A DNA stretch of 64,000 nucleotides from Branchiostoma lanceolatum. Its lineage: Eukaryota; Chordata; Leptocardii; Amphioxiformes; Branchiostomatidae. The stretch is taken from positions 24,375,925-24,439,924 of the forward strand of contig NC_089725.1 in assembly GCF_035083965.1 (NCBI RefSeq), read 5' to 3'. Below the pieces are notes generated by a model. The model was not told where the DNA came from, ran no database searches, and worked only from the letters and a program-made list of their open reading frames with translations. The number at the start of each line of letters is the position of its first letter. Position 1 is the first letter of the stretch. Shown piece by piece: positions 1-64,000 of the stretch. Made by a program: the position numbers and the translations under genes.

Positions 1-367
1 AATTTTCTATGCAAAATTTTAGGCAACATTTTCTAGATATCGTAGAGATAGAAAAATTGTAGCATTTATACATCAGTCTATACTACAGTGACAGCTTCTA
101 TCTAGTCTTGTCACCCCGAGGAAGCCCCTACTTTTTTTCTTACCCTGACACTTTACAAAAGGCTGCCCAGTGCCAGGAACACAACATTTGCAGCTTTTGT
201 AAATGATGTCATCTAACCAGCATCTTCCACAGACATTCACCATTTAACCTCCCATTAATTAAGATACTGATATTGTCAGCTCTAATATGAACATTACTCT
301 GGGTTCAGGTATAGTTCAACCATGACAAGCCAGGTTCATGTCTATGATGTAGTCCACCATCCCAAAG

Positions 368-393
368 GTGATGATGATGATGATGATGATGAT
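368..393. repeat. GAT trinucleotide microsatellite
   Basis: A run of about nine GAT units lies in the TTBK intron just downstream (on the minus strand) of the glycine-loop microexon. Confidence 0.85.
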
Positions 394-473
394 GTGACAA
401 TTTAACCTGTTTTACCAACTGTATAGACTGTTTATCACTTGATATAGTTCAGAATGGAAAATTGTAAACTTAC

Positions 474-3176
474 CAAATCCTCCGCCTCCAATCTTCTTAA
501 CCTGTGACAAGAATAGCAACAACAAGAAAAGAATTGATTTCATGACATTTATAAATGCTTAAATCTATAGGGTGAAGGTCAGTGTCAGTACAAAAATTAT
601 TCCTTTCCCTTTTTATTGATGGTACATGTTTATTCAGTAGACAAGGCACACCCCTGCTATAAGTGAAATATCAATACAAGGGCAGGTTTGATATAGGATG
701 AAATTTTCGCCATAATCAGTGACCAAGTTGGGTATTGATTACGTCAAGAGCAGAGTTCCCTCACCAAACTTCATCACCCCTGTTGAATATCTGATAACCC
801 CTGATAAACTCTCCAAGTGCAGGGGTAAGACATACTAGATATGTTATGTAACTCTAGGACATCCAGGGAATCATTGACTTATTTGAATGGTGCAATTCAA
901 TCTGTATTCTTCAGATAGCATGAATATTTCACTAAAAATGACTCACCAAGATATGGATTACAAATATCTCTGTATTACATTGAGCACAGATGGTCATGCT
1001 TTTACTGGGAGTGTGAATAACTTCAATAAGGTGTAAATTTTCTGCTTGGCTACCATACATTCATTTGGTGATCTGCATTCTTCTTCTGTTTCTATCTACG
1101 TATAAAAACTTTCTTCCCTATCTTGTATAAATTTTCTGCTTGGCTATCACACATTCATTTGGCCTTGGTGATCTGCATCTTTCTTCTTCTGTTTCTATCT
1201 ATATAAACTTTCTTCCCTATCTTGTATAAATTTTCTGCTTGGCTACCATAAATTCATTTGGTGATCTGCATCATCTTTCTTCTTCTGTTTCTGTCTATAT
1301 AAACTTTCTTCCCTATCTTCATGATCACAGCTAGTGCTAACATTCCGCAGCCTGATAAGTGGCTTCCCCCTGTTTCTGGTATGTACATGTGTGTTGTGCA
1401 GACCACAGATAGGTCCAGCCTCCTGCTGGTTCAAATCATCCAGACAACATGACAGTTTGGAATTAGGAAAAAACAGCTCAGGAATCCAGAGCTTGGGATA
1501 TTTTCTACTAGTCTCTACCAGACTGACTACGCTGGATATAGGGAGAATAATTTGCCAGGGGAGTTTGGCTACCAAAGGGTTTGACTGGCGGCGCAGTTAA
1601 CCTTCCCGTGGACTATTCTCTCCTGGCCAATTATTCTCTTTTTGCCAAATTCTACAATCTAATATCCATACCCTTGAAAGAAGGCCTGGTGGAGACTACT
1701 TTTTTACTAGATGGGGCATAGACTAGTACTGGTGACTTGCTTTTTATTTGGTTAACTGGAGGCAGGCTAATTATCCAGACTTTCTGCACAGTGCAAGATG
1801 GCTGGAAGCTCAGTGGTTGGGACAGCAGCCAAGTATTGAATTGCAGTTTATCCATCACGTTGGTTTCTCAGTGTGGAGCTGCATTACTTGGTAGCATGAT
1901 AATGGTGAAGGCTTACATTATGTTACTCTAGTTGGTACTTTGGTATTACCATATGATCTCACTAGTCAGTTGTAACTGTGGCAGCACATAGGATATTCAC
2001 TGTTGCAAAGAACTCCCCTGTCAATTAAGAGAACATTTATAGCGCAAATGGACTGCACTCACCAATCTCCGAACCATTTTCCAAGCAATAGTCTCACTCA
2101 GAGAATGACCTCGTTCCATAATTTTGCAGCTTACAGTATGCATATTATATCTCAACATTCTGTACACTGAAGTAGTTGCATTCCTCGTCTTACAAATACA
2201 ATAAAGATTAATTCTTGAAGATTTTCCTATGGCTCTACCTTTTTAAGTTCCTAGCAATTTCATTTTAACTTTGATGGAGCTCAAGACTGCTTAATTTTAT
2301 GTGTACCTCAATATTATCATTGCTGGAGCTTAGCCCCTAATGCTACTGATGCTTTAATTCTTATTCAGTCAAAGTGTGTCTCATGTAAGTTGCATTTACA
2401 TTTCAGCAATAACACTGACAAGCAAACTGCCCTTGTCATATTCCTAAGTCACCCGTTTAAAGTTCTAGCTGTTGTTGCAAGAGATGTGGATTAATTAACA
2501 TTATGCAAGGTTTGCAAATTTGATTTAATTTGTGTTGCAATTCCACAAATGCAAACATGTGTTAAGGAATCTATAAAGTCTGCATAATCAGCCTGACTGG
2601 AAACATTGGCATCACTCGTATTTTACATTTCAGTTCAGCATTCAATTTTGGAAACCCAACCCCAGCAAACCCAACATGTTCTTGAGAATCTACTAACAAC
2701 TTAACAAGGTCATCCGTTACAGTTGATATCCATTCTGCTCTGGCTGTGTGGATCAACTGGTGCCAGGTGGCAGTCCTAATTATGGGATAATGTTACACTC
2801 ATGTGTGATGCTTAATCCTCTGTTGTTACAACTTTGCCACATTATCCTACATGTGACTTTTCCCAATTTCCTTTTGTAAGTTCAGTTTGTATTGTATTGC
2901 TTAAAAGCAATTATTCAAAATTTTAGAATCTGTCTTTACATCCCTTGACTTGAGATGACATACTAGCTCACCAATTTCCATAACAATGCTGTGCTTTTGT
3001 AACAGGTGGTTCTTAAACAATAAAACACAATGAGGAAAAGTGGTGCACATAATTTGTTACATTCTAACGATGCTAATTATGTACAACAGGAGTTTGTGGT
3101 GACCTACCACTTCCCAGCGGTCCTTGACCAGGGCGCCAACCTGCAGGAGATCCTCGGCCATGGTGGTGGCCGTCAT
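474..3176 (-). CDS. TTBK: Tau-tubulin kinase (TTBK1/2-type), 5' end only
   Basis: Casein-kinase-1-superfamily Ser/Thr kinase; vertebrate TTBKs phosphorylate tau and tubulin, and TTBK2 triggers ciliogenesis. Two coding exons are visible: 3176-3108 (23 codons from ATG, ending RWEV) and a 28-nt exon 501-474 (VKKIGGGGF plus one base). Joined they read VGALVKDRWEVVKKIGGGGF, which matches the TTBK N-terminus (VGxLVKxRWxVxxKIGGGGFG), including the glycine-rich ATP loop. Donors are GTAGGT and GTAAGT; the acceptor is CACAG. The first intron is 2.6 kb. The remaining kinase domain and tail must lie left of the window; no further exon is seen in 1-473. The gene is divergent to TRMT112. The family call is firm; TTBK1 and TTBK2 cannot be separated, and an invertebrate gene is probably pre-duplication. 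Confidence 0.88.
1031..1322. repeat. Tandem repeat, about 3 copies of a 95-98 bp unit
   Basis: Three successive copies share the core TAAATTTTCTGCTTGGCTA, then CATTCATTTGG, GTGATCTGCAT, a CTTCTTCTGTTTCT block and ACTTTCTTCCCTATCTT. Copies begin near 1031, 1125 and 1223, with small indels between them. The array lies within TTBK intron 1. No coding or structural role is apparent. Confidence 0.85.
1507..1706. mobile_element. MITE-like element with imperfect inverted ends
   Basis: ACTAGTCTCTACCAGACT (1507-1524) is matched in imperfect inverted orientation by GGCCTGGTGGAGACTAC near 1683-1699. The same 18-mer occurs identically at 41947-41964, which suggests a dispersed family. There is no coding capacity. 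The boundaries are approximate. Confidence 0.45.
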
Positions 3177-4697
3177 GGTTGATTTGTAGATGTTAGTCTA
3201 GCTGTGCACCTGTCAGCACAGAGGGGAGGGGCAGGTTTCCTCACCACTCACGCAGCCGGCGACCGGCGTAAGGGTCTTCACCGCGCTTTGGCGTCATCTA
3301 GTCATCGCTGCAAACGTACGGGGAAAGAACAGGAACAATCCATGCGTTTTCTTGAGTCTGGAAAGGCGTCAATTGTCCTTAATTGTTGTTTAAATCTGGA
3401 TAGAGACGCGCTGCTTCGGATTATAGGCCGGGCACGTTCCCAACATAAATCTATACGTCATGATACCAAGACTTGGATTTCTACCTTTCACGCTTACCGT
3501 CCATTTTTCTACTCCCAACAGATCTTCTCCACAGCTCGGCACGTAAGCGGTAAAATGAAACCCAAGATGCTCTCAAACGTCTTAATTCGTAACCCTAAGG
3601 TTAGGGAAGGCGACTTCCGAGCAGCCGACACTGTTCACGAATACTCCCCCGGTTATCGCGGGAACGATGACGTTTCACGTAATATATCTTATTCTCTTAA
3701 TCCAGTACGTGCTTAATGTTCCCACACCTCCAGGTAAGGTGTAAAACATATACATGACTTACCAAAAATCGGGTGAAACACGCACGATAAAAAACATTTA
3801 GGTTACTGAGTCAGCCATGATTGCCTTGGTTCCGGGGCTACTCCCGACATGCACCGCGCGACAAGCACAGGTTAAAGGTTGTACTTCCGGGTTGCGAAAA
3901 ACGTGGGTTGCATGTTGTTGTCGTTCAGAACAACTTAAGTATCAATTTTGTCTATTATGGGGATATATATGATACAATATCATTACATTAAGGTAGTTCA
4001 GGTAAATGTTATGCCCCCTTGTCCAACAAAAGTTCACTATAGGATACTGTGACACGTGCAGAGGTAAATTCAGCTTTGATATTGTCATGTGGCTACATGC
4101 AGGCCATGCATGGCACATGGTTTGCTTTGCATTTGTGAGTTTTCTTGACTCAGAGCAGTCAATTGCAGTCATAATCAAAGCACACGTGTGACTTCATGTA
4201 CCTGAAAGTAGCAAGTAAGACCAGTAAACAGTTTAAGCGGAACAGTTTGTATTTGCAATGATTACATTTTCATTGTAATACTGTAAATACATTTATTTTC
4301 ATGGGGACTTATATGGCACCATTGGGGACTTAAATGACCACATCTTAAGATCTACATGTACTGCAAGTGGTGAAATATTCACAAAGTTTCAATGTTCACG
4401 ATTTTTGCAATGAGCTCTCATGGCTTGCATTACAACTGCATCAACTGCGAAATCAAAGACACTGTGCAGTGAATTTACAATATTGTGATATACAAAATGA
4501 AGCCAAAAGCTTGTGTGTGTTTATACTTACCTTATAAAGGATTACCTTACCACAGATGGGATGATCTACAAGCTTTAACCTTTAGCACACTGAAGTAGCT
4601 GTTTGCACTCAATTCCCAATTGGTTACAAAGTTAGGCAGAAGGTTAAGAAAGTTTTTTTCTTTAACTTGAGGTTGATATTTCTATTTCCTCCACAGC
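3177..4697. promoter_or_regulatory. Divergent TTBK/TRMT112 promoter region and TRMT112 5' leader
   Basis: This 1.5 kb separates the two divergent start codons. An ETS-type site, ACTTCCGGG, is at 3883-3891, typical of housekeeping promoters and close to the likely TRMT112 transcription start. A good splice acceptor ending at 4696, one base before the TRMT112 ATG region, implies a noncoding first exon somewhere near 3890-4060; its donor was not fixed. An open frame at 3204-3716 shows no recognisable domain and is treated as chance. Confidence 0.5.
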
Positions 4698-6400
4698 ATG
4701 AGACTCCTAACACACAACATGCTGACTTCCCATGTTAAAGGGGTCACCAATGGGTATCCTCTCAAGTTACAGGTGGATGATCACTACTACTTTAGCTTCA
4801 AACTTGATTTTACACTGTAACAAAGACTTGTAAGTTGTAGCAAACGCTGGATGTTTTTTCAATTTTGTGTCCTTTGTTTCTTCAACATGCACTAGACCTA
4901 TTTTTAAATAGCTACATGTATACTTTGGTACCTTTGTATCACTGGTAACTTACACTTTGATGTGTTGTCCTCCTTTACTGCAGGCTGAAAACATCAAGGT
5001 CATGTCTGTTGACTTCAATCCTGAGTTTGTGGCAAGAATGATCCCCAAACTGGAGTGGCAGGCACTGGTCCAAGCAGCAGAAAGTGTGAGTATGCTGTGC
5101 TTTTTGTCCATTTTTAGGCTACAACGACTTAATTCTATGGATGATACTTGTTTTTGAGACTCTGGAGACCCCAAAACTAATGCAACAGGGCACGGGGGAA
5201 AAATCCAGCAAAAAAAAAATTCTGCGAAACCGTAGGACTACAAAGCTGGTGTTGCAAATTGAACCGCAGGACACAGTGTATCAAACAAACAACAAGTCTT
5301 TATTTGTAGGAGGTACATGTTACGTGTAGGTTGTCTCGTTCATCTTAGCAGACTCAGCTGAAGTCATCGAAGTTTAATATACAATCAAAGAAGTACACTA
5401 TTAGAAGGTATTTGGCTCAAAGGACTGTGGATGATATAAGATAGTGATGAGAATACTCATAATAAGGGCAGTTTCAGCATACATGGTATTGAAATCCATA
5501 TGTACCTCTACATCTCGTACATTGATGAAAGATTTAGTAATCTGTAACAGGTCTAACCATCGCATTTCAGACATGCTCTAGTTTCATAATGATGATACCA
5601 CAACGTAAAAAGGATCTCATCATGAAAAAGATAAATGAAAATATGAAATAGAATAGAAAGTATCTCTCTCCTCTACACCCTGCTGGCCAAATACTGGCCC
5701 AATTTTGCAGCTATGTGAGTCAGCAAGTTCCAAAGTTCTGTGGAGTCGTTGGAGATGATTTTTTTTTGAGAACAGGCGAAAATCAATGCGCGCACGAATT
5801 TCATCCATAAAATTAGGTCGGTGTGGCCTTATCTGTTCTTATTGCTGATGAAAGGGATAGTCTGAACGTACTACAACAAGTAGGAAACAAGTGTGCCAAA
5901 TGTCTTAAGGGCTTTACATCCTTTGCCTATCAACATTTGTAGATGTCTGGTATGTCAGTGATAATGAAAATGATATGTATCCCGTCTCTGTTTCTAAATT
6001 GATTCTCCTTCGTCATGACTTTTTCCATGCAGATTGGACATCTAGGGGACTTGCCACGAGAGTTGGTGCCAGAGTACGAATCAAATGAGGAGTTTTTGAA
6101 GATGGCACATCATGTCTTAATGGAGGTAAATACACCTTATTTTGAGGCTGAAATTTGTTTCAGCATTACTGTCATTCAAAACAGCTCTAAACTTTAAGTA
6201 CCGAAGTCATATGGGTATTGCTGAGTAGCAAATGCATATTGGTACCTGGGGAGATGCTGTCTATTGTTGATCAGTAACGAGTGTTTTAACCATCTCAGGT
6301 GGAAGTAATAGAGGGAAACCTGGAGTGTCCAGAGACTGGCAGGAAATTCCCCATCAAAAATGGCATTCCCAACATGTTACTGAACGAAGATGAAGTATGA
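4698..6400 (+). CDS. TRMT112: TRMT112, methyltransferase activator subunit
   Basis: Small obligate partner that stabilises and activates several methyltransferases: TRMT11 and ALKBH8 (tRNA), HEMK2 (eRF1), BUD23 (18S rRNA) and METTL5. Four coding exons: 4698-4772, 4984-5085, 6033-6125 and 6299-6400, all phase 0, giving 123 aa against about 125 in human. The protein starts [16 protein letters not shown]. It continues with [16 protein letters not shown], the [18 protein letters not shown] helix, and ends with [19 protein letters not shown], the classic family C-terminus. The ATG lies just after an acceptor, so the first exon is presumably noncoding. A possible poly(A) signal AATAAA is at 7321-7326. 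The gene is complete and I see nothing odd. Confidence 0.97.
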
Positions 6401-7375
6401 AGTCCAACTCTGTAACTTCTTAATTACCCAAACTATCATTATCCAGAGACTTTTATAAGTGTACAAGTGTGTGGCATAGATCAAAAAAGTCATTGTACCA
6501 GACTTTGTATTTTACATGGCATTGTATACTGTTGGAGCATGTAGGAAGCAGGTGGTCATAATTAATGATACTGTACTAAGTTTAAATTGCACTGGAAGAG
6601 TAACTCCTCAGACGCCAATTATTTGTATATTTTTGGCCTCTGATGCTTAAGCCTCAATCAAATGTCATATAGGGACTGTAAATTGAAAGTGCCCTCTACG
6701 TATGGAAGGAAAGAAACCTGGCTTTGAATTGAAAGAACTGGAGTATATTTACTTCTAGATAATGTATAGGTCGACTCCAGCTGATTGACACCTTATTTTT
6801 CAAGCCAAAAGTTCTTTTGTACTGTGCTGAACAATGGCTGTCACTGTAGTACCAACTGCTGTTTGCACTTAAGTGCGTTCTTTTCCCTGCCTTGATCAAT
6901 GTGCAATGGAGCCATGTAAAGAACAAACATATACTAGTATACAGCGATGGTATTGTTCAAGGTATTATATTTGTGCAGAGTTCTGCCAGTAGTGCTGTGT
7001 TACTGATCTATAAACATTATGCACTTGTATATGTAAGCCCTGTGGGGGTGTTTGGCAGTATTATATTCTTTGTAACATTTCCTCATGTTTACCAGTGGCA
7101 AACTTTCATCTTCCAGTGCCAAAGCAGTCCTTTAGAGATATTGTCCTATAGGACAGCGTGGGCAAGTAGTCAGATCTCTTCTGTATAGAACATGCACCAT
7201 GTTCATAGGTTCAACTCCTACTAACCTCACACACATTCTACAAAGAGTAAACACACTACATTACACTTACACAACAAACTACTTCATTCCTAAAATATAG
7301 AAAATAAGTCATCATCGTTCAATAAATGTGAACATTATGCATGAATATATAGGCACAACATTGACATGTACCCAC
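6401..7375. other. Interval between TRMT112 stop and last recognised KLHDC exon
   Basis: The interval holds the TRMT112 3' UTR. It should also hold the 3' exon(s) of the minus-strand kelch gene. I read it on both strands and found no segment encoding the expected final kelch blade (W-H-T-A...F-G-G) and no convincing minus-strand exon. Confidence 0.6.
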
Positions 7376-10300
7376 CTGGGTTTATCTGTTGCTAGGTAGT
7401 CTAGGTTCATCCATTCATGTGTGTTTGTGTCCAGTACCCAGCCATCGCCTGGTGGGGAAAAGGTAAATGTTCTTAATATGTTCTAGTACTTGCTTACAAC
7501 AGTGACAAGAAGAATCTTCTGGATCCACAGATACATCACTACCTTCCCTTGAGCTATGACAAGTTTGGCTCCATGGCTAACATGCCCCAAGAAAATTTTG
7601 CCTGAGTTAAGACCCTGAATCTGCCTAAGGGGGGCTGAGTGTAAATTTCCTTGAGGGCATGTTGGCCCTGCAGCCGAGAAGCTGGTCTGTGTAGGCCATG
7701 AAAACTGTTGGGCCTCCAGGCTAGGCAAACTGGGATGTTCTGCATGTTAAAACAGAAACTAGAAAAATAAAATACCACTACAAACTTGTTTATCATATCA
7801 CAGTGCAGAGAGTTGCCGGTCAACGCACATCTGCAGCCAAACCCACACCAATCATGTCATAATCACACAAACTCGTCCAGACAAATCAGCTTCAACAAGG
7901 ACCTGAACTGTTGCAGAATCTGATAGTTACTCATACTTTCTAAGAACTGTTCTAGAATCTCTACCATATTCAACTACTCAAATATCAGACCCGGCCAAGT
8001 TCAGGGAGGAAGTCACGCAATGCCTGAAGAACAACCAATTATCATGCATTACTACCTCCTGGGCGTGTGACCCAAACAAATTTAAAGGGGTGTTGCCTAG
8101 TACACAACCAGGGTACAGAAATTGGAAAAGCGATATGCATGATATAAACTTACTTAGAGGCTGGCACTGTGTGGTAAAGCCTCCATATAAGAAGAGTTGG
8201 TTGGTAGAGATGGGAGTTAGGGAATGCCATGATCTCCCCAATGGAAGGCCACCCGGGACTGTGATTCTGTGATAACACAACATGAGGTCACAAAATAGCC
8301 ATATCACTTGCAAAGCCATGGCATGAATAGAACAAGGCACTTTATTCCAACTACATAACGTGTTCATACTTTCATGAAGTTCTCTAAAGTTACGCATTGT
8401 AATGCAATAGCAAAGAAATAAATCATTGTAAAGTGTAATCTTACAAGTATAGTCTTATGTGGACCTATAAACTATGAGGACTAGATGATCATGAAATTGC
8501 CTTAAAGAGAGACAGGCAGACTAACCTGCCACTCCACTCCCATGTGTCTAGGTTGATACAGTGTAAATCATTCATCCTGGTTTCCTGAAAAATGGAGAAA
8601 AAAATGTTAGAAAAGCTGAGTACAGAGTACACAGGCACAGACTACAGTAGCTAAGAAATAGGAGTCTACTATAGAACATACTCTTTGACTGGCAAAAACC
8701 TTAAAAAGCCTGTAGTACATATTTTGTGGTATACACAGGTACATGAATATCTGTCTAACTGAGTAAAGAAAATCAGTTATTGGACACAATATACATATAT
8801 CAAATGCTTTGAGGAAAATGAAACTGGAACAGCAAACTTACCAAATATCTTCCACCAAACAGATACCCTTTGTTGTCTATCCTAGCACAGGCATGGGCTG
8901 CCCGTGGAACTGGGACCTCTCCCTGACAAAGAAAAAAAGTTATCATAATGAAGTTAACATCATATTTGTTGCGTGAAAAAGGGTAAAGGTAAGTCATTGC
9001 TTAGTTGTTTCAATTCTAAATCTTCATTCCTTTCATTGACAGTACACTCATACTCAGTTCTGTCTTCTATGGCTACTTTTTTTATTTAACAATCTTGATT
9101 AATATCATTCATCTGAGATACTGAGTAAGAAACATTCATGTGTTCATTTGATATGTACTGCTTGACTCACTGTTGTTTCTGGCTGGTACCACTCCTCTGC
9201 AACAGTGTCAAAAACACACAGGTGGTTGTTCCAACCCCTCAACCCCTGCAGAGGAGAGCGAGAACAATCTTTTATTAAAAGCATATCAGATTAAAACTGG
9301 GCAATGCAAAATGTACCACTTACCTATGAAAGCAAGAAAAGATACACTGTATTTGGTGTAGAAGCTTTGTAGTCAATACTTACCAGCCCAACTGCCTCAT
9401 CTGGCTCAAACTGTCCCCTCAGTGGACTTTGTGGGCGGAAGCCATAACCCCCGAAATAGATCAGTCTAAAGGGATTTGAAAAAGGTAAGGCGAAAAATTA
9501 AAGCACTGCTGAAATTATTGTGGTAAATATCCATTATCACCCAGTGGTGCAAAACTTGGAACACAAGCAATTTGAAACACAAATGTTTTTGTTAAGGCAA
9601 GTACAAAGGTGATTTCAAGAATGTTTTTGGCTTACTTTCTCTCATATACCCAACAGCCCAGCTTGTCTCTCTGACTGGGAGGGATACCCTTGCCCTCCAC
9701 ACCTTGCCACTCAAGGGTTCTCAGGTTCAATCTAAACAACTTGAGAGGGATAGAAAGAGGAGAAAATTATTTGTTGATCTTCTAAAGGGTTGCTTGACAG
9801 ATTCTACTGCAAAACAATTATGGTTTCTTAAACAATTGTGTGCCAGGAGTCTGGAGTCATGCGAATTGAAGAAATATCTATTCCAATAATGTTGTTCTCC
9901 CTCAACCACTGGAATTGACTAATGAAACAAGGGTCTAGCCTGGATTGTACGGGTTTGCCTAGAGTATAATATATGTACATTGTACTGGATTTGCTGATAT
10001 ACATAGTGCAAAGACTTGACTATAATCATGTTTGTATCCTTTAGCTCCTTACCTTATTAGAGTTTGCCATGTCGTAATGCCCACCAAAGATGTACATGAA
10101 GCCCCCCAGCAGAGCAGAGCAGCTGCCTGACATGGCTGGCGGGTACTGGCCACTGGTCATCTCCTTTGTCCTGCAGCATAAGACATAAGATCAGTACACT
10201 ACATAGCATTATTATAAATGTATAAATATTTCTAAAATATTATGAGAAAACTACAGAGTCATGGCTCTGTGTATGGTAAAATAAGGGCATCATCCTTGCG

Positions 10301-11087
10301 CCCAGAGTCCAAAGGAACATAAGAGATTTACCACATACATGTGTACAATGCCAGTGAAGCCAAGCCAAGAGACATGCACAATATATTTTCCACATCTGGA
10401 TCTGTATAGTTGATATATAGAAACTTGCACCTACCATGTCTGGGTTTCTGTATCATAGATCCAGAGTTCTTCAGTTGGGAGATATCTGTCCCAGTCTGCA
10501 CCTTCTTGAGGATCCTCATCCTAATGTAGCAATTAACCATTAAACTTGGAAATCCATTGGCATGTCTGTATTACAGGCACGCCACATCAACATACACAAA
10601 ATGTAACTTCTACACACTTGTCGATAACTTTACTAATCAGGAACATTTTAGTACTACAGGCACTTGAGTTTGACCAACTTTGTAATTTTTAGCTGTTTGC
10701 CAGCAACACATTCAGGATGCTGTCAAGTCACAGATCTATTATTGATTGACTCTGGGACCATACTAGTAATGGCTTCTTGACTTGCAAAGAATATGTACCA
10801 CTGTATAACTGAAAATGCCACCCAATGAATCATACTGTACTGCCTAACTCTATGACCAATAGAGAATGTTGTGCCAAACGGCTACTTTAGTGTGCTAAAG
10901 GTTAATGCCTTCTGAATGGCTGCACCCCTTACGGGTATTGGAACATAGAGCTGCCTTTCTTTATGATCTGTGTACTGACCACATATCCTCCCCAGACAAA
11001 CATGCGTGTTCCCCACATCACAGCCACATGTCCGCTCCTCTCCCTGGGCAGACATGGGGCCTGCTCTGCTGCCATTGCTCCCTCCAT
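7376..11087 (-). CDS. KLHDC2: Kelch-domain protein KLHDC1/KLHDC2 (CRL2 substrate receptor), 3' end not found
   Basis: In vertebrates this is a cullin-2 receptor that reads C-terminal degrons through a kelch propeller. Ten exons in phase: 11087-10980, 10520-10435, 10170-10053, 9739-9636, 9465-9384, 9245-9171, 8922-8842, 8584-8526, 8266-8154 and 7448-7376. They encode about 299 aa. An in-frame TGA lies two codons before the ATG. Diagnostic strings are SGHVAV..MFVWGGY, YLPTEELWIYD, PPAMSGSCSALLGG, KLIYFGGYGF, RGWNNHL, PRAAHACARI, RMNDLHCINLDTWEW and GRSWHSLTPIS..FLYGGFTT. The last exon ends TDKPR, where human KLHDC2 continues with a further blade and a C-terminal tail. Those exons were not found. 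KLHDC1 and KLHDC2 are not distinguished. The gene is divergent to POLE2. Confidence 0.93.
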
Positions 11088-11202
11088 GACTCAACATCAG
11101 TCACCTCAGCCGGCCTATAAAACTGATATATTATTGGAAAAAAAATGAAACAATTTATTCAAACAATACTGCAACAATGAAGAAAAAGGTATAGGTCAAG
11201 GC

Positions 11203-11339
11203 TTGAAGTGCGCATGTACGGTGTGATGCATTGTGGGTAATATGTTGAAGTTGAAGGCTCCAGGCAATACGGGCAAGGCAGGGGTCTTCAACCTTGACAA
11301 ATTGCCCATAATGCATCACACTATCCATGTGCACTTCAA
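11203..11339. mobile_element. Hairpin MITE-like inverted repeat
   Basis: Imperfect arms of about 54 bases (11203-11256 and 11286-11339) begin TTGAAGTGCGCATGTACGG and end with the near complement ...CATGTGCACTTCAA. They share the TGATGCATT core. The loop is about 29 bases. There is no ORF. It lies upstream of the KLHDC ATG. Confidence 0.7.
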
Positions 11340-12123
11340 ACTGTGAACTAGCTCATTACAGTCATGACATGTCTTTATAATAATACATATACATGGAAAC
11401 TAACCTGGAGCGGAAAGATCTAAACTATAAGTTTAAACAAGCTCATTATGCACCATTGTCATAAATATAGTATGGTCTCAAAATTGGTCTCAACAATAGA
11501 ACAAACAACTGTCACAACAAACAAAGCCATAGTCATGCATGGCTGCTTCTGGCGAAATGTTTTTCCTATTTCTCGCATGCAATATCACATTTTACCACTA
11601 ATCTCAGCACATAAGTCCCAATATTGTGACTGTAATACCAGCGTATATTTCAATTCCACATTCCAAGGTCTCAAACAGATGTTGATCCTGAAGCTTGGCT
11701 TTTCCGGCATTTAAATTTCTTTAAAATTCTCAGAGTATGGGACAAATATTTTCGACACTGTTACTGAGATTTGAGCATATTGCTTATTGCCGTAACTTTG
11801 ATCTCCTCAAAGATCTTGCCCAGAAGGACAAAGATAATTGAACATCTGCAAGATGCAGCTGAAAACCAACCTTACCTCCCAGCTGACTCGTGAGACCGCA
11901 GAGTTGACCTAAAGTTAGGTCATGTCCAAAGAGTTTTAAGAATAACGGATCAGCCACAAGAAAATAGATAATTTCTAGCCCTACCAGGGGTCTGACTTTC
12001 TTACTGCATATGTTAACTGGCCTATAATTGTTTAATTAGCGACGAAAATGTGCCAAAAGTATGAGTAACTGACCTGTTTTTTCGCTGCCCTCCCCACTTT
12101 GTTTTCACACAGTTGGAAGCGTA

Positions 12124-12131
12124 TTACGTCA
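12124..12131. promoter_or_regulatory. CRE/ATF-like site TTACGTCA
   Basis: TTACGTCA lies between the divergent KLHDC and POLE2 start codons, about 270 bases before the POLE2 ATG. One mismatch from the palindromic CRE. The role is inferred from position. Confidence 0.4.
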
Positions 12132-12369
12132 TCACACTTCGGACTAGTGAGAAGTACGCATGCTCAGAAAGAAAGGGCTAGTCATGGGATTTTCAACAAC
12201 CTTTATGTTGTATTTCATCGCTAATAAAGCTAGCGTAGATGTGACGAATAGCAGTGTTTTGCTATACATACTTAGACGTTGTATTCTGATACTTCATTAT
12301 GAATCAAATAGATACTGGCGAACTATCAACTGTTGCGTAAAAGCCCCAAACCCCAAACACAGCCTTAAA

Positions 12370-12382
12370 TTTTGGCGGGAAA
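12370..12382 (+). promoter_or_regulatory. E2F site upstream of POLE2 start
   Basis: TTTTGGCGGGAAA fits the E2F/DP consensus (TTTSSCGC and its complement) and lies 18 bases before the POLE2 ATG. S-phase replication genes are classic E2F targets, so G1/S control of POLE2 is likely. Confidence 0.7.
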
Positions 12383-12399
12383 TTTCGCACCAAGCAAAA

Positions 12400-15300
12400 A
12401 TGGCTGGACGTTTGAAGTCTTCGATCATGAGCGCCTTCAAAATGCACGGGCTGTCACTGAGGATGTAAGTTGTGGCTGTATTTATGTAAAACAAGAAATT
12501 TAAGTTAACGTCATTTTGGTAAATTTGGTTGTTGGAATCGCCCATTTCCTAAAGTTCAATGTAATGTTGTAAATGGTAGTTGGGAGGGGGGCATGGCATA
12601 AACAAGCAGCTCACGTCAGATATATTTGAAACCTCCTCGTTTGAATGTTATATATTTGTAGCTTGTTCGAATTGTGCTTACATCTTCTATGTCGGCATGT
12701 TGAGATTATGCATTCACTACCATCACAGCGATCCAATGATAATAGGAAAAAATATATTATCTTGATATCATAAATAAGTTGACCTTTGATTGTAGTATGA
12801 TGCCATCACTTATCATCACATAGTCATTTCCTTTGGTGTGCTATTTCTTTTCACTCTTGAATACCTTACATATTGAGAAATGCTGTGGCTGTTGACAGGA
12901 ACACCCTGTCAATAGTGACACATTGACAGGAACATCACTATTGACAGGGACATCCTGTCAATAATGAGAAAAAGTCTTATTGACAGGAAAATCCTGTGAA
13001 TTGCTCATGCCGCCAAAAATTTTATTGACAGGAACACCCTTAAGCCTATTAGAAAAAGAAATGCATTCATCATAGATTCTGATACCGTTACAGAGAGGCC
13101 AGTAAGTTCCTTGTTGAAGCTCTTGATCCAGTGAATGAGGTAGAGAGGGAAGAGTGGCTGGACAGGATCATTGAGGCAGTGCAGAAACAACCATGTGAGT
13201 AACAGGGTTCATTTTTGGGGTCTGACCATACAGGCCTATCATATGACATAATTTGCTCCATGTTGGATTACAACGCCAATGAGAAGCTTCTATTGAGATG
13301 AAAAGGTGTGATGACTGCGATCTCACCTGGTGACACAAGCCACAACCCAAAATTAGCAATTTCCCCGGACTGCGTATCAACATATGCTTTGTGCTGTTGG
13401 AGAGTTCTTTCGAGAAAAATGTACGATATCTGCATTTTTTTTGTTTTGCTTAGTTTTACCTTCTTGTTGAAATGTTAAGAAGTCTTGTGTTTCTTCCAGT
13501 GGAGTCTTCTATGATAGACAGAGTGACACTTGAAGCAGCTGTACAGGACTGTGTACAAGGAGGAGAGGAGGACAGGTAAATACTGTAGACCTAACATGGT
13601 AACTGTGACTTTTGAATGGCATGTTGTTATCAAAGTTGATGTCATCTATGTTGGTGTACAGCTGTGTCTTTTGCCAGCCAGTGTACTTGTCAAAATCTCC
13701 ATTGTTATTAATCTCCATTATTATTATTATCTTGCAGTGATCAGGTCTTCAGTGTGATTGATGCCTTTGACATTCCAAAGTTTGATTACAACTCAGAAAG
13801 GAAGAAGTTCATACCGTAAGTACATGACCTATCATGTGATGACGGTGTTGCACAGTACATATATGATTACATGTAAGTCAATGTTCTACGTTTCAAATCT
13901 TGCATATTAACTTTCTTTCAATATCATGCATGCGTTTTCAACAGATCAGTTATCTTAGCTTTATGAACATTTGAAAGTGTTAAGTCTTTCAGATTTGTGT
14001 TTCGTGCTTTTTGTTATGCACCATTACTGGGCTAGGGGTGACAGTCTTCTTTATTTCACAGCTCTACAGCACTAAGAAGCCTACATGGTCAGGCTACAGA
14101 CAAGGCTCAACTCTTCAGGGACAGATATACTGTCCTGTTTCAGGTTAGCACCATGACATAGTTATACACTACAGTAACTCTGTTTCCTCCTATCAGTATC
14201 CACCAGTGTTGCTGCTGGTTGTGTTGAATATGTAACTGATTTATAACATTCAATCTCTTGAAGTTATTATTAAGCTTTATGCATTCTGTTCAAGTTAAGT
14301 TATGTATTCCAACAGAGAACCTCCAGACACGAGTTGTTTACACCTGCTGTCATGGGAGCCAACCCTGAACACCAGACAAAGAAGTTCCAGGTAAAAAAAC
14401 AGATGCTGAAAACTCATTTATTTAGTAATACCAAGGACATTATATAATACTGGTAGATATATTTGGTTGGTCAACAGTGTGAAAACAATGACGATTTCAA
14501 AAGGGGGCCACCAGAGCTTTGCACATCTATCGAATTTGATACACGTACTTGTAGCATAGTTATGTAGATGGTACTGATGTTGTAACAAGTATTTATATTT
14601 GATTCTGCTGATTCATTATAGTGTTATTGCTATTGATAGTTGAGACCAGTGGAGTACCTCCTAGGAAGCGTTGCCAAGCTGGGAGAAATCATCGTGCTGG
14701 GCATGGTCACACAGCTCAAGCCTGGCAGCTACTACCTGGAGGATCCTACTGGAGCGGTCAAGATGGACCTCAGTCAAACTATATCCTTTTCTTGTGGTAC
14801 AAGTGTACATTATTTGTTAGTTGTGTATTATATGTGAGATGATAGTCATGACAATCATGAGATCCAGGGTTGCACACCAAATATGCATGTATCCCCGCTT
14901 AGAAATACCAATGGTTGGTTGGTCAATTCAGTGATGCAATGAATAGAATATTTGAACCATCCTTAACCACTCTGTACAACTTTCACAACGGCTTGTTCAC
15001 AGAGAACTGCTTTGTTCTTGCTGAAGGTGAGTAGTTTGAGTTCAAGACTTAAGAATTCGTTACCTTGTGCTCTGTCATCTCAAAATTTTTGTGCAAAACA
15101 CATGTCATATTTTGAAGTGAAAATAACCTCCATATTGTTTTTCAGGATGGTATGAAGACCAGGTTTTCCATGTAACTGCCTTTGGCTTTCCCCCACCCGA
15201 ACCTGCAAAGACGACAAGGTACAGTATAAAGACAGCCCCTGCAGCAATGTAACAATACAAGCATTACAAAAACAGTAACCAGTTAAGGGCAAGTTTAACG

Positions 15301-18113
15301 ATCATTCAGTCATCTTAATTTATGTCATATTCCATACAGAAGATAAAACATTGTAAAAGCTAGAAAAATGTGGAAGAGTATCTGGAATGTGTTGGGAATT
15401 CACAACTTACTGTTATCTGCAGAGCCTACTTTGGAAACATCAATTTCTTTGGTGGTCCATCTGCAACATGTGCCAAGGCCTCCACGAAGTTGAGAGTGAT
15501 GGAGAGAGAGAATGAAGATGCTATGATTGTTTTCCTCTCAGATGTCTGGCTTGATGATTCAAAGGTGTGAAAGTTTTGTTTTACCACAGTTTCTATAGAT
15601 ATAATTGATTAATATTTGGCGTTGCCATGTTTTCTGGTGTTCTGCCATTGCTTTTTCTGTTGAAGGCATCCTTTTCCCATAACAACTTGTATGGTTTAAA
15701 AGATAGATATTTATTTCATCATCATTCACAGCAATTGATAAAAGTTTTTGTGATATTCTTCAGGTGATGGAGAAGCTGAGAGTGTTGTTCACAGGCTACA
15801 GTGAGATCTGCCCAACAGCTTTTGTGCTGTGTGGAAACTTCACGTCAAGTCCATTCGGAAGTTCTCATATCAAAACACTAAAGGGTATCACTATGTACAG
15901 TTGTCCTGCTTCCAACTGGCAAGACTATGAGTTTGATTACAAGAGAATCTGTTTTGCACTGAAGACCAAGTTACTAGTCACAAGACTATCAGATGTCACT
16001 TATTCCCAGTGGATTTTCAAAGATGCTGACTTTCCTTTCCAAATCAGCACTAATCCTTTTTTTTCCAATTGTTACAGAGTCCTTTCGAGGACTGGGAAAC
16101 CTTATTGCACAGTTTCCTAGTCTAGTGGAAAGGTAAGCATTCAGTTGGTAAGATTTGATACATTCAAACTTAATATCACCTTATATAACCATGCACAGTT
16201 TACTTTGACGTAAGCCGCCTTCTGTCACAACAGTTGAAGCTCTTAGAAAAAAAGAACTGTTTGTCTACTAGTGATTTTTGTACTTTTCCTGTTCAGTTCC
16301 AGGTTCATATTTGTACCAGGAAGCCAAGACCCAGGCCCAGGAAACGTCCTGCCAAGACCAGCCATTCCTGACTGTGTGACAGAAGAACTCAGGAGGAAAG
16401 TGCCCAATGCCACATTCACCACCAACCCCTGCAGGTAACTTTTAGCATGATCTTCTGAGTCCAAGTTTGTGTCATAACTAAAAATTGTTTCAAGTTAAGA
16501 TCGATGGATATAGCATGTTCTGAATCGTTAGATTTAGCCCTGCCAAAATAGTTATAGCTGCTCTGAGATAATATTTTACTTGATGCAACATGTTGGTGCA
16601 GCCCACAAATCCTGAAAGCTACCTGTTGTTGCTCCACACAACTTCCGATGCTGAACTGTGAACTCATAAATGTATATTTAATCTAATGGTGTTTGATTGT
16701 TCAAACTTAATGCTGGCTCTGTGCAATGTTATTGATTAAACTACATGTATATTGTTCTCTTAGGATCCAGTACTGCACCCAGGAGATAGTGGTGTTCCGT
16801 GAGGACATGGTCACCAAGATGTGCCGCAACTGTGTCAAGTTTCCCACTGACAGAGACATCTCCACACATGTAAGTTTGGCTTTCAACTCAGCTTTTGATC
16901 AAACAATCGGCAATCATATTTTGATTTTTCAGGTTACAACTGCCATACATCCCTTGATCAGTGATCATTCATACAAGTTGTTTATTGATGAAGTCTGTTC
17001 GTATGGTTTCCCATCATACGGAACATCCTGGTTGTCCTGGTTTGTTACCTGCTTTCTGTGTCCAGTTACAATATGGTATGGCAGTGCTACCCATACCTAC
17101 GGAAGACTTGTCTGTTTTTTCTCAATCCAAGGCATGAGGTCTAGATTTGTCTCTCTGTATGTTACAGTTTGTGAAGACCCTGGCCTCTCAGGGGCACCTG
17201 TGTCCCCTGCCGCTGCATGTTGAGCCTGTGTACTGGGGTCACGACCACACCCTCAGGGTCTACCCTCTACCTGATGTGGTGGTGGTGGCCGACAAGTTTG
17301 ATGCCTACAGCAACACACATGTGGACTGCACGTTTGCCAATCCGGTGAGTTTGTTTAATTTATTGGTTTGGCTGTTCAGCATGCACAGCCAGGGCTGCCC
17401 AACTAGCCTGTGGCTATTACAAAGGGCTAGCCCTGCTGACAAGACATTACATGTAATTTTGACATGGACAACATAAGAAGCTATAACAATATTCTAAGTA
17501 CATGTACATAAAAAAACTTTTGTTCATACCTGTGAGTTTGCTGCACAGTTTAACACCATTACATGACACTGTAAGGTATGCATAGTGTATACATGCATAA
17601 CTTGGTACCTGACTTGTCCATGCCAAAAGCGATTCCACTGTTGCAAGTTCTGTAAAACTGCTATTTGACTGATATAATGGTCTGCATCAATGGCGGCGTA
17701 AGCCTGGAATCATTGACTCACTTGGCTGTAATAGTTATACAAGGTGGACAAAAACACCCTTTTCTCATGTCTATGATACAAGGAGTATATGTAACTATAT
17801 TTGATATACATTTTGTAATTGCTTTTTTTATTTCAGGGTTCTTTTGCATGTAATGATGCAGTTTTCAAGGTGTACTATCCAGCAACCAGGCAAATGGAAG
17901 ACAGGTATTTGAAAAGATTTTACTGGTAACCTTTCTTATTGCATTAGATCTAACATTCTCTCTGATGATGACTGCTTTGTTTGTTTATTTGAGAACAGGT
18001 TACTGTTACTGTTCATGTAAAATAGATGCACAGTGTAGGCTTAATGTCTTATTTCACTTATGAAGCATGTTAAACCAGTGTTTCTGTTTGCTTCCAGCCA
18101 AATCCGAGACTGA
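12400..18113 (+). CDS. POLE2: DNA polymerase epsilon subunit 2 (p59)
   Basis: B-subunit of leading-strand DNA polymerase epsilon. Seventeen exons: 12400-12464, 13094-13194, 13500-13575, 13738-13815, 14062-14143, 14316-14390, 14640-14780, 14978-15026, 15146-15218, 15423-15564, 15764-15884, 16078-16132, 16297-16434, 16764-16869, 17168-17344, 17837-17904 and 18098-18113. They join to 520 aa against 527 in human. The N-terminal helical domain (about 1-75) is followed by [16 protein letters not shown], the OB-fold strings LGMVTQL and [88 protein letters not shown] and [16 protein letters not shown]. The phosphoesterase-like domain is catalytically dead in this family. Intron 7 is AT-AC type. The exon 2 start (13094) was chosen because the upstream AG at 13074-13075 gives a frame stop. 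Confidence 0.97.
12892..13038. repeat. Cluster of direct and inverted TTGACAGG repeats
   Basis: TTGACAGG occurs at 12892, 12923, 12941, 12980 and 13025, with inverted CCTGTCAA at 12905 and 12954. This makes several overlapping small palindromes in POLE2 intron 1. It is probably a degenerate satellite or MITE remnant. Confidence 0.75.
14781..14977 (+). other. AT-AC, U12-type intron of POLE2
   Basis: The intron between POLE2 exons 7 and 8 starts ATATCCTTT, the exact AT-type U12 5' splice consensus. It has a branch-site-like TCCTTAAC at 14959-14966 and ends TGTAC about 11 bases later. Splicing ACT|AAC keeps phase 0 and gives [16 protein letters not shown], which aligns without gaps to human DLSKAQFHSGLYTEAC. 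No usable GT-AG alternative keeps this frame. Confidence 0.88.
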
Positions 18114-18754
18114 GCACATGCCCAGCTGTGAAGGAACATCATATAAGTTGATGTTGGTTTGTGCTTTTTGTATTTAAAAGAGTGCCTTTTTAAAGTCATG
18201 ACAAATAACTGAATGTAATCTGTGGAGGATTGTGCATTTATTCTTAATCACCTGAAATCAGAAGAACAGATGTGTACAGTGTAACAGCAAGAAGAGCAAT
18301 AAAAGTTGTATATCACAGCTATACTCTGGTACAGTGTTTTTAACTTGAGTGCTTCATGAAGAATATAAGACACCTTTTGACAAGATCAATGCAATACAAT
18401 GTACTACTAAGACTTATTTCCTGTGGTCTTTTGGTCAGTGGGTACATACATGTATATCAATATGCTTAAGATATACTAGTGGCTTGATACATTTCAGGCT
18501 GTCCATGCTAAAAGGTGGGTGCATACATTGTACATGATGGTGTTACATTACACTTTTTTGTTACACTTTTAAAAAGTGTTACACATTACTTTCAATTCAT
18601 ATAAAAGGTTGATTAACAAAGCTGACCCCTGCTTGTAATCTCCGTGGGGCCTATTGGATACTGTTTGGCCCTTTGGATACTTTGCCAATGGTAGATCTTA
18701 GAGATTACACTGCTTGGTGCCTGGTTCAGAATCATAACAGGATGGTTGGCTGTT
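18114..18754. other. Convergent POLE2/AMN 3' UTR interval
   Basis: POLE2 has a poly(A) signal AATAAA at 18298-18303. On the minus strand a matching signal (TTTATT on plus, 18237-18242) would place the AMN transcript end inside the POLE2 3' UTR. A small palindrome around ACACTTTTAAAAAGTGT lies near 18565-18582. No gene is seen. Confidence 0.5.
18298..18303 (+). terminator. POLE2 poly(A) signal AATAAA
   Basis: A canonical hexamer about 185 bases after the POLE2 stop codon. Confidence 0.75.
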
Positions 18755-21700
18755 TCAGCACTCTGCGTCCATGACCACCTCCTGTAGGTTGTCCAAACCG
18801 TATATGGGGTTCTCGATGCCCCCGTCCCTGGTGTCCCCGTCAGGAGTGGTGGGTGGGGTGGTGGTGACGGAGGCAGGGTCCATGGTGCCCGACAGGCTGG
18901 TGTCAGTGTACATGGGGTTGTCCTGTAGGAATAACCGGTGTTCAGACTTTTGTACAGAAAACGCACACGAAGCTCGCTAGTAATGAATAAGAGAAATGCA
19001 TTGAGGAAAGAGAATTTGACATAATTAAAATGCTCTTCATGAAAACCGAAAAGCCGATCCTTTCGTGATCATATGTAAGTAAATGATAGAGTCGTAGAAC
19101 TCATGACAGGAGAAATCTTGTTGAAACACTGACCTCTACAGGGTTGTCATACATGGGGTTGTTGAAGCCCTTACTGCTGCCCAGGTCTTCCACCCCGCTG
19201 TAGCTCAGGCTGAAGTGGTCAGGACTGTTCGGGTCAAAGTTTGGGTTGGAGAAGGTGGCTCCGCCCATCTCGAACTCGTTGGTGAGGCTCTTCTTCCCAT
19301 TAAAGGTCGGCATCTTGGGCATTTTCGGCATCTTTGGCAAACTCAGTTCCAGTGGGGTACTGTGGAAGGGAAATAGGAGGGAGTGCCTATTATCCAAACA
19401 AACTGATAAACATTTACAGTGGTTAGCATCTGCAACATAACTCAGTCAACTTTTGTCAATAGTGCAATCAGCTACCAATCATCTAAACTCCATTGTTGAC
19501 TTATTTATACTGTTGCCCAGTTGAAGTTCACTTAGTCTAAATGGAGTTTTGGTAACGTATGCTTAACAAGACTGCCTAAAGTTTTATAAACATACATGGT
19601 ACAATATCACTATGATAGTATGCATATCATATGTGTTAAACATGTAACTTGTAAGCCATAATAAGACTACCTTCTGCGTCTGACGAGGAAGAAGGCTACC
19701 AGGACAATGAGGAGTAGAACAATGATGACACCAATGACTATCCCTGCTATCTGTCCTCCACCCATACGGCCACCTGTCAGGAGATGAAAGAATGCAAGTT
19801 ATGCTTTTTCAAATTAGCTTTGCAATCACTGCAAATAGGTCAGCACTGACAAACCTGGTGAACCAACAAAGGTGTTTGCAGAAAACTAAAAGCAACATTG
19901 CTTAATTTCGAAGACTTAATGGCATGGCATAATGTCAGAACAAAGTGAACACCTTTACTTCCTGCAATTTGTCTATTGAGATTGATGATGACTGTGTTAT
20001 GATTTTTTATCAGTCACTATCAACTAACATCTGATGACTTTTGGTAACTTAAGAGTGATATTGTAAGCCCTTGAACCCACCTGTCTGTCCAGATGGCCCT
20101 GTTCCTTTCGTAGAAGCCTGTACATCAACAGCAGTTATCCCCAGTCCAGCTAGAACAGAGGACATGAAAGTTTTCCAAGGTTAAATAATAGAACCTTACA
20201 TACTTTGGTGTCATACTTTTAATCAGCTTAGCTTACTGTTAAGCAGCTTAGTTCGAAAGCGTAGTGGAGATTCAAAATCACACCCCTGCAAACATTGAAC
20301 ATGTATAAAGCAAACTGTTCTGTACCTGCTGGTAAGGTGTCCTTGACCTCCTGAGCCATGGCAGCAGCAGTCTGCCCGTTCTGCGTGCCTGGTGCGTCAT
20401 CCTGGAGCACAAGCTGCACCTCTCCCGCTCGGGACACCGCAGACTTGGACAGGATCGTTCGCACACCTTGATATTTGTCCTGAAAACATGACAGCTTTAT
20501 TTAGCGACCTCCAGGGCAATGTCGTTCAAAGATGCCTCAAAACAGCAAACTTCGCATTCTTATTTTCTGATGCTCCATTAGAAATCATGAAATCTTTGCC
20601 TTCTTCATGGGCCTTTTTTAAATCTTTCTTACACTTGATTTCTCATTTTCCATGTATATCTATCAACTCATTCTGTCAATTTGACTAGTTTGTTTTAAGC
20701 AAGGATTAAGCTTTTCTGTTTCTTTCAAAAGGAAATGGAAATGGTATTTCTGCAGTTCCTACCTGTTGAAGATACTGTGTTCGGATGTAGCTCTCCAAGT
20801 TTTGGAAGTTGAAATTGTCCCCATACCCAATGGTCAGGACAGCCCCTAGAAAAGACAAGGGGATCTGTAAAAAGTGTTGTTGAAATACAGTTGCTTGCAA
20901 GGAAACAATGTAAGACAATCAAGAAGCTGACATTACTGAAGTACTAAACCATTGACTAGAGGAAAGGTATGCAAAGAAATCTTTGATAACACCTTCAGCA
21001 TTTTAGCCTAGCTATCATACACCTAGTCTGTATAAAGCAAACTCCCGCTGTCCGGGGCTTTCATGGCCCCTCCCTGCTGGGGGTGGGTGCTGTTGGGCTC
21101 CTGAAGCGTGATTCAATCAAGTTAACATGCATCTGTCATTCCTCGATTTGGTAAGTACAATAGTTGCTAATGGCTGTTAGCAACACTTACCACATACGCC
21201 ACAACAGTGTCCCCTTGGGGTGGGGGGACTGTCACACTGCAGACCTCGCACCTGACATTGTACTGCAGCACAGATCACAGTCTTCATCTGGAAGAGAATG
21301 AACAGTGTCTTATAAGTACTCTCTTGATAAGGACAAGCTAGATATACATGGGTGCCAAGTCTAAAGCTTTTAGTATGTTTGTATCATAGCTGCACATGGA
21401 CATACAACAATTTGACTTAACAGAAATATGAACATAATTGAAAGATTGATACGAGCATCAAACACTTAGACGAGGTAGAAAGAAGCAGATACATACCGCA
21501 TCATTTCCACAGGCACATCCTGTGACATCGGTACAGGAGCCTCCAATGTTCACAGTAGGCCTGTCTGCTCCAGGGTTGAACTGGGACTTTCCACTGACAG
21601 TGTTCAGGAAGTCACTGAATGGATTGGTGGACGTGTATGCCTGTACAACAAACCATCACATGATAAGGATAGAAAATGCAGTACATTGAACAGTATTACA

Positions 21701-24425
21701 TGGAGCATGGTAAACGCAGGCAGCTTCAATCTGGTGTACAGGTAACAGAATAGACCATCTCTTGCTCTTTCAGTCAGTGGAATGATGCCAATAAAAGGCT
21801 GATTTTGCATTGACCTTATTTCAAGTATCAAACACGTAAAATAGTTTATTCCTGTAACCATTCATTCAATTTAATAATAAAAGATAATGTTGCTGCTCAA
21901 CTTCTCCTTGCAGATGGAAATCTGTAGCCAGGAGTCCAGCCTTCTTAGCTTTAGTCTGCTACAAAAGCTCCGCTCCTCACCCAGAAGCAGCGGAGCTTGG
22001 GTAGCGGGCTTAAGCTAAGAAGGCTGAACTCCAGGCTAGCCTATCATCGCACGCAGCTTCTAAAAAAAATGTACAGCTACCTTCCCGGCAAGGTTGAGTT
22101 TCTGTAGGCTGAGAGGCTGTGTGCCCATGTTGACCCTGTAGGAGTGGTCCTCAGGGAACAGTACTTCATCCCGCAGGTAGCTCCCTGTGGTGTCCCCGCC
22201 ACTACTGCAGGGGATCTTCTCAACGTCCAGCACACTCATCTCCTTAGACACATCACCCTGCTGTGCATCTGCCAGGGAACCGTACACCTCCCAGTTGTTG
22301 AGGTTGAACCACTCCTGGGTCTGTACCTGGAACTCAGCAAGCTGACCTGTAGAACAGAGGTAATGTTACCGGTATCACAAATACTTATAGTCAGACACAG
22401 TTTACTGACGCATGTATGTTTTTCCCTATGTTTTTACCATGCATTTGCAATTAGCCCACGGGCATGAACTTGCAACAAACTTCTTATTGAACCTTTCAAG
22501 GTTATGTACATTTTCACCTCCTCCCAGTCAACAATTTTATCATACAGACATATCAAACATGTTGTCAGGTTGTTTACTAATTTGTGTACAAGACAGTCCA
22601 GTGAACCTATGAGCTGACAGGCTAACTTGTTGAGGGATATTTGTTAGATGAAATGCAATACATTGTGTATTTTTCAGCAAAGCCAAGGGGTTCCTTCAAA
22701 ATCATCCATAAGGTGCACTGCAAATTTGCAAATTTTAACTGGAGTACTACTTATCTAAGATGCTATTTGCGAGGTAAGAGTTGATCCTGACCTGGAGTGG
22801 CACCTTGACAAGATGGGTCCACATTCGCAGGATTGGAGGGGAAGTCTATGATGACATTGGGACCAAGGATAATCTCACCAGTCATGGGAAGTGCCTGTAT
22901 TTGGTTAGGAAAGAGTGAGATCAGCAAAAACACAAAAACTAGAACTACATTGATATCAAAACAAAATTACATTCCAATGTGTATCTAAAGCTTTTCATGT
23001 ATAGTTTTATTGGAGTTGAAGTTCAATATACCTTCCCTTATTTGCAAAGGTATGCTCACATATGATGAGAGTGATCTATTAGTAAACATCATCACCTTTC
23101 ATCTTATTGAAAGGAAAGTGAACAAGTGAACCCTTCACAAAAATGGAAGACAACTGTCCTAAAAAAAAGCAACATTTCTACTTTGAGCTGAGACTTACCA
23201 ACTCTGTGATGGTGAGGTTGGACTGGATGTATACTGATACAGGCTGTGGAAAAAAAAGATAAATAAAAAACATCACTTTACATCAGCAAGTCTGATTTGT
23301 CAGATGACAAGAGCCTCCTCACTACATAAACGACATGTTAACTATGGAATACTCAATCAGTCATGTTACTTCATTTTGAGACAGACGACCAAATAAACAT
23401 AGTTTACACAAATAATGATGATACACTATTTTACACGTACCTGCACAGCTCCCAAGTTGATGGTGTCAGTAGGACAAGGTGTCCTGTTCAACCCTCCCCA
23501 GTTGTCTGCATCATTGTAGTCCGAGTACTTGATCCAACGCTTCACCAGGGCATCGCTGCTTCCAGCTGTTGTAAAAAGGAAGATCAAAGTACAAGTGGAC
23601 TGTTTGCCAACCTATATGTGCATACTTTTAGAACTAGGATCTCATTGAAACTTTTTGCAATGTCATTATTACCAAGTAAAGTTTTTAACACATATTCTGT
23701 ATCATCTGTATCTATATAGCCGGTATAACCGCCCTTCTGTGAAAAATTCCTTAATATTAGGTACTTTCTGCTTTTGTGTCAAGTCTAGTCCAACAAAAGT
23801 TCAAAGATCCCCTCATATGTATAACGACCCGTCCCTACCCACACGTGTAGCGGTCCGCCCCTCCTTGGGGATGATTGATCTAGAGCGGCCCACATGTCAA
23901 CTTGAAACAAAGAAATTCGATCTAGTTTGGCGCTGGATTATGATACGACCACCAAATGCAGATAATCCTTCTTTTAGGTATTCTTATTGTTCCCTAATGA
24001 GATTTTCCACGGATTATACATCAATAGCCCAAGCCGTGAACCTGTGAAAACGGATTACTCCGGTGTAAATGTGGCTCTAAGTGCAGTTGATTGGCCTCTT
24101 TTGTTGACTCTTTTCTTTACATAACTTCGCCACCCCCTGCTCAACACCACTTCAACAATTATCTAATTTCAGACTCTTATAGATGAATATACGCCTTTCA
24201 GTGTCCTATACAAAGAGTACAGGTGTTAAAACTCAAATTCAAGCAGATTATATGCAATCCTGAGGAAAACAACAGGAAATTCTCGACAGAAAACCCGGAC
24301 CAAAGTTCAGGTAGCGGTAGCCACTGCACAGATGGCCATGATCTAGCGACTTTCTTCGCATTATCATACCCCCAAAACTTCCACTTACCAAGTACAAGGA
24401 ACAACACAAGTATCGCCCTCATCAT
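18755..24425 (-). CDS. AMN: Amnionless, cubilin partner in endocytosis
   Basis: Type I membrane protein that traffics cubilin and drives vitamin B12/intrinsic-factor uptake in vertebrates. Thirteen exons: 24425-24389, 23565-23441, 23243-23199, 22894-22792, 22346-22081, 21640-21497, 21287-21191, 20845-20763, 20479-20326, 20149-20081, 19773-19671, 19359-19134 and 18922-18755. They join to 539 aa (human 453). Exon 1 encodes a signal peptide (MMRAILVLFLVLA). Next come KRWIKYSDYNDADNWG and a cysteine-rich stretch (CTDVTGCACGND...CAAVQCQ...GHCCGVCG). A transmembrane helix runs about 383-406 (IAGIVIGVIIVLLLIVLVAF), then an RRRR stop-transfer. The 133-residue tail carries NPMY (476-479), NPMY (486-489) and NPIY (522-525), against two FxNPxF motifs in human. 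All phases close. Confidence 0.94.
21925..22038. mobile_element. Hairpin MITE-like inverted repeat in AMN intron
   Basis: The outer arm TAGCCAGGAGTCCAGCCTTC... (21925-21952) pairs with ...GAAGGCTGAACTCCAGGCTA (22012-22038). An inner AAGCTCCGCT/AGCGGAGCTT pair (21965-21974 and 21989-21998) continues the fold. There is no ORF. Confidence 0.7.
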
Positions 24426-25646
24426 GGAGGGTTGCAGAGGAGCAGGTCACTGGTGGTTTAGATCGATGTTTGGGGAGTTTGTGGTCCCTTCCTTCCCCTC
24501 TTCTCAGAATATTTTCTGCGCGGCTCGTACCAGACACAGACGTCTGTAACTAATTACCTTGGACCGCTGCACTTTGAAGGTTGAGGGGTGAATTTCTCTA
24601 CTGTTCTTTCTGTAAATGAACAACTTTTCCCAATAACAACATTTACGTTTAGGTGATATAATACGTACATTTCTCTATGATTTGTGTGTACAAATTTATT
24701 CACCCAACTTAGTTGTCACGAAACAATGAAACATGCCAGTAAGCAAACCCCTTGCTGGGGATGGTTCTTTCTGTCCAACCAAAGTTTTAGCAAACTTTAC
24801 GCCCCTTTTTCCTCAGAGCCTAAGGTGAACAACCTGGCTTGAATAAACAGCATCCACATTGCCAAATGGTGTCCTTTCAATTTATTTAGAAAACAGAACT
24901 TAAGGGTCTGATTCAACTTCCACACTTGATACTTTTGCCAAAGTATAGTTCATAGCGGCTGGAAATGTTACAACATTTAACGTTATATTCTGTTTACCAA
25001 AACACATGTGGCTATCAATGAAATGCTGCTATTATTCAACTACAAATGATTGCTTACCTGTATGTTAGACCAAGGAGGTTCCTTGGTTAGACCTTACATA
25101 TTGAGAATTGGTACATACCAGTAATAAAACACACTGTCAGATGACTCTTGAAATTCTTTATTCCTTCACTCTGAACTTAGGATACTTTATTTCCTCCATT
25201 TAACTAACATATATATAACTCACAATATAACTACATTGCACACTGTGATGTTTTCCTTGTAAAGGACATTATTTAGTGTAATGTGGGAAGTTGGACAACA
25301 TAGTGTTCTATGGCAGTAACATATCTATATCAAAAAGTTAATCCAGGAACATGCGTAGGCATCAGAAGGGCAGAGATAATTGCATGGGGCAATGTCCTTT
25401 GAAGGAATTGTTTCTGTCAGTTACACTCCACTGTATCCCATGGTTTAGGGGTAATGTGTACTGTACACATTGAGGAAGTTTAGGGGGCATGCATCAGATT
25501 TGTCAGTTTTGCTGTTCAAAACATGATGGCAAATACAAATGTAGTTGCAACCTTTCTCCACCAAACTTTAAAATAAGTCCTGGGGCATATTTTCCTGTGT
25601 ACAAGTAAAGCCCTTCTTTCATGAGCTGGAAGGATGGAGTGGTACT
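24426..25646. other. Interval between AMN start and B3GALNT2 stop
   Basis: It holds the AMN promoter and 5' UTR and the B3GALNT2 3' UTR. A candidate B3GALNT2 poly(A) signal (TTTATT on plus) is at 25157-25162, about 490 bases after its stop. A short palindrome ACCAAGGA-GGT-TCCTTGGT lies at about 25069-25087. No further gene was recognised. Confidence 0.5.
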
Positions 25647-28600
25647 TCATGTACATTGGCAGGCATTCCCACACCTCTGCAGGTTGCTCCACATCTTCAT
25701 CAGCTGTGTGGGCTGCAGCTCAGGGGAAGAGTACATCTCTGTAGTACAGCCTTCCTCACATTGCCAGGAGTGGTCCTGGGATAAAGAGACATGGGATATT
25801 GTTTGTTGGGTTCTCCACATTGGTTGCAATCATTACCTGCAATCATCAACCATGCTATCAGTATCAAAAGACAAGAAGTATGAATATTATAGAATTATAA
25901 GATTATCTTATAAATCAAAGAGAAAGGTATCTGGATAACATACACATATGAGATTCGGTCCGAGTGCAGCCAGCCAGATCCCCAATGAGACATCTTCTCC
26001 CTGAAGAAAATAGTTTTTCAGAATCTAAGATTTGTACTAAAAAAACACCTCTGTTGCATGTCATAAGGATGTGAAAAAACAGACTTTCAGAAGGAAAGAT
26101 CTACACAAGGGCTGCTTTTCTTCACCTGATATGGCCTAAGCTCGTGTGCATTCTTGGCTAACCAGGAGACAAGGTCAGCTGACAGCATGTTGCCTGCTCC
26201 ACAGGCAAAGGCAGGGTAGACAGGGCTAGGGTAGTCCTGCTCCGCCCACTTGCCATGATGCTCTACAGCCCAGCCACTACGAAACCTGAGGGCAAATGGC
26301 AAAAATTATAGCTAGTTTATAATTTTTTTTAGATAGCAAACAGTACAGGAATCCCACAGGCTGTGGCTAGGGGAATCCTTGTGTTTTAAGAGTGGTACAT
26401 GACCGTACATCTTACAATTTATGCCCAGCTTTGAAATTAAGGTAATGTCAAAATCACTTGGTTTTCCAAATGTGAATCATAAGGAGGACAAGCAGAGGGA
26501 TGGTCACTGGTCAGGATATTTGCCATTTTCAATATGTTACATAGAAGGTGAGACAATTAAACTTACCTGCTCCACCATACTCTGCTTTTTTCACGTAGTT
26601 TAAGAGTTTCAATCCCCTGTCAGAAATCATACAAATTCACATTTTGTCAGCAATGAAGTACGCCACTTTAGAGCTTTGTAATCAGGTACAAATGGTACTA
26701 AGAAACCGTTGACAAAAAGAGCAACAAATGAAAATGGTGTCATAAGTTATCTTACTCACCGTTGCTATTTTGTCCACATCAATAAAACAGTCATCATCAG
26801 TTTTCAAGGTGAAGTTGAACCTCACATTTTCAGTGACCCTAGAGCAAGAAAGAAATACATGTAGTGCATTTCAATGCAACAATCTGAGCCAATCTACACC
26901 ACAATAGAAACATTGCTCTTCATGAAGTCTGCCAGTAGAATATAACCCTAGATTGGTCAATCACTTGTGACTGAGCAAATCACATTGGTATATACACAAT
27001 GTACATGTACCAGCATAGTAAAATTTCTGCATTCCCTATGAAAGTATCCTACTAGGCTACCACACTCTCCCATTCATCAATTTCATTAAAAACATAATTT
27101 GATAACATTGTGTCATCCATCTCAAAATTCATACACATAAAGGAAGTAACTTTAATGCATCCTTGCCATTTGTAAAACCCCAGTATCTTCCTTGGCAGGT
27201 TTCTGTAGAACTCTTCCTCCTCCACCAGGAGGATGTCCCCGTACCGCTCCACCTCCGTCTCCAGATGCTGCTGCTCTGCACCAAGCTTTCCTGTCCAGTC
27301 TTTGGCACGGAGGTCCTGAGGGGCCTGCTCCAAGAACTCAGGCTCTATATACAGAATACATCACTGACTAAAAACTCTGGGTCAATAACTTGAGAAACTC
27401 TACAACAAGCTGTATTATCCCAAGTCTTAATTTCACTTTACTAAATTGCAATTACCTTAAGATAATAGACTGTTATACTAGCATCAATCGACTTGCTTTT
27501 AGTGACTATAGAAGAGTCATAGAACAAATAATAGTGTAGTAAAACTTTAGTTACTAGTAAGTTGTGAATCTTACCAAAGACTCTGTACATAAATGTAGCT
27601 GCTGTATGCTGCTGGACATCGGTGTGAGGAGGAAGATACCCTGACTCAGGCATGAAGTCAACTGTCTGAAACCATTCAATTCATGTTAAGTCTTATTTTT
27701 ACCAGTACAAGTATCATCATCATCATCATCATTGCCAAACTTTCAGCAGTCACAGACTTTTATACACTTCTACTTTCATTCTTCTTCTTTTTTTCATAAC
27801 AAAATATGCATCAGCCTGTGGATTTACCTGTCCTATGTTGGCCTATAAATATACTAGAAATAATATTGGACATGTCCCCGTGGCACAAGCGGTAACGCAA
27901 CCCCGCTGCTTTGCCATCTGGATCGAATTCCGTGGATCCTAGGGCCGGAGTTCGGTCCAAGGGGTCAACTCCAGCTCGGACATGTTGTAAGGGATTGCAT
28001 TCGTCATTTCAGATGGTGACGTAAAGCCGGCGGCCCTGTGTATGAGGGAGCTTCAGGCATTAGCCTCGAGCGTCAAACCTCTGCATGTAAAAGAACCCAA
28101 CACACTAATCGAGAAGAGTAGGGGTGACCCGGTGTGCTTGGCCAAAAACGCGAGCCGTAGCGAAGCCACATTGCACTACCACTAGCTACCTGGAAAAGCA
28201 TCATGCTTCACCTCAAATGAGGATGCCTTGAAACGAAAAAAAAGGTGTACTTTAACAGAGTATGTTTTATTACCTTTGTGAGTTGAAGTACCCCGCCTTT
28301 GTTGTTAACCTGTAGCTGATCCAGAGGAAATGTCACCAACAACTCAATATCTGCTGCTAGGCTCTCCACAGTTATCGTCCCCTGGAATCCCTGCCATGGT
28401 AGAAGTACTGCAGTTAAGATTAGTGCTTACATAACCAACTATCTCTTTTCAAATTTACAGAGTCTGAGACAAATCTAATGACTAAATAAGACCATCTTGA
28501 CCAAATGCAAAACAAAGAAGGTTTGACAGTGAAAACTGATGAATAGAATCAAAGAGTAAATGGGTATCCCACCTTTGGTAAAACATAATTCTGCACAGCC

Positions 28601-30436
28601 TTAAAAGTGTTGCCCCCTGTTTGTAGTCCTGGGTCATCTGATGTGAAATTAACACTGAGTAAATCCTCCTGGAGGAAGAAAATAGATGAGATAAAAATTT
28701 GAGATTTCAGTCCACGCCTTTATGTATTGATTCTAAAGAAGTGCCAAAGGAGAGCTTAGCCAGGTTACCATCCTCTGTTCATTGATTCAATTTTTTTGTT
28801 TGCTCATTCCGTTGTGAGCAAGCAAAAAGATTGAGCCAGGGGTAACAATGGAGAATGGTACCCAGGCTAAGAAAAGCTGGCCTGGGCGTCATCCTAATTA
28901 TTGGGACTCCTATATAGTCCTGTCTTATGAGTATGGGAGCTTCGGTAAACCAACTAGGATGGCACCCAGGCTTAAGGAGAGCTAACACTATGTAGCTTCT
29001 ACAGGTAGTTTTCTGACCTTTGCTGCAGAGTCTACCAGCCTGACTCTGACACCTTCTGCAGGAATGTCCCCTCCCAGCACACCCAGCTTGGTGATGACCA
29101 CGGGGTGGTGGACGGTGAAGTGTGTCTCCACTGGACCTGTCTGCTGCTGGCTGCTGGGAAAACTGTTCTGGGAGGCCAGGCTGAGGGCCACCACCTCTCC
29201 TGCACATACTAGCACAGTGGGGAGAAATAATTTTTGAGAAAAACAAAGTTACTTCAAATGTAACAAGTATTACTTTAGTATACGTTAATGAACAGGAATT
29301 ATATGTTGATGAACAGTAAATGCTTCTAGTATCCACTTGCACTTCCAGTCTCTAACAATGCAGGAAAGTTGATCCCGTCTTTCCATCTTTAACAATCTTA
29401 GACCCTACATACTGTGGTCAAATCAAAACAAGAAACTTTCTAACTTGAACGAGAAGAAATAATATTTCTTTGATAAAGGTAAAACAAAAAACTTTATGTT
29501 ATCAGTCAGTATACAGCTCTTCTTAGCCATCTATTTTGAATGCTTATCATATAAAGTCCAGGAGTAAAACTGACTTGTTTCTGACAAGGATAGTTTCTGG
29601 CAGGTGAAGGGGTCCAGTCTGTCAGGGGGTGGGACTGGGCAGGGTTTGCTCCCCACAATAAATTTCACCAGAACCCTGTACAAACAGTAAAATATAATGT
29701 CAGACAAAACTCGTCTTAACTGAAGAAGGTCACAATGCTACTGGGGGCAACAAAAAAGCAATAGTATAATCAATATCCTTCAAAATAAATTATTCATGTA
29801 TGTTTGGTCCCTGATCAAAATTTACAAGTACAAGTGCATCAATCAAACTAATGCATCCTTGATTAAACATGCCATATGGTGGTCTTCAAGCTTTGCTGTA
29901 ATTTTTAAAGAAAGCATTATTTTTAAGCATATATACAGAGGGTAACACAATCAATCATCTAATCCATTGGAACAGTTATGAAAGCAGTTGCTGATATAAC
30001 TTTAAAGTATGATGTTTAAAGTAGTCAAAGTTGTAAATACCTCCTGCTGTAGTCTGGATGCTGCTGTATGTAGCCCACCCATGTCGCTCGGAGAGCCCTG
30101 CGCTGTTCAAAATTCTCTCTGGCCGAAAGGATGCCAATAACGATGTCATACTCTGGCTTGGCCTCCTCTATAGTGAGAGAATGAAACTTGGCGTAAGGAG
30201 TAATGAAGAACCCTTTAGGGACAATTAGTAGTCTAATACACATATTATTACACATAAATGTTATATATAACTTATGAGAGCAGAAAACAAAAGATATTTA
30301 CCTGTGCAGTCTATCATGTCTGTTTATATAAATACTAACCAACAGAGGAGAGTCCAAAGGAGGAAAATATGAAGTCCCTGAACAGACTGAGGGAGACGAC
30401 TGCTGCTAACACAGCTCCCCATCTCCACCACTCCAT
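25647..30436 (-). CDS. B3GALNT2: Beta-1,3-N-acetylgalactosaminyltransferase 2
   Basis: Type II ER/Golgi GT31 enzyme that adds GalNAc beta-1,3 to GlcNAc while building the core M3 O-mannosyl glycan of alpha-dystroglycan. Thirteen exons: 30436-30340, 30167-30041, 29675-29575, 29208-29018, 28668-28573, 28390-28274, 27665-27575, 27344-27167, 26838-26760, 26616-26567, 26285-26126, 26000-25944 and 25775-25647. They give 490 aa (human 500). A signal anchor near residues 5-25 precedes EYDIVIGILSARENFEQRRALRATW, written here as GILSARENFEQRRALRATW. Next are VLVKFIVGS, RYGDILLVEEEEFYRNLP, the metal-binding KTDDDCFID (DDD at 347-349), RVWWS, DYPSPVYPAFACGAG, GEDVSLGIWLAALG and a cysteine-rich tail (CEEGC...RCGNACQC). 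Intron 8 starts with GC rather than GT. The gene is divergent to the F-box/WD40 gene. Confidence 0.96.
27714..27732. repeat. CAT/TCA trinucleotide microsatellite
   Basis: About six CAT units in a B3GALNT2 intron. Confidence 0.8.
27869..28243 (+). mobile_element. tRNA-derived SINE
   Basis: About 375 bases inside B3GALNT2 intron 6, antisense to the gene. The head has a pol III A-box-like TGGCACAAGCGG (27881-27892) and a B-box-like GAGTTCGGTCC. It is followed by a GC-rich body with GTAAAGCCGGCGGCCC and GAGTAGGGGTGACCCGG, resembling central domains of marine-invertebrate SINEs. The 3' end is A-rich (GAAACGAAAAAAAA). The whole block differs sharply in base composition from its intron. It does not fold as an intact tRNA. 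Confidence 0.75.
28755..28871. mobile_element. Hairpin MITE-like inverted repeat
   Basis: Arm CTTAGCCAGGTTACCATCCT...TTTGCTCA (28755-28806) pairs imperfectly with TGAGCAAGC...GGTACCCAGGCTAAG (28815-28871). It lies in a B3GALNT2 intron. Confidence 0.7.
28874..28973. mobile_element. Second adjacent hairpin element
   Basis: AAGCTGGCCTGGGCGTCATC (28874-28893) is inverted at the far end as GATGGCACCCAGGCTT (28958-28973), with an AT-rich middle. It is immediately next to the previous hairpin, so the two may be halves of one nested element. Confidence 0.55.
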
Positions 30437-31486
30437 CTGTGGTACCCGCAGTCTCTCATCCAGTCAGCACTAGGACAGACTGGAAGGTTCTACAAATTGA
30501 AGCTCGCCCATTAGTTTCTTATCTCACATCCTATGGTATTAACAACGTTAACACACATAATCATGAACCAATGAAGTATTATATGATATGTAACATGTCA
30601 TCTCTGCATCCTGTGTCGTCCTCCTCTGCATCCTAGCCCTGTCTCCAACAGATAGAACGCGGATGATAAGTTGTTCGTTTGAACCTTTCCTTCTTACAAG
30701 TTACATTCCATTTATCCTTATGGACAAATGAGAAAACAGCTGATCTGATTGTCAGATATATCGCTTGCCGCGCTTCATTGGTATATGAAACAAAAGGCTG
30801 TGATTACAAACAAATACCTTATTTTCGTTATCTGCTCACCATCATCATCTGCAAACTGACCCAGTTGTTTTCAACAGCAGCGCCCTCTTGTGCTGACCTG
30901 TAATAGTGCATATACAGGAAGTTGGATTAGCCCATTGTGAACGGTGAAATTATATAAAAATCACAATGTACATAATATTATATGAGTTATTACTAAAAAC
31001 TCAGGGTAAATACTTTGAAATTATGAAGTATTTAATTTGTTCTCGTTTAATCATTTCACTAACTTTGTTATATCTGTTCATGGAATATTCCACCCCCATG
31101 AAATCCTTAGTGGTTGATTCTGATCTACAAGATGGCGGAATTTGGCTAAAACGTCCCAGGAAAGAACTATCTTCTTGGCTTTTCGTCACTCCAGCATCGG
31201 TCAGAAGCCCTGTGACCTTACGGAAGTATACATTAGAGTCGCGTGGATATAGGGAGTTATAATCTGTTGTTCCTGTATGCTAGGTTCGCGTGTTTTGTAT
31301 GTAAATGTAGCTGAGTTGTAGGTGGGAGGGGCTCACAGCTGTGACTTCATGTCGGCAGACCAGATCTGGAAATAACCGGGCGCTTCACAACAGGATGTAC
31401 CACCATGTTTACGGCAATAGCACAACTATGAGAAAACTCTTTCGATTTCGGAGACTTTTGGTCAAGAAATCAGCGTATATTCCACG
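30437..31486. promoter_or_regulatory. Divergent B3GALNT2 / F-box-WD40 promoter region
   Basis: About 1.05 kb between two divergent start codons. A YY1-like AAGATGGCGGAA lies at 31129-31140. The last 200 bases before 31487 are richer in GC and CpG. Transcription starts cannot be fixed from sequence alone. No ORF of note. Confidence 0.45.
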
Positions 31487-34400
31487 ATGAGCATGTTTGC
31501 GGACCGTGAAGCCGTAGCGAACAACATCTTCGCGGCGTTCGAGGCGTTCACGCCGGAGGAACAGAACGTGGTGCTGAGGCAAATCCTGCTGAAATGCCAG
31601 GTAAGGACCGAGCCTTTTTTGGGGAATGTTTACAACAAGGCATACCAATTTAGTGTCCATATAGTGTTACGTGTGTATACACAATAAGTAACATACATCA
31701 CAAGAGACATTCCTACCCTGGCTGTATGAATCTACTCTACACAAAATGTACTGTAAATGCATTTAAGACCGCTGTTATGTAAGATAATGTTTGTGAATTT
31801 AGAAGTAACGCAAAAATGCTCATTCTGTCTTCTGCCTGCCTACCTCCTTGTTTCAACCATGAAGTTAAAACCGCTGCAAACACTCCATTTTCTTGCTGTG
31901 GCAAAATTAGATCACTACGAATTTAAATGCATTTACAGTACACGTACATCACAACCCACTACTACTGGGAGAGAGTGTCATCATCACGGATAGAAATTTC
32001 TGTACCAGACCAAGGACATTATACATAATTTCCTTGACCGCACATACAATAGGTCAACTCAAGATCTACACATAAAATTTGGCAGCTTCTTGTATATCTA
32101 GCATCATGCACTTGGCGTGTAAATCAATATGGACCTTGAGCATTAACGTTCCGGTGACAGATTCATCATCCTTCCTTATAGTGTTACCCACATGTGAGTT
32201 TTGTTGCAGCCCCTGCAGCTGAGGTTTGTGTATGCAGAGCTGAAAACCCTCCTGGCTGTGGACTTTGTGGCCCACCTGCCCCGGGAGCTGACAGAGAGGA
32301 TCTTCTCCTACCTGGACGGAGTGGAGATGTCCCGGGCTGCCTGTGTCAGCAGACTGTGGAGGGAGAAGACTAACAATGAGGGATTATGGTAACTCTTGCA
32401 AACTGTTTTTTTGTGTACAATGCAGTTCCATTTTATTTATAGTCACTGTGTATTATCATAAACTTTTGAGTTGCAGGTTGGTGACTTAAGAATTCCTGAT
32501 AGAATACATGAAAAATGAAAGACTAGGAAAATTCTATAAACGGTAGTATTCTAGCCATTATCTTCTGTGGTTCAACATATACATTTCTCTTTGATGTAGG
32601 CAAAGACTGTGCAAATTAAAGAGGTGGGAACATTTTGGGTTTAATGAGGACCTGTCCCGTGAGGAGTCGTGCAGCAGCCCCACGGCCACCTCCCGAACCT
32701 CCCCGCGCTTCACACCAGTCAACAGTGACGTCATCTCCCTGTCACCACTGTGTCACTGGAAGGACGTGTACATCAGGGCGCATCACCTCAACAAGAACTG
32801 GGCAACAGGGAAGTACACCGTCATGCCTCCACTCAGGGGCCACGAGGGCAGGGTCAACTGTATAGACTGTGATGGTCAGTAGCATTATAAGTATACACCT
32901 CACGTTTCTTTGTTGTGCTTTGTACTGAACTTTTGATTAAGAGGTTTGTTTAGAAAAAAATTTTCATTGCACAGTGAGAATAAGATGCAGTGTTACTTCC
33001 ATTGTAGGTAAGTTACTTGTGAGTGGAGGAGGAGACAACTGTGTTCGGTTGTGGGATCTGGCAACTGGGAAGTGTATCAACCAGCTGGAGGGGCACACAG
33101 ACTCTGTCACTGCTATACGACTAAGGGTAAGGCTGACTGTTAATAGTCCTTATGTTATTGTTACAGATTTTGTCAATAAAATTGTGAAAACAACTTTTAG
33201 TCAGTACTATAATTGGATACATTTGGGCGGAGACCAAATAGTTTGATTAGACGTGCCCGGGAGTACGCGGCCTGGTGCGCCCCGGGCCTCAGTTCCGTCA
33301 AGCGACCACGCGGTGAGGCAGAGTTTTGTACTTGTCCCGCAACAGACTCTGTGTCCCTCGTCCCGACGTCCTCTGCCTTCCAACCTCTGCCTTATAATTA
33401 GTGTGTATATAGTGGTTACAAGGGGAAATATACAACTGAGAAACAATAGCTTGCCTGTGACTACATATAGAATTTCCCTGCATTAGTTTATGGGTAGATA
33501 TTAAACTATTGAATATAGATGATCAGGTTGGTAAATCACTGGTTGGGTTGGTAGTAACTCTTTAGTTGCATTTCAAGAACACACAACATGAAAAAAAGTC
33601 CTTTTATCACCATAAATGTGCTTATCAAAGAGTACTGAAACAAAACAACAACAACAAACACAGTGAAGCTAACTTTTCTCCTTTTCCCCAGAACAACATT
33701 GTAGTGACCAGCTGTGCAGACAGTGTGGTCAGGGTATTTGAGGCGTCCAGCGGTCGGTGTCTGAAAGTCATGCAGGGTCACACATCAGGGGTAGAGCACC
33801 TCTGCTTTGATGGGGCAAACCTTGTCAGTGCTTCAAACGACAGGTACGTATCAACTGGTAAATAATTGTATATGAAGGTTGTAATTTATATCCTCAAGAC
33901 TGAGGAAAATATTTTTGTGGACAACTTATTTTCCAAATTGTCAGGCATTTCTTAACATGTACAGGTGTAAATGTTATTTGAATTAGATAACAATTTGTTT
34001 TAGGGCTGCCATAACCAAGGTTCTTCCTGTGTCCACAGGACAGTGAGAGTCTGGTCATTGTCATCAGGGAAGTGCATCCACAACCTAACAGGGCACACAG
34101 ATGATATTCAGGTATAGAGAAGAATCCATTGATATTAAATTCTTTGAATCCTTTGTGTCTTATTAAGTCAAGATCTACTCTGATATGGAGGTAAAGCTCA
34201 AACTCCTCAAAGTGAGTGAAATATTTCATACCTCCTTTCGTTTCAAACTTTACATACTGTCAAACCTCCTGGAATTGTGGCCATTTTCTGGTGGTCCTTT
34301 AGATTATTTTTCCCATTGACTCAACCCCTAAGGATCCTGTCTATATTGGCCACTATTTTTTCCAAGTGCCTTAAGTGGTCACTGTAAACAGGTTTGACTT

Positions 34401-37400
34401 TACTCAAAGATCTTAAGTTGGTGATTTCTACTGTGTCTTGTCCCCACAGCTCCTTTGTATGCATGGAGACTTGGCGGTCAGCTCATCCTGGGACCAGACC
34501 CTGCGGCTGTGGGACATCAGAAGGGGGCTGTGCCTACAGATACTTGTGGGACATGCAGAAGGTAGCTGGAAATTAGGGCAGATCTAGTTGTGCCATAATC
34601 AATTTAGTATTATTGTAGCTTTGAGACACCATATATTGTAGCCAAACTGTCATCTTTTTGTATTAAAAGGTATATTGTGGAGACTAAACAAAACGTGTGA
34701 TGTAAACACACTAACAAAAAGCTATCTTTATGACATCAATCCAAGGTTAGGTTGTGACATGTATACAATTACTGTATGGTGCATCTCAAATTAGTACATC
34801 AGTGGTATGTGAGCTAACGTCTAGTAACGGCCATGTGCCTCCCCTTCATGCCACAGTTGTGTACTGTTGCCAATTTGATGAGAGGAGAGTAGTGAGTGGT
34901 GGTGCTGACTCCTTTGTGAAGATCTGGAACCCCCAGACAGGGGACTGCACCAAGACTCTGACTGGACACACAGGAGAGGTGGTAGGTGTACAGTTAGTTA
35001 GATCAGACAAGTTTAACACTTCTGTAATTATCCTTCTAGCTCTAAAGTAAAGTTCAACGCTGAGCTCTTGGAGTTGTGGCATGGATATCACTAACAATCT
35101 TGCTTATTCTCTTTGCAGTACTGTCTGAAGTATAATGAGGATGTCATTGCATCAGGGGCAGCTGACAGCATTGTCAGGTTGTGGAGCTTTGCAGGTAAAT
35201 GCTTGTAATGAATCAGTACTATTTTGTAGCAAAAATCAGTGCAATAGGACAGACCTGTTTGCCCATTGTTTGCTTGTCATTTTCAGATAATGTTTATGTT
35301 TTCAACTTGAAATCAAATGGTTGTTATCTGTATTTTACCACTAACATGCAAAACTAGGCACACATGTGTAACAGAGGAGCATTTTTAATTATAGAGAAAA
35401 TGGAACAGCAAGTATGATAGTACAATCTATTGTAGGTACATGTATAAACATTTCAGGCAACTTGAAATCAAATGGTTGTTATCTGTAATTGGTTATTACA
35501 TTATAGATGTACTAGGATGCAAAATCAGTAAAAAAGGAGCATTTCAATCATAGAGAAAATTGATTAGCAAGGATGGATGTACAAACAGTCTGAGATATAA
35601 ACATGTTGACAATTCAGCACAACAGGCACTGCTACAAGACAGACCATTTTCACAGTTAGCTAGTAGTAACATGCACCCATACAATCAGACTGAGTGAGAT
35701 TCTGTGATGGATCACCCTGTAGGGGAGTGCCTACATGAGCTGAGGGAACACATTGGAGTGGTGCGCTGTCTCCTGCTGGAGGGGGACAGGCTCATCTCTG
35801 GGGGCGACCAGAAGAAAGTCGTCATCTGGAACACAAAGGTGAGGAATATCGTCTTCTTGAACAGACTTTTTGCACACATCTCTTCCAGGGAAGGACTATC
35901 AACCCCTCTCTATGAATAATATACCCTGCTACTGAATGTGCCACAAGGCACTACAAGGGTCTGGACGATCTGCAGAGGTGTCCGAAATGGTTATACAGGT
36001 ACTGGTTAGCCTCCGTTGCAGTCCTTTTCCCGCAGCGCCGCGTATCTGCTTGGGATCCCGTATCTGCCGTGCCCGTGTCCGCTGCTGGACATCAGCAGTA
36101 ATTGTTATCAGCAGTGACACCTAGCAGGGAAGTGATGAACAGCAGCAGTGTTTGAGCATCCAACCAGCAGGGTTTGGCTGGATGAATGTTAAGCTACTTG
36201 TAGAAGGGATGTAGTCAACATCCTGACCAACTGTTGACAAGTGTATTTAACTTTGGTCTTAAAATACTGTTTTTAATGAAACCAGATGGAAAATCCCTTT
36301 TCCCCAGTTAAGTACATGAAGAGCAGTGACAAAATTTTGCACAGTTCAGATGTGCTGGGCTCATGTATTCACATTTGCGCAGTGTGCCTTTTAAGTCATA
36401 GCACAAAACAGTCAAAACTTGCTGTTATGATGGAAACTGACTGGTCAAGGATCAGAATGACTTATTTTCTCCTCTGGCTATATCAACATTCCAAAGGTCA
36501 ATGATTCTTGGAAGGAGGGAAGTCATCATATCAATTGCATCAGGCCAAAGCTCCAAAAATTGGCTGCTAATCTTACATTGGTTTAAATGTAAGCCAGATG
36601 AAGGGAAATCCTAATTTAAACTTGTTGAAATTCCTTGTGATTAACACCCTTATCTCATTTGTCAGGAGTCAATTTGCCATGAAATGGCTTCCCCTGAAGT
36701 TTATTTACAGTCCCACAGGTGTGAGCAATTTCCTTGTAATCTACTTGACCTTTGTTGAAGGTCAGAGCTGACAGGTTGTGAATTACCCCAGGGTTTGGCT
36801 ACATTCCCCCATATGGATGATACAGGGCCAATAGTAATATCATGCAGGTGTCCAACATACAAGGGCAGAGAATTTGATGTTTCTCCTTGAGAGCTTCTAG
36901 AATCCAGATATCAGATGATACTGATGATTTTCTGGGACATGGCCCTTTGGTTATAGAAGGCTGGTTGGACTTGATTTCAGGGCTATAGGGCTTATGTAGT
37001 AGACTGACTGAAGTCACACAGTACTTTGGCTTCCAGGCTTTGTCTGTGAGATGAACATTGCTATCATTCCTAATAGATATCAGTAAGAACAATCAGACCC
37101 TCAAGCATTACCCTGTTAGCCAAGGCTATTGACCTGTCTCATGCCCTTGTTAGATACACCCCATCCTCGTCTTAGCAATCAAATCCAACTTTCAAAGAAG
37201 CAGCAAGGGTCCAGAAGGAGTGGTTCTGCAATGATTTTCTATTCGTCTATTCATTTATCAGCTACCAGCAGGTTTTAAAAAATGAGTATTCTAAATAATT
37301 CATAATTAAATGTCAGTGGATGGTTTCCTTTGTCAGTATGATGTGTGATGTAGAAAAGTAAGCTATACATATCATACTGTACATTCACAATGTGCAGCAC

Positions 37401-37681
37401 ATGCAGAATGTGTGTACTCTACATACACAATGTGGTTAATGTTTGATCAGTATTTACTCTTAATTGTCAGTATGCCCCGTGGGATACATTTTAATTGTCC
37501 GTTAACCCTGTGTGCGGAATGTGTCTGACTTTGTTCTTTTTCCGTTCCACAGGACGGCAAGTTGCTGAATGTGGTGCACAGGAACCCGACGTTACTGCAC
37601 TTGATGTGGGCTAATGAGACCAAGTTGGTGCTGGCCTCCCCAGAATCCCCTGGCACTGTCTCCATCCTTAGTTACTGGTAA
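31487..37681 (+). CDS. F-box/WD40 repeat protein (Cdc4/FBXW7-FBXW2-like SCF substrate receptor)
   Basis: Likely SCF ubiquitin-ligase receptor: the F-box binds SKP1 and the propeller binds substrate. Eleven exons: 31487-31600, 32210-32388, 32600-32874, 33008-33126, 33692-33843, 34039-34111, 34450-34561, 34857-34981, 35119-35194, 35723-35838 and 37553-37681, giving 489 aa. An N-terminal helix precedes the F-box at about 57-102 (HLPRELTERIFSYLDG...CVSRLWRE). Then a linker WKDVYIRAHHLNKNW and about seven WD blades: VRLWDLATGKC, VRVFEASSGRC, VRVWSLSSGKC, LRLWDIRRGLC, VKIWNPQTGDC, VRLWSFAG and VVIWNTK, separated by GHT/GHA. It ends VSILSYW-stop. The layout is that of Cdc4 proteins, but I could not match it to a named vertebrate FBXW, so no symbol is given. 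Confidence 0.9.
33230..33410. other. GC/CpG-rich block in an F-box/WD40 intron
   Basis: This segment is CpG-rich (CCCGGGAGTACGCGGCC, CGCCCCGGGC, GCGACCACGCGG) inside an otherwise AT-rich intron. It is probably an inserted element fragment. No terminal repeats or coding domain were recognised. Confidence 0.35.
34257..34400. mobile_element. Short MITE related to the pogo-like element at 55658
   Basis: It starts CTGTCAAACCTCC and ends ACAGGTTTGACT, with a TA before the left end. Internal phrases TTTTTCCCATTGAC and GTGGTCACTGT-type motifs recur in the larger element at 55658-57009. It sits in an F-box/WD40 intron and has no coding capacity. Confidence 0.65.
35303..35592. repeat. Imperfect tandem duplication, about 150 bp, two copies
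   Basis: CTTGAAATCAAATGGTTGTT and ATCTGTA recur at about 35304 and 35461. AGGAGCATTT and ATAGAGAAAAT follow at the same spacing in both copies. The duplication is within an F-box/WD40 intron. Confidence 0.8.
35839..37552 (+). other. Last intron of the F-box/WD40 gene
   Basis: A 1.7 kb intron. It includes a GC-rich patch at 36000-36120 of unknown origin. I saw no exon or RNA gene in it. Confidence 0.5.
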
Positions 37682-40600
37682 CCCTCACCTGACATCACAT
37701 GCTTCACACAGGGTTCAAACCTATCTCAGAAAACATCTTGGCATTTGCAGCAAAAGTGGAAGTTTTCCCATAGCATCCTGGATAGTTTCTGGTATTGCTT
37801 AATGCCATAGTATGTCTGCCAGAAAACTGTGACACTTCGCAGTTTGCTTCTGAACTCTCAGTATGCAGGGCTCGTGGGACGGAAGGACCAAGTGCTGGGA
37901 AATACATGGAATTACCAAGGAATTTTAACAATGTTCAGGAATTTGAACCCTGTGACCCTGGCACACACACCCCAAAGCAGGTGGCCCTGGCAGTATTATA
38001 CTTCATTGGGATTCGCCGTACCACACACCTGCTGGCGTTCCTTCCACCTGATCAGGCTGATGCACCTGGCATCCTTAACTCCTTTCATCGAGGTGCACCT
38101 GGCAAAGACAGTGTTACTGGCCTGTATGTCATCAGTTTATGTACCTTAAAACTGTCTGTCCAGGGAGCTATTACACATGTCGCAGCACTGCACTTTTCCC
38201 AACATGCATTTGGCTTCAGCACACCTGTAAATACATATCATGAAATGTCAAAGGAAGAAACTGGTCTTTCTGTAAAATAGACTGTAAAGTTAGTTCCAGC
38301 AAATGCTATAGAGGTGATTACATACATGTACAAACTACCCAAGGTTTCAGGAAAACAGCACTTTTGGTATGAGGTTGTGAAAAGCCAGTGGTAGTTGAGG
38401 AAGAGTTACCAGTACTCTCCTCTTACAAATTTGTTGCATTCTCTTGTGCCATCTTTGCCAGGTTGTTACATAATGGAAGTTTGTAAGTCCTAGAAACAGC
38501 CCAGTAGAGCTGATGGGACTTGGTTGTATTATCAGTCTAAAGTCCTTGATTTGCCAGGAAACATTAACAGGAAACAACTTAGTTATACAGAACCAAGTAG
38601 TAGATAGCTTAAAGTGATTAATACTTTTAAACAAGACCATTTTGAGAGGAACATAGATTATGTTTGAGGTCAAAGTGTAATTCAACAACACACTTGCTAG
38701 TTTTGATTTATATTGCCTGAAAAAATTTATGCTTCTCTTGCATTTTAACAAACTGTACCAAAGAGCATAAAATTCACCATCTACAAGTGCAGTAGCTCAG
38801 CTTTGCTGGTAATATTATCTTTTTTTTTGCCCATGCAGAGAACATTCAAGATTTTTCTGAAGTTGAACATAACAATGCTATTGTTATTCCATAACATATC
38901 TTGCTACATCATTCCATTAATAGGCGCATGTATGCTCCTTGCTGCCAATGATACTCATTGCTGGCAAGTGAAGATTCTTGATGTCTGTTGTGTCACAATA
39001 ATATCTCTCATCAGTTGTTGGGATATGTATCATCCCAGCTAGCTCTAGTGGCATAAAGAAGGAAGGCATACCACAATAAGAACTCAGTCTGTGGAATGAA
39101 TGGAACAGATAAAATATTTGAGACTGGTAAAGGAATGCTGAGCAGGTGTAGAAATTGTGATTAGCAGTGACCACAAATGATGTAGGGCTTACCCGCTGAC
39201 CAGAGACGATAAAACTAAAGGGCTGTCTCACAGCAGCAGCTGCACACATCTGTAGCAGCCAGGGTTTACAGGGAAGCTGCTGCTCATCCCCATGGTGTTT
39301 CTGTGGGCTGATGGAATTCCTAAGGCCTGCAAGTTTAAACTGAAGTATTCCGGACCTGCCAGGATTAGATCCAATTTGAATTATTCTGCTCAGATGGATG
39401 GAAATTATCCAGACTCTGTAGAAAACATCCCACATGAATTATTAGGAAAATAAAACTTTCTTAAAATTCCCATATCTATTCCAAAGGAAAAGCAACTGCA
39501 GGATAAATATAATGTGTTGGTACGAAGAACTATGGAAGTCTGACAGAAGACAGCCTACCCACTTGTAGATTACTGAATTCCTGAATACCTCAAGAGATTT
39601 CCATAGAAGCAGAGACAGAAGGCACTGCAGGCCTTTTTCAAACTTAAACATTGTACGAAGATAATAAATCTCTTGAGCAAAATCTGACCCCTTTTGAATA
39701 ACTGTTGCAGTCCCTGGTGGGACCCTGCAGGTGAGAAGCCAGGATTCCAATTCGATTTGATGTACGCCACATGTACAGGCTGCATGGTCTTAGAAATATG
39801 GATATTGGTAGCAACTACTACTAGTAACATAATTCTGCCATCCTATCCTGAAAAGATACGACCAAACAGATGTGCATACCTGGGGTAATGCACTAGAGAT
39901 CTCTCAAACACACTTTTTGATTTATGTTACCAGGCAGATTAATGTTAATGAAGGTTACAGTATGTGTATGATTGACTATGAGAGATTGAAACAAGTATAC
40001 CTAAAGTAGCTGACTGTTGGTGGTGTGTTAGACTTATGGACACATGTTAGCCGATGCGTCACACAGATCTGATCCATTTATCTAAATAATGTTACACATA
40101 TTGCCAACCTCGATAGAACTTATTGTACAGCTCACCTCAGCGTACCTGAATGTTATTTGAAAACTAAGGCTTTGTCTGCATCTCAACAAAACCTCCTTGA
40201 TCTCAACTTACCGTATTGCAAAAATGTTGTGATTTTAGTTTGTTTTTTGTTCTTTCGGTGCTGTATGTGTGTATGACTGTTCTGAAACCTGTTGCGTGCA
40301 GACTGTTTTAAAAACTGTTTCCTGTATCTAAAATGAAGATGCTTGCTGTGTGATACTGTTTCCCTTAGGTTACCCTCTGAAATGTCTTACCAAGTGAATT
40401 GATACATCAAATGATGCTTCGAGTATTCAACTGTCATTGCATCAAAAGTGTCCCATGTATGCTCTACATCAATTGTTTGTAAGTGTTTACAGTGCAAATG
40501 AAGTTGTGTACAGCATTATTCAAAATTACTTTCAATTGATTACAGCCAAGTTTGCATGTCTGGTTGTTTTGAGTGCTCGACAGTCCAACAGAGGTTGTGT

Positions 40601-43600
40601 ATAATGTGTAGAGGTCAGCATATCCAGCTGCATGTGTACTGTATATCTTTCCATGCAGAATTGTGTTAAAGGATGTATGATGATGTGATAATTGTAATTT
40701 AAATGGTGCCCTGATGCCATGGTGCTGGAGTCTGAAAATGCACATTCTTTGCAATGTATTGCATTTATCTAAGGATTAGAATTGTTGTAGAAAAAAGGAG
40801 TAAAGTACATGATGAAAAGTATCTTAAGGTATGTGCATATATCTCAGCTTTCCTTTGCACCCAACACATTCTGAAGGCTGATACAAAGGATATCATGTAT
40901 TAGTACTTATATGTTATATTATGTATTAGTAAGTCACTATATAATGTCCTTCGTGATATTGAGTGATAGAAGACAGAAGCCTACTACCGGTATGTCCCCA
41001 AATTCTCTTCCAAATGCCTCATTTTTCCATCCTTATCCCCCAAGGTTCTTCCTGATTCGTCCCTATATATTCTACTATTTCTCCCATGACCTGTTGACGC
41101 TGGGCAGGTGGATAGATCCTGTCTGACAGATGTCAGTCATCGACACTGATTGTAACAAATGTTGTTCCAGGGTGTCCCGATATAAACTTTCCGATTTGTG
41201 GGTGGCATGAATCGAGGTCTTCCAAGTAATCCTGTCCAATTTCACTATTCGTGCCTGGTTCTCTGAGATTGGGCGACACTTCACGAACGAAAGCCATTTC
41301 CTCAAAGACTCTGTAACTGGAAGACTAAAGTAAAGACCAAAGTCCTGACATTCCCAGACAGCGGGTGCGTTGTAGGTCGGTTTGACAGAAAAACACGCTC
41401 CCCGTCGATTTTGTAGCAACATTAGAAAGATATACAGACCCGCTGTTTACTTAAATCTCACGCAGGATTTAAAGCACCTGGTTTTTAACAGACGTGTTTA
41501 TGCACATGCATTGCCATGACCGCCCTTTTCTGGAAAATCATAACACAAGAACCGGCCACATGTCCGGACCGATACAGAACTTAAGGATAGCAGAGATTAG
41601 GATCAATCGTCGCTCCTAATAACCAGCAAGTGAATAGACTAAAGCTATTTCCAGTGGAATTCCCAGGATAAAAATACTTCCCGGGACGCTCAGTCACGTC
41701 GTGACCTTTGAGCGGGGACCCCGGTGTCTGTGGCGGCGGGGTGTGGGTGGCTGTCTCCCTGCGTGAGCTATGCTGCCGTGGGGATAATGTTTCACACTCA
41801 ATTTGGGTGCATCTTGACAGGCATCCCGCGCTTGACAAGGTCAGGGCTCCCCAGCAGGGGATGGCAGCGTCGAGATACGGGCCACAGCGGGCCCGCTGAG
41901 GGGCCACCGGGAGGCAGTTGTGTGGTCCACGCCCGCCGTAGTCATGACTAGTCTCTACCAGACTCCTTAGGTTGCTTAAGAAATTGCAGAAACTAACCAA
42001 ATAGACTTATAACATGTCAGAGAAGTTAGCAGGCTCGGGAGTACAGTTTGAGACCTGATAACTCCCCTGGCATGTTATCTGTACATTTGGACAATTTCTA
42101 TTATTTCTCCAGCCTCCTGCGAAGTCTGATAGACGTTAATCACGACCGGAGGCCATCTCATTTGAAATTGAACAGCAAAACACTCCCCCTCTGTTATGGG
42201 TGTAACGCTTGTACTTTAGAACAAAAATGAAAGTTTATTCCAGTTGCAAGTTTAACGACTTTAACCAATACTCGTGCCAATTTTAGTCAGCACTGCATTT
42301 GCAAAAACCTCAAGACAAGGCTTCTGATTTTCACCCTGACTAATACTGGAGGGTTTTTTTAACAATGTCACATTGCAATAAGACCCCCCATTCACTAGGG
42401 TTGTGACCGCGCGATCTGACAGAGCGCTCAGCAAACTTCATACTAGTAGTTTTTTTACGTTTTGGGTATTTTGTTGTCTTTCCAGCCATACTTTTACATT
42501 TTGCATTACACAATTTAATATGAAGTCAAGGGTTACACAAATCAAATCTAGGTCGCTGCCGGCCAGGTTGCAGTGTAATGGACAGTCACGCTCGCCGACA
42601 GCAAATCCACGAACCAGCAAATTTTCTTCGAGCGCATTATTCCCTTTGGAAGGAAACTCTCCAGTGACCCCTGTAAATTCCCGTGTCAGAGGCAGGCCTG
42701 AAGTTATTAGACTAAATCATTGCCAAAGCGAATTCGGCTTTGCTTGACGACAGCTCCTGATGTAAAGATGAAGAGTATTGAATCAACAGGCGGCTCTCTA
42801 CAGATCCTCTTGACTACTGAGAAAACCCATTTGATAGAGCAAAACCCATCCTTGAACTTCTAAATGGCAAACAGATCCTATTAAACGGGACTCGACATGT
42901 GGTTTTCAGTAAATTCTTTTGGTACCAGAAATAGTCGAGAAAGACAGCCGAAAAGGAAGAATACATTAAATTCTTGAAGAAAGATATCCACAAAAAAACT
43001 AAATGAGTGAAATGTTTAAGAAACTGATGATGAGAAGATACTCGGTGTTGACGCTCGGACTAGAACTGTATTGCTTCCGCAGACTGAACTTGAGAAGACG
43101 CCAATGTAAAGATCAAGTATGGAGTGGTGGTAAGAGTGATTTCCAACTCGTGGGCGGGGAAGCGAAAGCTCACTGGGGCAGGAGCAAGGGGATTGGAAAC
43201 CACTGAGCAGGGATTAGCTGTGTCTGGGGCGTCTCGGTGGAAACTGTTCTTGGCTTTAGCCATGTTGTCGTGGCCTCAATAACAGACACATGGGGGTTTG
43301 GAGACTTACCAGTGACCTTGAATCTATGAAGTACTAAGAGCTCGTTGTAAAGCAAAGACACATAATACCCCATAGATGTAGATTACTGAGACAACTTACC
43401 TGAGGTTTTCCAACCATCTTAAAGAAAAGAAATGTTACCTGGGGGCTTCATTCTGGTGTTATTCCATGGCGCCTGTTGTCGTTCAAAATAGTAGGGCAAT
43501 GAAAGGAGAAAGACACCAAAAATGAATTGCTTATATCAAGGAGGCTTAAAATCAGGTTTGATTTTAAACCTTTCTGCGTATATCCTGTATCATAGTCTTG

Positions 43601-45643
43601 GATTCCTATGTAAGGTTACGCACATGTACAGATACTATTGTATCCCAAGCAGGAATCACAATACACATGCCATCACATGTATTTCAATCCCGCTTTCATC
43701 AACTCATCAGCCCACTTGTGAAATTTCAATGACCCTTTAATCACCATTTCATCCCACCATTTCCTAAACCCTGACGTCTACACAATAATACGTATATCAG
43801 CTTCAAGCGACGTTAACACAATACCCAAATTTCTCACGTGCTTGTCTTTGACTGGCAAGTAATGATATGACGGGCGAGACCGTGAGAGATACAATGTGCA
43901 TGTAGCAAGTCTTGGAATCCCGCCCAGAACTCAGAAGGAAACTGCTGACGTCGTTAGAAAAGGGCACTGAAATTTCCGTGGACTAACTAACTTGCCATCT
44001 TTGATAAGATTTTCCCGGCGATCACAAAGATGTAGTTAACATGGATCAGCAATTCTATTGTCGATGACAGAACAGCAAGCGTGAGGAAATTTGATTTTTA
44101 AGAATCCCGAGCCGAATGTCTTAGTAGGTTACTCAGACTAGACATTGACATTGTCAAGTAATTTCCAACAGATGATGCGAGCACGGTTGCAGGTTTGTAG
44201 CCGACGTCTCTCGATACCCAAGAATGCCAAGAACAGCAGGACAGTTTTACTATGTACGTGGCTGTCTGTTTTCTTATTGATGCCAGTGAACCCAAAATAT
44301 GAAGCATTGCTCGACTCGGCGAGTGACTGTCTATCCGGTGGATCAGGGAAGAGAATCGATCTATTTCCAACAAGCATGCCCTTTTGTACATATCAAGCAG
44401 CCCAAACCCCGTAATATCATGAACTATTATCAAACCCATGGAAGGGTGTGCGCAACTGTCAGTTCACAGAACAGGTATTACCAATTTGATTAAACGTCAT
44501 TGGTATTATACATGGGTTTGGAGAAATAGAAGGATGCGACTAATTCGGTTTACCGTGAGACGCGTTTATGTACGAGCGAGGTAGTCCTCTAGAGCTCTGC
44601 TGGGATCCGCACTAGGGAGGTCTGTGGCTGTATTCTCCAAGCACGGAGGTTTCGGTCGAGAGGGCTAGGAGTTCTCCAGAGAAACGTTAAAAGTCGCAGC
44701 CACTCCTACCCCTCTAGACCAAAACCTCCGTGCTTGGAGATATGAATACAGAGAATGCTGTGACTGTGGCGTTTAGCACTACGGTTTCGTTCCCATATGA
44801 GACGGGAGTGGGACAGACTCAACTTTTTGCAAATTCAAAATCCTGACAAGACCAAAGCGTTCAAATTCAAGCCATATTAAATATTCATTTTAAAAGCACA
44901 ATTTTTTGATGTTATCTAATACATAAAAGTCCTGTAAATAAATGTAAAGGACACTTAAATAAACAAAAAGGTTTGGACCACAAATTAGTTCATTTTACTA
45001 CAACCATAAACCCATCGTTAAAACGTCTTTTTTATGTTTCCTGACTACAATAACAAGAACGCAATCAGAACGCGGTTATTTTTGTAGTGGTCCCAGCAAT
45101 CATACAACCCATCATTTCCATGTGCTGAATATTTTGACCCGTCCCAATAGGACAAAGTCAACTGTCTAGTCCTAACGCCCTGCACTGGCGTTGGGGACGA
45201 CAGCGGGCGAGACCATTAGAAGATTTATGAACTTCCAGGGGGCGGGAAGCTCGTGTTGATAATGAGTAAATAAAACAGCAGCCATTACAGGTCGGGGGTC
45301 CATTCACTGTTGACACCTTTGGGGCAATTTTGCTAATCTTCTCGCCTTTTCGGTTTGGTGCAAATTTCCTGGCCGGATCTGAACTGGAACCGCCAAGGGG
45401 TAATCCGATGTGACAGGAACAAAACACGCTAATTAATCGAGTTGGTGACGAGTGTATTTGTCCCCATTTGTCACGTGCGCACTCCCATTCTTCTCTCGGC
45501 GCCGCCACAAGCGCCTGGGCTTCAGAACAGCGCGGCACACCTCGCAAAGTGGTGCGTGCACTGACTGGGCTGTCGTTAGGGTAACAGGTCCACGCTGTCG
45601 TGAGTTGTCTGGAGCGGCACACGCCTGTTTCGGGACTGAGGAC
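37682..45643. other. Intergenic: F-box/WD40 3' UTR to PKDCC promoter
   Basis: About 8 kb without a supported gene. The F-box/WD40 3' UTR occupies the start; candidate AATAAA signals are at 39449-39454 and 39663-39668. A CpG-rich patch at 41690-41965 carries the 18-mer ACTAGTCTCTACCAGACT also seen at 1507, so it is probably a mobile-element copy. A hairpin lies at 44628-44751. CpG content rises from about 45150 into PKDCC exon 1. Open frames up to 172 codons here (for example 38917-39435 minus and 37795-38280 plus) show no domain or splice context. Confidence 0.55.
44628..44751. mobile_element. Hairpin MITE-like inverted repeat
   Basis: CTGTATTCTCCAAGCACGGA (from 44628) is mirrored by TCCGTGCTTGGAGATATGAA TACAG (ending 44751). 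The fold extends inward through GAGAGGGCTAGGAGT / ACTCCTACCCCTC. The loop is about 29 bases and there is no ORF. Confidence 0.75.
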
Positions 45644-48600
45644 ATGGCGTGCGGTCGCCGACTGCATCTGACTAGGGCCATCACGTTCCTGCTGACGGTA
45701 TTGGGGACCGCGATCGTCGTAAATATCGCCCTGCTGGGCTCCCGTAATGACCGTCGCCTTTTCTCTGACACCCGGCCGGGTGGCGATCAGACCATGCCGG
45801 AGAGGCTTACGGCGCACATCAGGGACCTGCAAAATGAACTGGAGAACAAGAGGAGAGAGATTGCGGAGTACAAGGAGAGTATGGACGTGCTGGTCTCTGC
45901 ACGCAAGCCCGTGGAGCCCAAATTCCGTCGGCTCATGGACGCTAGGCGAGAGAAGCTCCGGGTTGTCAACACGGACGCGCCCGCCGGGGCCAACGGGACG
46001 GTACGACAGGACCCCAGGTATATCGGCTGCAGAGAACTTGAGCACATCAAGGTTACCGGGCCCGCGGGATCTGGGTACACCAAAGTCGTGCAGAAGGGAA
46101 AGTACAACGGAGTGGACGTCGCCATGAAATCTGTGGCGATGTCCGGCCACGACATGAGACTTTGTCTGGACACAGGCATGGACCATCGGGACTGCTCTGC
46201 GCTGGCCAACTACAAAATCGTCAAAGAAGTCGCCCTTTTACAAGCCCTGGCCCATCCCAATATCATCAAGGTACTGGAACCATGTTTTCCCTCAATTTTA
46301 CTGTGGAAAAAATTATTGTGTCGTTCAAAATTGTTAGCGCACTTCTAACCCCAGGACTCTCAACACACTAGGTCGATTATATCGGTGTTAAGTTTCTTCA
46401 ACTTCAGCTCTGTATAGAGGTCTGATATTTTAAATGCAGCACAACATCATTTGAATACTTTTGCCCTTAGCTCTCCTCTGTGCCTACATATAGCAAGTTG
46501 CTTATCCACATATTCCAGTGAGAATGGCTCTGTGCTGATTTGGTGGTAGCCTTGGACCGTGTCTGCATCTGTGTTGACTTTTGTCGTTGTTGTGTTAGAC
46601 AAAACGGTCCTACCCAGTTTATCTTGCACCATATGTACCAAGCCCTCCCGTTTCCCACCTCCAAACCTTGAAATCGTTGGCGAAGGATTATTGCATTTAC
46701 TATGGGTCGGGCATAAGAAAGGAGGGGGGAGATTTGCCTTGAGCTGCCTTCCTTACGTGCTATTGTTTGGAACAACTGGAACGTACAAACACTTTGCAAC
46801 ACAGAGACCCTAGACGAAACCCTAGAATAAGTGTCCATATTTTGTCCCTCGGGTCAAACCCATGGTTTAGAGGCAGAAGTAGGGTTTCCGAATTGTCTTC
46901 GTTTTCTCGGAGGGTGCGAATACTTTCTGCGATAAGTACGCCTTCGATTTCGCAATTGCCCGCAAATCCCCTGCGATGCTCTTGCCGTGTGGTTTTTCAC
47001 AGGAACCGGGGCCCGCGGTGTTGTGTGCCTTTATTTACTCTAACGAGCGAGGCGGGTCTCCGAAATACTTATGCTAATAATATGTGGGACAAAAATGGGT
47101 CGACAGCAAGTGTAAATTATGTCGCAGTTTTGACATACGTGACTCGAGATAAATGCACCTAGAGGGTACTTGATGATTTAACGACATGTATACTAGTATA
47201 TCGCGCCGTGGCGCCTCCCGCTGTCCGATCCTGTGCCACTTATCTCCAGTCGATCAGAAAAGCCGGAGAGAATGGAGCGTGAGATAGGTTTTTACTGGCG
47301 GGCTCTCGTCGTCGGAGAAGCAGAACCCGGGTGACCCTAATTTGGCCCGTCTGACTCTGTTGCATCGAGATGTGAGAGAATGTGCATACTTTGGGGCAGA
47401 GCGTCATCGGAGAGGACCCAATTTCGGATAAGTAATCCATTATAACGCCGACAACACGCGTTGCTAGCCCACTTCTCACCACACTGAGACGTGTTTCCTG
47501 CTCGGAGACGAGACCCAGGCCCAAAATCCTACTCTCTATTTTATCTCCACCTGTCAGGCCTGACCAGACTCCTGTCAAAATCGGGTTTTCAATCTTCTGT
47601 CGATTTCCGCTGTGCGGGAATGGGGCTGTGTAATCCTCTACGGCGCAGAACACCTCATCTTTCAAACCAGGCTTTCCGAAGTGACGGAAGGCTCCCCTAG
47701 GCGATACCTATTACAAACAACAAATCACACTCCATTTGAGGTGCTAGAGGCGGTTTATTTTTACTGCTAATCCCCCATGCCCCACCGTGACACACCAGGT
47801 CTGGTTCTCTCGGTAACATGTAAAACTCTCCTTACAAACGGCGTGATGGATTAGTTGATGCCGATAAAAGTTCACATGTGATCTATGACATTACCACAAT
47901 CATCCAACATATGATTTATCATAAAGAGGAGGGATTTTTTAATGTTCTACATACAAAGTGCTTTTGTTTTCAGAGGAGTTTGTGTTACCGTTAGATAATA
48001 TTTTAGTTATTCCGCCATGTAGATATGGCACTGCAACATTGGTATGATGCCAGCATTGAGGGAAAGGAAATCCACTCTTCAAAGCCCTTGGTTCTCCTGT
48101 GTTTTCATACCCTGTTGATCACAATTTGTCTCTGCTACCAGGCAACATAACAAAATTCCTCCTCATTTCTCATATTTCCTCAACCTTGGCAGTGGCATAC
48201 CTCAGACGACTTGTTTATGTTGTAAAAAGATGAGTGAAGAGTCTTGTTGTGATAGGCAGGAAGCTGATGATAAAACTTGGTCAGAAAATGGGGTTTTGAC
48301 AGCAGAGTCGCTGGAATGAATTCCCTTTAAATTTACACTATCAGAGTGACTCAGATGGTATCTCCATCCTGGGCCAAGTATTTGGCCTCTTTCTCCATGG
48401 GTCAATTGCATGTCACTTGAATCACCTCAGCTGTTGTTGTCAGTGAAGTCTAGTTGTCCCCACACCTATAGTATGTCTGGATAGTCCCAGGTGTCGGGCA
48501 GTCAGGAAAGTCCCTGTCCAATTAGGTGAGAGGGCACATGACTGCAAAACATTCACCTTGAATGTAATATGAATGTTAATGTAAGGATATATTACTAGAC

Positions 48601-51600
48601 TGGCCAGTGTTGACAAGCAAGGACATACTTGAGGAGTGTATTCTAGATGGAAAAGTTTTGGGCATTTTGCATCATCATCCTCTGGTTTCTGCATATATCT
48701 GCATTGTGATCACTAATGTTCTGTGATTCTGAAGTGTTCTTTAAAAAATCTAGTATCAGTTCCACAGCCCCCATGTGTGGGCACTGCTTATACAGTGGTG
48801 CCAGTCTGCAATTACTAGCCTGCCATGCCAGGACAATCTATCCACAAGTTTATCGACTTTCCGCTGTGATTCCAGGTCCCATCCTTAGTCCTGGCAGGGT
48901 AGCGTGTAAAGACAGAACAGCTTTAAGTATTTCTTATCTAAATATGTTGACCCGAAAACATCGTTATGTTGTGGCAATGGTGGAAGTATCTGAAGCATTT
49001 GTCAGGAAGGAGAGACCTTAACTGGCGTTCTACTGTGCAAGTGATAAGTCCTTTTTCCAAGCTGTTCTTCAAAGAGGTTTGTTGGCAGATGTGCCATGCA
49101 AAACCATTGCTGCCCCCTTTGTGAATACCAATTTCCTAATGGTAAGCCCCGCTCTATTTGGCATTAACCTTCTAACTGAGCGGATGTCAAGACTGTTAAA
49201 GATCAAGTGCAGATCCAGGAGTTAGGGAGGGGGGTATGTACTGTAGTCAAGTCTGCTACCTCTAAAGGACATTTTTGGCCAGAATACAGCTATGTCCTTG
49301 ATCAATGTTCACGGGTCACCAAGCCCAGCCGAATGTAGCAGGGTAGATTTTCATTAAAAGAAAGGTGGTTAACTTTCTAGAAATTTTGAAATTTGGTGAC
49401 CACCTGGCAATGAATAAATTTGTGTGACGTCAGCTTACTGGAGCCAGCTCATAATTACCATCATAGTTCTTCAACAAGCTTGGGTTATCAATGTTATTAG
49501 CAACTTTTCCATCTGGCCTTTGTTTTTGTGCATTCTTTGTTTATACTTAACACTGTTTCTGTGAGACCATTTCCATCCAAGGGAAATGTGTGTAGTTTTG
49601 AACCATTCTGAAGTCCATTTTGTCACAAAATGTTATATAGGATATGAAATGCTCTTAGCCACCTTCCTGTCTGTCAGCTGAAGCAACGTGTACTAGCATT
49701 GCAACACCCAAAGGTGCTACCAACACTTCTCCCAAATCTATTCCTCCTCAGTTGCCATGCCCGACTGTAACTGACACTGGTACCATGTCAAATGTGCCCT
49801 TGTCCCCCTTCCACTCCAGGGAGCAGGCAGCTTCCTGCTGGGGGCCAGACCAGGGGTGAGCGCTGCTTGTGGGTTAACCTGCCTGAAAATGTTCAGCTAC
49901 CTTTTCCTTTGTCAACCCAGCATGGGGAAGGGGCAAAGGGGGGATCCTCTTACCCACAGAGGAGCTCTCATGCCCTCTGTGAAAGATATAATAACTGTAT
50001 GTCATAGATATCCCAGCACTTCAAGTGGCCACCTTCATACTAACTTGACGAATGGGACATGTCAAGCTAACTGCTAGCAAAAGTAGTATAATATTAAAAA
50101 TCAAATCTTTAACTGCTAGCAAATATATAAGGAGACGGGCAATCAGCTCCCCCTGTGAAAATATACCCTGTTAGTGTTACTGAAACAGTGAGGAAACTTG
50201 CCACTAGGCACTATATGTACAATGTAATACATTTACTTCTTTCATTTGTATAAGGGTCTGGACAAATGAAAGAAGTAAATGTATTACATTGCCCATGTTA
50301 CCTGCTAGGCAGATCCTTGAAGTTTTCCCACCCCGCAAATTGCTAATTTTGAGGTGATAATTGCTAATTACCTCCCTCTATTCACCGTTGGTCTTTGATC
50401 TCACAGGTACAAGTAACAGCTTGTACATGTATTTTGATCATGCTTAAACTGGAAATATATTAAATACTACCTTGTCACCATATTTTAATGTAGTTGTTAT
50501 CTGGGAGAGGCCTTTTTTGTGATATCTTGTAATTTTCAAAACTGCTCACAATATTGTCAGCCTGCCTGGTGACCTAGATATTTGACCTAAAGTGGTATAC
50601 ATACATGACTATCTCCTATCGCATTGCTTCATTTCAACCTACATGTAGTTTGTCACTCTTTGTAAGACTGATTTTCCACACACTTCTAATTTTTACTAGT
50701 TTGATTCTTAATTTAACCCTTTTTCTGTCCCCAGCATATCCGCTGTGATTGACAGGACGTGCTGGGCTGTATTTATCCCAGGCTCTCCTCCCCTTCCATC
50801 TGTCCCCTCCTGAGAGCCTTGCCCCTTTTGGCAGGAGGGAAATGTGGCAAATGTTCCCCCGAGATTATACCAAAACAACTCCTTCCAAACATCCACCCTG
50901 GGTGGCTTGAGTGGGCAGTTTTTAGTTCTGTTGGAAAATGTTCACTATGTTATGAAAGTTTTCCATAAAGTCTGCTAAAATGTCTCTGATCACTTTAAAG
51001 TAATTTGATATCTCCTTCAGGGCTGTCTCCAGGACCCGTCCTTCCAAATTTGCTTCTTGGGATGGAAAAAAATTCATGATCAACCCCTTCCGTCCCAAAA
51101 ATATCAATTTCATGAGATAAAACTGATGAAAATGTATTTTTTTAAGCTTTTAAAATGACAAATTCAACAATGAAAATTAAAAAAATTGGCTCCCAAGCAA
51201 AGAATTTAAAGCTGGAGACAGTCCTGATCTTCTTTCTGGGTGCCGGCTGCATGGAGAATTCACTACACGTGCAGTTGCTACAGTTTTTGCTTCCTATAAC
51301 TGCACAGGTGCAACTTACCTGGGGCAATGAATGGATACCATGACCCATACGAAAACAGGCAATATTAGCAGTCCCACGATGGCTCTATTCATTGACAGCT
51401 AGATCATAGATCAGAGGTGTGACAATACTTCATGTATGGCAGATCTTCCTGCCTTCTTTGCTGATGTTATCACTCTAATTGCATTCTTGGCACTGTGTTC
51501 CTATCAACTTTAAGATTTACATGACAGTTTTGTGTGGTAAAGCTGTAGGCAGTCATGCATTCTTCTGGATCCAGGAATGTTCCTTTTACAAGCACTGAAG

Positions 51601-54396
51601 TGCACAGCAGAGTCAGTTGGGCTGTTCTTGACAATAAAGTAGTCAGTTGGCTTTGACAATTTATGAGAGGGTGATTTTGTTTTATAGAGAAACACATTCT
51701 TCTTGGGTCTATTTACAAGAAACAGATACTTCAAATGATAACAGTGGATGATTGATTTATAGAATATGTTCTTGTATTGTAATATGTACATGATGCATTC
51801 CTACTGCAGGTTGTCCCATCCAAAGACAAGTGGCAAAGATCATTGTTTAGCCATTTATTTTATAGATGTTTGTCATACCATGTAATCACCGTGATTTTGT
51901 CAACAGCTGCTCATTACAGGGACTATATACAGTATTAGTCAGTATAGTTTTAAGAATGTGATTTGCAAAGCAATGACGATTTGTCTCGTGGCTCAGGCTC
52001 TGTGACCCTCATATTTCTCCCCTTTTAGGAATGGGTCATTTCAAAGTTGGTTGTCAACAGATTGGACTCTCTATAGTGGTAAAGTACCTGGTAAACTTGG
52101 TTATGTGATTCCTGAATTTGCCTTTGTTTGTATCCTCCCAGTTGCTAGGTTACTGTTTCCATGGAGGCGAGGATGGCTCTGTCACTTCTATAATGGAGTT
52201 GGGTGGACCTCTGGACATTATCAACCTGCTGCAGGCTTCCTGGGAGGACCGCTTCAGGGTAAGGCTTAACTCTTAATCTTAAAAACTTGGACAGCTTGGT
52301 TTTGAAAACTGTTGATCATGAAATGTTTGCTATGGGTTTATGTTTATGTTTTTCATCACACAGTGAACATGTGCCCTGTCTTGCTACTGTCTTCTTTCAA
52401 CTGCAAGTTTAAAACACTGCCGCCTTTTCCCTCCTACCTCCCTGCAAACGATTTACAGTACATGCATATCCAGTTCAGCTAAAAAGAAAATTTAAAAAAG
52501 AAAGAAAATGGGACTTGATGATTGCTGTCTAGCAATTATACCAATGCAATAAATAGAACATGATTCAGCCTTATTGTATGCAATATACATGTATGTAGTA
52601 AGCAAGTCGTCTCAGATACTGTATCATTTGTGCAGCTAACTTCTTGAGCTAAGAAGTTTGATGGTCAGTGATAGAACTTCTCACCCTTTTCTTCCACAGA
52701 TAAGTCTGGGCCTGGCTCAGCTCTTGGCTCACCTGAACTCCTCGCCCATCGGCCCAGTCGCCCTCCATGACTTCAAGCTGCAGCAGTTTGTGCTTGTCGA
52801 CGGGGAGGTGAAGCTGGCGGACCTGGACGATGCTGACAGTTACGCACCAAAATGTTCCGAAGACTCCGACTGCAAATTGGAATTCCCGGGGACGTCCTTC
52901 CAGCTGTCCTGTTGGCAGGGGAAATGTTCGTCATGGAGCGACAAGAGCAACCTGTACAACGCCTACAGATACTTCTTTGTGTACCTGCTTCCTTTCGAAG
53001 TACCAGAAGCACTGAAGCCACTTGTGGATGAGGCTATGAATAAGACAGGTAGGAGATTGAAACTGCTTAACTCCCATTTCCTGGTGACATTTTTAGCTTT
53101 TTCCCTGCTGCCTAACTCTGTAACTGATAGGGAACTGGATGCCAAATGGCTACTTCAGTATGCTATTATGGTTTTGAAAACTATCAAGGATTAATGCTGG
53201 GAAGCCCAAATAGCTCAAACATTTCCATCCAGTAGAAGGTAAGCACTCTTTCAGACAGGCAAAAGCATGTATCTTCTACCTGAAAAAATTGTGAAATATG
53301 GTATACATTTGCCAATGTTGTAAAATATGATTCACTTGTATGCGTTATATACCAAGAAGTTCTGTGATGTACTCCAAGCTACTCTTCTTTGTAATGGCCA
53401 GTAAAGAAACATTAACTGAGTAAAGAAACGTTAAACAGTATATGATGGATACTTGAACAAATCAATGACTACATCTGCTTCCTTCTGTCTGTAGCTACCC
53501 TGCAGTGGTCCAGTGAGGAGACTGCTGCTCACCTGGAGAGGATCCTGGGCCTGTATCAGAGTGGGGCCTACCTACACAGGGACGGCAAATCAGACATGAC
53601 TGGTGAGTAAAGAAAGATCTTATGGAACTCCTGGTTATGTCAAGAATTCAAAATATACAGGTGTCATGAAAGTCCCTCATCTTTAAGTGTATTACAAATA
53701 CAATGCAATGATATGTTCACATGTCTGAGTGGCTAAAAATGTTTTGCAACTGTATAGTTCTGTCTCACACCCAAACATTCTAAATGTCTACTGTAGTCAA
53801 GATGAAATGTAACTTTATAACAAAGTTGTAGTCTCCAATATGAAATACCAACTTCCATACTTCCCAGGATACAAGAAGGTTCTCCAGTCTGACGTGCCAG
53901 GTGTGGGAGACTTTGACTGTCTGAGGTCGTTGTCCCGGGGAGCGTGTGCAGTGTCCGTGTTCGATGCGCAGGAAGCTGCCAGCATGTGTGACAGTGATGC
54001 TGAATGTAAGGGCTTTGTCCTCACATCCAGGAAGACTTGGATAGGTGAGCTGGGCAGGGTTGCTTTTACATGTGGTTTGAAATCATGACTTTGACTTCAA
54101 TTTTGTAAGTAATTGTCTCTCATCAAGTAGACCTGTAACAAGCTCATGAAAGCACAATATATAACTAACATGATGACTTGAAGTTACACTTTACTTTTTA
54201 TGAATATCTTACAAGTTTGTTCATGAATAACTTTACTGTTAGCATTGATCTTTAATTTCAAGTATCCAGATGCTTAATTTTTTTTTTGTTCCCTTCCTTA
54301 CCAGGCCGTCCAGTGGCATACTTCAAGAATGATGTATCATCTCCAGTGGAAAATTCTGACACAATATTGTACACTAAGATCCTTGCTCCCACATAA
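45644..54396 (+). CDS. PKDCC: PKDCC / vertebrate lonesome kinase (VLK), secreted tyrosine kinase
   Basis: Secretory-pathway protein kinase that phosphorylates extracellular proteins on tyrosine and is needed for skeletal and lung development in mouse. Six exons: 45644-46270, 52142-52258, 52700-53048, 53495-53602, 53868-54044 and 54305-54396, giving 489 aa (human 493). An N-terminal hydrophobic segment (about 9-31, LTRAITFLLTVLGTAIVVNI) acts as signal or anchor. A coiled-coil-like stretch follows (LQNELENKRREIAEYKES). The kinase part has GSGYTKVV (142-149), AMKSV with lysine 162, KEVALLQALAHPNIIK, ELGGPLDIINLLQASWEDRF, HDFKLQQFVLVDGEVK with D272, DLDDA (289-293, the DFG equivalent), and NLYNAYRYFFVYLLPF. 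A cysteine-bearing C-terminus follows. Exon 1 is CpG-rich and intron 1 is 5.9 kb. A poly(A) signal follows at 54738. Confidence 0.96.
46271..52141 (+). other. PKDCC intron 1 (5.9 kb)
   Basis: No exon was found. The first part stays CpG-rich; 47210-47700 is a GC-rich block with several GATA-like (TTATCT, GAGATA) and E-box (CACCTG) matches and could be an enhancer, though this is speculative. A perfect hairpin is at 50220-50291. Open frames within (for example 47240-47665 minus and 49792-50007 plus) have no recognisable domain. Confidence 0.5.
50220..50291. repeat. Perfect 30-bp inverted repeat with 12-base loop
   Basis: Arm 50220-50249 starts CAATGTAATACATTTACTTC. It is exactly complementary to 50262-50291, which starts ACAAATGAAAGAAGTAAATG. 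The loop is ATAAGGGTCTGG. It could be a recent palindromic insertion or a hairpin RNA precursor. It lies in PKDCC intron 1. Confidence 0.9.
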
Positions 54397-55169
54397 TGGG
54401 GAAAGAGTCAGCACTTTTAAAGTTCATGGCCAACTATCCAGACTTGTCATGAAAAACACAGAATGACAACTTTGAAGCTAAACAAAGTGTATTTATTTGT
54501 ATGCAATATCATAAGTTAGCAATGCTTAGTGCAATATACAATGTAATTGTATCAATGGATACAGGCTGTATTTTTTATACTATGTACAGATTCTGAATGC
54601 CCTATGTGAGGCAAATGCAAAGTTTGAAAACTGATCTTCAAATATCTATATTTTGGTTGTAACATTCCAAAACAACATGAATTGTTAACAGTACTAGCAA
54701 TGATAAGATTTTGATACGGATATTGAAAATATGTGTAAATAAACAGTCAATTTAACAGCAAAGTTGTCTAGTTTCCTGTTTTGTCCCATTTTTTCCTGCA
54801 CTTTTTCAGTCTCTGGTGGTAAAAATCTTAGGTGTTCCTGTTTGTCAGTGTGTAAGTTGGTAACAAACCGAAGATAGCTGTAATATAACTATAATTTCTT
54901 CCACTTTTCATATATCGTTTTCAATGCTTGAAAATTTAACAATGCAGTTAAACGGTAACAATAGAAAGTTTAAATGTGAAAACTGGAAATGGCTAAATCT
55001 TGTCAATTTCTTAGCCTTTTGCAAACGATCCAAAACCTCTCAACCTTCTGCTAAACAACAAACATATAATAATACTATATACTGTCACATGGCAATTCTT
55101 AGGGAAATAGTTACAAGTCCAGACAACAATAGGTCTGTAACCTCATCATAGGCAAGTAGAGCCTTCAGC
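54397..55169. other. Convergent PKDCC / MEIOSIN-like 3' region
   Basis: It holds the PKDCC 3' UTR with AATAAA at 54738-54743. On the minus strand the nearest canonical signal after the MEIOSIN-like stop is at 54492-54497 (TTTATT on plus), so the two transcripts may overlap tail to tail. No gene is seen. Confidence 0.5.
54738..54743 (+). terminator. PKDCC poly(A) signal AATAAA
   Basis: A canonical hexamer about 340 bases after the PKDCC stop codon, in an AT-rich tail. Confidence 0.75.
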
Positions 55170-58100
55170 TCATGTAACTTGCAGCTCTACTGCATCCCCT
55201 GATGCATCTGACTGTGTTGTCACTGTTGTACAATTTTCCCTTGATCTACCACCATACCCAGCCACAGGGACACATGCATCCAAAACAATACTTGACACGG
55301 GTGATGCATGAAGCAGTCCAGCAGAATCCGTTGTTGATGCAGAAGATGTTCCTCCAAGAATGCCTGCTAAGTCAAAAACATCATGTAGCAGGGACTTCTG
55401 CACAATGACATTCCTGTTGTTCCGTAGACTGAACTCATAAGCAGCATCTCTGTATCAAAGACAATTTCATGCACTGATTTTGACAGACATAACACAAGGA
55501 ATTAGACAGAATCAACCATTGGCAGATAGCTGTTGTGCAAATGTTTTAAGTTCACGATTGCACTATAGTCACATACTGTACAGTAATGGAAAAACTAGTG
55601 GTTTTAAGTTTGTGGTGAAAACAAAAAAACACTGCAAAAATTTCAAGAATTACAATACAGTCAAACCTGTATTAGCGGTCACCTTTGCATAGCGGCCACC
55701 TGCCCATAGTGGTCACTTTTTGTCGGTCCCTTGGATTTTTCCCATTGACATAAGCATTAAGAATTAGGCTATTGCGGCCACCTGTCCAACGCGGTCGCGG
55801 CCAGACGATTTTCAGTCCCGCGAGTACAGTAACACTGTCGATAACGGTCACGGCGCGCCGGTAGAAGCCGCATCGCCACCGCACGCCGGGTTCAAAATCT
55901 TCATTTTTTCACGCAGTTATCAAATTTATGTGGACTCAACTGGATAGGATGATAATAAAGAAAACCAGAATGTTTTATCTTTGTTAGAAAATCCATGATT
56001 TGACACGAAGTCAGTATAATTTTCTTCACATGGCTTGCGTTTGTACATCGTAGCAAAATTGACCATTTCTTTGCATTTCGACTGGACAAATATTACGGCA
56101 GCTTTTTGGAAAATACAACCCGCACATGTAGCTGATGCGGTAAGTTCGGGAAATGTTTGAATGCTGGCCCAATATCCGTTTTCCCCGGTGCTCAAAGTCA
56201 AAACGTGTTTCACGCGATTTTCAAAATGGCGCTGATAGTCAGCAGCACAAAGGTCAACGGAAGACATTACTGTTTCGGAGGTATAATGCGCTAAATTTAT
56301 TTTGCTACAAAGTATCACTGAGGATAATTACTTTACCAAAAGCTTCAAAAGAAATATGAATAACATTAATATGATGTAAAATTTGGGCTATTGCAATTTT
56401 CTGAAAAGGACAAAGCCATCAAAAGAGCGACCTTCTTCTGAGTACCCTATTAGCATAATGGTAGAAGCTGATAATGACAAGCGGGAAGCGAAACAACAAC
56501 AGACTAAGGAAAACTTTCGCCACGATTTTATGTTTCAAAACGGTCAAAAACGAACAGTAAGTGGCAACTGAGCAACATGTATTTTGTTCTTAACTAACTA
56601 GGTGGCATTTTGCTGCGAAGGACTTTGTTTCATATTAGGATTAAAACTCGTTGGTGACGCGTGTGCCTGCAGCGAAGCAGTCGCGAAGGATCAAGAGTAG
56701 AGTATGGCGATGCTGGTCTGTACAGACATGAAGCCCGAGCAAGCCAAGGATTTTGGAGTTGGCAGATACAATAATTCTTTTTTCAACCCCATAATAGAAG
56801 TAAAAGAACAACAATCGACTTTCTAAAATGTGACTTACCTATGCAATGTTTACATGTGTACTGTACGGTGAATAAATGTATCTCAGTGGGTACTGAAAAT
56901 ATGTGTCACTCGTGGTCAAATAATCGACATTTTCTCCATAGCGGCCACCTGTCCTTAGCGGCCAGTTTTGGCCAGTCCCTTGAGTGACCGGTATAGACAG
57001 GTTTGACTGTACAAAGAAGCTGACTTCCTCATGAAATGCATGGGAACCTGAACCCTGCAATAGATTACAGTTTTGACTCTTCTCCCTCCTAAATGTCTAA
57101 ATTGTGAAACAAAAACAATGATATCTCACTTGTAAGGCTTCCTCTCTGCTGGAGACATGGCAGCCCACTTCCTCCCCATCATGGTGCTGATTTGGGTGGA
57201 AGCATATCCAGAATACCTCCTGAAACAAGGACAGTGTACTCCCAACCATAAGAAACATTCTACCAGACCTGTAGAGCCCCCATGCTACCAAGTATTGAAC
57301 TGCAGCTGTCTTTTCTTGCAGCTAATGGTTAGACAGACTTCAATAAGGTTGACTATATTGCAGGTCCACCACACTACCACCATATTTATGGACTTCCATC
57401 CACATTACTATCCCACAAATAACCAAAATGAAAAACTCACTTTGAGTATGATAAGCTTCTGTCAGCAACATATTGTTGCTCAGTTTCATCAAACTTTGAG
57501 TGGTGCCCCCAGCCCCCCAATAAAGGTGCATAAACGTGACTCACTGTTTCTGCTTCTCTCGAACTATCTTGCAGAACATGATGAATCCGTTCACACACTT
57601 CTTCTTGTTCTTGGCTCTGCCATAGGAGAACCTCCTCCTCCTGGTGCCGGATCCTCTGTCTTCGTCCCTATCTTCAGAAGGCACCTCTTGGTTTGCTTCT
57701 TTGTCTGCCTCGTCACCAGATGTCAGGAACTGACCAGTGAAGCTTCCATCATGCAGGGTGTCCACTGAGGAGTTGGACATGTCAAAAATGCTTTGTTCAT
57801 TCAGATTCTTCCAGATTGGTGGAGTGTAGGTCTTGGAGGGAGCTGCCATGGTAGCAGAGTAGCACGGTGGACAAGAAGATGGGCGGCCGAACGGTGAAAT
57901 TTTGAAGTAATCATCCACAAGTGTCTTGCTGTACGGCATATCTTCTGCCTCAGGGACAACAGAGTCCTTGTCTGGAGGATGTAAATCTGAAGAGCCAAGA
58001 GCTGGTGTCACTGAGTGAGAATCAGTCTTATCAAGATTCATAGGGACTACCTGCTGGGGTGAGGAGCTACGGGGGTCACTGCACAACTTCTCAGGCTGGA

Positions 58101-60709
58101 AGAAGGCAGAAAACCTGTCACTGCTCTCATCGTCGTCGGGGGCATTTGTCTCCATGCTGCTGTTGTCTTCACTACTGAAGAGTGCTCTCCTGGCATGGGG
58201 GAAGGGCACACTCCTATCCAACTTTCTTCCCTTCTCCACCGTCCATCCCAGCTCTCTCCTTGGCGTAGTGTCCTCCAGACATTCAGCACAGCATCTCTTT
58301 GGTTTGGTCTTCCGTCTCGGTCTAGCTTCACCGTGGCTCAGCCATCTCTTCCTCGACTGCTTAGGCGTCGTAATGTTCTCAGTTTGGCGGCAAGGACTTG
58401 CTTCAGACTTTAATGCTTCTCCAGCTAGGGTGTCAGTATGGAAGTCAGCATCTCGGCAACTGGGCTGTACAGCATGTTGGTAATCGGGTCCAGCCATGTT
58501 GCCTGCCATCTGATTGATGTCCCCACTGGTTCCCTCACAAGGATCCTGCTCCAGTTTTGGACTGCAGTACTTGTGAAGGCATCTCCCCTCGATGTGTTTA
58601 GCCAGCATGTGTAAGTCGTAGCTGAGCACTGATGGTGACATGGTGAGGATGGCAGGAGAGACACCCAGCTCCCTGCACACATCCTTCAGACTGACCCTGG
58701 CGGTGCAGGGTTTGATTCCCAGGTCTGTGTAGGCCATTTTCAGTTCCATGTGTAGCCAGTCAATGTACTGGATAGACAGCTGCAACACACGGCACTGAGA
58801 AGGGAAAACATAGCCATAACATACTTGATTGTGCTGTGCAAAAACTTTGGGCTCTTTTCCAATTGTCCTCATTCAAAATATCTAATGAATTTTCAAAAAT
58901 ATTCAAGTCTTTTCTGACATCGTATCATCAGAGAACTGTATGACATATTGGAAAGATATTTCTATAGCATAGTGTTACCGGTAACCTTCTCTCTGCTGCC
59001 TAACCCTGCAACCAATAGGAAATTGGGTACCAAATAGCTACTTCAAAGTGCTAGAGGTTAAGCACCCTACCTTGGTCTGTTTATGTCCATCCTCGGACAC
59101 TGGGAGCAGCCCGGCCATCTCCTGCAGTGCAACCACTGTGCTGCGGTGTCTGTCCCTTTTGGCATATGAAACATATAAAATGCTTGTTAGAGTAGTCTTG
59201 TTAACTCAAACAGAGGCACCATCTTACTACTCTTGTCCCATAATTATTCATGTCCTTGGTGCTGAAATGGGCTGTTCATTGGTTTTGCCACCAGCTGATG
59301 TGTTGTCTTATTTTTCACACTTGCTTGATCCCAACGTGGAATTGAAAATGACCAACACAACAAGCATTTTCTCTATATCCTACAGCCAAAAGCAAGTCTC
59401 TTTTTCCCATGGACAGGCATGTTTCATGTCAGTCTCTTCCTCGAGCTACAGTAGTCTTAAAGGGCAGAGTGGCTCAAAGATATGCAACGGGATTCTCATT
59501 ATGTTACCATGACTGTAAAAAATTGTTGTATACAGGGGACAACTAGAATGTTCAGAGCAGTGTCAAGAAAATGATGTGTGCCTAAGACCTGGCTAACCTC
59601 TCCCTTTGCCTGTGCACTGCTCTTGGAGAAGACGATACCCGCGGATCGTCTGGACCCTCCACACTGGCTATGCTGGACTCACTCTCTACTGACAACTGGA
59701 AAATGGAGGAACAATATACACTGAAACACACTGATACAACTGCTAAATTTTATTTAAATACTGTCAATTTTTGCCAAGTGGAATCAAAGAACACCTCCAT
59801 ATAGCCTTTTAATGAACCATGATGTGATGCTTTAGATGGTTTTAGATCAGATGTGCTTTCCTTAGCTATTTGTATCATCCCAAAGTCCATTGTATTGTAT
59901 TGTATTGTCAAGAGTCCAATTCAGCCAACTATGTTGTATATCAAGTTTACTGCAAGATTGTACAGATGTACAGTTTTGAATATCTAGAGGGAGTAGTTGT
60001 AACCTGTGAGCTGGAGCTGTGACTGGAGCCGGACCAGTCCGAGTCCTGGCGCAGAGGGAAGTTCACCTCCTGCACCAGGTGGTTAATGTCGGCCGTGAAC
60101 CTCTGCTGGGAGCTCTGCAGCATGGTCAGGGGCAGGCAGGTGGCAGCACCGGGGGACAGGCAGCCTATATCCCCCAACTCACCTGGCTTAGGCTGAACAC
60201 AACAGTTCAGGGTGATTCTACAAACAACCTTCATTGACATAAGTACAGCAACTTTTTGTAAGGTCTACTACAGCTATACATGCAAACAAACAAGTTGATT
60301 CAAATCTATTTACCGATGTAACGTTAGTTCACATAAACTCGCGGGGTGATATAAACTCAGGATTTTTAAAAACGGTGTATTTAGGGATATGTGCTAGATG
60401 CAACATCAGTTATAACGCCAGCAATTCAATCCTGACAGACTAACATATTCAGAACACTGTCTGAAAAGCTTCGATAGCCATGATACTGGACCTAAAGTCT
60501 AAATATTCTTTGATGTATTTATCTATTTGCACAAAGAATGGTACTATTTATACCTATTTTACATGAAACTTAAAACAACTACTGAAACAAACATGGAGAA
60601 GAGATAATGCAAGTCTTTGACAAAAAATGACTTCTCTGGGTTTTTTTTTCACCTCATCTTCCATCTTGACTGACCATGATGACCAGGAGTTAAGCCCAGC
60701 AGGGTCCAT
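55170..60709 (-). CDS. MEIOSIN: MEIOSIN/BHMG1-like bHLH and HMG-box transcription factor
   Basis: In mammals MEIOSIN pairs with STRA8 to switch on meiotic genes. Seven exons: 60709-60653, 60192-60004, 59695-59598, 59155-59071, 58794-57545, 57219-57130 and 55449-55170, giving 682 aa with all phases matching. The start is MDPAGLNSWSSWSVKMEDE. A bHLH spans about 108-162: basic/helix 1 RERDRHRSTVVALQEMAGLL, loop PVSEDGHKQTK, helix 2 CRVLQLSIQYIDWLHMEL. A long Ser/Pro and acidic middle follows, with a basic TRRRRFSYGRAKNKKK. An HMG box spans about 540-605: CVNGFIMFCKIVREKQKQ, then YSGYASTQISTMMGRKWAAM, then SPAERKPYKDAAYEFSLR. A bHLH with a C-terminal HMG box is characteristic of MEIOSIN. Exon 4 could instead start at 59149 (two residues fewer). 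Intron 6 holds a pogo-like element. Confidence 0.85.
55658..57009. mobile_element. Non-autonomous pogo/Tigger-like DNA transposon
   Basis: The terminal inverted repeats are CAGTCAAACCTGT (55658-55670) and ACAGGTTTGACTG (56997-57009). They are flanked by TA on both sides (TA target duplication). The ends carry repeated AGCGGYCACCTGTCC-type subterminal motifs, typical of pogo-like ends. Length is 1352 bp. The longest internal frame (55926-56318 minus, 130 codons) has no recognised transposase motif, so it is probably a deletion derivative. It sits in the last MEIOSIN-like intron. Confidence 0.8.
59889..59909. repeat. GTATT pentanucleotide microsatellite
   Basis: About four GTATT units in a MEIOSIN-like intron. 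Confidence 0.8.
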
Positions 60710-61076
60710 CTTTCTCTGACCAGCAGACAGCCCTGATGCATGACAGCAAGGTGAATAGACTAATGTTGGCTAGAATATAGGGCCGGCCAATGGTACAGCC
60801 ATGCTTCTCAGTACTCGCACATTGAATGGTCCAGCTTGGCTGGTTAGATTTGGAGGGACTTGCCCTTGCTTTCCGAGATATTGATGACAATAACGTTATA
60901 GGTAACGTTAACGTTACCGAGAAAAGTTTCCGAGATATTGATGACATTAGGTAACGTTTTTACAGAAAAGTTATTTGCATCCTGTCAAAAGATGGTAGCT
61001 TTCTCTTCCTGGTGCTCAAGCCTCATTGGAAACTATAGTCTAGATAATACATATAATGACATATATGTAAGACTAA

Positions 61077-61144
61077 ATGAGAATTCAAACATGGACTATA
61101 TGAGAATTCAAACACAGACTATATGAGAATTCAAACAAGGACTA
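61077..61144. repeat. Three tandem copies of a 23-bp unit
   Basis: The unit reads ATGAGAATTCAAACA followed by an 8-base tail ending GACTAT. Copies are at 61077-61099, 61100-61122 and 61123-61144, differing at two or three positions. Confidence 0.9.
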
Positions 61145-61730
61145 GTTCTTCCAAATCAAACACGTTTATGCCCCCCTCCCAACAAACAGATCAACAATTA
61201 GAAAATAATTTTTTTTTAAACATAGCTTTTTTTCAATGATTCAAAGCGGCATTTACTGTGGATACTGATTACACCCACACTAATTCCGAAATACACACAT
61301 TAGGAGAAAACTTCACCAGTATACAAAAACCCACTACGCTAGATTTTTTTCCCGCCATTTTTCGGCCAGCCATGTTGGAGGTTCCTCTCACAGAATTGTT
61401 CAAATTTTTCGCTCTCCAACACGCACATAACTAACTAGCTAACACGTGAAGTAACCTCCCACTCAACATACTGACGTTTGAACAGCGAACTTACTTCGTG
61501 AGTGGACCGTCAATCCTTTTGTCTCCTCTTGCAATGAATATTCCACAAGTCGATAACCAATGATGATTCGGAATATTCCATTGTGCTATGAAATGGGTGA
61601 TGTCAGAAATATTACAAGTTAAAGCGTCAACAACAATCAACAACAGAAATAGATAGATACGATAAGAATATACCAGGTATATCTATTAAGACGGATTTTA
61701 CACGTTAAAGTCTACCTGTCTCAAGTTGTC

Positions 61731-61871
61731 ATGGTTTGTAAACGTTGTCCACCAGTGTGCAATGGTTTGCTCTGCTGTAGATCGTCACCCGCGCGAAGTA
61801 GCGGACAATATGTACAGTGTTGTATTTGTAAGGGAGGATATTCTCGTCTTGATCGTAGACCTCCTCGATAA
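61731..61871 (+). CDS. Small cysteine-rich open frame, uncertain
   Basis: An ATG-initiated frame of 46 codons, MVCKRCPPVCNGLLCC... then QYVQCCICKGGY..., with eight cysteines, ending TAA. The CxxC and CC spacing recalls a zinc-binding or disulfide-rich peptide. There is no signal peptide, the region is AT-rich and unannotated, and a longer frame overlaps in another phase. It could be a decayed mobile-element fragment or chance. I do not recognise it. Confidence 0.15.
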   Translation: MVCKRCPPVCNGLLCCRSSPARSSGQYVQCCICKGGYSRLDRRPPR

Positions 61872-63667
61872 AGGCTTATATGGATTGTATAGATGTCTGA
61901 GTTTGACATTTACATCCGAAACGTTATACATGCACAATTGGAAATTGGTATTAGGTGTTGGTTTACCATCTGGTTGTCCTGAAGGTGTAGTTTGTGTTTT
62001 GGTCGCCAGTCGGCGCCCTTGCACGGGGAAGGGAAAAGTCTCGAGCGCCACTTTTTAGTTTTGATTATTGCAAAAGCTGGTGACAAATTGATTTTAAGCT
62101 AGAGTTTTAGACTACCCACACTCTTTTCATTTCAAAGAAGGACTTTCATTATTACCATTTAATGATATTATCCCATCAATGAACTCTTTTAAAAAAATCT
62201 TTATTCAACAGAATAAAAGAACATAAACAAAGACAACTGTATAATATGCTAACATAAGAATAATGAACTCTTTAATTACATTACCTATCAGATATGACGT
62301 TAGAAATTACAATTGGAAAGTGTTGCTACATGCATCTCCCGCATCGATATGAAACAGGCAATTTGTAATGCAAATTTCAATTTCAAACGTCATCGAAGCG
62401 GCTCCATACCTTGTCCTTACGTGAACCCGATCGTTTGAAGCTTTACATCTGTCATACAAACAAAAAAACCGCAAACATTGCTGCACCACGCTTAGCTTCG
62501 GGTCTGTATCTTCATAAATTGTCGTTTTACAGTCAGACTATCAGAGTATGCCTATATATCATTCTCCTATGTAGAGCCGTCCCGTTGGCATTAGTCATTG
62601 TCATCGGGATCGACGGCTTTGCGTACTATATACATGTACGTAGGAGAAGGATGCCTTTGGAGTATGGACCAGTGATGAATTCTAATACATTGCTTTTCTT
62701 TTCTTTTCAATCATTTTTATACGACAGGTATGGTGTTTTTGAGCTTTCATATCGCATTGCACTAAAGGGAGAATTTAGACGCTAGGAGGGTGAGTTGCAG
62801 GGAAGCATTTTCTATTAAAAGATTACCGGCTCCGTGATTCATTTCCACAGCCCTTGAATTTTGTAGAAAACATATATTATGTCTGCAATGGTCACTAGAT
62901 AAATATCATATGGATGAGCCTTCATCTCTTCCCGAAATATAAGTCATGTCAGACTTTAGAAAATAAGAATTGGAAAAGGCACGCGACAGACGTGTCAGAG
63001 GGATGCTAATGTTACAAGGTACCGTATTGTCCACCCACCAACACGCGCATTCTCAAAGATTAATTGGGTACGGGTATAATCACCATTCAGGGTCGGTTTT
63101 CAGGTCTAGGTACTAGGTGGTGATTCAAATCGCAAGAGGTTTTTCCGGTCCACACTCGGACTGTCAGATTTACACACCGCATTGGCATGCTTGACTAGGT
63201 TTTAAGATAACGTGTTCTGAGCCTTGATTCTAAAATCAGTACAGGAATGTATCAGTACAGGAAGTATACAGCGCTAGCCGATGTGAGCCCTTGACAACTG
63301 CTCAATGTTGCAACAGGTGGTTGCCACATGCTAGGGTAAGGTGAAGGCTTGCTGCCTTCATTGTGTACAACTCATGAATCGCTCCAACAATCTACAAAGA
63401 ACGAACAGCGAAAACAACAAGGGCTAAGCGGATAAAGGCTTTGACAGAGTCTTTATGCAACTAAAACACATTTGGTGTATGTGACGCTTTTACACTGCAC
63501 ATGGCGAACGCCCTGTAAATATTTGCCGATCCGCCAGTTGGAAAGGCTTTTTGCTGGAAAACCACATCTTAGAAGTCGGAAGTTCAGACCAGACCGCTAT
63601 TGTGGAAGTATTCATCAGCCAGGTATCTTCAATAATTGATCTGAATGGCGTGTCTAAGCCTTTACAG

Positions 63668-63807
63668 CTGGTGTATACTGCCGCCGAAATGAGGCGATGT
63701 TAGAAAAATTCACAGCCTTTGATGCGGAAGAGACAGACAACCTTCATACAAAGCATATTCGATCAATCTTTGCCAAACTATTGGTCAATCACAGATCACC
63801 GAAAATA
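63668..63807 (+). CDS. Possible internal exon of an unknown gene, uncertain
   Basis: A 140-base open segment is bounded by an acceptor (CCTTTACAG) and a donor (AAAATA|GTAAGT). It would encode GVYCRRNEAMLEKFTAFDAE followed by about 26 more residues, starting in phase 1 and ending in phase 0. The composition looks protein-like, but I recognise no family and found no partner exon. Chance or mobile-element origin is quite possible. Confidence 0.18.
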
Positions 63808-64000
63808 GTAAGTCACATGGCCAGATATTCATGTAGCCTGAATTCAATCAAGCCTCATGTGACCGCTCGCCGCCCTGTAACCGCCTCACAACCCGCGGGG
63901 AGGGGAGAGAAACCCCCGGACAGCTGGAGTTTGCGTTATACAGACTAATATTTATATAATTACAATGAAAACTTTTGGGGGTAAATTATAGGTATCAAAT

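What the first reader, a model, noticed from the sequence alone, without database searches (positions are those of the whole stretch)
55170..60709. MEIOSIN-like meiotic initiator in an apparent invertebrate chordate
Seven minus-strand exons join in phase into a 682-residue protein with an N-terminal bHLH (helix 2 ...SIQYIDWLHMEL) and a C-terminal HMG box (NGFIMFCK...RKWAAMSPAERKPYK). That architecture defines vertebrate MEIOSIN/BHMG1, the STRA8 partner that starts meiosis. If this is amphioxus, the meiotic-entry switch, or at least its DNA-binding half, predates vertebrates.
Basis: partly seen in the sequence, partly recalled or inferred. Interest (0 to 1): 0.85.

Follow-up and report, generated by a model that had tools for sequence, protein, structure and literature searches.

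The report
Likely lancelet MEIOSIN (meiosis-starter) gene
An apparently lancelet-type genome carries an intact gene built like MEIOSIN, the protein that helps start meiosis in mammals, which suggests that this half of the meiotic switch is older than the vertebrates.

Summary
Seven minus-strand exons (60709-55170), all introns GT-AG, join in phase into 682 residues. Pfam finds a bHLH (PF00010, 1.9e-5, aa 107-155) and an HMG box (PF00505, 2.8e-10, aa 541-594), both above curated cut-offs. One 1,250-bp exon holds bHLH helix 2 and the start of the HMG box, so both domains belong to one gene.

The closest alternative, STRA8, was tested and fails: no match to Pfam's STRA8 bHLH model (E<=10, E<=1) and no LxCxE motif. 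No solved bHLH or HMG family stands out. MEIOSIN membership could not be tested against a database sequence. MEIOSIN fragments recalled from memory align well at the HMG box (29 of 65 identical), but that is a lead only. The species is unverified and no whole genome is held.

The pre-vertebrate claim is therefore half old; a lancelet MEIOSIN was not found in the paper searches made. Best reading: a MEIOSIN ortholog, a new member of a known family. Germ-line function is untested.

The parts
60653..60709 (-). exon 1, start codon, aa 1-19 (uncertain; an in-frame ATG in exon 2 is an alternative start)
   Evidence: open frame and phase; GT donor top 3.1% on a consensus score
60004..60192 (-). exon 2, aa 20-82 (uncertain borders)
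   Evidence: AG/GT borders, phase 0; splice scores only top 16-22%
59598..59695 (-). exon 3, aa 83-115, basic region begins
   Evidence: Pfam HLH match starts at aa 107, about 59623
59071..59155 (-). exon 4, aa 115-143, end of basic region, helix 1, loop
   Evidence: the HLH profile match runs through both junctions; acceptor score weak, top 21%
57545..58794 (-). exon 5, aa 144-560: bHLH helix 2, linker of about 385 aa, basic stretch RRRRFSYGRAKNKKK, first 20 residues of the HMG box match
   Evidence: 443-codon open frame, about 5e-7 expected by chance
57130..57219 (-). exon 6, aa 560-590, middle of the HMG box
   Evidence: splice scores top 1.3-1.6%; continues the PF00505 match
55170..55449 (-). 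exon 7, aa 590-682: end of the HMG box, C-terminal tail, TGA
   Evidence: PF00505 match runs to aa 594, about 55437
58759..59623 (-). bHLH domain, aa 107-155, split over exons 3-5
   Evidence: PF00010 1.9e-5 in the whole protein, 3.8e-7 in the isolated domain
55437..57603 (-). HMG box, aa 541-594, split over exons 5-7
   Evidence: PF00505 2.8e-10, PF09011 1.3e-4
54492..54497 (-). possible polyadenylation signal AATAAA
   Evidence: pattern only

Best explanation
The gene is the MEIOSIN (BHMG1) ortholog of an invertebrate chordate, most likely a lancelet. Shown here: an intact gene model whose single protein has a bHLH in its N-terminal part and an HMG box in its C-terminal part, joined by a long linker. 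Inferred: the helix-loop-helix pairs with a partner, most simply the STRA8-like protein reported from B. floridae; the pair enters the nucleus of pre-meiotic germ cells, and the bHLH and HMG box hold it on promoters so that it switches on the meiotic gene programme, as MEIOSIN-STRA8 does in mice.
For: Both domains are above Pfam gathering scores in one protein. One exon carries parts of both. The STRA8 reading fails two tests. No family with a solved structure stands out: best bHLH hit TAL1 E 0.014, and the HMG box hits HMGB, SOX, SMARCE1, HBP1 and capicua at similar levels. [quoted passage not shown] Zebrafish has a meiosin ortholog, expressed in late progenitors preparing for meiosis (PMC12289312, passages), although stra8 was not found there (PMC4870732, passages). 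A B. floridae Stra8 ortholog, the expected partner, was reported (PMC3769385, passages). Lead only, recalled letters: MEIOSIN HMG fragment score 143, 29 of 65 identical, 0 of 2000 shuffles as high, against 66-87 for five other HMG boxes; MEIOSIN bHLH fragment score 59, 21 of 52 columns identical, 0 of 2000 shuffles as high.
Against: No MEIOSIN sequence from a database could be compared. The recalled MEIOSIN letters are unverified and may have been coloured by having read this window. The recalled bHLH fragment scores 59, below TAL1 (72) and TWIST1 (61) against our bHLH (the fragment lacks most of the basic region), so the bHLH does not point to MEIOSIN by itself. The basic region and start of helix 1 resemble STRA8. 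None of the five neighbouring genes identified is a recalled neighbour of human MEIOSIN (FBXO46, SIX5, DMPK). No expression, partner or binding data. Species unproven.
Confidence: 0.78

Rival explanations
1. It is the amphioxus STRA8, or the very gene that the 2013 paper called Stra8, since STRA8 also has a bHLH and a predicted HMG box.
For: Basic region and start of helix 1 resemble mouse STRA8 (recalled letters): PRAVHRQRERDRHRSTVVAL against PRVVRRRLSQARHRATLVGL, score 52, 0 of 2000 shuffles as high. STRA8 has a Phyre2-predicted HMG box (PMC6392498, passages).
Against: No match to Pfam PF23175 bHLH_STRA8 (80-aa bHLH at E<=10; whole protein and 70-aa bHLH at E<=1; HMMER's filters drop most matches above about 0.1), whereas the recalled mouse STRA8 matches it at 9.8e-52. 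No LxCxE motif, which is reported as conserved in vertebrate STRA8 homologs (PMC10600341, passages). BLAST against recalled mouse STRA8 gives 24.6 bits, E about 211 for an 11-million-residue database, far from the 8e-09 reported against human STRA8 for the B. floridae ortholog. The recalled STRA8 has no Pfam HMG match at E<=1, ours has one. The HMG parts do not align above shuffles (471 of 2000 as high).
Confidence: 0.08
2. A bHLH-HMG protein from which both STRA8 and MEIOSIN descend (co-ortholog), present before a duplication on the vertebrate stem.
For: STRA8-like basic region together with a Pfam-detectable HMG box and a MEIOSIN-like lead.
Against: A separate Stra8 ortholog was reported for B. 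floridae, which would put the split earlier.
Confidence: 0.07
3. A lancelet-specific bHLH-HMG fusion, or another HMG family member (HBP1, SMARCE1, SOX-like) that gained a bHLH independently.
For: Sequence similarity to any solved family is low; MEIOSIN identity rests on architecture and recalled letters.
Against: The same pair of domains as MEIOSIN (their order in MEIOSIN is recalled); no HMG family scores clearly above the rest.
Confidence: 0.05
4. Mis-joined exons or a decaying pseudogene.
For: Three splice sites score weakly and no transcript is at hand.
Against: No internal stop over 682 codons, all introns GT-AG, domain matches continue across junctions, 443-codon open frame.
Confidence: 0.02

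Closest known systems
MEIOSIN (BHMG1) of vertebrates
   Same: bHLH and HMG box in one protein (PMC9604137, passages, describes these domains); the HMG box agrees with recalled MEIOSIN letters at 29 of 65 (lead)
   Different: host is apparently an invertebrate chordate; function, expression and partner unknown; the rest of the protein could not be compared
STRA8
   Same: similar basic region and helix 1 start (recalled letters); STRA8 too has a bHLH and a predicted HMG box
   Different: no match to PF23175 bHLH_STRA8; no LxCxE; a Pfam-detectable HMG box; has Glu at the E-box-reading position where recalled STRA8 has Ser (alignment)
bHLH factors such as TAL1, TWIST1, MAX
   Same: bHLH fold; H110, E114, R115 and R117 match the Max part of the Max/E2A chimera in the alignment
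   Different: E-values 0.014 or worse; none has an HMG box (recalled)
HMG-box factors (HMGB, SOX, HBP1, SMARCE1, capicua)
   Same: HMG box fold
   Different: best E 3.6e-07 to a two-box SRY/HMGB1 fusion and about 1e-5 to 1e-4 to many families at once; none has a bHLH (recalled)

Membership tests
MEIOSIN (BHMG1) | bHLH domain (N-terminal position recalled) | tested here: met
   PF00010 aa 107-155, 1.9e-5, 24.8 bits against cut-off 20.7
MEIOSIN (BHMG1) | HMG box in the same protein (C-terminal position recalled) | tested here: met
   PF00505 aa 541-594, 2.8e-10, 40.9 bits against cut-off 25.4; exon 5 codes for parts of both domains
MEIOSIN (BHMG1) | sequence closest to vertebrate MEIOSIN in a comparison with real sequences or a tree | tested here: inconclusive
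   only recalled, unverified fragments could be used: HMG 29 of 65 identical (clearly above five other HMG boxes), bHLH 21 of 52 columns (score below TAL1 and TWIST1)
MEIOSIN (BHMG1) | conserved gene neighbourhood | tested here: inconclusive
   none of five neighbours identified is a recalled neighbour of human MEIOSIN; the window is only 64 kb and not every gene in it was named
MEIOSIN (BHMG1) | binds STRA8 | not testable with these tools
   no genome held; a B. floridae Stra8 ortholog is reported in PMC3769385 (passages)
MEIOSIN (BHMG1) | expressed at meiotic onset and required for it | not testable with these tools
   no RNA data
STRA8 | STRA8-type bHLH (PF23175) | tested here: not met
   no match at E<=10 for the bHLH or E<=1 for the whole protein; recalled mouse STRA8 as positive control 9.8e-52
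STRA8 | LxCxE RB-binding motif | tested here: not met
   no match in 682 residues; motif reported as conserved in vertebrate STRA8 (PMC10600341)
STRA8 | predicted HMG box | tested here: met
   an HMG box is present, but unlike that of recalled STRA8 it is Pfam-detectable

The most novel reading that the evidence does not exclude
Lancelets carry both halves of the meiotic switch (STRA8 as reported in 2013, MEIOSIN here), and the lancelet MEIOSIN still has a basic region able to read E-boxes (H110, E114, R115, R117) with a STRA8-like helix 1. The switch would then have begun as an ordinary E-box factor, with STRA8 and MEIOSIN related by an old duplication, and vertebrates later moved to the CNCCTCAG motif and to retinoic-acid control.
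Probability: 0.2. Interest if true: 0.72.

Novelty: new member of a known kind. Interest (0 to 1): 0.52.

Why it matters
MEIOSIN and STRA8 are required for meiotic entry in mice, and loss-of-function variants in both are enriched in human ovarian insufficiency (PMC9941050, abstract and passages). How old this switch is remains open: stra8 was lost in several fish lineages (PMC4870732, passages). An intact MEIOSIN-type gene outside vertebrates, in a lineage from which a Stra8 ortholog has been reported, would date the pair to the chordate ancestor or earlier, and would make its original function testable in an animal that can be bred and edited (recalled).

Tried and rejected
STRA8 identity: rejected on PF23175 and LxCxE. 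Other HMG or bHLH families: no clear best match. Relatives in public contigs: none confirmed in viral contigs (exon 5; HMG box) or genome contigs (HMG box); these hold viruses and prokaryotes, so this says nothing about animals. Synteny: no support. Structure: 98 residues of exon 5 folded without an alignment gave mean pLDDT 44.9, not informative, so no fold search was made. CNCCTCAG and RARE-like patterns occur in the window; none of the listed sites lies between exon 1 and the window end (60710-64000) and one CNCCTCAG lies inside exon 5 (57765); no control was run, so this is not evidence either way. The repeat finder reported no inverted pair of 20 bases or more in intron 6; a direct pattern search then found the 15-bp ends. 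tRNA and Rfam scans of the window were empty.

TAACGTTA occurs 5 times against 0.49 expected; that this is typical of Branchiostoma is recalled only.
Full report
Observation. With borders 60709-60653, 60192-60004, 59695-59598, 59155-59071, 58794-57545, 57219-57130 and 55449-55170 every intron begins GT and ends AG and the frame stays open for 682 residues. The central exon sits in a 443-codon open frame, of which about 5e-7 are expected by chance in 64 kb. On a consensus score with recalled base frequencies, nine of the twelve splice sites are within the top 5% of sites in the span; both sites of exon 2 and the acceptor of exon 4 are only in the top 15-22%. The first 82 residues are the least certain part.

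Domains. Pfam reports HLH at aa 107-155 (1.9e-5) and HMG_box at aa 541-594 (2.8e-10), both above gathering scores; the isolated domains score 3.8e-7 and 1.5e-11. The HMG box is completed only across the 1.68-kb intron 6, which holds an insertion with 15-bp inverted ends.

Which family. STRA8 is the necessary rival, because it too has a bHLH and a Phyre2-predicted HMG box at about aa 216-268 (PMC6392498, passages). Pfam has a STRA8 bHLH model, PF23175. Our bHLH does not match it at E<=10, nor does the whole protein at E<=1; HMMER's filters drop most matches above about 0.1, so the honest bound is no match better than about 0.1. Our protein lacks LxCxE, which is reported as conserved in vertebrate STRA8 (PMC10600341, passages). 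BLAST with recalled STRA8 gives 24.6 bits. Yet the basic region and start of helix 1 do look STRA8-like (10 of 20 identical; 0 of 2000 shuffles as high), a result against a clean MEIOSIN-only reading. The HMG parts of the two do not align above shuffles (471 of 2000 as high).

Against PDB sequences the bHLH has only weak hits (TAL1 0.014, TWIST1 0.062), and the HMG box hits HMGB, SOX, SMARCE1, HBP1 and capicua at similar levels. So no other family with a solved structure claims it. I had no collection with MEIOSIN sequences to search. Fragments of mammalian MEIOSIN that I recall align with the HMG box at 29 of 65 identities (score 143; five other HMG boxes 66-87) and with the bHLH at 21 of 52 columns (score 59; TAL1 72 and TWIST1 61 against our bHLH). 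The recalled pieces match Pfam HMG_box (1.8e-10) and HLH (5.4e-6), so they are protein-like, but they are unverified and may be coloured by reading this window. They count as a lead.

DNA reading. In the alignment with the Max/E2A chimera our basic region has H110, E114, R115 and R117 at positions by which bHLH factors read E-boxes (roles recalled). STRA8 is reported to lack the E-box determinants (PMC7810945, passages), and in mice STRA8 and MEIOSIN share the motif CNCCTCAG (PMC9604137, passages). The protein studied here may therefore read a different site; this is inference, and the basic region of mammalian MEIOSIN was not available for comparison.

Mechanism. By analogy with mouse (PMC9604137 and PMC10600341, passages): MEIOSIN promotes nuclear localisation of STRA8 and together they activate meiotic genes. 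Zebrafish has meiosin, expressed in late progenitors preparing for meiosis (PMC12289312, passages), while no stra8 was found in zebrafish (PMC4870732, passages), so a MEIOSIN may act without STRA8. For this gene only the gene model and the domains are shown; partner, target and germ-cell role are inferred.

Prior work. Rodriguez-Mari et al. 2013 (PMC3769385, passages) report a Stra8 ortholog in B. floridae by reciprocal best hit at 8e-09 against human. No paper in the held library holds both MEIOSIN and amphioxus ('Branchiostoma' and 'lancelet' were not searched together with MEIOSIN). Eleven papers hold BHMG1 (listing only); from titles and abstract openings none concerns an invertebrate gene. 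Of 29 papers with meiosin and vertebrate or invertebrate (28 listed), none has a title or abstract opening about a non-vertebrate MEIOSIN; I saw passages of eight of them and only the listing of the rest. The paper that described MEIOSIN (Ishiguro 2020) is not held. Automatic genome annotations could not be checked and may already carry the name.

Surroundings. Neighbours by Pfam and by eye: POLE2-like (17138-17473 +, PF04042 above its cut-off), amnionless-like (22063-23611 -, one exon above its cut-off, one below), galactosyltransferase-like (26090-27360 -, both pieces below cut-off), F-box (32198 +, above cut-off) with a WD40-like piece (35698 +, below cut-off), and FAM69-like (52640 +, below cut-off). 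The FAM69-like gene lies tail to tail with ours. None supports or excludes orthology. Species: an animal-type genome stretch of about 41.5% GC; lancelet is plausible, not proven.

Verdict. A real, apparently intact bHLH-HMG gene, most likely a MEIOSIN ortholog (0.78), outside vertebrates if the species guess is right. New member of a known kind; interest 0.52, because the age of the switch was already proposed from the STRA8 side and membership still needs a real sequence comparison.

Noticed in passing
55656-57011 (intron 6): A roughly 1.36-kb insertion with perfect 15-bp terminal inverted repeats TACAGTCAAACCTGT, apparently a DNA transposon; a 133-aa frame inside it has no Pfam hit at E<=0.01; a one-mismatch copy of the end lies at 34388.
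   Followed up: partly
22063-23611, minus strand: Amnionless-like exons (PF14828 9.8e-08 above cut-off in one, 0.007 below cut-off in the other); amnionless is the partner of cubilin in vertebrate vitamin B12 uptake (recalled).
   Followed up: partly
52640-54088, plus strand: FAM69/DIPK1-like exons (PF12260 E 1.2e-4, below its cut-off, for 52640-53191; the last exon named by eye), tail to tail with the MEIOSIN-like gene.
   Followed up: partly
45449-46345, plus strand: 299-residue open frame with, by eye, a transmembrane-like and a coiled-coil-like stretch and no Pfam hit at E<=0.01, in the most GC-rich 4 kb of the window.
   Followed up: no
1-64000: TAACGTTA occurs 5 times against 0.49 expected from dinucleotides, a possible species signature.
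   Followed up: partly
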